Part shown: positions 1-64,000 of the stretch, in pieces
Numbering within the stretch: position 1 is the stretch's first letter
Layout of the letters: every line of letters starts with the position of its first letter
Source: Mya arenaria
Taxonomy: Eukaryota > Mollusca > Bivalvia > Myida > Myidae
Length of the DNA: 64,000 nt
Assembly (NCBI RefSeq): GCF_026914265.1
Contig: NC_069123.1
Coordinates: forward strand, 36,603,178 to 36,667,177
Reading direction: 5' to 3'
Program-made: the position numbers and the translations under genes
The notes under the pieces: generated by a model
What the model saw: the letters and a program-made list of their open reading frames with translations, nothing else
Database searches by the model: none
Told to the model about the DNA's origin: nothing

Positions 1-777
1 TGGACATTCTAAAGCAGTTGTTAAGAGTCATGGACGTGTATTTAATTGTGACTTTTGAGATTGACCCAATGAATTATTTATGGTAATCAATGACTGCATA
101 TGACACAAAAGTCAATATGTCTAGGATTATTTTTTTTAAATGCACTTATTTTTGTATGATTAAATAATTAAAGTGTGGCAAATCATTGGGAGTGTTAAAA
201 CAAAGTTACTGACGGCTGAAACACTTCAACAAGTGTTGATATTGATATTGTTCCATGTTTCTTGTCTGTGATTTCTTTGTTTTTGTGTTCTATGTCTTTG
301 GCGTTTACCCCGAGCCATTAAACGGGGTTTATGTTTAAGCTTTTGGCTACTGAGCTTGCTTCTGTGGATTTTCACATACATATTGTCTTCGAGGTCCACG
401 AATTTGAACGCAAGTAACGAATCGAGTCATACAGCTCCCCAGTGTTAAGTCATCAGATACTACCTAGGTCAATGTTGTAATCATTAGACTTGCTTCATGA
501 GGCTTATACTTTAAATTATGTTATTTTTTGTAAATGTTGGAACAAGTGTAGGTTACGTTCATATAAACGAGTTCAAACCCAGTAGACCCGACAGTTTCAG
601 TCATGTTCTTTTTTCACTGACGGTAATCCGATCATGTATCGGTAAAGCTATGTTTGATGCATGTGTGGCCGGTTTGGGGTGTTTGTATTTGTGTGTGTGG
701 TGTTTATACGCGTGTATCTTTAGTCAATTGTCGTTTGGGTCGTTGCCTTAAGTCTCTAAACAGGTTTAATTACATAT
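1..777. other. No gene recognised
   Basis: I see no exon, RNA gene or bounded repeat that I can name. The longest open frame (518-751) has no recognisable domain and a composition typical of chance reading of AT-rich DNA. A short palindromic stretch around 315-335 (ATTAAACGGGGTTTAT) suggests an old dispersed repeat, but I cannot find its ends. Confidence 0.5.
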
Positions 778-780
778 TTA

Positions 781-1090
781 TGCACCAGTCACTTGTAACC
801 GCGGCCCCCAGGTCCGGAGAATAGCGGGGACTTTGACTTTCGGTCCAACCAAGCCCGGGTAAAATCCCCTCCCTGCGGGGACAAACTGCTGGTAAAATCC
901 CCGCCAAATGCCCCCGCACCCAAGGGACCCTAAGTAAGGATCATTCCCCGAAATTGTTTGCGCGAAGACAAAACCACCGCATTCACCCGGCACTGCGGGG
1001 CCACCTAAAAGGTAAAAAACGGCCCACTTCCCCCGGTATACCCCCGGACCTTAGGGGGGGGGGGGGCGTGGGTTACAATTGACTGGTGCA
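781..1090 (+). mobile_element. MITE copy 1 (Harbinger-like, 310 bp)
   Basis: The ends are inverted copies of each other: TGCACCAGTCACTTGTAACC on the left and GGTTACAATTGACTGGTGCA on the right. The element is flanked by the direct duplication TTA at 778-780 and 1091-1093. Three-base TWA duplications are known for the PIF/Harbinger superfamily. The interior is GC-rich compared with the surroundings and has no coding capacity. Three further copies lie at 1185, 40970 and 62210. Confidence 0.8.
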
Positions 1091-1184
1091 TTAAAGCTTG
1101 ACTATGGGGCTAGTTTATGTAGTTATCATCGCAGTATTGTTCCCCACTGTAACATAGTCAGAAATGATGACTGCTATATTATTA

Positions 1185-1470
1185 TGCACCAGTCAATTGT
1201 AACCACGCCCCCCCCCCCCTCCCCGGGTGTAGCCAGGGATATGGGCCGTGTTTTTACCTTTCAGGTGGTCCCGCAGTGCCGGGTGAATGCGGTTGTTTTG
1301 TCTTCGCTTTAAATATAGCGGGGAATGGGCCTTACCTAGGGTCCCTGGGGGGCATTGAGCGGGGAGTTTACCATCTGTTCGTCCCCGCAGGGCTCGGATT
1401 TTAGCCGGGGTTGGCTGGACCGAAAGTCAAAGTCCCCACTATTCCCCTATGAATAACCCCACTATGTGCA
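1185..1470 (-). mobile_element. MITE copy 2 (same family, right end eroded)
   Basis: It begins with TGCACCAGTCAATTGTAACC after a TTA at 1182-1184, and its interior matches copy 1 in the opposite orientation (shared blocks such as GTGCCGGGTGAATGCGG against the reverse complement in copy 1). The far inverted repeat is not intact, so the end coordinate is approximate. It lies 94 bp from copy 1, so the two form a large imperfect inverted repeat. Confidence 0.7.
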
Positions 1471-2329
1471 TTGTCATTGTGCCACTGCTACGTAAGGGCG
1501 CCGCCTGATTCAATACAGAAACTAAAATTGATAGGTTATGTTATATCACGCAAGATGAATTGCATGTCAGCCTTTGATAACAGAAGATATTTTATTAGCT
1601 AATTATTTTGGGAGCTGATTACTGAGATACGCGTAATTAACACAAATGCAATCTATGCTCAGTTGAATACAAATTGCAAATGAAGAAAAAAAAATGAACT
1701 AAAAGATGCTTAAAAGTAATTAAATATGGGATTTCTTTACCGTATAGTGCCCATTGAAACAATTTCTCTTATCATGAACATGTACATTTCTTATAACGCT
1801 TTACACCTTACCGATAACATTTGATTGATTAGGTCATATGTTCATTACAAACGCATGATCTTCCATTTGCTTATGTACATGCAGTTGTATTACCGCTAAA
1901 AATTAGCACATGCGGCAGTTGCATAAACATGACCCACCCTTTGGACACACACCTCTCCTAAATATCATTCAGAATTGTATTGCGTTTTTAGTGTACATAT
2001 ATTCCAAAATGCACTAAAATTCCCAAATAGAACTCTAATAAAATGTTCCCAAAGATAAACTTTGGGCAAACTTACGGAAAATGAACGCCATGTTGTCAGG
2101 AATATTTGGACAATTGAATGAAATATGCATGGACCGAAATGACAGCTGATTTGTAATTGACATTGGGTGCCTTCGAGGGAGGTTTTAAGAGAATGACTAT
2201 TCTAAGTGTGAGTATAGAAGGTACAGTTTTTAATCATGTTCAGATGATGGCTGATATTTGCAGATAAACATCTATCCCGTGTGCAGCAGGGAAAAAGTAT
2301 ATATGACGTCATTTTAACGACCAATACGA
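1471..2329. other. No gene recognised
   Basis: AT-rich sequence with no recognisable exon. No repeat boundaries are visible before the tandem repeat that starts near 2330. Confidence 0.5.
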
Positions 2330-2705
2330 GTTGTGACCTTGACCATTGACTGTATAACCTCAAAATCAATAGGGATCATCTTCTGGTCACACCTACCTAA
2401 ATGTCAAATTTGAGGGCCATGGGTGTAGGCGTTGTCGAGTTATCACTCGGACAAGCTTTCTGCTTTCAATGTCACAGTGACCTTGGCCTTTGACCCGATG
2501 ACCCCTAAAATCAATAGGGGTCATCTACTGGTCAACCTCAAAGTCAAGTTTAAGGGCTATGGTTGCAGGCATTGTCGAGTTATCACTCGGACAACCTTTT
2601 CCCATTCAAGGTCACTGTGACCTTGACCTTTGAGCTGATGCCCCCTAAAACCTATGGGAGTCATCTACTGTTCAGACCCAGCCTTCATGTCAAGTTTGAT
2701 GAAAG
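2330..2705 (+). repeat. Tandem repeat, about 142 bp, 2.6 copies
   Basis: Three successive units begin with TGACCTTGACC-like text near 2333, 2477 and 2618. They share blocks such as CTAAAATCAATAGGGGTCAT and TTGTCGAGTTATCACTCGGA. The units are diverged and the last is partial. This looks like the array of an old non-autonomous DNA element whose ends I cannot define. Confidence 0.7.
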
Positions 2706-3111
2706 CAAAAAAGATGAATGTAAAGAATAAAACAATATTCTATATGGGTCTAAAGAATATTATTATTATATACATAATGAAACTTTGGAACATGATTTAA
2801 CAATGTATGGCAGTTCAGCAATGGTCAAGATCAGGTTTCTGTAAATCTGGTGTACAAACATGTTCTTGTTTACTATTCTACATATACAGCATAGAGTAAC
2901 AGTGCATACAAACATACATGAGAGTATAACACCCTACCCCCTACCCTTGCGTATAGAAAACTAATGGATATTCCATTTTGTATTATTGAACAATTTTGAG
3001 ATGTAATTATTGCCAAATTGGAGTTTATGCGTACATCCCAACAAAACTACCTTGAATATTGCTTACTCAAAAGAGGGGTTACAGTCTGAAACAAGTGAAA
3101 AATAATGTTTC
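2706..3111. other. No gene recognised
   Basis: AT-rich sequence without any recognisable exon or repeat edge. Confidence 0.45.
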
Positions 3112-3464
3112 TTAAAGCTGCACTCTCTCAGATTGAACGTTTTGACAACTTTTTTTTTGTCTTGGAATGAGCCAATTTTAGCGAAAATGCATGGACACCA
3201 GTTATATAAGACTGCTGACAAAAAATTACATGCCAGATTTTTATATTTCAGTTCAAAAATTGATGATTTATGCATTTTTCTTAAACGGTTTAAGCCATAA
3301 AACATTAATTATCAAACGGAAATATGAAAATCTGCGATTTGTTCTTTGGTCATAAGTCTTAAATCACTGGTTTGCCAATATTTACGCCAAAATTGGCTCA
3401 TTTCAAAGAAAAAGAAAAAAAAAGTTGTCAAAATAGTAAATCTGTGAGAGTGCAGCTGCTTTAA
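3112..3464. mobile_element. Fold-back MITE, about 350 bp
   Basis: The left arm reads AGCTGCACTCTCTCAGATT then GTTTTGACAACTTTT. The right arm is its inverse, with GTTGTCAAAATAG, CTGTGAGAGTGCAGCTGC. The similarity continues inward through GAATGAGCCAATTTT, so each arm is at least 60 bp. TTAA occurs at both edges (3112-3115 and 3461-3464), but a three-base duplication cannot be excluded, so I leave the superfamily open. The open frame at 3063-3305 on the minus strand is a by-product. Confidence 0.75.
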
Positions 3465-6160
3465 TAAAGAGAACTAGCACATACATGTACTTAACAAACA
3501 TACTAAACAAGAAATTCTCTCAGTAATCTTCTTTATGTAACAAGGTTGAAAAGAGAATTTAAAATCAGTTTCTTTTGTTCGAATGACAATTCCATTGAAA
3601 CGCTTTTAAATATTTATTTATTTATTTTTTTTTAATCAATTTTTTTTTAGCAATATTACCATTTTATCTGACATATGCCTGTCCAGGTGCTTACAATTTA
3701 TGAGGTCATGATTTTATCTGAACATTCTATTCCTGCATACAAAAATGATAATTGACAAAGATAAGAAAATATTGACAAGTATTCTTCACTATGGTTATAA
3801 CACGATTACAACTCTTGAATAAAAAACAGCAACGTTTCAAAATCATTTACATAAGACCTGTCACTTTAGTTTTCATATTTTGGTAATAATCGGTCCTAAT
3901 TACCATTGTTAATGGTTTTACTATTGAGCAATTATAGGAAGAAGCAAAACAAGCCATAACAGTTTTATTCCTTTAAAGACATTACTTCTTCAAGATGCAC
4001 TCTTACTCCCAAATAAGATTTACCACAATTAATACTCTTGTTTTATTATTCCAAAAAAGATTAATAAATGTCGAAAACAGTGGTTCTTATGAAGGATACC
4101 CAGTTTAATTTGGAAAAAATGTGCATAAAACACGGTATTTCTACCTCATGAGACTTAAGTAGATTACAATAAACCTTTTAGCATTCACCAATATATTTAA
4201 TATTTTTGTGTTTTCTGTTATTAACTACAGGGCTACAAACTTGTTACCAGTGATAAATATTTTCCATAACTGCAATATTTAGTAAGCAGCCAAAAGTTTA
4301 TCATTCAAAATTGATGTTTTTTATACATGTGTATGTACTGATTTTGAATAAGAGAGTAACTTTAAAAAAAAACACACCTTAGTATGGAAGTACAACAGAG
4401 TAAGAGTTAAACATCTTTAATCATATGTGGAACTATTAAACTAGTCAGGGGTTCTAACAGCTAATAAGTGTCAATTCTTAATGATAGCTGGGGGTAAGTT
4501 TGAGTATGAGGGATTCATGTCCTACTCTGGGTAAGGGGCTTATATCTGTTTTAAAATTGTTCCAAGTTATTTTTATATTAATTTTAATGTACTTACAATG
4601 CTTTTGATGCAAATGTCTGAGAAAAAAATCAACATTTGTACAATAGTTTAAGTTAAAATCATTCAACCTGGTTTTAGAATTGATCCTGAACTTAAGAACT
4701 CCTGTCTAGTACTTGCTTCAAGACATATTGCACTGGAATAGGTTTTTCTTCTTCTATATCTATCTACTGAAAACAGTGTTTTCATATCTTTCATGGTACG
4801 ATGAAAGAGATCCATGACAAAAATTGCGACACAACTTGTGAAGCCCCAATTATATTTCTTTCTTTTTTTGGCTTAATTTAATTATAAACAAACTATTGAT
4901 CACACTAATTCATAGACAAATAACAAAACTCTAGACAAAAACACTAAGAGGTCCTCAAATAAATAGTCAGTAAATGGAAAATTGCTGTTTATCACTGAGG
5001 GCTTTCTAGTTTCTTTATTACAATATTGTGGTTTGTCTTGAAGTAAAAGGTTTTATAATTGTGAAATAACTCCACATTTCCGAATATAAAGTAGAGCAAC
5101 TATAAATACAAAACTTTTAAATGCTTCTATGAGTAGAAGCAAACAAAATGAAATGCTAACATTTTAAAAACATATGTGTATACTGGCTTGTTAACATCAA
5201 CATTGAAAATAACGGGTTAATTAAAGACATTTCAGGAACAAACTAGCAAAGGTCTTAGTTTCCATTATTCATTCCCCTTTCCTTTATAGAAAAGTGGACA
5301 TGGAATACTCCCCTAGTTAGGACCTCTTTTTTAAAAATGGTATCTATGACTTTACAGATAGAGATGTAACAAGGCATACCGGTAATATGCATGAAGAAAT
5401 CTTGAATCTCAACAAAATCAAATAAGCACTTTGGCAGATATTGGTATAATATTATATGTATGTACACATTTGTATGTACATATGTAAATATCTTAAAGGA
5501 AAAAACAACAACAATGCCAAGCCTGCCCATTCCTTACACAGCAGTTAATAAGAATTTTTCAAGGTCATGACATAACTGACATGATGTTAAACTATATTAG
5601 GACCACCCTCAATAATCACCTTCTTTGTTAAACAAAAGAATACATTGAATCCAAGTCCATGTACATCTGGTGTGTCAAAGATCATCATGTGAATGGTAAA
5701 TCTATAGAGTAGTTATATGTATATCAGGGTGGTTTGCTGTCATGACAATTATGTCAAGTACCTTGACTGTGCTGTTTAAGACATGATCATCCAGGAAAAT
5801 TCCAGCTGCATCAGGGTTCTCCATAAACTTAAAAAAGTCCCAAAGCAAAATTTCAGAACAAAAACATGAGGTGATCATTATTCATGTGATATGAAATATT
5901 CAAAAAGTGTGAGTCCCACAGCAAAAAAATAGTACTAGAGCAAAAGTGTGAGTACTACAGCAAAAGTATGATTTTTAAAGCAATACTGTGTGTCCAGGGA
6001 CGGAAAAATGAAATTTGGTGAGAAGTCACTGAGAACCCTGAGCAAATATGTGAAAACATGGGAAATATTGCATAAATAAACATATGTGAATATAATCATA
6101 TGTAATGCATGTTTTTTTTAATTGCAAATAAATAAAAAAATATCATTATTATAAGCTAAT
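3465..6160. other. Gene-free stretch downstream of the RING gene
   Basis: I recognise no exon on either strand. The part next to 6160 should be 3' untranslated sequence of the minus-strand RING finger gene. A possible minus-strand ATTAAA (plus-strand TTTAAT) lies only about 40 bases past the stop codon, and others lie farther away, so the transcript end is uncertain. A short run of related units (agcaaaagtgtgagtacta) lies at about 5905-5975. Confidence 0.5.
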
Positions 6161-9100
6161 TTATGCCATTCCAAAAGTCCAGCTTCCGTCAGAGGAGTCG
6201 GAGGCGTACTCTTCCAGAAGGGCGGCTGTGGACTTCGGGACCTGGACCTCATAGCTAGAGTCTGTCTCACACTCGCCCCCCTCCGTAATGCTCGCGTCTG
6301 ACTCCGTTGCAAGCGATCCTGGTGCCCAAGTTGCATCCGAACTGCTGTCTGAATTATCCTGTTTCTCTTCGGAGTGAGTCATATTGTTTGGATTAATGAT
6401 TGTGTTGGATTTATTTGCAATACTTAAACTAGCAGTGGGTCGACTAGGACTAGAAACATGGCTTCGATTAGATGAGTTTCTTAACACTTTTCTGTTTTCT
6501 AATCTGTTAGGACTCGAACGTTGCCTATGACTAGAATTATTTGTATTTGCGTCACTTTGTCTAAACAGGCTTTTATATGGTGTAGTGGAGCGTCCCGGTG
6601 AAATGTTCGCACTACTTCTTACAACTGTTGCGCTCGGCACGGCCGAGCTGGGCTCTGTGACAAGATGACCAGAATAATTTATTAATGACAAGTCTATCTT
6701 AACGTTCAAGCTCTGTCCATTAGCCTCCTGTTGAATACCATCGCTCTGTACGGTACTTGACCTTTTATGACCCGACCGTGTTTGACTCTTACTTGAAACA
6801 TTCAAGGAGTCCTTATTACTTTTATACCGTGTCCCTCCATGACTGGGTGAATACCGTGTCCCTCCATGACTGGGTGAATACCGTGTCCCTCCATGACTGG
6901 GTGAATGCTTGGATTTTGTAAAAGTCTCTTCAAGTTTCTGTTTCTTACTCTGACTACCAGCTGAGAAATCGTCATGTGTTCTCTTTCTAAAAGAATATTG
7001 CTTAGACTGACTTTGTCTACTGGAAGAGTCACTAGCTTTAGTCTTGTCAACTTTCTCATTTTCCGCCCTCTCCTTCCTAGTTTTTGACTCATGCTCTTCA
7101 GGTCGTAAACGTTTGGTAATATATTTCATTGATTGGTCACTATCACTTGAATCGGACAAATAGTAATTGTGTGCTGAACGGTCCGGTGAGTCACTTGACC
7201 TCCGTGTTTCAGACTGGGTAGGTCCTTGGGTACTGTCCGGCTCGCACTGGTTCACATGTGCTTGGTCCATACTATTGCTCATGCCTGTATTCCTTGGATT
7301 TCCTGAACCTGTCCCCAATGCTGTAGAAGAAGTTGATGTATGTGACTTTAACGGACTAGTGCACTGTGTGGAAGGCATGGCACTCACTGCATTACATCTC
7401 GTATATTGGTTATCATATGAAGGATGCAATTCGTTATGTAATGTAGAAGCACTACTTCTTTCCTTTCTCGTGTTTTTATCAAAAGTATATCTACCCGAAT
7501 GATTGTCTTTATCTACAATATTTGTGTACGTCTTATGACCGAGACTAGACGGTTCTGAATTACTCCAACCCTCATAACTATTAAAGGACGAGTTTAAATC
7601 TATGTGGTCACCAGTTTGATCTTCCCTGTCACCAGGTGTTGAACTAACATTGTCCTCATGATCATCATCAGTATCATCATAACTGTAATTAAGTTCAGTT
7701 TCACTAACATCTGTTTCACCAGCGCGTACAGTATTTTTTTCATCAAGGCTACTTGCTACATCACTGTGTTCATCAACATGTTCATCATGTCCTGACACAC
7801 TTGGTGTATGTATTCGATCTTGAACATCATTTTCTGCTGCCGAATCTGTTGTCCCAATAGTGAAATGCACAGAAGAATGATCTTCACTGTTATAATTTAC
7901 AGACTTAGCTTCTGAACCATCATTATCACTACTTCCATAATCAAAAGTATTGTTGTTGTCACTAGGAATTCCATTACTTTCATCACAACTAAAGTCTGCC
8001 CCGACAGAGTTAACAGGACTGTCTGGTAGCTGGTAAGATGATACGCTACTGTGTCTGTCAGAGGTTATAGGAGACAGAGACCTTGCCCTTGACTGCATAG
8101 AGGCTATAGATGATACAGGACTTGATACGGCTGAAGACAAGTTGTCCGGTGAGTGTGGATTGGAGATTGGAGAAGAAATTGTAGGTATACTTGATGAGTT
8201 GTCAGAGGTCCAGGACAGTGTCGGTGACCCTGGGGGTGATGTCAGTATCACATGGCTGGACATGGACTGGTTTAGTGGCTGGTCATTGTAGTCCCTATGT
8301 GAAGGCGAGCCAGAATTGCTGCCTGTCAGGCTGCTTGCATCATCTTCACCGAGGCTTACATCATGACCTTGATCCGAACTTTCACCAGCATGACTGGGAG
8401 TATTCTGTTGATGGCTGTCTGATTCAGAGTCTGAAGGATGATAAGAGGATATTGAAACTGAAGGAATTGGCTCAGTTTCTGCATTGTGATTTTGGTACTC
8501 AAAATTGTCATCTGAATCATCACTACTACTACTTTGCATAGTAGCAGTCGCTGTTGCTGTAGCATTAGTGGAATTTCTGTGGTTATTTAAATTACTGGCA
8601 CTTCTATTCTGGTTAACAATAGAATCAAGTGTTACAGAGGGTAGTCGGACTTCATCATTAAGGTGACTTTGCTCCTGCACCAAGCCAGAATTGAGAACCG
8701 CTCTCATCTGGTTTCTGACCCTCTCTAGGCGTGAAGACAGCTCAAACAGACTGTTCACCACCGTTCTCTCTACCTGTTCAACGACATCAGCACCATCATC
8801 ATTGCCTGCAGTATTTGAAGCCCCAGTGATGTGACCCTGTGGTGCAGAGTCATTACCACTCCTTTCATTATCATCGCTGACATTACCAGCAGAATGGTTA
8901 GACAGAGTGTCAGGAAATGAATGCTCACTGATGCTGTCTGAGAAGATATCAGACATATCAACAACATCATCATCGCTGGAATCACTGCTGGAGTCGAATA
9001 GGGAGGGAAGGTTTGGGGGCCGCTCATTCAGCTGCTGTCTTAACTGCTCTAGCTGGTCCTTCAATGACTGTGACAAGTTGTTCAGCTCCTGAAGCTTGGC

Positions 9101-12100
9101 TTTCAGGATCTCTATCATGTGGTTTTTCTCTGAAAACAAAGATGGTAGTTGTTTTATTTACATCTTAAATCTAAAGCATTAATGATACGATGCCGTTTGA
9201 GACTAGATTTTTGGATTAACAAGCTCAAATTTTTGCAATGTCTTCTGTAACATTAAAACTTAAACAAGGCTTCAATTAGATTTGAAAAAATAGGAGGTTG
9301 ACCTTCCTGATATTGCAATTTATATGATGTCGTTAAGGATCCAGAATTGTTTGAAACAAATAGGAATATTAAGAGTAAGATGAACAAGCTTGTATATGTC
9401 TCAGGACTGAGTCTGTCGAGTTTGTTTAGAAATTATTTTTTATACACTTCACATCTAGATATACCCATTATTTGTAAATCCACCTGATATGGCTGCAATT
9501 TTAAACAATAATGTTGGAATACACAAATTGTTTTGGTAAGAAGTAAACTTTTTGAAAGAATGATTTTAGAAAATAACTATATGATGGTTTGGGACCTCTT
9601 TTCGAAGGAAATGGAGGTTATTCGGGAACAACGTGATTATATAATTCGTAAATTATAATCAGAACAAGAGCTGTCACAGTATGTGACGAATGCCCCCGAA
9701 TGTGACATTGACCTACGAACAAGGTCAGTACATGAAAAGTTGATCTTGCCTTTACGTGTCAAATACATATGGCAAGTTATTTTAAATTGCCTCTGAACAT
9801 AAAAAAATACCACCCATACTTGACAACCTACACTGTTATGTCCTTATATTCAGAATTCCCTTGTGAACAAACACTTAGTGTATCTTTCACCTTAGAGGTA
9901 GGGACATGGGTCTTGCTCACGACACGTCGTCTTCGTATGTGGAACACATGTAGCAAGTTATTTTAAAATCTGTCCATACAAGAGAAAGTTACAGCCCGGA
10001 CACGACAATCTATACCCTATGTCCTTGTATGCAGCACTCCATTGTGAATAAACACTAAGTGTGACCTTGACCTTTGAGGTAGGAACACGGGTCTTGCACG
10101 CGACACGTCGTCTTGGTATGTGGAACACACGTGGCAAGTTATTTTAAAATCTGTCCATACAAGGGAAAGTTACAGCCCGGACACGACAACCTATACTCTA
10201 TGTCCTTATATGCAGCACTCCATTGTGAATAAACACTATGTGTGACCTTGACCTTTGAGGCAGGGACACGGGTCTTGCACGCGACACGTCGTCTTGGAAT
10301 GTGGAACACATGTGGCAAGTTATTTTAAAATCTGTCCATACAAGAGAAAGTTACAGCCCGGACACGACAACCTATACTCTATGTCCTTATATGAAGCACT
10401 CCATTGTGAATAAACACTAAGTGTGACCTTGACCTTTGAGGTAGAGACACGGGTCTTGCACGCGACACGTCGTCTTGGTATGTGGAACACATGTGGCAAG
10501 TTATTTTAAAACCTGTCCATACAAGGGAAAGTTACAGCCCGGACACGACAACCTATACTCTATGTCCTTATATGCAGCACTCCATTGTAAATAAACACTA
10601 AGTGTGACCTTGACCTTTGAGGTAGGGACACGGGTCTTGCACGCGACACGTCGTTTTGGTATGTGGAACACATGTGGCAAGTTATTTTAAAATCTGTCCA
10701 TACAAGAGAAAGTTACAGCCCGGACACGACAACCTATACTCTATGTCCTTATATGCAGCACTCCATTGTGAATAAACACTAAGTGTGACCTTGACCTTTG
10801 AGGTAGGGACACGGGTTTTGTACGCGACACGTCGTCTTGGTATGTGGAACACATTTGGCAAGTTATTTTAAAATCTGTCCATACAAGGGAAAGTTACAGC
10901 CCGGACACGACAACCTATACTCTATGTCCTTATATGCAGCACTCCATTGTAAATAAACACTAAGTGTGACCTTGACCTTTGAGGTAGGGACACGGGTCTT
11001 GCACGCGACACGTCGTTTCGGTATGTGGAACACATGTGGCAAGTTATTTTAAAATCTGTCCATACAAGAGAAAGTTACAGCCCGGACACGACAACCTATA
11101 CTCTATGTCCTTATATGCAGCACTCCATTGTGAATAAACACTAAGTGTGACCTTGACCTTTGAGGTAGGGACACGGGTTTTGTACGCGACACGTCGTCTT
11201 GGTATGTGGAACACATTTGGCAAGTTATTTTAAAATCTGTCCATACAAGGGAAAGTTACAGCCCGGACACGACAACCTATACTCTATGTCCTTATATGCA
11301 GCACTCCATTGTAAATAAACACTAAGTGTGACCTTGACCTTTGAGGTAGGGACACGGGTCTTGCACGCGACACATTGTCTTGGTATGTGGAACACATGTG
11401 GCAAGTTATTTTAAAATCTGTCCATACAAGAGAAAGTTACAGCCCGGACACACCAACCTATACTCTATGTCCTTATATGAAACACTCCATTGTGAATAAA
11501 CACTAAGTGTGACCTTGACCTTTGAGGTAGGGACACGGGTTTTGCACGCGACACGTCGTCTTCGTATGAGGAACACATTTGGCAAGTTATTTTAAAATCT
11601 GTCCATACAAGGGAAAGTTACAGCCCGGACACGACAACCTATACTCTATGTCCTTATATGCAGCACTCCATTGTGAATAAACACTAAGTGTGACCTTGAC
11701 CTTTGAGGTAGGGACACGGGTCTTGCAGGTTTCACGTCGTCTTGGTATGTGCAACACATGTGGCAAGTTATTTTAAAATCTGTCCATACAAGAGAAAGTT
11801 ACAGCCCGGACACGACAACCTATACTCTATGTCCTTATATGCAGCACTCCATTGTGAATAAACACTAAGTGTGACCTTGACCTTTGAGGTAGGGACACGG
11901 GTCTTGCACGCGACACGTCGTCTTGGTATGTGGAACACATGTGGCAAGTTATTTTAAAATCTGTCCATACAAGGGAAAGTTACAGCCCGGACACGACAAT
12001 CTATACTCTATGTCCTTATATGCAGCACTCCATTGTGAATAAACACTTTAGTGTGACCTTGACCTTTGAGGTAGTGACACGGGTCTTGCACGCGACACGT

Positions 12101-15100
12101 CGTCTTGGTATGTGGTACACATGTGGCAAGTTATTTTAAAATCTGTCCATACAAGAGAAAGTTACAGCCCGGACACGACAACCTATACTCTATGTCCTTA
12201 TATGCAGCACTCCATTGTGAATAAACACTAAGTGTGACCTTGACCTTTGAGGTAGGGACACGAGTCTTGCACGCCATAGTCGTCTTGGTATGTGGAACAC
12301 ATGTGGCAAGTTATTTTAAAATCTGTCCATACAAGGGAAAGTTACAGAGCCGGACGAACGGACAGACGGACAGACGGACGGACAGACGGACGGACGGACG
12401 GACGGACGGACGGACGGACGGACGGACGGACGGTGCGATTTTAATATGCCCACCTTCGGGGGCATAAAAACTAAGGCTCCTGATCTAAAATTCAGATGGT
12501 AAATTTATGTAAGTAACAATGTATGTTTATTTAAAGAACAAATTTACATGCCAAACTTAATACCAAAGTCCCAACGAAATGTCAGTACACTGCACCAAAA
12601 ATTTTCAACTGTAGAAAAGTGGAATTATTTGAAGAAATCTCAAAAAAGTTCCCGATTGATTCATTTTAAACAAAATATCATTTGAATGCAAAACAATCAC
12701 AGAAGAATTGCATTATAAGGGTTTTGCATCAGGGGCTTTAAAATGACCTGGCAGCTGGGTTGAACTGGGCCTCATCCCTACCCTGCTACCCCTTTGAAAC
12801 CTCAAGTGAAAGGCCATCAAATCCCAGTCTACTTTCAGATACAGTAAAACTGCGATCGCTCGAGGTCGCCAGGGGCCGAGCCAAATCCTCGAGGGAACCG
12901 ATGTTTCGAACGACCCAATTATCAATTTTCCAGTTTGATATGAAATATCTTTCAGTGCATTTTAAGTTTTGAAGTCGTCAAACAGACTGTTTACTAAGAC
13001 ACCGATTACGTGCTAATATGTTCAAAGGTTGTCGTAAACTAAATGTAAAACGCAAAAGAAAGAAAAAATGAATATATAGAAATGTTTATTTAAACAAAGA
13101 AGCACATTGTCGTAACAAGCAATATTTGAATGACAGTAAATATCGTGGTATTAGTCAGATTTAAGTTTCGCAAAATCAAGGATTGTTAATTGGCGCATCT
13201 TGTCGGTTTCGCGAAACTGTTCAATCGTAAGGTGATGCAAAGTGACAAGAGGGAAGTCCTTTCAGAGATTCTGATGTTGGATCGATATGGTAGTGTTTTA
13301 TTCATATTTTTATTACTCATTTAAATTTATCACAATTAACTTCTCGTCATTAACTTCTCATAATTATCATCTCAAATGCCCATATCAACTAATATCAGTC
13401 CTTCACACCATATCAAATTGCCTTTCAACTGTCATTGCAATTTTTACAACTTGCGAAAATTTTAATACCTAGCAATTGTTTGTTTATTTTGGAACACGCG
13501 TTCGGGAAAAAGTGTGAAATTATGTCCTCGAGGGAGCCATAAGGTTTTGTGCACGATTTGTGTACTTGGGTCCGAGGATATTGCTCGACTGCTCGACATA
13601 ATTAGGTTTCGATGCAGCGTGGGTATATTTTATATGAAAATAGAAGGAAAAAAGTTCGGGACCAAGCTCCGACCTCGAGGGAACGCCGGTTCTCGAACGA
13701 CCGCTTGTTTGAGGGAACGCAGTTTCACTGTATTATCCAACTACTTTCAAACCAAATGAAACCTCTGAACAGGGTAGGCGAATTATAGGTACAGGTCAAA
13801 AAGTGGTCCATAACCAGTAAATAAATATGAACAAACCATCAATGTTTTCCTTGAGAGCCCGTACACAGTTGTGCGAGGGCTGATCACTTAGGGCCACCAT
13901 CAGTCCACATTCTCCCGTACAAAGCATCTCACGGTGATCACAGCTTGATGTTTCGTGTGCCTCTATCTCTCTACGTTGTAGCTGGCGCCCACACTTGGTG
14001 AATCTGCACGTTCTCATTTCAAAACCACAGTTTGAAACATGGCGATCAAAATGCTCCAACATAATCTTCTCCACGCAGCCATTCATCCGGTTATCACATA
14101 TCATCAACATTCTGCAAAGGACACAGGTTCATCACAAAATTGAATGAAGGATGGTTTCAACTTAAAGCCATTAACTATATACAATTTCAAATAATATTCT
14201 CACTCCTCCCAAAGCAGGACAGATATGCAAAGAATACCAATTAAACTTTCTCATCATGGATATATTAAGACAAGGTCCAACTGAAAGTTCAAAATTAGAT
14301 ACATATAATTTTTCGAGAGAAAAAAGCATAAGGCCAAATAAAAAATAGGTGCGTTTCAGGTAACGCTGCCAAAAAAATAGGGTAGGTAGGTCGGAATATT
14401 TTTTTTATTTTTTATTTTTTATTTTTTTTAAATATTGATTTCAGTAACTGTTGACTCAGAAAGTAACAAAAATAAAAGTCATCAATTTTCAGGTTTATCA
14501 GTAGTTTTTAAACATGTTCCATGCTTCAAAGGAAACATTCTTTATTTGTCTGGTTAAATAATTTGACAATGATGGTTGGATTTCAACTAAGTTATGGTAC
14601 ATCACTCTGCTATTATTTAAGACTTTCCAGGAACGGTTTTACTTTTCTTTATGCACCCTTTTGCTTTCAATCACCCTCTGTAAAATGCTTACCTCCCTGT
14701 AACATAATAACATGAAAAGTGGGACAGCAAATTTACCATATAAGCCATCAGCCAAGGAACCGCAATGCTGTCAAGAGGACCTGGGGGTTCAGGTTTGAAG
14801 AACAAGTAACATGCAGGTTTTATTGCCAAAATTGCACACTTAAGTCTGACATATCAATCCGAAAGTCAGTATCTGACACATTTGTATCTGACAAGAAAAT
14901 ATAGTTCAAGAATTAAAATATACCTGCCACACAGGCACAAACTACCGGTAATTCACCTTAGAGTTCGGACAATCTAATAATTCGGACATCCATTATTATT
15001 TTCAAAAATAATTTATTTTAGGTACCTAATTTTCGGACACCCAAAGGACATCGATTGTAACTTTTACAGTTACTAAGTCTCACAGACAAAAATTATTGAT

Positions 15101-17905
15101 CTTTATCGTTACAATACCTGGCTAGATTACCTAACCGTATACATCACTGTGATAAGTATTTTTACTTTACAGCGTTTCGCAGTATAGCTGGAAAGTATTG
15201 TCTTTACTGTACGGTCAGTTTGACCACAGTTGACCAATAGGTGATCGAGTTTTGTTATGAGGGGTCGTGTTATCCAATAGAAAAGATTAACGGTATAGAC
15301 CGTGATTTTGGAGTCGAAAATTGATTCAGTTCTAGCATGCACAGTAGTCTGGACATTTCGGTTTTCTTTAATTTTCAAAATTGATTTTGTTGAAAAATGT
15401 ATGTTATATTGATAGCTTTACTAATTTTTGGGGTTTTCTGTTTTTGATAAATACATGTAGTATAATTGTTTAAGAAAGGATGCCTTAGATATATTAGAAT
15501 AATATTAATTAGAAGTGTTAAAAAGAATAAACGGGTGCAGTTTTCCAGAGCATTTTTACACCATACTATTTGTGTGAATTTTTATCTCTGGTTTTTACTC
15601 TGGCCTATTGTATAGGAAAAGCTTTCATTTGAATATATATGTTTTCAAGATATCAGTGATTTGTGTACAAGAAAATTTGGACTAAACCTACTTTGTCATA
15701 TTGTCAAGGAGCATGTTTCATGATTTGTATGCAACTGTGAAAGCTCTCATAAATATATAGATTTATTATCTATACATATTCCGATATTGACAGACATGCT
15801 TGCTGAATAAAATGTGCTTAGCATTTGTGCACGCTATCGGCCAAACAGATATATTTGTTGAGTTGTTGATTTAAGTATAGATATTAGGGTGAAGTAAAGT
15901 ATAAACTGAGTAATGGAAAGACAGTTAGTTACTACCCATCCTAAACGATTTATTGCCTGTTGAAAAATATGAGTGATATATCTAATGGAGGATTAAAGAA
16001 ACAACAAGGGCAATCAAGAGATTAAGAAAACACAGACATGACATGTTTGTAAAACGATCCGCCAATAAACTTTGAAACTTGTACCACACTTTAAATATAG
16101 ACTTTATGAAGCAATAATCGTACAGTAATACTCATTGTGACATCAAATCGACACATTCAATGCTACAGGTAACTATATAATGTGATGAATTAAAGTTAGA
16201 AATGAAATACTTAAGTTACAATCGAAAACACCACTCAGAAACATTAATCCTGCATAGCAATATGCATGCTCTCCATGTCAGAGATCCTCGTGGGTATAAC
16301 TGAGAGTTATGTGACGTCACACAATGTGACTGTTTGATCTGAAGCCGATAAAAGGTGTTTATTCATTTCAATGCATGTATAAAATTGTGTTGAATGGGAT
16401 TTAAATTAACTTGATGAAGGAGTTACACTTATAGGCGTAATAACCATTGATAACTACGGATACATTAATAAGTGGTAAAATGGCAAACATAAAGAAAAAA
16501 GGCAGGTTTACCATAATGTAAAAATGGTTATTTTCTATGAATTCGGAGAGCGAAAAATTAATTATTTTAAGGTGTCCAAACTCTAAGGTGAAGTACGGTA
16601 AATACATTCAGAAATCTAACTCTAATATTGTCAACTTTACGTACATACATTTCGTAACAAATGCTTTTCGTACCCAAATCACATTTTTTTCAGGGGAAAA
16701 TAGGTTAGGATCGGCGGGAAAAAATAGGGTCGGTCGGGTAACTTGAAACAGACCTATTTTTTTATTTGGCCTAAGCCTGCAAGCCATGCACTAGTAAAAT
16801 GCTTCATGGGTTTGCTCAAATTCTGGTTTTTATATAGCTGGCTTTGCTGAAATTTATTAATGGCAAAAACTAGTCAAGTCAGGTATTTTCTACAAGTCTG
16901 ACTATCGGACCCATTCCCCTTGCAAAATATCTATTTTACCCATTTTAAGAAATCTTCCAATGTAAATAAAAAAAAAAAAATGAAAAATGATAAACTTTTT
17001 ACTTGTAATTTATCATTCAGCACCCTCATCAATTGTGTGATGTAAAGTTTTGAGGATATTTGAATTCAGAATTCTTTGTTTTGCATCACATTCATGATTC
17101 AGAGATCAGTATGCAATATTAACTGTCTTTTTGAAGCAGAGATTTACAAAGGTCTAATATTGAAAGGTTAAAGAAACTAATATTTCAATAATTTCCTCAT
17201 TTTTCTCAGAAAGGCTAGTTTCCTATTCTTTATGAATCAGAATCAGAATACGTAAAGCAATTATTTTTTCTCAAAAGCTTTAGTTTTCACAAGCCAGATG
17301 TAGTATTCATTCTGTTTTCTAAATCAAAATCACTGACTTTTGACAAGACCCTGAACCATGAAATATTTTTCTGAAAGTCTAAAAAAGAAACAACCTTCAT
17401 GATTTTGTTTACATCATATTCATCATTGTTCTTAAATGAAAATGCAAGGGATTTAGAAATTCTACTGCTTTTGAACCCAATCAACCGGCTTGGAGACCCA
17501 AACCTCTCTTTCTGACATTGCCAGAGGTTGACATGTCTTCAAAATGTCATACTTCAAGCCACAAATTTTCCCAATAATTATGTCAAGTGTCTTTTTCCCA
17601 AAATTGAGATAAAAAAGACTAACAAGTTTAATTTCAATGCCTGCAATGTGGAATGACAATAGTGAACTAAACCTGTTGAGCATATTCTGGACGAGAGGCA
17701 GTACAGGTTTGAGGTCCTGTTTTTTCGTCCGTGTGCGGCAAGTGGGGCAGGTGTGCCGGTTCGTAAGCCATCGCTCAATGCACACCTGACAGAATACATG
17801 CCGACAAGGGCACTCCACTGCACGGTCTAGTACACACTGACAGATACAGCAAACCAGGTCAGGATCTGGCGGAGGATCAAACTTCTCGATGTCATACCGT
17901 GACAT
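6161..17905 (-). CDS. RING finger / TRAF-type zinc finger E3 ubiquitin ligase-like protein
   Basis: Three coding exons on the minus strand (17905-17673, 14111-13837, 9129-6161) join in frame at GT/AG sites to give about 1,158 residues. Exon 1 carries a complete C3HC4 RING: C19, C22, C34, H36, C39, C42, C53 and C56. Exon 2 (residues about 79-169) is a Cys/His-rich TRAF/SIAH-type finger ending in PSHNCVRAL, resembling the layout of RNF151 and RNF41/NRDP1. Exon 3 opens with a predicted coiled coil (residues about 171-205, KLQELNNLSQSLKDQLEQL) and continues as an acidic, Ser/Asp/Asn/His-rich, probably disordered tail of about 950 residues. RNF151 and RNF41 are roughly 250-320 residues, so the tail is the unusual part. 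Known relatives transfer ubiquitin to substrates; no substrate can be read here. Start chosen at 17905 because it gives the family-like N-terminus (MSRYDIEKFDPPPDP). Both introns are packed with transposons. The two module exons are secure, while the junction into the tail rests on splice-site reading alone. Confidence 0.85.
6824..6904 (-). repeat. Three identical 27-bp repeats inside the RING-gene tail
   Basis: The three units 6824-6850, 6851-6877 and 6878-6904 are identical base for base and encode SPSHGGTRY three times in frame. Identity at silent positions indicates recent expansion or ongoing homogenisation. The repeat lies in the low-complexity tail, where length change would be tolerated. 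Confidence 0.95.
9770..12345. repeat. 181-bp tandem array with alternating unit types
   Basis: The anchor GGCAAGTTATTTTAAA recurs at 9770 and then from 9950 to 12303 at intervals of 181 bp (13 intervals sum to exactly 2,353 bp). Fourteen units after the diverged first one alternate strictly between CAAGAGAAAG and CAAGGGAAAG, so the true period is a 362-bp dimer. Secondary markers also recur at the dimer spacing, such as ACATTTGGCAAG near 10855, 11217 and 11578, and CATTGTAAATAAAC near 10585, 10946 and 11307. Open frames within it are by-products. Confidence 0.95.
12353..12434. repeat. (GACG)n microsatellite
   Basis: A run of GGAC/GACG tetranucleotides with a few AGAC variants directly follows the last 181-bp unit. 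It belongs to the surrounding element, in which it lies close to the 5' terminus. Confidence 0.95.
12842..13730. mobile_element. TA-flanked non-autonomous DNA transposon, 889 bp
   Basis: The left end CAGTAAAACTGCG and the right end CGCAGTTTCACTG are inverted copies, and TA directly flanks both (12840-12841, 13731-13732). Farther in, both ends share inverted blocks around CCTCGAGGGAAC and CGAACGACC. TA duplication with CAGT termini fits the Tc1/mariner-pogo group. No transposase frame remains. Confidence 0.75.
14332..16771. mobile_element. Outer element of a nested pair (TAA-flanked)
   Basis: The ends GGCCAAATAAAAAATAGGT and its inverse ACCTATTTTTTTATTTGGCC start inverted repeats of about 60 bp that continue through GTTTCAGGTAAC and the GGTAGGTCGG-like blocks. 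TAA flanks both sides (14329-14331, 16772-16774), as for PIF/Harbinger elements. The present 2,440 bp include a 1,654-bp insertion; without it and one TA the original element would be about 784 bp. No coding capacity was seen. It lies in intron 1 of the RING gene. Confidence 0.7.
14945..16598. mobile_element. Inner nested element, 1,654 bp (TA-flanked)
   Basis: The left end CCGGTAATTCACCTTAGAGT and the right end ACTCTAAGGTGAAGTACGG form imperfect terminal inverted repeats, with TA on both sides (14943-14944 and 16599-16600). The repeats extend through the GTTCGGAC / GTGTCCAAAC blocks. The interior is AT-rich and holds no frame that I recognise. TA duplication suggests a Tc1/mariner-pogo relative. 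Confidence 0.65.
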
Positions 17906-19600
17906 ATTGGATCTGTAAATATTAGAATAATCGCAAAATTACCATCAGCTGTGCTAAGACTTTTCCTGTCAAAATGTATAATTTACAAATAACAATATTA
18001 ATTACACGTCTAGTTCTTTAAAGTAATAGAAGATCCTTTCATAGTATCATAGTGTTAAAAACGTAAAAACAAATCTCCCCACCCACTATCTCGATATTGA
18101 AACCAATTTCTCACTATTTTATTTCGCCATTTACACAAAGCTATCACCGCAATGAGTTAATTAATCGTAAATAAATGGACATTCCTGTTCATTGTATTGG
18201 TTCTTTTATATGCTGCTGTTTTAAACTTTCAATAAATATTAAGAAAACTTACATTAATCAATGCATTTCCGTCAGTTTTTTTAAGGTTACGTTCCACTCT
18301 TTATATAGGGAGCAGCCAACAATTTTAATCCATATTCAGCAACATAATTATAGCAGTGGTGAGCAAGTAAAGTCTGTGCAATGTCAAATTTTGGAGTTAA
18401 GTGAAATGATTTTGGTGTTTAGAATATTGAAGTGAAATAAGTCTTTAATTTTTGTTTCAAAATGCATGTATTGCAGGCACGCAAATTATTCGTAAATCGA
18501 TGCCCAAAGGCATTTTTCTTTTGATATACAGTACGGTTGATGAGTTTTGACATTTGGGTGCCCATGTATTAAATGAAATTAAGTAAAAGCGAGAAGTACG
18601 TGTATGTTCAGTGCATGGTTTGAAGACATATAAAACAATGTGCATGTACCTAAAGCGATTGCTGTTAGCCAGATATGTGATAAAATGATGTCCATGAATA
18701 CTATTGATTTGCACGACTCAATTAATAGGTCTAGAACGAGGTCTGATTTGGAATTCACATGCTAAATTGATATATTGTACAGTTCATGCTAATATAAGAA
18801 TACCATTATTAGAAAAGGCGAATACCATTGACTAATTAGTCCGGAACATTTCTGAAAGAGATAAGCTGTCTTTTATTAATACACCGTATGTTTAGTAATA
18901 GGATGTTACACGTATGTATTGTATTAACGTAATGCATTTTAACCTTTAATATTTTGCTATTTTTCGTCAATATTGTGCGGCGTGTACCATTAAACTGATG
19001 ACAAAACTAACAAGAGATGAAACTATACAATATTTTTCGTCAAGGTTACTTAATCTTTGTGGCTTTTTGCCTATGATTGATTTTTAACAGTAAATTGCCA
19101 ACTTTACTGCTATTAAAACTGCTGTGAATTAACAAAGAAATCTGGGCTTTCTTGGATGAAACACGGAGCTGTAACTTGACTGTTTTTATTGAGTTGTCAC
19201 TCTTTGAAAATCAGAACGCTTAATGATAAATAAAATAATTACGAAATACCAGACAGTCGCGCTTTCTTTGTATATTTATACATAATGGAAGGTTACTTTC
19301 TTTACTACTGGAAACACTCTATCTATAAGTACGCTCCAACTATCTCAAATAGGAAAGAAGACCTTTTTCTGGAAGATCGTTGCAACTCACTATGCCTCAC
19401 AGGATAACAGATTTCCAGCAAGAGCATAGAAGTGTAGGCTTTTAAACAAACTATCGTACCTCTCAACAAAAACTCGGTCCAGTCGTCAGCTATTAATTAA
19501 ACAATACGTCAAAGCTGAGCTTTTCAGTAAAGACAGTTAATAATTTAGATGAGCGGCTACAGTTCAAGTCGACTTATACTAAATATTGTTTGATGTTCAG
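17906..19600. other. Intergenic, no gene recognised
   Basis: This is the space upstream of both the minus-strand RING gene and the plus-strand dehydrogenase gene. The first few hundred bases left of 18200 should contain the RING gene promoter and any non-coding first exon. I cannot point to a TATA box with confidence. Confidence 0.45.
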
Positions 19601-19622
19601 AGGTTGGTGGCTGCATCTAAAA

Positions 19623-19651
19623 TAATATATATATATATATTATATATTAAA
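19623..19651. repeat. (AT)n simple repeat
   Basis: Runs of AT dinucleotides interrupted once by ATT. Confidence 0.9.
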
Positions 19652-19699
19652 ACTCGGCTTTATATAGGCCGCGTAGAAGCGCCCGAGCAACGCGATGCT

Positions 19700-19801
19700 T
19701 TCATTGGTTATTAAAAATAAGCGTCGATTGGTTGAAAACCAAGCACTTTGATTGGACGTAATCAGCATTCTGGTTGGTCAAAACGATTCTTATAAAAATA
19801 A
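19700..19801 (+). promoter_or_regulatory. CCAAT-rich promoter-like cluster with TATA box
   Basis: Inverted CCAAT boxes (ATTGG) occur at 19703, 19727 and 19751, with a near match GTTGG at about 19773, all within 75 bp. They are followed by TATAAAAATA at 19791. This arrangement resembles histone-type promoters. A short frame begins with ATG at 19874 but closes after 12 codons, and no histone reading frame follows. It may be the remnant of a displaced promoter, or chance. Confidence 0.4.
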
Positions 19802-20502
19802 CTATCAAAGCCGATTCTGGCCTGCGATATTCTCTATGTACACGGCTGTGGTAAAATTCGTCGCAATATTAAAATGAGTGCTAGTCAGTTCATCTTAAGT
19901 CTGACGCGATGATAGCGATCTTTACTTTCATTTTCTAATTATGGATGCTAGTGCGGTATTTTAAGTACTCTTACTTCTTTGTTTTAATTAATTTTTATCA
20001 AGATTTTATCTTTTTTAGTTTCTTATTGTTTCAATATCCATACATTGCAATCACAATCCATCGCATTAATTTATGTTATACAGTGTGTATATCAACCGTT
20101 GATTGTAATTGTAATGTTGTATATAGTGTTGTAACTATACACATGTAGTCTCATATAACTTATATTTTGATTGGCAATCAAAATCACTGTTTCTAATCAA
20201 ATTATGTTGTGTTGATGAGAATTTAATTAACTAATCAATTTAATGTCTTCTGCATTGTGCGAGTGCGAGACTACACTGAAAAACTCCATTTTAAACCAAC
20301 TACGATAAAGTTTGCTTGTTGTTTTACTGAAGTTGAGGATGTTTAGTTTTCTGTTCTTGAAACTGATGGTCTTGTTTGATCTAGTTGATATAATGTTGAT
20401 TTGTTGGCCCGAGTTGTATTCACATTTGAAGAGTATCCCGAGTCTTTGGCAGAGTCGACATTGCTAAAGTTTTTGTAGTTTATACACATACTTGATTTGA
20501 CC

Positions 20503-21070
20503 TTTATGCCCAAAAGGTGGACATATTGAAAAGTCCACCGTCCGACCGTCAATCCATCCGCCAGTGCGTCCGTTATTTCCGGCCATCCTTCCCGTTTTCC
20601 GTGTCCGGGGTGTCACTTTGCCATGCACGGAGGGGTTCAAAATAAATTGGCGCGTGTGTTCGGTACATACAGGCGATATGTCGAGTGCAAGACCCACGAA
20701 CCTACCTCAAAGTTCAAGGTAACACTTAAATCATTATGGCTTGCTGCGAGTATACACATAAATAACGTATATTTGGTCGTGTCTGGGCTGTAACTTTGTC
20801 ATGCACGAAAGGATTTTAAAATTTGGTAGCACATATGTATATATAGACGACGTGTCGCGTGCAAGACCAACGCCTTTACTTCAAAGGTGAAGGTCATACT
20901 CACAGGTTTATCATTATGGAAACCGGCATATACATGTATGCAGATAGTTAGTCTTATTCGGGCTGTAACTAAGTAAAATACGGCGGACTTATATAATAAA
21001 TTGGCACATGTGTTAGGTTCGTACAGACGAAGTATAACATGCAAGACCTATGCACCTGCTTCATCACTTT
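20503..21070 (+). mobile_element. Diverged Helentron-like element, about 3 array units
   Basis: It starts with TTTATGCCCAAAAGGTGGAC, which corresponds to the 5' end of the 9663-12472 element read on its own strand, and continues with a degenerate CCGT/TCCG run. Three units follow, with matching text near 20601, 20774 and 20954 (GTGTCTGGGCTGTAACTTTG, GACGACGTGTCGCGTGCAAG). No 3' hairpin with CTTGTT is evident, so the right end is approximate. It is the same family as the big array, but older and on the opposite strand. Confidence 0.65.
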
Positions 21071-21672
21071 CCTACACTTGAGGTCAACCATCATTGGGTT
21101 AAGCGAGGTCAACCATCATTGGGTTTAGCTAAAAAAATATTTTATCTCTTCCTGAATGGTGTCATAATTAGTAATTACATAATCCATTGAACTGAAGCGG
21201 ACAGTGATTGTACTTTCTGGATATACAGAACAGAACATTTATTGTTAACTTGAACATATATCAGTGCATCGTTATTACAATAACGTAACACATGACATGG
21301 CAATAGTTGATAAATGCGAGAGTGCATACACATATATATACACATATAAATTATCAATGATTTGAACATGTTAACAGCAATAAAGTTAAGCATTATTATT
21401 TAAAGCATTATATCGTAGCTTATATAGTTACCACCAGGCGCTTCTAGGGGTGAAAATCCATTTTCAATTGTTGCTCCTACCTTGCAAGTGTATCTATGGT
21501 TTATTGTAGTAATCTGCAGTTTGATTCGGGGGTGATTGCTAGGTAGTGTATATTACCATCACCAAAGAGATGTACTGTAGCTTGAATGAAACTAATATAG
21601 TACTTAAATTTCGACTTTTATACCTAGCGATCTACATTACAATACGTCCGAGGTCGCTTTAAAAACTGTTGC
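21071..21672. other. Upstream region of the dehydrogenase gene
   Basis: No exon is recognised. The promoter of the following gene is expected at the right end, where no TATA box is obvious. A 21-bp direct repeat (GAGGTCAACCATCATTGGGT) occurs twice near 21081 and 21107. Confidence 0.45.
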
Positions 21673-21732
21673 ATGCTGCCAATCTTTTCGACCGATTCGT
21701 ACAAAGCCGACTTGACTCAAGTTGGAAACAAA

Positions 21733-24700
21733 ATGGCTGCCTTACGAAAGCTAACCTTGTTGGGGAAATCTAGCCTTTCAAACATAAATAGATGCTTTAA
21801 AAATCAGATACGACTCTCTTCACATTTTCCAATTGATGATAATTTATATGGCCTGTCAGATGAACAAAAACAGGTATGCTGTCATCTTCTTGATCATTCA
21901 GTGATGGTGTCAAGATCTTGTTTACTAAAATAAAACATGCAAACACAGTTACCTAGTACAGGGGACAGAGGTTTATAAAATGAAATGTGTTTTTGAAATC
22001 ACTGATGTATAAAAGAATCCACTTTTGTTCAAATTGTAACATGCAAGGTCAGCAAGGCCAACACATCCCTTCAGAGTATAGCATGCTGAACCCTGAAGGC
22101 TGAAGGGGTCGTCTGGTCTTATACATATATAGACCCTAAACCTCCACACGGTGAACTGGATAATGCAATTTGCATATAACCAACGAAGGACACCATCGTT
22201 CTAAGAACTCACTTCACCTACAGCACTCATCAAAATTAGACTTTTGGATCAACAAGCCCGAATTATTATACTATACTGGCTAAGGTCACAAATCCGAACA
22301 CTTCTTGAGGTTTTTCACAATTATCTTGGAGAGTTTTTGTTGTAGTAAGTTAAAACTGCGTATGAAACATCTTTGGTTAATGTGACAAAATCTGTCAAAG
22401 TACAGATTCATGATCTCATCAATTTTATGTCGAAAATCGTTCAGTTTATGGACAGTAAATCACCCTTAAATTTATGCTATGGAGGGCACAAACACCGAAC
22501 ACTTGCAAAGCGAAAATACATGGTCATACAATTATAATTTATAAGTATGCTATATTAAATAAAAGCTGTAAAGTTATTTATTGTTGCCGATGTTTTTCAA
22601 AACATGCAATTCAAATGTAAAGCGTGATTTCTATTTATAAATATCTTGAATGTGGGTCAACATAACTGCAAAACCTAAAGATGTGCGTGCACTCTCTGAC
22701 GTCATTCCCCCATGTGCTACATTTTGATCTTTAAGCGTAAACACACTGAATGGCATTTTTTAGAAAAATACTTAACAAAACAAGATGAAACTTCGCAAAT
22801 GTGACCAAGGCAAGCCTCTGTATTGATCTAGATCATTGAATAATCGATCACGTTAAACAAACGCGTGTTTTAGCCGGTGTTCGGGATTTGTGTCCTGTTC
22901 GGAAATGTACCGTCAACCAGTAGCTTGGCATCAATTTTTTTAACTAGCCCTGCTGTATAAAATTCAGAATTTGAGCAAGCCCGAAAGACATTTTACCAGT
23001 GCAGGGCTTACGGGCTTGTGCTTATTTCGACCACTGCCTACAGCGGAACATTATATTACTTTCCCCACCGAGAAGACTCATACAGAGTCTTAGCCAGGGA
23101 AACTTGTGGGTAAGGCAACTCTGATCTGGCAGTTATCTTCATCCAAATGCTGCCACCGTTTGTAACGTGGGAGGCCAGCCAGGCCAACAGGTCCCTTCAG
23201 AGAAAAGCATGTTCAACCCTGAAGGGGTCGACTCGTCTTATATATGTATATAGACCCTAAACCTCCACACTGAGAACTGGATACTGGTTGGGAAGCAGTT
23301 TCCGACGGAAAGCAGTTTCCGACAAATCACATTTTCGCGTACTTTCTTTAGATCTTCATAAAGAAGGTACTGCAATTCAACTATATGGTAACTAGGCAAT
23401 CAAAAGTTGAAATTTTTACCGAGACACGTAAGTAACTTTTATTATGATTTAATGTTTAATGGTTTTTTTTTCATTTTGTACACAAACTTGCACGTGGGGG
23501 ATCGACACGCGCAGCGTATTGCGCATGCGTGTGAACCTAATTTGCATATCTATGAATAGCTACAAGGTTTTCCTTAATTGACTTATACAAACGATGATCA
23601 ATGAAATTGTGTACATTTTTGTGAACATTGGTGTCATGCTTGTTTCGCACCCGCATTCACTTAAATGTATCCAAACACAAGTTTCTATCAGAAATGAATC
23701 AAAATATGATTGATATTCAGTGTCTGCCTGATTTCGAGTATGAATTGACGGTCGTAAATTTTAAAGTTTAAATTTTTCGTAAATGCTGAAAAATTAAATA
23801 ATATTTCTCTTTTAACAGTCTTATATTTAATATATTAAATAAACAGATAATAAAAACACATAATAGGCACCTTAAATCTGCCCCGAATTCGATTTGTCGG
23901 AAACTGCTTCTCATCACAAGCTAATCAGAATAGTGTAAGTACCCTCTTTGCGCCCCTATTAGATACACTATATGTGACGTCACACATGTGAAAAATATAT
24001 CGACAAAAGCAGCTTGAGCTGTAGTTATCTAAAAAGTGAACAATTTTAGTAGGTGTTTAAAAACGTATCAATAATTCAATAAAAACGTATAAAAACTGTC
24101 GGAAACTGCTTCTCAACCAGTATGCCAATTTGCATATTACCAACCAAGTACACCAACATACTATGAACATAGTTCTGCCTACAGTATATTCTGAAATAGT
24201 TAGATAACATGAATTTTAATCTTAATTATTAAGAATGGGGGGAGTGAGCTAACGATTGAGCCATTCTTAATCATTAAGATTTTAATTCAGGTCATCTAAC
24301 TGACTAAGAAGTCAACCTAATTAGCTGACACATTGTCAAAACAAAGTCTGACACAGGGATTATGTATAGGATGAGTGGCAGTGAGCGGACCTTTACACAA
24401 TCACAAAAGTTGAGATTCTTAATGATTAAGCATTTAGTACTTAATAAATGCCTATCTGCAATTTCATTGGCTGTAAATGTTGGTTGTATTCTTGAACATA
24501 TTAGAATTTTAATGTTTCATTCTACTCTTAATCACTGAGACAAACCCTGTTAATTTTATCCATGGAAATGTTCTGTAGTCTGCGTTATACATGAAGGAGA
24601 ACTTTTCATTTTTAATTTCATGTATGTTTATGTAGTTGTAACCCTCTGTCTTCTGCTGTCTGCAATCTGTATTTCTACAATAAAAGGAATGATTGTACAA

Positions 24701-27700
24701 CTATTTGAGGTGATCTGTTAGAGACACAACAAGACATCAGTGTCTTTCCATCCCTTTTAGTGAGAGGGGTCATGGTAAATCATAAAAAAGCAACAAAAAC
24801 ATATTTTAGACTTCTCAACATTCTATTCTTGTGAATTATACAGTGAATGTTTCTTTTTTGTTTTTTAGCTTCGAGAAACAGTATTTCAGTTTGCTCAGAA
24901 AGAACTTGCTCCGTACGCAGATGAGATTGATAAAACCAACTCCTTTCCTCAGATAAAGGTTAGTTATTCATATTTGAAATGATATCAAATGAAGTAACGG
25001 AACAGCTTCTAAAGTCAATAAAATATCATTTTGTTCAACTAATTTGAATTTTGTTTACTGTATTGTTATTTTTGATTTTATTCAGGTAGATAATTTGAAT
25101 GAGTATACAAATTGAATTTGCATAGAAATAAATGAATGTGCTATTTGCATTTATAGAAACTTTGAAGATATCAAGGAACACTATCATGCTTTTTGTCCAG
25201 GACTGGTCCCATATTTTTCATATTGGGTCAATAAATTATATCGTACCAAAATGGTGTCTATTTTCATTCCCATGATAAATGAAACATTTCAAGTCAATTT
25301 ACCAATGTAAACAGGCTATCTATGTGATATATACATAACAGGGTTACCGGTAGTAGGTGATCCAATATGGGTTATTCAGGGCACAGGAAACCATGTTTAG
25401 TGAGAACGATGGTTTCTTTTCCACAGTATATCCCATATTGGGTCCTCTACTAACCCCCTAACTTCTAATATCTAAAACCAGTAGGCAATTATACAAGTAA
25501 ATGATGAAATTTGGTAAAATTATGGTCTGTAAGTTCTATAGAGACTTTCTTGTGTGATACCTGAACGCCATGACTGAAGGTAGTGATCTAATGCTGCGCC
25601 TTTATGTTTCTTTTGTTTAATGCAGGATTTCTGGAAGAAATGCGGAGAACTCGGACTGCATGGAATCACAGCCCCTGGTAAATATACTACCCGTTACATT
25701 AACTGTATAATTGTTAGTTACGTGATTGTAAATATGAATCTAAACGTTTGGATGAACAAGCTCTAATCTTGGACTTGTGCTCTGCTTAAAAAAGTAATAG
25801 TCAGTAGTCCATGTTATATAAAATGAAAAATTTAGCAAGCCTGGAAAACAGTTTACCAGTACAAGGTTTCTGATCTTGTTCTGATTTCAAACACTACATA
25901 TACATGTTAATGTAATAAATGATCATATACTCCGTCAACAAAACAATCCAGTGGATCCATTCTACCAACGGTGTTAGCCCTCATTGTCATATTGCATTGT
26001 GCAAGGTTGTTGATCAATTTTGTACTGTTACATATGCTCTTTTATGATGTAAATTAAGAATTGGAATGTATGTTGATTTAAATGACAAGCCTAGTAAGTG
26101 GGTATTATTTTCTTTAAAAAAACACAAATTATACCCTCCTCTCTTGTCTAGTGGAGTATGGCGGATTGGAGTTGGGATATCTAGAGCACTGCCTTGTCAT
26201 GGAGGAGCTATCCCGCGCCTCAGGGAGTATCGCCCTCAGTTACGGCGCTCACTCCAACCTCTGTCTCAATCAGATCGTCCGCAATGGCAGTGAGGAGCAA
26301 AGACAAAAATATCTTCCAGACGTGAGTCTATAAATAGATACCGCTTTAGCAGTGTAAACAATTCCATCACTAGCCTGAAATTCTATATTTTTTATTTGAT
26401 GGCTCATCGAAAGACTGTTCTTATTTCATTCAAAGTTGCATTCATCTTTTGAAAGACCCTTGTTATGTAAAGTACCAAAAAACAAACTAGCCCTACAACA
26501 TAAATCACTGGAATTCTGGAAAATGTGTTAGCCTGCAGCTATATAACAGATACATGATTGTGTATAGATTGTACACTGTAAATGTTGAATGCACAATAAA
26601 CCATTCTTCACATGTATACAAAAGCATCATTTGAACTTAAAGTTTTACGATGAAAGTCTGTAGATAACAGTTTATCAAAGTACATGTCAGTAATTTTCTA
26701 TTGGGAAGTGTGCTGCATGAGTAGAAACCACCACATAATGGTTACATATTCGAAATCAGTGTGTTTGTTTGTTAATGTTGATTACTGAAAATGTAACGTT
26801 TTACAAAGACAGATCCTGGTTTCATACAGATGGGACAAATAAAAGAATTCCATAGCTTTACAGTGTTATTGTTTATAACTTTGTCATTTCTGTTTCTTTC
26901 TATGCTTTAGTTGATAGCAGGAAAAACCATAGGAGCCCTAGCCATGAGTGAACCAAATGCCGGGTCTGATGTTGTGTCCATGAAGCTCCGAGCAGATAAC
27001 AAAGGTTTGCTAAATGTCAGAAAAGACTGGAATATATGATTATATCTGTCTGTTTGTTTATCTGTGTGTATTTTAGAGTATTCATGTAGAAGGTCAGAGA
27101 TTTAAGCATCATATGTGTATCATTTCTGAGATAGTAGGTTACTGTTAAGAAAACGCAGATACCTTTTGTATACTTGAGCAGTCAGTTATAAATGGATATC
27201 AAACAAACATTGATACTCGTGAAGGTGAGTAAATGGTTAACATTAGCTCTTTTGAAGTGTTCATCTCATTGTGGCTATTTTTATATGTCTAATTGTAATG
27301 TCTAAATTTGTGTTTTAAGGGGACTACTATGTGTTGAATGGCAGCAAGTTTTGGATTACAAACGGTCCAGATGCTGACGTCCTAGTGGTGTATGCCAAAA
27401 CAGATTTTAACACTGACAAACCCCAGCATGGCATTACAGCTTTCCTCATAGAAAAGGTATTGGTTTTCACTTTAAGACAACTATGAATTAAGTCCTAGAT
27501 TTTCATCTCGCCTGTACCCTCTTTTTTTCTGCCACCCCTTGATTTTTATTGACTCAAATTCAAATGTTGAACTGGGGTATGGGTTCGGTACTGTAAGGAA
27601 TGGCGTTTATTCTATCCGGCCGGTGTTGATGTAAACACTCGCGCATAAAAACAAAAGAAAGAATATGAACACATATTCAACAGTGAGTCATAGAAAAAAA

Positions 27701-30700
27701 TGTTACCCATTCATACGTGTCTACTATCAGATTTCAAAAGAAAAATCAATGAAGCTCAGTTTCAAAACTTCGAAACACAGCCACTTTGTTCTTCTATTTT
27801 TCAAAAGTTTTTTGGGGGGAGTCACATAGCGTTGATGTTCTGCAAAAACCATGACTAGAATAAAAAATGTTTCCGAGATATTCACGTGAACTTTTGTTCA
27901 TAACACACATTTAGAGCAAGACTGGAACTCTGGCTTTAATAATTATTTAGTTATGCCCCTTGTTAGACTGTAAATACAACAACTGACAAGCCTTAATGTT
28001 CACTCATTGATGTTCTTGTCCATCCTTCCTGTCAGTGCTTTGATATCTGTTTTACAGGGAATGGAGGGATTCAGTACTGGCCAGAAACTGGACAAGTTGG
28101 GTATGAGGGGATCCAACACATCAGAACTCATCTTTGAAGACTGTAAAGTGCCAGGTAGTGAATCTTTTGTTTCAGAAGAAATGTAATCATGAGAGTATTT
28201 TTGTGATGGAATTGGGGAGGATAATTTAGATGATGACAAAGCTCCCCCTATCTGTTACATGTTTCTATACAGATAAATCCCAAAACGCATTGTGATTTAC
28301 TCTAGGATTTGACACTAAGGGTGGCTGTTTGTGTGAAAGGAACATGCTAATGGAAAGGCCTTATGTTGAGAGGAAAACCACTTGCATCTAGGGGAATAGA
28401 TTTGAAAAACATTCCTTATGCAAAAATAAGAAATATTTGAAATATAAATATGCTAGGAGATGGGGTTTAAGAATTTTTCTGTGATCTGTATTGTTTCATT
28501 GCAGTAAGCCAGGTGTTGGGCAGTGTAGGTGGCGGGGTGTATGTTTTAATGTCAGGACTTGATGTAGAGAGGGGTGCGGGGTCGGCAGGAACCCTGGGGT
28601 GAGATATAGCCTTTTTTCTGTATGTATTACTCACCTGGTACCTTGTCGGAAAAGCAGCCACTCTTACTATCATTGTCTACTCAGACTAGAGTATGAGAAG
28701 AACAAACAAGAACAAATAAAATAACAAAATTGAATCTATTCCCTCCACTACTTTTGCAGAAAAGTATAATGAGTTGAATGTATTACATGTATATATATAT
28801 ATTAAGTGAATGTTTGCTAAATATAAATCAATTTTATGGAATATTGAAATGTTTCCTATCAAATCTTGTTTGTTCTTTATCATACTGTATATGTCCTTGT
28901 ACACACCCCTCTCTGTATCCGGGCTAGTCTGCAGATAGTATTTTAGAAAGATAACTATATTACTCCCGTGCTATTTTTCCTGCTAGCCTCCCAAATGCTG
29001 GGCAAATCTAATCGGGGTGTGTACGTGTTGATGAGTGGCCTAGATATAGAACGGTGCATCCTGTCCACAGGACCTGTCGGGTAAGTCAACTGTGATCATG
29101 TCATGCCAGGCATAATTATTAACACTATCATCATACATCTAATATCAAACATGTAGGTCTGAAGCATACATTTAATTAATATCATTTTTTGCCATGATGC
29201 TTAAATCTAATTATGTCTGTTTTTTAGCTCACCTGAGCACAAAGTGATCAAGGTGAGCTTTTGTGATCGGTCAATGTCCGGCGTCTGTCGTCAACAATTG
29301 GTTATAATAGTCTTTTTCTCCTAAACCCCTTGGACAATTCTGATGAAACTTCATAGGAATGATCCTTGGTTGGTGCTTTTTCAACATTGTTCAAAGAAAT
29401 TAATTCCATGCAGAACTCTTGTGGCCATGGTAACCTAAAGGAAAATGTCAACAATAGGTTATCATCATCTTTCATAAAGGCAAGATCAACTTTTTATGTA
29501 CTTGTTCATAGGTCAATGTCACATTCGGGGGGCATTTGTCGCATACTATGACAGCTCTTGTTCAATATTCTTTGAGAAACAAGCTATTTTGATAAATAAA
29601 GGTTAAACTCTTTTACTCAGTGAGCGATTTAGGGCCATCATGGCCCTCTTGTTTGTCATTTATAAATTTTTATTTTAATATGAAATAGACCAGGTGATCT
29701 TAAAGTTATTTTTGGTACAAATATTCTTACAGAACATTTATTTTAGCAAAACTATTGCTATAACATGGAACTGTGAATTCTACATGATTTAAAAGAATTT
29801 GCCCGTTGGCAATGGGCAGAATTTCTGACCAGTGTGACATTTATGCCTTCAAAATGCAGTTATGATCATTCAATTCAGGGCAGCTTACTAGGCGTTTGCA
29901 ACATGGGGGGTGGTCGGTCGGGTTCCTGTTCAAGGTCTTCATACTTAAACTTGTTTCAACAACAAAAAAACTTGTTTCAACAACAAAAAATATCTTTGAT
30001 GCAATGTATCAGTATGTTACTGTGATCTGACAGTAAACATGCCATTCTCTTCATGTTCTCTTTTGTTTAATTATCTAAACATTAATTCAGAGTTTTATCA
30101 ATGGTTCAATTGATGACGTATTCAAAGCATTTTTGACACACCGTTGTATAGGCCACTCATCAAAATATTTTGCTTGTCACCTTCCTTCTGTATATGGTAG
30201 CTTATCTGCGCAGTCATATTTGTAGTACTACATGTACTTACAGGATCATTTTTCATTTATAAACCAATATTACACAACTTTAATATTCTTTATATGACTT
30301 GTGTGCAATTTGAATTTAATATCTTACTTGAATACTACAAAGCATAAAAAACTGTTTGTTTGATTTTGAAAGTGAATATTATTATTTTATAAGTGACATT
30401 AACTCTGAGTACTATTATTGATCTTTAGATTTTTGTAGTATAAAGGCCTTTTCACCATTCTTTGCTGTAGTCCATACTCCAGTGTGTGTATACCATGTGA
30501 TAGATTACGTCATATATGCTACATCGGAAGGCAAAAATTTGCTTAAAATGAAGACTTAAATCAAAGGTAACTTTTCATTCACAACACCATTTTAAATGAA
30601 ACAAAGGGCAGTCTATGCTGGTTAAAAGAGCCCCGCATTTGTATTATTTCCGAAATTTGATAGGTCATTAGTATCATCAAACACTTCGACAAACCTGTTT

Positions 30701-33078
30701 CCAAAATAATGTTTTGACAGTGCTCCGTCAGACGGCCGTATTGTGAAAAGGTTTGTTGAAGTGTTTTAAAAACTAAACTCGCAATCAAATTCTGGTAAAG
30801 ACCGAAGGTGGGGCTCTGTAAGCGGTATACTGCGCTTTGTTTCATTTAAATGGTGAAGAAATAGTGAAGTTATCTTTGTTTATAGTCTTTTTTCAAATCA
30901 AAATATTGCCTTCCGACATAGCATTTGTGACGCAATTTATCATGTGGTATTCACTGAGAACACACGTTGATACACCCAGTTGTATAGCAAGTGCCATAAC
31001 TCTGGCTAAATCAGTTATTGGGTTATGCCTCTTGGTGGAATAAGAAAAACGGACAAGCATAGGTATCCCCATGGAGTGCTCTTGTTATTTAAATAATGAA
31101 TTTTTAATGAGATATTTATAACTTTGTTTCTTTTCAGGATCATGCAGGCCTGTTGTGATGTTGCCTTCAAGTATGCGCATGAACGCGAGTGCTTTGGTTC
31201 GAAAATAGGACACTTCCAGGTAATAGAAAATAAGCAATTTATGGTTTTTAATCTGGTCAAACTAAATCAGTTTTGCTATCAATAAAATCAAGTTCAAAAC
31301 CTTTGGATTGGCTTTACCTCTATTTGGACAGCATTCCACTGATAGTATTGTATATAGAATTATTCATTTTATAATCTTAAGCATGTCTGTTTTCTTTTGA
31401 ATAAATGGAGAAGTTGTCATAGTCTTAGTTTTTTTGTTGGTCACGTTTAAAGAATTATGATTATAACTCTCAGTGGGGTTTCTGGTTCTCAATTTAAGTT
31501 TATAATTGGGGTCTTAGGGATGTGCATAAAGTTTGAACCTGGTGTCACTAGACAGAAAATTGTGTCAGGGGTTCATCTGTTTTTTGAGGGACAGAAATTT
31601 TCGCATGCTCGCTTAATGATAAAAAACATAAAGCAAAAAAATCAGATTTTATATGATAACATTGTTTTAGCTTTTGAATTATGATTTTTGATTCAAACAT
31701 TTATATAATATTTCAGATGATACAGGCCAAGTTAGCTAACATGTACGTGACACTGAACGCGAACAGGTCGTACGTGTATAACGTGGCTCGGGCTCTCGAC
31801 CGCGGAAACATAAGTCCCAATGTGAGTATAGAGGCTGAAATATATAACATTGTTTAATGTGTGAGGAATATGATGGCATAAAGATGGCCTTTAATAGATA
31901 TCAGAACTAAGAGGTGGGGGATGGTTTAATCACCCTGAATTTTTGTATCAAAACTAAGAGAAATTGTCATAAAAGTGTTAAATTTGCAAAAGGGCTATTC
32001 CATTAAAAGGTAAAACCCTCCACACAAAGTGAAAATAAAGAAATTCTATACGGGGAGGTTCTTGTGCATTTTTTGCTACAAAAAAAAAAAAGGTGAAGTT
32101 TATTTGAAAGAGCCTTTTTAGGGAGTGTTCTTTGTTTAAATGGAATAGCCTTTACTTAGCATTGAATTTGTAACAAATAGAATGTGTGAGTCAAGGTACA
32201 TGCAGTTGGAAATGGTTATAATTTATCTTCATTTTACAAGCAGAATTACTGAACACTACAGTACAATACTACAGTACCTTTTATTGATTGTAAATGTAAA
32301 AAATGGAGATTTTATTTCAGGACTGTGCTGGTGTGATATTGTATGCTGCCGAGGCAGCAACACAGATGGCGCTGGATGCCATTCAGATCTTGGGTAATTA
32401 GCTTTTTATACATTAAGTTTGAACATGGGTTCATATAGTATCGGTATTATTAATGAATATGTGGAACACTCACTTCTTTTTAAAACTTACTCAGTGTGAG
32501 ATGGAGAGTTTTCTTGTGCTCGCCATGACTACACAAAAAAAAAAAATAGACACGTGCTTCCGTGGTGTTCACAATTGGTAAATTAATGCTTCATACCTAG
32601 CTTTGGGCTGTGTTACTCTAAAAAGAACAGCTGTTTGCTTTTTGAATCACTTCATATATTCCAAGGCATGTGCCATAGTTCTACCTTAAGAAATTAACAA
32701 GAAAATGAAGCCTCCTTTTGAAATCTTTTAGCAAGAATGCTTATTGATTAGTCTATATGATTCTAAATAATTGTTCCTATGAAAATATTCATGTCTATTG
32801 TACAAATTATATTTGTAAATGCTATAGGTACAAAAAAAACCTGAATGCATTGATTGAATAAATTGTAAAAGATAAGTCAATATTTATCCAAATATATTTG
32901 AGGCTTCAAGAAGCCATTGTTTCATTATTAACATTTTTTGCTAGGTGGCAATGGATATATCAATGACTACCCAACTGGCAGATTTTTACGCGACGCCAAA
33001 CTCTACGAGATTGGAGCAGGGACGAGTGAAGTGCGCAGACTAGTCATCGCCAGGGCGATTAACGCTTACTATAAATAA
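21733..33078 (+). CDS. IVD: Isovaleryl-CoA dehydrogenase, mitochondrial
   Basis: Coding exons: 21733-21873, 24869-24958, 25626-25677, 26152-26321, 26911-27004, 27320-27456, 28058-28154, one of 28505-28598 or 28987-29080, 31138-31219, 31717-31821, 32321-32393, 32945-33078. With 28987-29080 all joins are in frame and give 422 residues; the human enzyme is about 426. It oxidises isovaleryl-CoA to 3-methylcrotonyl-CoA in leucine breakdown, with FAD, passing electrons to ETF in the matrix. Visible features are a basic, Ser/Leu-rich N-terminus suited to mitochondrial import ([14 protein letters not shown]), the acyl-CoA dehydrogenase signature [10 protein letters not shown], the catalytic glutamate in the isovaleryl-type position (GLDIER, residue 282), and the C-terminal [19 protein letters not shown] and GAGTSEVRR blocks. 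I chose the ATG at 21733, although an in-frame ATG lies 60 bases upstream (21673), because it gives the usual leader. A polyadenylation signal AATAAA lies at 33930. The gene is notable for its duplicated exon 8. Confidence 0.97.
22040..22235. repeat. Dispersed repeat, copy A
   Basis: The stretch CCCTTCAGAGTATAGCATG to ATATAACCAACGAAGGACACC, including AGACCCTAAACCTCCACAC and CAATTTGCATAT, recurs at 23170-23283 and continues at 24121-24185. It lies in intron 1 of IVD. The family is unknown to me and its ends are approximate. Confidence 0.6.
23170..24185. repeat. Dispersed repeat, copy B, split by an insertion
   Basis: The left part 23170-23283 and the right part 24121-24185 together align with copy A at 22040. 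Copy A serves as the empty site: GAACTGGATA is followed directly by the ATGC-AATTTGC text there, whereas here an 837-bp element intervenes. Confidence 0.6.
23284..24120. mobile_element. TA-flanked DNA element, 837 bp, inserted in a repeat
   Basis: The left end CTGGTTGGGAAGCAGTTTCC and the right end GGAAACTGCTTCTCAACCAG are inverted copies, flanked by TA at 23282-23283 and 24121-24122. Additional internal copies of the AGCAGTTTCCGAC block lie near 23311 and, inverted, near 23893. No transposase frame is visible. TA duplication suggests a Tc1/mariner-like mobiliser. Confidence 0.8.
24198..24301. repeat. 104-bp hairpin-forming inverted repeat
   Basis: The left arm AGTTAGATAACATGAATTTT and following bases pair with the right arm ending in TCATCTAACT. 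The arms are about 40 bp with few mismatches, and the loop is about 20 bases. It could be a minimal MITE. It lies in IVD intron 1. Confidence 0.75.
28505..28598 (+). CDS. IVD: IVD exon 8a, alternative version (94 bp)
   Basis: The acceptor is ATTGCAG (28498-28504) and the donor GTGAGA (28599). Entered in phase 1 from exon 7, it encodes [11 protein letters not shown], then [13 protein letters not shown], then GAGSAGTLG, and leaves in the same phase as 8b, so it joins exon 9 in frame. It keeps the catalytic glutamate and the preceding helix core, but differs from 8b and from the human enzyme both before the core (GSVGG for GKSNR) and after it (GAGSAG where human has LVLAGG). No stop or frame damage is seen. 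It is either a mutually exclusive alternative to 8b or an older copy that is no longer used. Confidence 0.8.
28987..29080 (+). CDS. IVD: IVD exon 8b, canonical version (94 bp)
   Basis: The acceptor is CTAG (28983-28986) and the donor GTAAGT (29081). It encodes [11 protein letters not shown], then [12 protein letters not shown], then CILSTGPVG. It matches the human enzyme better than 8a in the segment after the catalytic glutamate, so it is taken as the standard exon. It is separated from 8a by a 388-bp intron. Confidence 0.93.
29221..29653 (+). mobile_element. Helentron-like non-autonomous element, 433 bp
   Basis: It begins TTTTTAGCTCACCTGAGC, with a 5' hairpin made from GCTCACCT and AGGTGAGC. 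It ends with the hairpin AGGGCCATCATGGCCCT followed by CTTGTT. Subterminal blocks CTCACCTGAG and CTCAGTGAGC are inverted relative to each other. Near 29510-29562 it carries the 3' end of another family (GACAGCTCTTGTT), the same 3' end as the 9663-12472 element, so it is a composite. It lies in the IVD intron after exon 8b. Confidence 0.7.
30490..30965. mobile_element. Long fold-back element (about 475 bp)
   Basis: The left half (TATACCATGTGATAGATTACG, CATCGGAAGGCAA, AAATGAAACAAAG, AAACACTTCGACAAACCT) is mirrored in reverse complement by the right half (AGGTTTGTTGAAGTGTTT, CTTTGTTTCATTT, TTGCCTTCCGACAT, ATCATGTGGTATTC). The two halves meet near 30725, so nearly the whole element is one imperfect palindrome. 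Open frames at 30579-30845 and 30837-31043 are by-products. It lies in the IVD intron before exon 9. Confidence 0.75.
30966..31086 (+). mobile_element. Helentron-like 3' end fragment
   Basis: It includes GCCATAACTCTGGC, a block also seen in the repeat at 37140, and ends GTATCCCCATGGAGTGCTCTTGTT, matching the CTCTTGTT terminus of the other elements in this window. The 5' end is not identifiable. Confidence 0.45.
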
Positions 33079-33929
33079 CTCTCAGGGCTTGGCTATTAAA
33101 TGCATGTACTAAGGTTGTTGAACAATAATGTTCAAAATTTATGGCAATCTTAATGTGATACTTATGTATTGATATTTTGGATTTAAAAAACAAACAAATG
33201 TCCATTGAATTTGATATTTCAGATGTAATAATACTTTTTTGTTGAAATTTACACAAATTTATAACTCTTTGGATGCTCTCTTATAACAGTGTACTCATAT
33301 TTATTAATTAAATTGGCAGTATTAATACTTTAAAAAAAAATAACACAGGTAATCAATGGCTCAAATTTAATTGTTCAAAAATGAGTAGGATTAAGCTAAT
33401 GTTACCCTACAATATTTGTAGTAATACTCAGTTGGAATTTTTTTTTCCATAAAAACAGCTTTAAAAAATTAAAAAAGCTTTAAAAAATAATGAATTTAAT
33501 CTTTTGTCAGTATTAACATTTATAATATTAACATTTATAATGTGTTCTAAATAGTCCTGTATGTGACTTTTGTAGAACTTATTCATTTATTTTTATATTT
33601 GAAGTTCTACTTGAAAAAGAGATATTATTGATTTTACCATTGTTATTGAACAGTTTTTGATGAGATGTGACTTTTGGATCATAATTTTATACAATTATAG
33701 AATGTAAGAATCTAGTTTTAGAACACTTGGTTGTTATTTTCTAACACACATGAATCATTTTTATATGTTTAATGAAATTTCTGACTACCCGTAAAATTAT
33801 ATTCAGAAAAAGTGTCAATGTATATAACTTTCTTGTTTTACTGTACATGTACATTTTTGAACAGAAATGGGTATAGAATTAATTGTTTGTGTGTACATTC
33901 TATTTATTGATACAAACTTAAATAATGAC

Positions 33930-33935
33930 AATAAA
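33930..33935 (+). terminator. Polyadenylation signal AATAAA of IVD
   Basis: An AATAAA lies 852 bases past the IVD stop codon, after AT-rich sequence without exons and just before a Helentron-like element. Other A/T-rich signals could also be used. Confidence 0.45.
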
Positions 33936-34005
33936 AACATTTAATTGGTTTCGTCAGTTTCTTCAATCAGCATTATGTTCAATCAGCATTATGTTCAATC
34001 AGCAA

Positions 34006-34066
34006 TTTTTAGCTCCACTGGCCGAAGGCCATGGAGCTTATGTCGTCACAGATTGTCCGTCGTGAG

Positions 34067-34098
<32 letters not shown>

Positions 34099-35254
34099 TA
34101 AACTTTTACTTTAAACGACATCTCCTCTGAAACTGATAAGCGGATTTTGACAAAACTTCACAGGAATGTTCCTTTGGTGGTCCTTTACCAAAATTGCTCA
34201 AATGGTTCCGGTCCATTGCACAATATGGCCGCCAGAGCTAAAAATAGCAAAATCTTTAAACGACATCTCCTCTGAAACGGTTCGGCAGATTTTGATGAAA
34301 CTTGACAGTAATGTTCCTTGGGTGGTCCTTTATTAAAATTGCTCAAATGGTTCTGGTCCATTGCACAATATGGCCGCCACAGCTAAAAATAGCAAAATCT
34401 TTAAACGACATCTCCTCTGAAACGGATAGGCAGATTTTGATGAAACTTGACAGAATTGTTCATTGGGTGGTCCTTAACCAAAATTGCTCAAATGGTTCCG
34501 GTCCGCTGCACAACATGGTTGCCAGGGCAAAAAAATAGAAAAACCTTTAAAGAACATCTTCTCAGAAACCGATGATCAGATTTTGATGAAACTTAACAGA
34601 AATGTTCCTTGGATGGTCCTTTATCAAATTTGCTTCAATGGTTTCGGTCCACTGCACAAGATGGCCCCCAGAGGTAAAAATAGAAAAACCTTTAAACGAC
34701 TTCTCCTCAGAAACCAATGATCGTATTGCAATGAAACTTGACAGAAATGTTACTTGGGTAGTCCTTAACCAAAATAGCCCAAACAGTTCTGGTCTGCTGC
34801 ACAACATGGGCACCAGAGCTAAGAATAGAAAAAAACGTTAAACTACATCTTCTCAGAAACCGATGATCAGATTTCGATGAAACTTGACAGAAATGTTCCT
34901 TGGGTGGTCATTAACCAAAATTTGTTAAATGGTTCCAGTCCACTGCACACCATGGCTGCCAGAGCTAAAAAATAAAAAAAACTTTATACGACTTGTCGTC
35001 GAAACCGATGACCTTTTTTCGATAAAACTTGACAGAAATGTTTGTTTGGTGCTGCTTTACTCAAATTGCCCAAATCATTTCGGTCCACTGCACAACATGG
35101 CAGCCAGAGCTATTAAAGTAAAAAAATTTTTTTAATAACTTTTCCTCAAAAATTGATGATTGTATTTCTATGAAACTTGACGAAAATGTTCGTTAGGTGG
35201 TCTTTGCTTGAACCTTTTGGCCAGTGGAGCACAGGCACTGATGTGCCTCTTGTT
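34006..35254 (+). mobile_element. Helentron-like element with about 150-bp array
   Basis: It starts TTTTTAGCTCCACTGGCCGA, with a hairpin formed with the following GGCCATGGAGCT. A (TGCG)n microsatellite follows at 34070-34098, then about eight units of about 150 bp carrying TTGATGAAACTTGACAGAAA and CAAATGGTTCCGGTCCA. The end is GGCCAGTGGAGC, the hairpin GGCACTGATGTGCC, and CTCTTGTT. The subterminal blocks CCACTGGCC and GGCCAGTGG are inverted. No coding capacity is retained, and the open frames here are by-products of the array. Confidence 0.75.
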
Positions 35255-35551
35255 ATTAAAGGGGCTATACACCATATGATGAAATAGCGAAAAAAGAAGA
35301 AAATTGTCAAAAATTGACATGAACTTGGTATCGATATGTACATGTACAATGCATCGAAATTAACTATTAAACTGAAGTACCACTTAGTTCACAATTGATT
35401 TATTTCTCGCATTTATTTGTACTTTTCCATTAAAAAAGATTACTAGGTATGTATACCTTGTAGAATTCATTCTTGTGCGTGATTGGCTAGTCGATGTTAT
35501 CACGTGATATTACCAAGTTAGGTATATAGCTTTAATATTCCAAAGGATTAG

Positions 35552-35630
35552 GGTAAGCCTTCGTAATATAGTGGATACAACACTGGTCTGCAATTTGGCG
35601 ACACTGGTTTGAATCTGGTCTCCGAATCGA
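35552..35630 (+). mobile_element. tRNA-like SINE head fragment (tentative)
   Basis: An A-box-like TAATATAGTGG and a B-box-like GGTTTGAATCTGG are spaced about as in a tRNA-derived promoter. The acceptor and T stems do not pair, so it is not a working tRNA. No SINE tail is visible before the next element begins at 35631. Confidence 0.35.
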
Positions 35631-36216
35631 TTTTTAGCTTGAATATTCGAAGAATAAGGAGAGCTATACTACTCGCCCAAGCGTTGGTGTCACACCTTGG
35701 TTAAGATTTTGCATGCAAGCACACATAGGTTTATATCTCGGCAACTACTTGAGGTATTGCAATGAGACTTTATACAATGGTACTCAACCATCTGACCTAC
35801 TTAATTAACCAAGTTAGATAACTCTAGTTTGCATTTAATGCAAATAATAGGCCTTTATTATTTGACTTAGAAATTCTGGTTAAGGTTTTGCATGCAAGCA
35901 CACATAGGTTAATATCTCAGCAACTACTTGAGGTATTGCATTGAGACTTTATACAATGGTATTCAACCACCCAACCTAATTGAATAAACAAGTTAGATAA
36001 CTGTATTTTGCAAATAATGGCCTTTTATTATTAGACTTAAAAATTCTGCTTAAAATTTTGCATGTAACCACATTTATGTTAGTATCTCAGCACATCATGT
36101 ATTGCATTGAAATCTAATCTAACAGTGATCCATGCATGTTTCGCCAAAACATTTCAATCCTTACACTGAAAAGCGGCGGAATAGTCGAGAGCGCAGTCTC
36201 TGTGACAGCTCTTGTT
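35631..36216 (+). mobile_element. Helentron-like element with about 178-bp units
   Basis: It begins TTTTTAGCTTGAATATTCGA. Three units start with GGTTAAGATTTTGCATGCAA-like text near 35699, 35879 and 36051. It ends GAATAGTCGAG, the hairpin GAGAGCGCAGTCTC, and GACAGCTCTTGTT. The subterminal block GAATAGTCGAG is an imperfect inverse of the CTTGAATATTC block at the start. Confidence 0.65.
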
Positions 36217-37139
36217 TTTTTACATTTTGGCATTTTTTTTACAATTATGATATCAAAGAGTAAAACATTTAATTAAATAATTGTCCTGAGATTCGTTATA
36301 GAAAAAAAACTTTTTTTGGTGCCAATCTGTATGTAGTCCCTTAACTCCCTTTCATGTTCAGATTTATCATAAAAGCTTTCATAGGCTTTCAAGCACAGTC
36401 CCAGGGAATGGAGCTCGTTCGACAAAATAGTAGGACAATAATAGTTTTTCACGACAAAAGTATGATTTTTTACATTCAATTTTCAAATTAAATCTAGTTT
36501 TAATACAAATTTGAAAAAACAAAACTGTTGTTGAAAACAATTTGGTAAGTCAACCAGTATTACATTTTATCCCATGAGATAATCAGTAAAAAGTTTTAAC
36601 AATCATATAAAGCTCACTGTCCCGAGAATTTGCTATGATGACTAAACAGAAGAAATAATGAGATGTTTTGACAGAAAGTGGGGAAATGTAAGAGGCATTT
36701 TAAAACAGTGGAAAACTGGTCAATGTACGGGCTTACTTCCAATGCTTCTGGTAAACTTCGTTTAATATTGACAGTTTGAAGTGAACAGTGATGGCCTCAA
36801 TGGCACCACACTTTTTATATATTACTGCAGATAAATATCATTTGTCATGACAAGTCAAAAGCATAATTCTTGTAGAACCAATGGCATTTGTAGTCTTCTT
36901 CTGTCACTATGTTATCTAACCACTGTTATTATATTACCTTTGACCTTTCGGTAGTTGTTATGTTCCAGTCGTAGGCATGGAGCAAGAGTAGGGTGTTGGA
37001 AGAAGATAAATGTTGGGTGAGGCAAACTCCATGCAGCAGTTGCCTTTGCAGTACAGTAATTACTGACAAAATCATGACTGCATTCATAATGTGGATTCTT
37101 TTTTTCAAATGAATTTTACCCTTGTGATTTGAAACATTC
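36217..37139. other. No gene recognised
   Basis: Intergenic AT-rich sequence. Short open frames on the minus strand (36273-36479, 36929-37141) show no recognisable family. Confidence 0.5.
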
Positions 37140-37580
37140 ATTATCCCCCACGGACGGATATGGATATAGGCTATATATTATAGTAATCGCAGGAGTGTTT
37201 GTGTGTGCGTCCCTGCAATCTTGTCTGGAGCATAAATTTAAGTCTTCGACATAATAATTGACTTTAAACTTCATATACAGATATATCTCATTGAGGACAA
37301 GTGAAGTGCACAGGATCCATAACTCTGGCTGCAGTATCTTTTGGGTTATTACCCTTTATTAATTTTCATACATATTATTTGTCTGGAATATAACTTGCAA
37401 ATTCCTTTAAACACTAACTCCAAACTTTATAGACTGATACATCTCATTCAAGAGAATTGCAGAGCACCAAAACCATAATTCTGGCTGCATTACTTTTACT
37501 TATTGCCCTTTATTTATTTTCATACTTTATCCTTTAACAAAAGGTGAAGTTGATATCGTACTGTTCTTAATTCAGCTGGA
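37140..37580. repeat. Dispersed repeat with two internal units
   Basis: Two related units contain ACTTCATATACAGATATATC / ACTTTATAGACTGATACATC followed by CATAACTCTGGCTGCA-like text, near 37267 and 37432. It looks like the array of another old non-autonomous element; its termini are not clear. Confidence 0.5.
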
Positions 37581-37857
37581 GGGTATGGCAGTCTAAATAG
37601 ATAATTTGGGAATGAAATGTTTATGTTGATGAAAAATATTCAGATAAATTTTGTAGATTATCACTTCTTCCCTTGTAAACGTGGGTGGAGTTAATTTGGC
37701 AACTTATTTAGAGCAATTGGATAAAAGTCTGAGGTGCATAAGTTCTCCTACAGCCATTTATTGGACCTCAATTTTTGTCAAAGTGTTTTTGCAAATCAAT
37801 GATCTTTAAAAAAAACAGTGAGATAAATTACAAAGAAATTTAAATTTTAACAATACA

Positions 37858-38660
37858 TTTATTTCATAAACACATTTGAATATCAGATTAAAAGAACAAT
37901 ATTTGGCACAACACCTATTATACCAGTGTAATAGGAGAATTTAGAAAGTACTGTTTTACAATTGAACACAGACATTGTCCATTTGCCCTATGTATGACAA
38001 AACCAACTTCTGTACACTCTCAACATCGTAGTATTTGATGCAATGTCTATCACCTGCATATAAATCACTTTGTATTTCATTCAGAGTGCTGTGTATTTAA
38101 ACTGCAGGTTCCCCAATATAAAATGTATTATGCAGGTAGTACTCATGTATTATGCAGGTTGTACTCTACATTCCAAGAGTAAGTAAGGTACATGTACATG
38201 ATTTGCGGAATAATTAGGGTTTTTTTACATTTTGTCACCAAATGATGCACAGTTTTGTAACTAGCCGACATATATCAAGAACATTCCTTGCAATTATACA
38301 TTGAACATCGATTTCTTGTCTTTCACATGTCTGCCACTTGCCTTCAAGATTATTCATTAAGTACCAAAACCTCGTTATTCACTCACCCATTTTCATGCTT
38401 GAATTATAAACCAGCTGTTTGAGATTAAATGCATCTTTTGAAAGTAACTTCATGTACATTCTAGTGACTACACATGTGTAAGGTTGATTTAACCATTATT
38501 TGAAAGTTATCACTGGTAGAATGTGTAAATTCATTAAGTCATTAACAAAATCTACAACGTATACATTTCAGTCTACAGGTGTAGGTGAGAAACTTGTGTG
38601 CAGAGTGACATCCTGTATTACACAATAGCTCCAAATGAATAACATTCCCTGTCCACCATA
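37858..38660 (-). other. Probable 3' UTR of MOSMO
   Basis: No exon is recognised between the MOSMO stop codon and a minus-strand AATAAA (plus-strand TTTATT at 37858-37863). If that signal is used, the 3' untranslated region is about 800 bases. Confidence 0.4.
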
Positions 38661-40231
38661 TCAAAACATTGGGAGGCAAACTTTGCCAGCAAACAGCTCA
38701 GATATGACAGTAAAAAATATTGCCAGTATAAAGAGTACGTAGGATGTGCCGACTTGCGTCTGGTTAGGCAGTTTGTATGGCTGCCCTCCTATCTCTTCGA
38801 TGGCAAATCCAACAGGAAAGATCACTGCAGCTAGGCAAAATAAAGTCACTGAAAAAAACCAAAACATAAATAAACATTGAGCTAAGCAAAACAAGTGTTT
38901 TTGTGTAAATTAATACTGGTATGTAATCAATATAAGTTGGACATTGGGCCGATTGTACATAACTTTGTTAAAGTTAACATCTTGATAAACGACATCGCTG
39001 TTAACTTTTAACCTGAACTATTTGATGATGTGCTCACACATATAAACAGTACAGCTGTCTGCTGAAACAGCTGTCTCAAATCTTAAAGAAGAACTGCACA
39101 TCGCAAGTGTATCCATTAACCTCTAATAGTTAACAATGGTGGCCTTAACAAGATTGTTAACTTCAATAAACTTCTGAACAATCTGCTCATTGATGATCAA
39201 CTGCAGAGCTTATTTCTTAAACTACGGCTTTCCTGAAAAGTAAACGGAACAGAGTGTATAGAGAGGATATAGGGAGATAGTGATTGAGACATGAATTTGG
39301 GACTAAAGCTGTTAAACTTGACAGCCTGACTATCATGTGGTGATACATTGTATATCGACAGGAAAACATGGGACATGGGGCTGGACCCAATCAAAAGGAG
39401 ATTTATCTGTTCAAAAAATATGATCAATATTGAGTAATTTGGACAAACTTAGTAGAGTAAACCATGGCAGAGATATTCAAGACTACATCATATCAGACTA
39501 ATTTTAAACAAACTTGAAAGTGTTATATATACTTAATGTTAATAGCATCTGGCCCTCCGGTTTTCAACTACATTTGTCCTACATTTTAGCACTAAGCCCT
39601 GCATACTCACTGGCTGTGAATGCGATCCATCTGGCATACTTGATAACATCACGTTTCCATTGTGATATCAGTTGCAGGACGCAGGTTACTGTGAGACAGA
39701 AGATTCCTAGAGAGATGAGGATCAGTGTAAGCAGCCACTCGACTGACGGGCGGGGAAATGTGCAGATCTCTGGCCGGCCGTAGATAACCTGACAGTGCTG
39801 AGTTAGCCCTAGTCTCATGTTACCTGGAAAATAGATGACGTTATTGTGTTTAGGTTTTGTAACACAATGATTCTTTAAATATGCATAGCTAAGTGATAGT
39901 TCTAAAAATTGCCCCTGCTATTTCCAGGACCTGGGGCTTGGGGGTATTAATCAATGTGTAACCATATAGAAATCACTTGGTCAAATCCCAACTGAGAGAT
40001 GAACAATGTTTCTGCAAAGCTATTTTAACAAGGTAATAACTAATAAGTGAGTAATTAATATATAAACTGATAGGACGAAACCCAACATGTCAGTTTTTCT
40101 TAATTCGAACATTTGTTTGCTATGTTACCATTAACATCACTGACAATCCACTCCGGGTGAACCAGGCTGGCAAAGGCGAAAACATCAGCGACGAAGAAGA
40201 GAATCCCCGACACAACAGTCAATTTATCCAT
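38661..40231 (-). CDS. MOSMO: MOSMO, modulator of Smoothened (attenuator of Hedgehog signalling)
   Basis: Three minus-strand exons (40231-40129, 39823-39611, 38848-38661) join in frame at GT/AG sites to give 167 residues, the same length as human MOSMO. The start MDKLTVVSGILF, the block TVTCVLQL with KYARWIAFTA, and the C-terminal GGQPYKLPNQT with FAGKVCLP match the vertebrate protein closely. It is a small four-helix membrane protein: hydrophobic segments lie near residues 5-25, 65-85, 105-125 and 140-160. In vertebrates it works with MEGF8 and MGRN1 to lower Smoothened at the cilium and cell surface; that role here is inferred from family membership. It is transcribed away from SLC25A17, with 444 bp between the two start codons. 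Confidence 0.95.
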
Positions 40232-40675
40232 TTTATCGTCAAGGAAGGTTTACATGCTTCAGCTGGTTTATGGAATAGTATACATTGGAACGTCATACAC
40301 TTGACATATTTTCAAATGTAGAACATGACATAGACTAAGTAAAAAGTATACAATTTTTCTAAGTCAAAATTATAATTTTGATTGATTTTTTGTCGAATTA
40401 GCTTAGACGAAAAAATAATTTGCAATAATATAATTTTTTATATTTTGTGATAGGTAAGAGTAGTTCCTTTATGAATGATTTCGATCATGCAATTAATGAA
40501 ATAATTTATAAAATACATTATCCCTTAAACACTGCTGCCTTCGATTTTCTTCAAAAACCGTTTTCGTTCAATACAATTTTGATACTGCACGGGCAAAAAT
40601 GTAAACACGGAAGTGAAATTGCTCTGCTACACAGACATGTGAACACTAGGTCGCCCGTGTAACTTGGAAACCGAA
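40232..40675. promoter_or_regulatory. Shared intergenic region of MOSMO and SLC25A17 (candidate bidirectional promoter)
   Basis: The start codons of two divergent genes lie only 444 bp apart, so both 5' untranslated regions and both promoters must fit here unless a non-coding exon lies elsewhere. I see no clear TATA box. The middle is AT-rich, and the right part (about 40560-40675) has more CpG. Confidence 0.6.
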
Positions 40676-43600
40676 ATGTCTAAGAAAAAACTTGCAGAAT
40701 TAAAGTTTCTACCAGTGGTATATACAGTTGAAGACGATATGAAAAATGGAGGAATGTCAAACGTCTTTTCTTACAACAACTTGGTCCATGCTGTGGCTGG
40801 AGCTGTGGTGAGATTCTATCAAATTAAAGTGTAATATTAGGGTCAGTAGGACATCCTCATAACTGAATAATTTGGTGTTGTCATTTTGGTAAAGTCATGG
40901 TTACCATACCTCTGAAACTTTTTCGCTGATAAATCATAATTGGCTATTCCGATGCATTAATGATAATAATGCAAGAGTCATTTGTAACCACGGCCCTCGA
41001 GGTCCGTGGGTATAACAGGGATAGCCGGGGAAATGGGCCGTGTTTTTACCTTCCCGGTGGCCCAGCAGTGCCGGGGTGAATGCGATGGTTTTGTATTCGC
41101 GCCAATTTTAGCGGGGAATTTGCCCTACTTAGAGTCCCTGTGGTGCAGGTGCATTTGGCGGGGATTTTACCATCAGTTCGTCCCTGCAGGTTGGGGGTTT
41201 TACCCGGGCTTGGCTGGACCGAAAGTCAAAGTCCCCGCTATTCCCTGGATCTGGAGGAGCTGTGGTTACAAGTGACTGGTGCATAATATGATTATTGTCA
41301 CAATAGTTTTACTAATTAAAGCCTTATTTCTATCAATTAAATTAAAGATTTTTATCTATGTGTTTACATTCAATAAAACCAAACTGTCAAGGTTTCATCA
41401 AACCTGATCTTCAAATTTTAAAGATTGATCTCCATTATTTCTATGACCAATAACAATGCTCACTCCCTGATCATTTATACATCATCAACATCTTAATAGG
41501 GGACTTTAGAGTATGGATGATTCCCGACATTAAGAATTTTGACAGTGTCAGAAAGACCACTGGCCCGGCAAATTCACCTGGCCTGAAAAAAAGGATAACC
41601 CCTCTAACCCATTGTGGGATTATGTAAATTTCCTGCAGCTTGCATATATCCAGTTGAGTCCAACATCGGAAGGTGCATCAAATTATAATCAGTTTAAAGT
41701 TTTGGGATGTAGGTCACAAAAGTATTGCTTTCTTTTCTTTCAGGGAAGTGTTGTCAGTATGACAGTGTTTTACCCATTGGACACGGCCAGGACTCGACTG
41801 CAAGGTAGGTGTCTACTTGCATTCAGAATGTCAGTGTCTCATTTTATCATTACTAAAAACCATTCAACACAAATGAAATATTGATTAAAGAATTTTTTAT
41901 GCATAGGCATACATGGACATGTATACAACACAATGAAATTATAGTATAAACAGGGTTTCTAAAGTTCATGATTGAGAATTTTTAACTTTTGGCTATTGTA
42001 CAGTAACTTTTGTGAAGATTTTTTTGCTAATACATTTGCATTATAGGAGTTTCTCTCAAATATTTTTTTAACCCTATACCGTATATAATTTATAGACAAG
42101 AGATACAAGACAAATTGTTAAATTCTCAAAAGATTAAAATTATGAATGAATACGAGTAAAAATAAAGGTTGTTTATTTACAAAGTTACTAGTAATACTAT
42201 AAAATTAATCACAACAATATTGAGTTATCAATAAAAATATTTATATGATGGCCTTTGCCCATGATAAGGACACATGTTCGCAAAAATCCAAAATATACGG
42301 GTCCCTTATTTAAAGAGTTGTGTTCTTTTTATGTTTCAGTTGATGACAAGAGGAAAGCCAAGCACACACATTCAGTGTTAGCTGATATTGTACAGCAAGA
42401 GGGATTGTAAGTTTAAAACAATTATTTATTCATAAAAGGCATTCTTGGAAAAAAAATCATAATGCCCTATTAAAGTACAATTTATAATGTTTTCATACAA
42501 TTTGGAAAACAAAAAAAAAATTATAAAAAAAATCATTTGAATTTATTATCTCGTACATACAAACAATGTCTTAGAAAATTACTTTCATGTTTGAATTACT
42601 GTTACATATATGTATATCATATAAGAACATATTTTGAATGCTTGCCAGCAGCGAGATATTATCCAATATGGTTTATATGTCTGTAGTATACTGGAATTAT
42701 TTATGTTTGGAACTAGACTTACCAACATCTTGGTGAAAAGTAAGATCTTTCTTCAGACTTTATATGCATTCAATTGACTAAGTACATCTTTTTTTGTATT
42801 TCAGCCTATCCTTATACAGAGGTCTAGTTCCCGTGGTTACGACCCTATGTTGCTCAAACTTTGTCTACTTCTACACATACAACAGCTTGAAGACGGTCTT
42901 CCTTGGTGCTGATATGAAAACCAGCCCTGGGAAGGACCTCACAATTGCATTTGTATCAGGTAGTACTTTTTGAATAATTGGTTTTAAGTTGTGTTTTAGT
43001 TTAAACATTATCTATTTGACAAAGATTGTAAAGAAAGCTATGATAGCTTATACTAAGTCACTCTCATTGGCAAGATGTTGTATGAGAGTGTGGTCTTGTG
43101 TTGTGGGGGAAACCCGAGTACCTGGAGAAAACCCACTTGTCCGGCTTGGTGATCATTAACCAAACTCACATGTGTCCAGGCTGGGAATCAAACCCGGGTC
43201 GTCTTGGTGAGAAGCGAGTGTGCTAAGCACTGTTCTAACTGGACAACCAGTTGTGTTTTAAATATTTATACAGGTATTTGTAAGGGACCTTTTTACAGAT
43301 CTTATGTTGGCGATGTTTTTTTAAACTTTGTTGAAATTTAGTTATTTTTCTTAAATTTATAAACAAACCCCAAACAGCTACTGGCAGCCTTAAATCTCTC
43401 AATTTTCAATAGAATTACTATATTCTAAAATAGAGCATTTTAAAATATTTAAAAAGCTTTTATTAAACTTTTGATGATATTTTATCCTCGAAGCGAGCAC
43501 ATTGCACTTGAAATTTATATTTTGATGTCTGATCCATGTCCTTTATGTTTCCAATCCCAAACCCTTGTTGTGCAAATGCCTTGGCATTAAGTAATAAGGA

Positions 43601-46600
43601 CATAAGCACTTAAGTAGCATCAGTTGCAAAACAAAACGGATGAAACTTGTAAGGACTAGGGAACGAGGCTCTTATGTCGGTAGCTGATGCATTACATCAA
43701 AATTTGCTAAACTACCTTACATTGTGATGCGCCTTTAAGCTTATGTCAATATTAGAATGTAATGTGTACTCAGAAATTGGAAAAAGTAACCAGAATGTCA
43801 GTGTTATTTTTTGTTACAAATTATTGTTCAAATGTTGTTGACAAAACATTGAAACAAGGATAGAACTTCATTTAATGTCTGCTCCTTACAAAGTGGGCAA
43901 TTGTAATAGATATGATGTTTTTACCTTCAGGTGTGGTGAATGTGTTGGTGACCACACCACTGTGGGTTGTGAATACACGACTCAAGCTTCAGGGTGCGCA
44001 TATGGAGACGGAGGAGATGCATGAGAATACGGGCAGCAGATACAAGGGCATTCTAGGTACAGCTGTTTTGCTTTGTTAGGGTACCTTAAATGGAAAAATA
44101 AAACAGGGAATGAATGTAATTTTGTTCATTTAGGCCACATTTAAGTGATGTTTTGTTCCACAGTTTTACCTATTTGTTCTGATGACAATTTCAATTTAAT
44201 TATCAATGATGAGTTTGTTTGTATTTTGTTTTTTTAAAGACTTTTTTTTCTAATATCTTTTTTTAAAGACTTTTTATGTCAATATTTATGGAGTACAGTC
44301 TTTTTTATTAAATTTGTATATTTCAGAACACAACAGTACCGTAATTTAAGTGCATTTTTAATGTTTTTTAGCAATAAGCAAACTCTGTCCTCATTTCAGA
44401 CTGTCTAATCAAGATAGTGAGAGAGGAGGGTTTGTCTGCATTGTGGAATGGGACCAAGCCATCGTTAGTGCTTGCCACAAATCCTGCCATTCATTTCATG
44501 GTGTACGAGGCAGTGAAACGTTACTTCCAGCATTACTTCAGGCAAACTGTAAGAAGTTAAAAATGTTGTGTTGGAGTGCCAGGTTTTGATACTGGTAAGG
44601 GTGCATGAAAGTTTGGTTGGTGTTCACTAACTGGATAAGTGGGTTTCTTCCAAGAACTCCTAGTCCTATTGACCCCACACTCTGACAAAAAACTCAACAT
44701 TTTCTCATGAGATGATGCCAAAGAGAAAATTTACCTCTAAGACATAAGATTTCATATTTATGAATATAAAAAGATTATCTAACTGATCACAGCAATCACC
44801 TACCAATATCTACTATCAGTAGCTATATAATAAATGTCTTTTAGAGCTAATAGGATTAATGTGCCATGATAGCATAGTGATTGAGTGTTCGCTTTTGGTG
44901 CAGAAGGTCATGTGTTCAATCACTGGCCATGAAAGACTTTAAAATATGGTACTAGTAGCTCCCTTGCCTGGTTCTCGGCACTAAAAGGTGGTAGTTTGCA
45001 AATGGTGTACTCAGTACTGGTTTAAACCCAGGAAAGTTGAAAGTATCAATGCTTTACACCAAGCACATTCGATAACCAAGAGGTCTATTTGCAAGGAAAT
45101 AGCGAATCACACCTGGACGTCCTTGTATCTCACTGTTTCTTCAACTCTGCTTATATCTGGATTTGACTGGTAATTGCAATCACTTCTATCTCATGGCACT
45201 TATGGCATTTATGGCATTTAAACAGTAAGTCGTGATGGCTACATGGCAGGATCAAAGCAAAAATGGACTAGGGCAGACTTTCATAAACTCTATGTGATGA
45301 TGGGATCAATGCGTCTGTTACAGGAGTTGAGTGGATTCATGTACTTCATTATCGGTGCCATAGCGAAAACTGTAGCCACTGTTGTCACATATCCACTACA
45401 GATCATCCAGTCTAGAATGAGGGTGAGTCCAGTAATTAAATAGTGATAGTGCCTCTAGATTAATTGGAGGTTTATCATAAGAACATAACGTAAAGTTTAT
45501 TTTCATGGAATGTATAGCTTACTATCGCTTACTATCGAAATCAAAATATTTAGAAGCATTCATATAAATGGTATATAATTCTGAAACAGAAGTAATAGTA
45601 CAAAACATTATAAAAATTATTTCAATGAATTAAGTTTTTAATGAGAGTGTATATTTAACTATTATATAATATTATACCAATAAAAGTGTTCAAAGGCTCG
45701 TCACACATTCAAAAAATTGTCTTTGGGACACTTATAAAAATGAAGTATAATGTCTGATTGATTGATGATGGTCATAACTGACCACCCCCCTTGAGGACTT
45801 AATATCGCTTTATTTTTACCCAATTTCTGCGTTAAAAATGATATTAAACAATTTTTAGAGTGTGCAATGCCAAATTTTTAGTCCTTGCATAAAATGTACA
45901 ACTCTCTTCTCATTTATAAGTCTGCTTTAGCAGTATAATGCAACAAGCTTCAGTTCAATTATGGCTACATGTGTTTAACCCAGGGTATCTTTGATTGGTA
46001 ATGTTGAATGAACATGTGTTTACTGGCTTTGATAAACTCTAAATACTTTTATAATAATTATAAAGGAAGGAAAGTCATGGATAAATTGTTGTAAGCAGTA
46101 TTAAGATGTGAACTTTAGTGATATTCGTTTTCTATTTCAGGCTAGTTACAAAAAGGAGAAAAAATCCCACAGTATTATTGGTGCTTTGTCGGATATTATG
46201 AGGTACCAAAACGCTTTCCGAGATTATATTACTTGTCATCATTACGATGTAAAAAAACTTCTATCTTTAAGTACAGGTTAAAATAGTTCAAGCAACAATA
46301 TAGGCAAGTAAGAATATTTTTTGGTGTTCACAAAGTAATAAACTACGGGAACAATGTTTTGAGCATTTTCATGACTGTAGGAATTTGTACACTGAGAAAA
46401 AGTTTTAAAGAAATGTTTTGAAAGTTGTTTATGCTTTTACAGTTACAATTTACAATATAGATCAGAGATTTGTATAACAGTGGTAAACAAACAAGCATGA
46501 AAATGTCAAATTCACTATATATAGGACATATTTTTCCTTGATGCATATAACAATTGTGGTCATGTAGGTTAATTGGCCAGGTGGTAAACTCACCAGCATT

Positions 46601-46943
46601 TCGATCAAATCGTCCAAGATTTTATCCCCATTATGATATGTTTGGGTTATAACCTTGAAGGGTAAAGGTCTTTTAATCATATGAACCAGTATGTAGGTTT
46701 TTATGTATGTGTTTGTGCAAGTTTATTTCTTTCAGAGCTTGTTAATTTATAATCGCAGTTTAATATGACTTTTACTTTATCTCCAGGGTAAGTGGGCTGA
46801 CGGGTCTTTACAAGGGTATGGAAGCCAAGCTTCTACAGACTGTGTTGACCGCAGCCCTCATGTTCATGGTGTACGAGAAGCTTGCATCCGCCACTTTCAG
46901 GGTTATGGGGCTGGAGTATGTCCGCCCAGCCACCGTCAGATAG
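40676..46943 (+). CDS. SLC25A17: Peroxisomal membrane carrier PMP34 (SLC25A17)
   Basis: Nine exons (40676-40807, 41744-41804, 42340-42406, 42805-42959, 43931-44056, 44400-44548, 45324-45422, 46141-46202, 46787-46943) join in frame to 335 residues. It has the three-fold mitochondrial-carrier plan with the signature variants of PMP34: PLDTAR (from residue 55), PLWVVN (148) and PLQIIQ (254). Text such as [33 protein letters not shown] and [13 protein letters not shown] agrees with human PMP34, which is about 307 residues. The family exchanges CoA, FAD, NAD and adenine nucleotides across the peroxisomal membrane. The human start aligns with the in-frame ATG at 40754 (MSNVFSYNN), so either the first ATG adds 26 residues or translation starts internally. 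Introns contain a MITE and two SINEs. Confidence 0.95.
40970..41283 (-). mobile_element. MITE copy 3 (Harbinger-like, 314 bp)
   Basis: The termini TGCAAGAGTCATTTGTAACC and GGTTACAAGTGACTGGTGCA are inverted, and TAA duplicates on both sides (40967-40969, 41284-41286). The orientation is opposite to copy 1. It lies in intron 1 of SLC25A17. Open frames at 41006-41286 are by-products of its GC-rich interior. Confidence 0.8.
43062..43250 (-). mobile_element. tRNA-derived SINE, minus strand
   Basis: Read on the minus strand from 43250, an A-box-like segment (GTTAGAACAGTGCTTAGCAC) is followed by a B box (GGGTTTGATTCCC) at a tRNA-like spacing, then a tRNA-unrelated body containing GGGTTTTCTCCAGGTACTCG. 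The ends are approximate. It lies in the SLC25A17 intron between exons 4 and 5. Confidence 0.6.
44855..45235 (+). mobile_element. tRNA-derived SINE, plus strand
   Basis: The head carries ATAGCATAGTGATTGAG (A-box-like) and GTGTTCAATCACTGG (B-box-like) about 35 bases apart. A body of roughly 300 bp follows and ends near a short ATGGCATTT repeat (45195-45225). The right end is uncertain. It lies between exons 6 and 7 of SLC25A17; the open frame 44988-45173 is a by-product. Confidence 0.5.
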
Positions 46944-49244
46944 CGCTACCACACTGCTCAACATTAAGCGGAAAACCAGCATTAGATAACTTTACCAAAA
47001 ACCATCATGAATGTATTTTATCGATTCATCTTGTCTTGTTTACTTTTTTTAATGAATATTGAAATGGAACATTTTTTATGATTTTTTATGATCTGAAATT
47101 CATGAACCTTAACCAAAGGCTTTTGTTTAAAAGTAAATATGTATGTAAATATATTTGTTAGTAATTAAAGCTAATTTACTCCAGTTTAAAAACAAAAAGT
47201 CAATGTGTCAATTACATATCACTGAGTAATGGACTCCATAGTATATGACATTATGTAATGTTCCTTGTTTCAAACAAATAAACACCAAGTTCTGCCCTTT
47301 TATGTTGCCTGATGGTAAAAATAATTCAAAGTCAGTTATCTTTAAAGGTAAGAAAAAATTATTTAATGTTTGGAAAAAAATATATAGTACTTGTAATGTT
47401 GTGGTTATGTTTAATCTGAGAGAGAGAATATTGTCAAAGTTTGATTATGATAAATTATTAAATATGGCCGGGAATTTATGAAAGGCTTTTTCTATTGATA
47501 TCAGTGTTGTAAACAATTCTGAGATATTTAAAATATGTGCTCAAATCAAATTTAATAATTATTGTTTTCATGGTCATAGTGACCAACGTATCAAGGTTTT
47601 TTGAAATTATGAATCAAATTTGCATCCATAATATTCTACATTTCAATCATAACTTGAGTGTGAAAAAAAGATTGAGACTTTGTGATATCCTTTTTGTTGT
47701 TGTTGCTGCAATTGTTGTTGTTGGCATGCAAAAAAAAAATGTTGGCCATACATGTATGATCTCGAATATTAAAGTATTCAAGAAGTTAATGTAAACCTGG
47801 TTCACTAGTATACCTCAATATATACATATTAAAATAAAGTATTTTAACACCTTTAATAAACCATTTTAGACCAGCACTTTATCAGTTTTAAATGAAACAC
47901 AATTATTTTCAACTTCATCATGTGTGCTGCTATTTTGAACATAGCAGAGAATTTTCTATGCCTGTAAAATATATTTTAACTTGTTTAAAATGACTTTATA
48001 ATTGAATTACTTACTTTCCTATAGAGGATAACAAAGAAATTGAGAATCAGCATATGTGTAGTAGGACTCTGGCCAAAAATGTTAAGTTGAAATATGCCTG
48101 TTATGTTGACCACCTGAGAAAAGAAACAGAAGAGCATTTGCATCCCCTTGTGGTGTTCTTGTTTCACTTTCAATCAGTTTTGCAATCCATCCATTTGGAC
48201 AATTTTATTGCATTATTTTTAGCATTATTTTTATTATATATACTATTCATGATTGTATCTATTCAGGACTTACATGTACATTGAATCTGTTTTAGTTTCT
48301 ACTCAAACAAGTTGAGTTATGTAAATCAGAATGAGTGTTTAATTCCATTCACTAGGAAAGTGGGTGAAGTTATTTTTGTACCATGTTGTCAATTTGAATA
48401 GTGGTATAATTTATCCACAATATAGTTATAGCACACACTAAAGTAATTTCTTGGATAAGCTAAGCCTCCTTTTTATCATTCTTATACAGGTTAATGAATA
48501 GGCGAAAACGAAGAAAACACCTAACAACATGGTACAAAATATGTATGTGTCTTATATACACATGATGTGTTTAACTTGATTATAGATGCATTAGTTGTGA
48601 GGATAATCCTGATATAAATTTGTTGCTCAAAAGTGTGATACAATCTGCTGTTTAAAGCTGAGTTTAAAGTATCTTCACTAAATAGTATCATTACTGTTTC
48701 AACTTTTTTATAGCCTATTTTGGGGTTGTAGTTGACATAATAATTATTTTCATCATGATTTAGTTAATTTACACATTATATAATGTCAAATTATATTAAA
48801 CAATAAAAATATTAATGAATATTTCACAAATTATTGATAAAAAGTGTATTCATGTATTGTATGTAATACATGTTTAAACAGAATGGGACGTTTCCCATAT
48901 TAGTGCCATAATCAGATCACACTTTACTCGCTGGAATGTTTTTATATATGTATTTTAAACATTGGTTTTATAAAGTGCACGTATCTTACGTTTATTTTTT
49001 ATATTCTTTCACTGTTTCAGTTATAATGTTATGGTCATGACATAATTGTTGTGAATTAAATGCTTGAAAAATGAAAATCATGATTGACAACTGTATGTTG
49101 GCACAGTGTTGGGGTATGATGATGTTTGTTGGTCTCAAGCACAACATGATAGTTTTTTAAATGATTTGTTTAATATACACATGCTTGACCAAATAAAACA
49201 TTTTCAGATATATTTTGTTCTTGTTTTGAAAATATTACATAAAG
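46944..49244. other. 3' UTR and gene-free stretch after SLC25A17
   Basis: Candidate polyadenylation signals for SLC25A17 are ATTAAA at 47164 and AATAAA at 47277. Beyond them I recognise no exon, and the open frames at 47245, 47537 and 48054 have no family signature and lie in AT-rich DNA. Confidence 0.5.
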
Positions 49245-49250
49245 GGCCGA

Positions 49251-50365
49251 TTATTCAGACGGTCTTGTCAGTGGGACAAGGTAGCCAGAGATAGGTATGG
49301 CTATTAGGTTATGTGTTACTTTGTACATAAGAGAAAGCCTGTTATCTAGTCTTTCATGATCAAGCTTACACCACTGTATAGACTGCATCATGTCAGTGAC
49401 ATTTGATGTTTGCCCATAGGCAGCCGTACGTTGGACAGATTTGAATTGGTATATGTGGGTATCAGCGAAAGGACACCAAACTGTGGTGCAATATTCAAGC
49501 TGTGGGCCGACAAGAACTTTGTAGGCAGAAGTTTTTAATGGTTCAGAGTGTACCTTAAGGTTTTTCCCCAGGCAGCCCAAATGTGCTGTTTGCCTTCTAA
49601 GAGATGCGATTTATGAGAGTGTCCCACAATAGATCTGAGGACAGATCAACACCATGATATTTTGCTGAGGATACAGATTCTGATAAGCAATGGTGAAGTG
49701 TGTACTGTGTTGGAATTGGATTTTTGGCCCTTGTTATGTGAAGGACTTGACATTTAGATGGGTTAAATTCCATGTCCCATTCATGGCTCCAATGTTCAAG
49801 TGTATCAAGATCTTTTTGGAGAATTTCTGATTGTGTTGCCGTTGACCGAGTTAAATAAATGGCAGTATCATCAGCAAATAGTGACGTTGGATTGAACATT
49901 CGGAGGAAGGCCATTAATGTAGACTAAAAAAAGAAGTGGCCCCAGTACAGATCCCTGTGGGACTCCAGATGAGACAGGTATGGGTTCTGATGGCAGGTTT
50001 CTCGTGACTGACTTTGTCGAAAGCATTGTAAAGTCAAGCAAGTTTTTTGTTATGGAGGGATTTGACAAGATCATCTACCAGCATAAGGAGCTGGGATTCA
50101 CAGTAGCGCTTTTCCCTGAAGCGATGTTGGAGTTCATAAAAGGCATTGAGCTTAGTAAGGTGTTTTGAAATAGAGGATGCGACTATATATGTTGTGCACA
50201 TAATACATGTGAGGGAAATGGGCCTGTAGGTAGCGGGATCCGAGCGCTCCCCCTTTTTGTAGACTAGATCCACATTTGCATCCTACCAAATTTTGGGTTG
50301 AATTCCACAGTCAAGAGACTTTTGGAAGAGATGTTTCAGAATTAGTGACACTGAAGTCGAAAGGT
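49251..50365 (-). mobile_element. Broken LINE (Jockey/CR1-like reverse transcriptase fragment)
   Basis: Minus-strand translations carry ANVDLVYKKGERSDP with ATYRPISLTC, the block [20 protein letters not shown], the catalytic-type FADD box in [10 protein letters not shown], and C-terminal text QLEYCTTVWCPF. These are ordered as in reverse transcriptases of Jockey/CR1-type LINEs. The frame is interrupted several times, including a shift around the AFDKV box, and roughly 45 residues are missing between AFDKV-SHEK and the GVPQG block. There is no endonuclease domain, so it is a 5'-truncated dead copy. Confidence 0.85.
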
Positions 50366-53300
50366 TTTTCTAAATAATAACACATATTATGTGAGATGTA
50401 TTGTTGGCATTCATGTTTCAATTACATGTATGTGCTCATGTATTGAAATAAAACAAGTTCAGCTGAAACGGTTGTCTATATTGTTGTCAGAAATACTTAT
50501 TTAAGCAATAACTAATATTTACACACCAACTTCAATTCCTGATATGAACTGCCGTTCGGCAATTGCGAATATTTTCCGATAAACGCAACATCTTCGGATA
50601 TGTTTGGATCGCAAATTATCGCATATTAATATACAGTAGGTATACATATAAATATAAAATTGTTCATCTTGTTATTGTTTGTATTGTGTCACTGCGGCAG
50701 GTATCGAAAAAAATCAACATATTAGAAAGTGTTAATTTATAATATGTGAAATGTATTGTTGGTATAAATGTTTCAATTTTACGTTTAAATGTGATGACTT
50801 TTTTTGCCGCGTTAATGTGACGTCATTTGATAAATGTTTCCGGTTACGGTCGGGGCGTTCTATTTACAGAATGGGTGTAAAATAATTACTGTTTGGTTTT
50901 CTTGAAATGAAATGAAGTATTTTTTTTAACAATTCTTGAATGAAGTAATGATTTATTAGCGTAAATATAAGTAATGATTTGCGTGATGGATGTCATTATC
51001 GGGGATATGAACGCAGTTGGGCTGGCTAAAGTATGCGTGGAGACCCCTGCGTTCATACCCCAAATAATGATATCAATCAAGCAATTCATTCCTTAATTTC
51101 CGAGCCTAATTTTGGAAGGCCGATTTCTATCTGCGTTGGTTTACCTGGTAAAAGGAATACTTTTTGGCGTATTCAATTCAATTTGATATAAATATATTTT
51201 ATAGTACACCGATTTCCTGACATTTTACTTAGAACCTTATATTTATATGTCTGGGATCTTTAATTTTTCGATTGTTTGGAACGATAGTATTGCCTTGAGC
51301 ATGCTATGCCCCTGATATATTTATTTTATGATAAATAGATTATGAATATTTCACAAGTGTAAACAAGAAACATGTTCACAATGTTGTAGACATAAAATGA
51401 ACCAATCATTGCATATCAAAAAATAAGTTGTCTACGTTTCAAAATATAGAATATTGCTACCTATTTTCACAAACATGATTAATCATATAACATGCATACA
51501 CTGACCCACTTCTGTTCAACAACGAGTTTCTTGACATGATATTAGCTAAATCTATCTTTCATTCTAACCTACATTTCATTTTGGAACCATAGTTTAGCGA
51601 GATCAAGGGTTCATGTTGTGTCAAAATTATCAAATTTGTGTCAAGGACAACAGAACCTCTTGACTAATAATAAAAATAACCCGTATTTATAAAAAAGAAG
51701 ATAAAGTTCAGGTATCCGGGCAGTAATGTGAGAATGCTTGATGGCTAGTGACCCCATATTATTTGGTATCAATTGAAACGACGTCGAGTGCAGAAAAAGG
51801 AAATGTCATCAAAATACTGAAAATAATATATCAACCATTTTTTCTTGACCTATTTTTTTCGCAAAAAAAGCACGGTAGATCATTCTACTCCCGATTTTGG
51901 TTCAAATAAAGAGCAATAATGCATCAGACACGTGTGATAGGTTTATGTATCATTTGCCCGTGGTTATTAAGTTTACATATCAGTAATCAACAGACAATCC
52001 CTTTCAAAAACACCGTCATTACATTGGGTCACAAGGTCTCAACATTTATCATGAAGTGAATGAAGTTATCAGATTATCGTTGGCCCAGTCTAAGGTTCGA
52101 CAATGATCGAATTGCATCATCGCATGCAATGAGCCGACCCAATCGGAACACCTCGGCCATTTACCATCGAAAACAACCGGAACACCTCGGCCATTTTCCA
52201 TCGAAAACAACCTCGGATGAATATGGGCGGTTTACAATGTCAGAAATCTTTACAGTTAACCGCGCTGCAAGTAGATCGCGCATTAATTTTAATTTAGCAG
52301 TTAAACTTAAAGACTTAACTCTTGGGAGTCTTAATTATTTCTGCAATAATACATTTCACTGGCAATCAGTTCAAACTTAGTAGTACAAAATACACGTTTT
52401 ACATAATTATAATTGTCCGTTCATGTATCCACGGTAAGACGAAATACTGTTGATGACGAAGTGTGAAGGACCCTTTGTATATAAACAGACGACAGAAAGT
52501 CCCAGTAATTCCATGATATTCACACTAATGCATTCATTTTCTAGCAAACAGATTTCCTTGGAAAATTATATAAGTTGTAAGTGCCAGAATCCGATATTCA
52601 TTTTTAAAGCAAGTCTAAATATGGTATTTTTTTCAACAACCCTTGTATCAACAACTTGTTTTCAGATTTCAGCGCATGTAATCCATGTTTGGTTATAAGG
52701 GAAAACATGGGTGTTTTTTTTTTTCGAGTCCCCGCGTGAGTTTGGTGCGAGGGCGAGTCAATTTTTGCGAACGGGGACAGTCATATGTGTGGGAAATTGT
52801 GAATTCAAGCATAAGTAATAAATGCATATTTATAAACTGTCCCCTCCCCTTCCTTGAGGGTAGTGAAGTTAAAAAATATTTCTGACAAAGAAACAAATGT
52901 TAACAGGAAATTATTCAAGAAAAAATGAAAGTTAATTACTGAGGTGGGAACCTGACCTCCAAGAAAGTTGGTATTGTCCGTCTTAAATTTAATTCATCAA
53001 CTACACAAAACCCCGGTTTCTAAATAAGGCATCCTTTGAAGTACTGTTTCTATAAATGGACTAGTTATCGTGATCGATGATAACTTTGTTTACGATAAAT
53101 AGTTACTATGAGTACCTATCGTTGTGATAGCGACTGATTTTAGCCAAAATTTCAAATTTGATTGAATTTGGATTACTGTTTCCTTTATTTTATCAAGAGT
53201 GTCTGATTACGAAGGTCGGTGCTCCCAGGGACCTTAAGGCCCCAAGTCCCCTCTCCAACTGGGTCAGACCATAAGGACCTAGCTCCGAAAAGGGCCAATC

Positions 53301-53552
53301 CAGTCATAGTGTTCTATCAGTGCCTACTTGAAACCAAGTCTCGTTGGTTGCACGCAGACTCTATCGGGGCCAGTTTTTGGGATGGCGCATGCGCAGTGGT
53401 TAGTAAAAACTGAATAAATTGACAGTTTTTCTGACGATATAACCGCGAGAAAGCCCGCACCCATGTCAAAAATTTCGTTGTCAAAAATTGGTTTATTCTG
53501 AAAAAGGAAATATCAAGCTTAGGCATTTAAAGACAAAACTGAAAAAACAAAA
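50366..53552. other. Gene-free stretch before the P450 gene
   Basis: No recognised exon. A CRE-like TGACGTCA lies near 50818 in a locally CpG-richer patch (50790-50870), without a gene attached. A roughly 36-bp unit with GGAACACCTCGGCCATTT is duplicated in tandem near 52145-52206. A near-perfect palindrome (GTTATCGTGATCGATGATAAC, split at ATCGAT) lies at 53064-53084. The P450 promoter should lie at the right end; TATAAC at about 53440 is a weak candidate. Confidence 0.45.
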
Positions 53553-56500
53553 ATGTTTTTCATTGCGTTACTTCTTGCTGTCGTTGTGTCTGGTTATTTG
53601 TGAGTAATTAATTTCTTACTATTTCTTTTCCCGAGGAATAACAAAAATTACTATATTTTTTTTTTTTAAATATGTTTTTCTTAAACCGATTTTTTTACCA
53701 TTATTCATATTCTTATATTTTTTATTTTAAATTAATAATTTTGACTAACGTAAGAAGTCAAGAATGAATACACCGCTTGGATGTTAAAAAAAATATATAA
53801 GCGAAAAAATAGGCGTTTTTAACTTCATTTCAACGGTTTTCTAAATATTGAGGAACACGTCCACAATCGATGTAAATGTGGTTCTAGGTTCCTAAAGTGG
53901 CATTTCTCGGTGTTCAAACGTCTGGCTATCCCCGGGCCAGACCCATGCCTGGTGACCGGGAACCTCCTACCCATTCTGAAACGGGTGAGTAGAATATTGG
54001 ATGGTATGCTTCACATAATCTGAAAATATATGATGTACGGACACATACATATTACAATCATGAATATGGCTACAATGAGATTTATCAAAACAGAGATTCT
54101 AATTATATAGTTCGCACATTGCGTTGTTCTCAGCTGAAGTAAAGAAAATGCTGAATTTGATTTAGTAAAAGACATTTAGATGAGCGAAATTTAGAGTAGC
54201 TAAAATACATTTAAATGTGTCTTCAGTGAAAACGTTTTATTTTAAGATTTTATTTCGCTAATTGGTTGCGCTGTAAAGTTGAGTTGGTGACCATGTGTAT
54301 TCCTCCAACCCCAGGGTCAGCTGGAGGCGATGTGCAGCTGGGAGCGTCAGTACGGGCGCGTGTTCGGCTACTATGAAGGCTGGACGCCCGTCATCTCCGT
54401 GGCCGACCCGGACATTCTTCGGGAAATTCTCGTCAAAGACTTCAACAACTACCGCTCTAGAAAGGTAGGACAACATACGATGCATTTAATAATTGTTTAC
54501 GAATGATACCCATTACCTGATACAAATGATTGAAATTACTGTGCTGTGTACACTTAGATCAACGCCCGCAACCACGCTACATTTTCCGTTGCACTTCATA
54601 ATGTAGTGTAACGGAAAATGTACCATGGTTGCTGAAGATGCATTATGATATATGTATATGTATTCTTTAACTGTTTTGAACGGTTTTCTGTCCACAAACA
54701 AAACTGTCTTTAAATTCTTACGTATGAAAAAGTTTACTTTGTGTCGGCAGTGAACGACGTTTCGCTCCAACTGCATTGTTTCGTCAAAAATGAACACATA
54801 AAAATGCCTCCTGAAATATCTGAAGGTTTTTTTGAATTTATTTTTATCGAACATTTCAGCCATTTCCACTGGCGCCGCGGAAATCCCTTGGTCTATTTTT
54901 GGAGAACGGTGACCAATGGAAGCGCAGTAGGGCATCCTTGACCCCGGCGTTCAGTACTGGGAAACTCCGGCAGATGTTCTCACAGATTAATGACAGTGTG
55001 GACCATCTCGTTTGTAACACTGAGGGAAAATGTGGAGAGTCATTTGATATTTACAAGTAAGTACCTACTGGAAAAACTCTTTATTAATCGGTTCGCTTTA
55101 AATTACAATGCAGACACAGCTCAAGGACATTTTGAAAATTTGAAAACCGGGAGACAAAAAACGACTCATTGGTTAATTTTAAAGTCGTCTGTTTTTCGAA
55201 GAAAACGGTCGAAGTATTGCGACAGCTTTCGTGTCGTCGTCAGTGACGTCGTCGGCGATGTTCAAAAACTGTAACCTTGGCCATTACTCAAAAACACTTC
55301 AGTATTTAAAACGGAAACATGGTACACATGTTGTGAAAGACAATATGAGCATATATGGCAAGGCTTATAAGTCATTGATATATGTCTAGTTGTGCCCCTT
55401 TTTTCGATTAAAAAACAACAACAAACAAGCGTTTGACGGTCCCCCGCGGTGCTCTGGCTAAGCCTTTTCCAACTTTGAAATTTTTTTGTTAATGATAACG
55501 TCTATGGATAAACATATAGCTATATTAATGTCACTTGCAACTTATAATTCTAAAAAACACATTCTGGTTGGAATACTGCTTTTAATTTCGTTTTGTATGG
55601 TCGTTTTTGTGATTAAGTAAGTTTTCTAATAAGTTCTATAATTTCTTCACGTTTCAGTCTGTACCAGCGACTGACCCTTGACGTCATCGGCAGGTGCGCG
55701 TTCGGTCTGCAGACGAACGTTCAGACGGACGAAAATGACGACTTCCTACTGAACATCCGGGTACTGTTTGACGGGCTCTCCAAAACCATCATACAACCGC
55801 TTGTCAGTAAGTGGGGAATAATCTTTATTTCAACAGCAATTTAAGCGATATTCCTATAACGAAAATTGAAATTTACTTTCAATTATTTCTTCGCGTAAAA
55901 CCCATTTTGAATGGGATGCTATCAAGCATTAATCTCTCTTAAATTTGTAAAAACACAAAGAAGTTGAAATGAAACCAAATCACTTACTGTTTGTCAAAAT
56001 GGTCGATTACCTATAAATGATAACATCTTCTTCACTTGCAGTGTTGGTGCCGTTTTTCTCCCACTTCCTGTTCGCGCTGAAGAACCTGGTGTTTCTGTTC
56101 GGAATGAACCCAGTCATGCGCCTCCGGAATCAGATGCGGGAAGTGGTCAGGGTCAGGAAACAGATGGGGGTACGTCCAACACCCGCTGATACTTGCTTCC
56201 ACAAAAATATAGCTTTGTATAACTTGTCTAAAAAAACTAATTATCTCATCGTATAAACTTGGTTGACATTTCCAAACAAGAAAACCCATCTTTTAAGTAT
56301 GAAGACATGAACGAGAGTCTTATACTTCTGATTTTGCAATTGGAATTTGTCGCTTATAAATTGAACTTCATGACATCAACGCACTCAACGTTTCGAACGG
56401 TTCCAATTAACGGTTTTATCTTTTTTCATCATTCAGCACGAGAACATTATGCCAGACCTAGTTCAATTGATGGTGTTTCCAAACTGCGAGGGTTCCAAAA

Positions 56501-59500
56501 GCACGAGGAAAAACATCGAGCCAATGAGCGACCGAGAAATCGTCGCACAGAGTATGACTTTCCTATTGGCTGGTTACGAAACTACGTCAGCAGTTCTTGC
56601 GTTCTTGACGCACGCGCTCGCAACAAATGACGACGTACAGAACAAATTATGCGAAGAAGTGGATGAGGTTTTAAAAAGCAAAGAAGTAACATACGAAATG
56701 GTGAACAAAATGCCCTTCTTTGATACAGTCATTGATGAAGTCTGCAGGCTCTACCCAACCGCCTCAATGTAAGACATTCGAATGTTTGATTATTTCTATT
56801 AGTATTTCGATCAACGATGAGGACTCAGGCCTGCAGAATTTAGTACCGCGATTCGAAATAAGGTATCATCTGATCTACTTTTTGACATGCCACGTTAAAA
56901 GAATGAATGCACCGTGGTTACAAAATGGGACGTATGATGTTGTGCGATTTAAAATAGGGCGAATTAAAAAAAAACACTTTATTTAAATACGTTCGATTGC
57001 AACGCAAATGTGGATTTGAAAGATAGCCGAAGAATCAAAAATAAATCTTAATGAGGAATAGGTATTTAATTATTTATAGAAAATAACGCAGAAAATGGAA
57101 ATGTGTGAACATGCCTTACTTTATCAACCACACTTAGTCAAAACGTCCTCAGCCAATATCGGGTTTCATGTAATTAACTTTATACTAAAAATCCACCAAT
57201 TAAGTGAATTTACGTTACCCTTTTTTAGGTCATGTTAAGCACTTATCGGTAACAGTTGAGGGCCACTCAAAATATTTTTTGGAATCGATTTTTTTTGCCT
57301 GTGAACAGAATTGTAAAACATGTCAAACTACGCTTGTTGCGCCTACAGCCTTTCAACGCTTTCAGCGCTTTGATTTATTGTAGTGCAGTAGGCACAAGTT
57401 TTTTACTACAAAAACACGGTGTATTTAAAGTCAACGAACTATTTATTTAATTGTATGGTATAAATGGAAACTCCGTAGATTTTAACTACTTCTGGCTGAT
57501 CTACCATTTCGTCGACAGAATCGTTGATCGATTTGCAAATGATTTTTGATTGCTCAAACCTTTATTTAAACCGTCAATGGATTTATTGGAATAAAAAGCT
57601 TCGTCACCGAAGTTGGTATTATATTGATCTGTAAGACAATGTTCCACCTCCTTCCCCCAGGATAGTAACGCGTGTCGGCGCCAAGGAGCGGGTGTACAAT
57701 GGCGTACGGCTCCCGGCGGGCATGGCCATCCAGGGGAACGTGTGGGCCCTCCACAGGGACCCGGAATTATGGGAGGAACCTGAGGAATTCCGACCGGAAA
57801 GGTACGATTAAAGTATTGAGTACAGTTGAATAGCATAAAGGTGATCACAAAACCGGCAAACGGTACTCCACCAGTCTTGGACAAAGGTACTCAACCAGTC
57901 TTGAACATGGGTACTCAGCCAGTCTAGGACAAGGAAACTCCGCCTGTCTTGTCCAAGGAAACCCTGCCAGTCGTGGACAAGAGTATTCAATCAGTCTTTG
58001 ACAAATGTACTCTGCTAGTCTTCAACAAGGGTTGACCGCCAGTCGTGAACAATGGGTACGCCGCCAGTCATGGAGAATGGTTTTCCGCCAGTCTATAACA
58101 AGGTTGATCCACCAATCTTGGACAAGGGTTCTCTGCCTGTCGTAGAGAAGGATACACCGGTAGTCTTCAACAAGGGTAAGCTTGCCAGTCTTGGACAAGG
58201 GTACTCCGCCAGTCGTGGGGAAGGGTTCTCTGCCAATCTTGGACAACAGCACTCCGTCACTTCTTATGTTCACCGCAGCAAACTTGACTAAATCCTGGCA
58301 AAGCCGTGTTGACAACACGCGATTGATGTAATCTTACTTAGTTTATTTTACAGCGTTCAATATCACGGTAGCTCATTTCTTCAAATACTAGTAACATGTT
58401 CACAATGCAATGCCCGTTGAAGTTGTTTAAACTTTATTCACAAGTTTACATACTTCAGCTAATGAGACCCCTGTTAATGCGTTTGCCCGTTAAAGGTATG
58501 GTCGCTTTGCCTGAGTTAGGACAAATAACTGTTTTTGATGCAGCCTTTTGCATAAGTAGAAAGAGATCAATAATATCGCTTGAATTTTCTCCCGACAGAT
58601 TCAGTGCTGAAAACAAGCCGAACATTAAGCCCTACAGTTACCTCCCGTTCGGGGCGGGGCCGCGCATGTGTATTGGGATGAGGTTCGCTCTCCTTGAGAT
58701 CAAGGTCGCGGTTGGAAGGATTCTTCAGAACTTTACGTTCGCCAAGTCCTGTGAAACTACGGTAAATACCTGATGTTTAACCGTTACTGTCGAAAATGTG
58801 TCCTACGTGCGACATCGCTCTTAGTACTCCTGAAAAATGGCCCACTTTACTACTGTTAAAATTTCTCCCTGGAAACGAAATCGCCCCTAGTGTTTTTGAT
58901 ACAATTGCTCCCTGTACTACTGTTGAAAACTTCCTCTATTCTTCATATCGCTCCTAGCATTCTTGTTCCCTAGGTACATAATCGATCCTATGATTCTGAT
59001 ATAACGACCTCATTTACTATAGTGCAAAAATGTTTCCTATTTAGGTAAGATATCTCTCCTAATATTCCTGATAAATAGCCCCCTGTACTACATGTACTCT
59101 TCCAAATGTTTCCTAGATACGAACTCTCTTCTATATGGTTCTTGATACAATTGTCATCTGTACTACTTTAGTGCTATATCTCTCCTAGGATTCTTGATAA
59201 TTGCACCCCTCCCCCTCCCCCCTCCCCCCCCGTACTACTGTCGAATATATTTCCTAGGAACGGCATCGCTTCTTTGTTCAAGGTCATCTGTACTACTTTT
59301 GAAAATGTTCCATAAGCACGATATCGTTCCTAGGATTTTGGATAAAATGCCCCCCCCCCCCCCCCCCCGATAAAGCTCCCCGATAAAGCTAAAAGGGTTC
59401 TTTATGTAATTTTCCACTGGCTTCTAACCAGGAACCCAAGAGTGATGTTTGTAAACTTATAAGCTGTCTTAACAATGGAGTTCACTAGAAGTTAGAGTAC

Positions 59501-59645
59501 ATTTATTGTCATGCTTTGTATGAATGAAGCATCCGTGCATATTTCGAAATTCCCATTTCAGGACAAACTGACCTTGATCACACGTGGCGCGATCGTTCCC
59601 AGAAATGGTGTGAATCTAAAAGTCATGAGACGTCACTCCATTTAG
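53553..59645 (+). CDS. Cytochrome P450, CYP3-clan-like
   Basis: Ten exons (53553-53599, 53888-53984, 54315-54464, 54860-55056, 55658-55806, 56042-56169, 56437-56768, 57661-57801, 58599-58761, 59562-59645) join in frame to 495 residues, a normal microsomal P450 length. An N-terminal membrane anchor ([16 protein letters not shown]) is followed by a proline-rich hinge (IPGPDP). The I-helix has AGYETTS (A301-S307), the K-helix has the ExxR pair E357/R360, then comes the PERF-type segment FRPERF, and the heme loop is [11 protein letters not shown] with ligand C438. The overall text ([32 protein letters not shown]) is closest to CYP3A-like enzymes as I remember them. Such enzymes are ER-bound monooxygenases using NADPH-P450 reductase; the substrate is unknown. 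Introns 8 and 9 contain minisatellites. Polyadenylation signal AATAAA at 59789. Confidence 0.93.
57848..58258 (+). repeat. 30-bp minisatellite in P450 intron 8
   Basis: About 13-14 units follow the pattern CCAGTCTTGGACAAGGGTAC with a variable remainder. The unit length of 30 keeps one frame, giving decapeptide-like text such as [10 protein letters not shown] in one plus-strand frame, with interruptions. It lies between P450 exons 8 and 9, which join correctly without it, so it is intronic. Confidence 0.85.
58795..59380. repeat. Degenerate minisatellite, about 60-95 bp units, in P450 intron 9
   Basis: A motif centred on CCCTGTACTACTGTTGAAAA, followed by TTCCTA and ATATCGCTCCTAGGATTCTTGATA, recurs near 58840, 58918, 59008, 59092, 59158, 59232 and 59290 with heavy variation. 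It ends in C-rich runs (59205-59231 and 59350-59368) that are likely hard to sequence accurately. Confidence 0.7.
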
Positions 59646-59788
59646 ACGTCGCACTTTCTACTGTGTAGTGATGACGTCATATCTATAACATACATGTCGG
59701 GCGGAGGTGTCGACATCTTCCAAAACGTTTCTTGATAATATGATATCATATTCATTTTTGTGTCAGATATGTATTTTCAATACGGGTA

Positions 59789-59794
59789 AATAAA
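59789..59794 (+). terminator. Polyadenylation signal AATAAA of the P450 gene
   Basis: It lies 144 bases past the stop codon and is followed by T-rich sequence. The converging DCXR-like gene has its own signal at 60170-60175 (minus strand), leaving about 375 bp between the two. Confidence 0.6.
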
Positions 59795-60169
59795 GTATAT
59801 ACACCGACAATTTGTAAATTTACAATTGCAAAACTTACGGCGCACCAATTAATGTACCGTATCTGTGTATTTAGCATTTATTAACCCTCTATTGATAAAA
59901 TATATGTACAGCGAGCTTTATTAAACTAAATGAACTTTTAAGAGTTTTTTTTATGTTTTATAAAAAATCATATATCATTGTATTGTTCATTTCGCCGTAT
60001 GAGATTATTAGTATATGTTTTGTTTTATTTCAAGAGAAATATATATTGTTGTAACGTTAATATTTAATTGTAAGAAATAAATTGGAAAAAAAAACACTTA
60101 TCGGTTGCACTGTGATCATAAAATAAAATATTTATGTTGATGTTGACATTTGTATTTTTAAACCAAGAT

Positions 60170-60175
60170 TTTATT
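60170..60175 (-). terminator. Polyadenylation signal of the DCXR-like gene
   Basis: Plus-strand TTTATT reads AATAAA on the minus strand, about 125 bases past the stop codon at 60299-60301. Confidence 0.55.
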
Positions 60176-60298
60176 CCATGCAAGCGCACAAGACAAATTT
60201 TAAATTCAATGTACTTCAAGTCAACGTTTATGATATGATTTATGCTGCAACTGAACCGGAACTGTTGACTGTTCCTGCCTCAACGCGGCTGACGAGGG

Positions 60299-63200
60299 TT
60301 AGTTGGACGTCAGTCCGCCGTCTATATGAAGGATTGTACCGTTAACCATTTTGGCCATGTCACTCAGTAGATACATCGTTCCGTCGGATATATCCGTCGG
60401 CTCTGAAAACAACAATAAGTTCCGTAAGAGCGAGTTTTTGTTTCCTTTCTTTGACAATTGACGGGATCGGTAAACATTGAGCTCGCCGATTGTGAAAGAT
60501 CGTATACCGGTCGTTTATCTTCTTGAACGGTCATGTCGCTCAATAGGGCGAAAACATATGTCTGTTCCCGATTTCACTGCCTACCAACACACCCACCCTC
60601 ATCCCTGGCCTCCCTTCTAATACCCCCCTCCCCCCCCCCCCCACACACACACCCTCACACACACACGCCCAAATAAAAAGGGTTGGTAGGTCGGGATTTT
60701 TTTTCTTGCTGTGTCCGGATTTCTGTGTCACACTTAAAAACCGTTTCATTTACCTGGTCGATAGATGCATCGTCACGTGAACAATAGCTCGTCAAGATTT
60801 TAATATTCACATTGCTATGTGATAATTACCAAACCGTTTGGGTACATTAAAAATTATCAACTTCCCAAAAGCACAACCCTGCAGGACAGAAGCATCTCAC
60901 CTGCAAAGTGACCCATGGGAGTACGGACGAGGTATTTCATGTGCTTCTTGGGGTCCTCCCACGCCCGCCGCCCCATGTCCGTCATCACGATGGTCGGGTG
61001 AATGGCGTTCACACGGATCTGTAATACACGTCAGCATGTTTTAATGTTTGACAAATGGCCGATGTTGAATAGTACCAATATATGAGAAATCTGAGTAAAA
61101 AAACATTATTTTTTGTAGCTTTGAAATGCCGCCACCAGAAAACAGCGATGAACGGAACAATAAAACGATGGACAGAGTGTTCAGAAGTTTGTACAGTTAA
61201 CGACGGTGTTAATATCATCTTCAAATCTTTACTGCTCTGTGAGTTTAATGGATCTGTAGTATTTCACATTATCAAAACGTTCTCGTTTACAATGTAACAA
61301 CGATCACGTTAACTCTCACAAAGTTCGAAACAATCTACCCAATGAAAATCTAACTTGGAGCTAACGAGCGTCGTTGGTACCCATTAAATACCCATTAAAT
61401 ACTAGAAAATAATGTTTTGACTCAATCGAAATTCATATGATAAAAAGAAGTGCGCTATCAATTGCCGTGGTCCTTGTCTAAAATTCAAGGTGCACGCCAG
61501 TGACACCATGCCTTACCTGGTGTGGGCCCAGTTCAAGTGCCATTACGCGGGTAAGAGTGTCCACGGCACCCTTAGAGGAACAGTAGGAAGTGTGCTCGGG
61601 GAAGGCCACATTGGTGGTCATACTTGAGATGTTAACGATCGCCCCGCCCTCCCCTCGCTCCACCATACCCCGGGCTACCACCTGCACAAATATGGGCTTA
61701 AATGAAACTTAATTTATATTTAAATCAAAGCGTATGTCATATGTTTAGGTTGCCATACTGCACTAAATAGGCAGAGGCGAGTTAGATGGGGCGTATCTTA
61801 GGGGCGTAACATTTCGACTGATGAAACTCCCTCAGAACCGAAATTTATTAAGTTTAGTGTTTGAAGAGGGGGTATTGGCATTCCCCAAGAAAACAAAACA
61901 ATTTCTAGTCCGAAATGGTGCATTGTTTGGTGTATTTCATTACTAATTCCTCCTCTATTGAAATAAAAAGTAAACTTGGACGAGTTAAGAAGCGCTGAGG
62001 GCGCGCGCTGGGTGTACCCCACCCCCTGCATCCGCTAGTGAAAGGAGTCTTCCACTACTTGAATGTATTAAATTATTTAATGAGTTGATTTGATGATTAA
62101 AATAGTTTAACATACTTACCTGTGACACATTGACGATGGCTTGAAAGTTCACACTGAACACCCTGAAACGTGAACCCCAACGATCAAGAACAGTTACGTG
62201 GCTGTACTATACACCAGTCAATTGTAACCACGCCCCCTCAGGTCCCGGGAATAGCGGGCACTTTGACTTTCGATCCAGCCAAGCCCAGGTAAAATCCCCG
62301 CATTCACCCGGCACTGCGAGGCACAGGTAAAACACGGCCCATTTCCCCAGCTATCCCCGGTATACCCTCGGACCAGGGGGCCGTGTTTACAATTGACTAG
62401 TGCATAACTAAAACAATAACAAATGCAACACTTTTATTTTACTACCGTATATGAAGCAATAAGTGTATAGATTTTTTAAACTGCTCTGGGATTGAGTAAT
62501 GTGACTGTAATACAAGTAAGTTTATTTCCGCCCCGTCAGTTCAAATACTGGTCCTCAAGGATTTTGACGTGAACGTCAACGCAACGGTCCCCATGTTTCA
62601 GCTTCATAGATTTGCTACACTAGCATTCCTATACGAAGAATGCAGCAGACACTGTATAGTTGATGAAATTTGACAAGTATATATTTACTAGAAACTTGCA
62701 CCAGAAAATATTTAACATTTTTCATGCGGGAGAAATATGTATATGTTTTACCAGTCGATTTCCTTCTTCGTAACCTCAAGAAACGGAGTGATTGCGGCGA
62801 CACCGGCGCTGTTGACGAGCAGGTGCACAGCTCCCGCGGCCTCCACAGCCCGCCGTGTCGCTTCCCAGTCTGACAGGTCCACTGCCACCGCCACGATACT
62901 CGGTTCCTGCAGGGACGTGGTACGTTTTGGATTTTTCAAAAAGAGTATAATTTTAGTAATCAGATTGGCTGTAAATAAAGATTGTGCAAATACGAGCTTG
63001 GAGTCCTTGATCTAATCTTGACTACGTCATTTGACATTAAGTGCCCGTAATCATGAGAAATGTATTCATATATATGTTCTCCAGTGTTCTTACCTCTTCG
63101 CTGAACTTGTTTATTTCTTTCCCGATGTTTCAAGCATAGTCAGACCCCCCACTACCCCGAGCACTAGCACCGCCTGGGCAATACAATTGCTGTTGGTAAT

Positions 63201-63910
63201 TGGATTCTACCCTACCTCTTGTTTAAACTTGTTGAGGTCTTCCTCAATCTTCTCAAACACGATCACCTCCGCCCCGCACTTGAGTAACGCCTGGGCAATA
63301 CTCTTCCCAATACCTGCAAACCACAAAAAAAGGGCGGGGTTATAGTAATACACGTATATGTCATATGTGTACACATGTATATTTGCAATAGCGGATTGGA
63401 TTCACCGAGGCGCTCCTAAAAGTTTCCAAGGAAACCTGTTTTGTTGGAAAAAATGCTACATCTGAATGAGCAATTTAATGGTATTAAATATTGATATAAA
63501 AATACAGTTGTGTCCGAAGAAATCATGTTGGACGCGAATGTTTTTTGTTTAAAATGGATACGGGCTGGGGCACGGATCTCTGGAACTTTCCCAGTAGTTT
63601 AATACAAATGTCAACGCTTGGAGATCATTCCAGGAACATGTTTATCGTATAAATAAAAATATATGTATGAGTTTGCAATCTGGTTCATCTTGTTATGCAC
63701 ACGTGACTGTGTGCAGAATATATCAACACAATTTGAGTTGAAAATTGATACGTCTTTAAACGTTACAAAAAAGTATAAAAGTTTTATACTACTAGAATAA
63801 TTAAATCCGATATAATAACTATACGGTAAGCGGACTTGTCGGAAACAATAAGTTGTACCTCTGCCTCCGCCCGTCACGAGGGCCCGTTTTCCTTTGAAGC
63901 TAATTTCCAT
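60299..63910 (-). CDS. DCXR: L-xylulose reductase / dicarbonyl reductase (short-chain dehydrogenase)
   Basis: Seven minus-strand exons (63910-63859, 63313-63216, 62906-62752, 62162-62120, 61681-61517, 61018-60901, 60402-60299) join in frame to 244 residues, the same length as human DCXR. The NADP-binding motif TGGGRGIG spans the first intron. NSAG, N107, S136, Y149 and K153 (YCSSK) form the catalytic set at the same numbers as in the human enzyme. Shared text includes [16 protein letters not shown] and IRVNA. The family reduces L-xylulose to xylitol in the uronate cycle and also reduces alpha-dicarbonyls. An upstream in-frame ATG at 63937 would add nine residues, but the one at 63910 matches the family. 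Substrate choice within this subfamily cannot be proven from sequence. Confidence 0.92.
60620..60668. repeat. C-rich and (CA)n simple repeat
   Basis: A run of C bases passes into CACACA repeats in the last intron of the DCXR-like gene. Confidence 0.9.
62210..62404 (+). mobile_element. MITE copy 4 (internally deleted, 195 bp)
   Basis: Ends TACACCAGTCAATTGTAACC and TTTACAATTGACTAGTGCA are inverted and the interior matches copy 1 in the same orientation, but about 115 bp from the middle are absent. TAA follows on the right; the left duplication is imperfect. It sits 48 bp from exon 4 of the DCXR-like gene. Confidence 0.75.
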
Positions 63911-64000
63911 TATTTTTCGAGCAAAAGAAGTCCACACTCGTACACTACCAGCCAGCTACAATATGACTTTATTTTCGACCTATCTTAACCATAGGGCTTC

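Follow-up and report, generated by a model that had tools for sequence, protein, structure and literature searches.

Why would an isovaleryl-CoA dehydrogenase (IVD) gene carry, side by side, two versions of the exon that encodes its catalytic base, and would both serve to make enzyme? The question is raised by a window of 64,000 nucleotides, the whole stretch of Mya arenaria DNA analysed here, which spans C2:36603178-36667177 in a genome of 1,216,080,610 bases and 18 contigs (positions below are those of the window unless a contig is named). The explanation that we lean towards is that the two versions, exons 8a and 8b, form a mutually exclusive pair through which the acyl-pocket floor is exchanged, with 8b giving the ordinary IVD and 8a an enzyme of altered acyl preference. 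Judged from its sequence, the gene probably encodes two enzymes that differ in preference.

The locus contains a complete IVD gene in which exon 8 is doubled

A complete IVD gene of 422 codons lies on the plus strand at 21733-33078, with 12 exon positions, of which the eighth is occupied twice:

21733-21873, plus strand: exon 1, 141 bp from the ATG, MAALRKL...GLSDEQKQ, donor gtatgc
24869-24958, plus strand: exon 2
25626-25677, plus strand: exon 3
26152-26321, plus strand: exon 4
26911-27004, plus strand: exon 5, likewise 94 bp, by coincidence
27320-27456, plus strand: exon 6
28058-28154, plus strand: exon 7, with the 3' end AAA GTG CCA G, the final G being base 1 of a split codon
28505-28598, plus strand: exon 8a, the upstream alternative, with Gly where human IVD has Leu258/L290
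28599-28986, plus strand: intron between 8a and 8b, 388 bp; the AG exclusion zone preceding 8b spans just 34 nt
28987-29080, plus strand: exon 8b, the downstream, canonical alternative
31138-31219, plus strand: exon 9
31717-31821, plus strand: exon 10
32321-32393, plus strand: exon 11
32945-33078, plus strand: exon 12, with TAA at 33076-33078 and YEIGAG corresponding to human Y371, G374 and A375

Exon 1 was located with a self-composed probe for the end of the leader (E = 3.4e-5), and its frame and donor were verified. The spliced protein matched human IVD (1ivh) end to end, over query residues 1-373 of 375 (E = 1.2e-173); this search used the 8a isoform, from which the 8b isoform differs in exon 8 only. 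Mature human IVD numbering equals the query residue plus 19. The identity of the gene follows from its top match to IVD over the full length, a base at E254 and the presence of G374 and A375.

Single use of either exon 8 copy preserves the reading frame

Two neighbouring exons of equal length and phase, each with its own splice sites, had been described in the initial annotation, and we found them as described: 8a and 8b are 94 bp apiece, have the same phases, carry their own AG acceptor and GT donor, and lie 388 bp apart. The split codon at the end of exon 7 is completed by either copy equally, and either joins exon 9 in frame, also as annotated; translation through 8a alone or 8b alone, with exon 1 included, runs for 422 codons to the normal stop. 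The further claim that double or null use shifts the frame was confirmed, with a stop at codon 300 when both exons are included (332 nt before the final exon junction) and at codon 284 when neither is (192 nt before it). A stop more than 50-55 nt before the last junction usually triggers nonsense-mediated decay, and we infer that double-exon and null transcripts would be cleared in this way.

These stop positions would also suit a pair that acts mainly as an on/off switch, in which transcripts with both exons or neither are frameshifted and degraded and the level of IVD is thereby tuned. However, a pure poison exon requires neither a conserved frame nor a catalytic residue, and 8a has both, so we regard this reading as very improbable.

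With their split codons completed, 8a and 8b are identical at 55 of 96 nucleotides and 19 of 32 residues. When each exon was searched against the 64-kb window by tblastn, the other copy was matched at E = 3.8e-8 and the next-best matches had E = 0.43 and 0.59; no third exon-8 copy with E < 0.4 was found in the window. An assembly or haplotype artefact was ruled out, its chance being negligible, since the copies differ at 41 of 96 nucleotides and each has a single match in the 1.216-Gb assembly. The tandem duplication of exon 8 is thus real. Processed gene copies, which could reveal splicing of 8a, were sought by a protein search of the mollusc's own genome with the 8b isoform; the best candidates listed included 34 matches of exon size, the longest of 75 residues, and none of them spanned joined IVD exons.

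The pair shows several sequence features of mutually exclusive exons: adjacent homologues, equal length, matching phases and separate splice sites. Loss of the frame with double or null use, also found here, is common in mutually exclusive exons without being obligatory. If 8a and 8b are functional alternative exons, their exclusive use is very likely.

Exon 8a has kept its frame and most invariant residues at near-saturated synonymous divergence

The two copies differ by a dS of 2.13 and a dN of 0.42 (Nei-Gojobori); since no more than 25.8 synonymous sites enter the dS estimate (pS 95% interval, 0.52-0.85), it reads as old and not as a date. For comparison we used the best 80 of at least 584 confirmed bacterial IVDs, mostly from Alpha- and Gammaproteobacteria. 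Twelve exon-8 positions are invariant across these best 80, of which 8b keeps all 12 and 8a keeps 11, and the differences between 8a and 8b fall on 1 of the 12 invariant positions versus 12 of the 20 remaining ones (Fisher P 0.008). For the invariant Ser249, 8a uses the codon TCA and 8b the codon AGT; at least two changes separate the two, which is suggestive of a long history under constraint.

We weighed these data against the possibility that the 8a copy is idle or in decay, with splicing through 8b only. The 8a donor (score 5.35) is the weakest of the gene's 12 donors under a matrix built from the other exons, and beats 93% of the 190 GTs in the region; 8a is also slightly further than 8b from the human IVD exon-8 segment (17 versus 20 of 32 residues shared). 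In contrast, 8a is no further than 8b from the best 80 bacterial IVDs, with a mean identity over the 32 residues of 18.8 for 8a, 18.0 for 8b and 21.3 for human IVD. Neutral decay was simulated from 8b as the ancestor (200,000 runs per distance), with indels excluded, a choice generous to the null. The joint outcome of no stop, intact AG and GT, and loss of no more than one of the 12 invariant residues occurred at a frequency of 0.006 at 0.25 substitutions per site and 4e-5 at 0.46, and in 0 of 200,000 runs at both 0.7 and 1.07. Since synonymous divergence is near saturation and yet 8a has an open frame, intact splice dinucleotides and all but one of the 12 invariant residues, it is unlikely to be a relic, and we consider an idle or decaying copy very improbable. 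That 8a and 8b are functional alternative exons is very likely on these sequence comparisons; IVD exon 8 would have been duplicated in tandem long ago, and both copies retained as a mutually exclusive pair.

Both copies have Ser-Gln where human IVD has Ala-Asn, the second position being Asn in 79 of the best 80 bacterial IVDs. These two shared residues hint that the duplication postdates the split from the human line.

The exon swap is predicted to alter one half of the acyl-pocket floor

A catalytic glutamate within an LDLER motif had been assigned to both exons. The glutamate, human E254, is indeed present in both isoforms, but 8a encodes the motif as LDVER, and 8b as LDIER. In a 2025 cryo-EM study of IVD (PMC12369846), this base (E286 in that paper's numbering) lies at the bottom of the pocket, L127 and L290 form a barrier there that excludes chains of C7 or longer, M280, D284 and R287 are among the CoA contacts, G406 and A407 give room for the acyl branch, and the enzyme is a tetramer. 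In a single clause the same study describes these leucines as "more compact" with "wider space", against its own legend and discussion, in which both act as a barrier; the chain-length role of L290 is derived from the structure, and the passages that treat it contain no L290 mutant (PMC12369846).

A point absent from the initial annotation is that the lone invariant residue lost from 8a, as defined by the best 80 bacterial IVDs, is the pocket-floor leucine, Leu258 (L290 of the precursor), which is replaced by Gly. Position 258 is Leu in 8b, in human IVD and in 80 of these 80 bacterial enzymes, and position 257, Ala in 8a, is V or I in 80 of 80. In 8a, G, A and T replace human L256, V257 and P262, and the human run L256-V257-L258 becomes Gly-Ala-Gly within the helix that bears the base, with Leu258 four residues past it. 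Position 258 could be read in five paralogues of this genome, which carry I, I, I, M and A there; the isobutyryl-type paralogue (L133) stands outside the comparison because there the position spans an intron. Gly at 258 is thus unusual, while small residues occur there elsewhere in the superfamily, as the paralogue Ala indicates. A paper on SCAD (PMC13027082), as far as it was searched, held no useful information for this position.

The CoA contacts M280, D284 and R287 are kept in both exons, and L290 is missing from 8a only. The equivalents of L127, Y403, G406 and A407 are identical between the isoforms because these positions lie outside exon 8. The exon swap therefore alters half of the pocket floor, whereas the base, the CoA contacts within the exon and the room for the acyl branch stay the same. 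Relative to human IVD (1ivh, 8sgr, 9jq3-9jq5), the enzyme is the same throughout, and both isoforms have E254/E286, Gly374 and Ala375, whereas Leu258/L290 is present in the human enzyme and missing from the 8a isoform.

We propose that one gene gives two mitochondrial acyl-CoA dehydrogenases. The 8b product would be the ordinary IVD. In the 8a enzyme, which has no leucine side chain one helix turn past the base, part of the acyl-pocket floor would be gone, and the enzyme might accept longer or bulkier acyl-CoAs or treat isovaleryl-CoA differently; since the floor leucine is missing, we do not claim isovaleryl specificity for it. Both the deeper pocket and the tolerance of the helix for Gly-Ala-Gly are predictions. 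If the exons are functional and exclusive, an altered acyl preference with catalysis retained is fairly likely.

The two glycines and the Gly-Ala-Gly run in the base helix may instead weaken the fold or kill activity rather than widen the pocket. Exon 8a would then yield a full-length, poorly active or inactive subunit, its helix and pocket disturbed by the glycines; within the IVD tetramer it would depress leucine oxidation or serve as a regulatory (dominant-negative) or moonlighting subunit. The tetrameric state of IVD suits such a role, as does the occurrence of Gly-Ala-Gly at 256-258 where 80 of the best 80 bacterial IVDs have V or I at 257 and L at 258. However, 8a retains the base, which counts against inactivation since an inactivating exon could dispense with it, and the equivalents of R287, D284 and M280 are retained as well. 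We judge an inactive 8a subunit unlikely, while granting it an appreciable minority chance.

Known alternative-exon systems offer partial parallels

Alternative exons change substrate preference or affinity in CYP4F3 and ketohexokinase; these are vertebrate metabolic enzymes different from IVD, and the principle would be the same. The initial annotation knew of no split choice at the catalytic exon of IVD, and our literature searches, outside which most subscription journals lay, likewise returned no description of mutually exclusive IVD exons, although unreviewed genome annotations may list two isoforms. For acyl-CoA dehydrogenases of any kind, none was described in the titles and abstract openings of the matching literature.

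A UbiA family search of the genome located coq-2 on the minus strand at C14:8518425-8525515 (stretch L128, C14:8517500-8525900), with a 131-bp exon duplicated in tandem as a recognisable a/e-type pair (upstream LNWG...YSHQ, downstream FNWG...YAHQ). The two coq-2 copies are identical at 23 of 44 residues, with a dS of 1.99 and a dN of 0.36; these values are similar to those of the IVD pair, for which coq-2 serves as a yardstick, a single control picked for being published. The upstream and downstream residues fit the changes F204L and A243S of PMC8659336, to which they were compared by the named changes only. In the parts of PMC7434440 and PMC8659336 that treat them, coq-2 exons 6a and 6e are mutually exclusive and switch COQ-2 between ubiquinone and rhodoquinone precursors, and the a/e pair is reported in helminths, annelids and molluscs as a marker of rhodoquinone makers. 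The coq-2 and IVD pairs are alike in being equal-length tandem exons of a mitochondrial metabolic enzyme, in losing the frame when both or neither are used and in swapping neighbours of the active site. They differ in that the proteins are unrelated, that coq-2 splicing is documented by RNA-seq whereas the IVD pair is known from sequence, and that the e-type coq-2 exon is tied to rhodoquinone makers whereas the IVD pair is known from this genome.

Exons 8a and 8b could form a splice-controlled gate for acyl chain length that is switched jointly with coq-2 e/a on anoxia. The 8a isoform would then act on longer substrates or other branched ones, perhaps reductively with electrons from rhodoquinol, in the manner of the branched-chain fermentations of some worms; we give this extension only a small chance.

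In the oyster, alternative oxidase has a duplicated exon 10 whose upstream copy dominates in air exposure (PMC5589949). Here, as in IVD, a mitochondrial enzyme of a bivalve has an exon doubled in tandem, with novel residues beside functional sites in the upstream copy, but the oyster exons are terminal and are selected by use of an alternative 3' splice site, whereas the IVD pair is internal. OGDH, also a mitochondrial dehydrogenase, has the mutually exclusive exons 4a and 4b (PMC7969005), but these alter the Ca2+ response and not a substrate pocket.

Taken together, the annotated proposal of a mutually exclusive pair making two enzymes is partly upheld, by sequence architecture, frame logic, constraint on 8a and the coq-2 precedent. 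The category of exon pair is already known, and the distinctive part would be that the chain-length gate of IVD is exchanged. Should both exons be in use, that gate would be removed in the 8a form, and the locus would be a natural pocket-engineering experiment in which one 32-residue segment is swapped within the same enzyme, with the same base and CoA contacts. Leucine catabolism would then join the few mitochondrial enzymes retuned by alternative exons (coq-2, oyster alternative oxidase and OGDH), and the role of L290 could be tested directly in IVD, whose enzyme family is medically important for its inborn errors.

Splice sites and a possible route to exclusion

The 8b acceptor (score 0.24) is the lowest of the gene's 12 acceptors under a matrix of the same type as that used for the donors, and beats 70% of the 143 AGs in the region. 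Other IVD exons, when held out and scored, reached values as low as those of the 8a donor and 8b acceptor, or lower. The AG exclusion zones measure 31 nt before 8a and 34 nt before 8b, and branch-point layout was judged from these zones alone. In OGDH, exclusion is enforced by branch points that lie 25-41 nt away from the 5' splice site (PMC7969005), a layout not apparent in IVD; the 388-nt intron and the 34-nt AG zone argue against both steric exclusion and a distant branch point of the OGDH type. The splice-factor motifs GCATG and CTAAC were each absent from the three introns examined. The best 40-nt duplexes between introns reached -30.2 to -30.8 kcal/mol, compared with -26.9 to -29.5 kcal/mol for the best of 12 mononucleotide shuffles, a weak control. 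The simplest mechanism would be regulated exon choice combined with decay of the frameshifted double and null forms, and the choice between 8a and 8b would be under tissue or condition control.

Other acyl-CoA dehydrogenase loci and neighbouring features of the window

Nine stretches with other acyl-CoA dehydrogenase exons contained no in-register internal pair except on contig C7, where one stretch has repeats and a triplicated terminal exon; this negative is soft, because low-complexity masking hid the IVD pair too, which was recovered unmasked. The C7 stretch (L136, about 40482.7-40486.2 kb) holds three diverged tandem copies of the terminal exon, at L136 positions 5208-5351, 6808-6951 and 8505-8651, of what we take from its appearance to be an ACAD10/11-type gene. 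Neighbouring copies share 57-60% nucleotide identity, and the copies have their own AG acceptors and end in AKL, PKL and AKL, like peroxisomal signals. They may thus offer a choice of last exon in another acyl-CoA dehydrogenase gene.

Elsewhere in the window, repeated open stretches at 9871-12347 mark a tandem array whose period is about 181 bp, and a serine-rich ORF of 992 residues without obvious family lies on the minus strand at 6161-9139. By eye, minus-strand ORFs at 49251-49914 resemble fragments of a non-LTR element reverse transcriptase, and those at 13796-17905, also on the minus strand, are RING-finger/zinc-finger-like and probably belong to a TRAF-type or RING ligase gene. On the plus strand at 56449-58773, exons like those of a cytochrome P450, one with a 15-residue motif, were recognised, again by eye.
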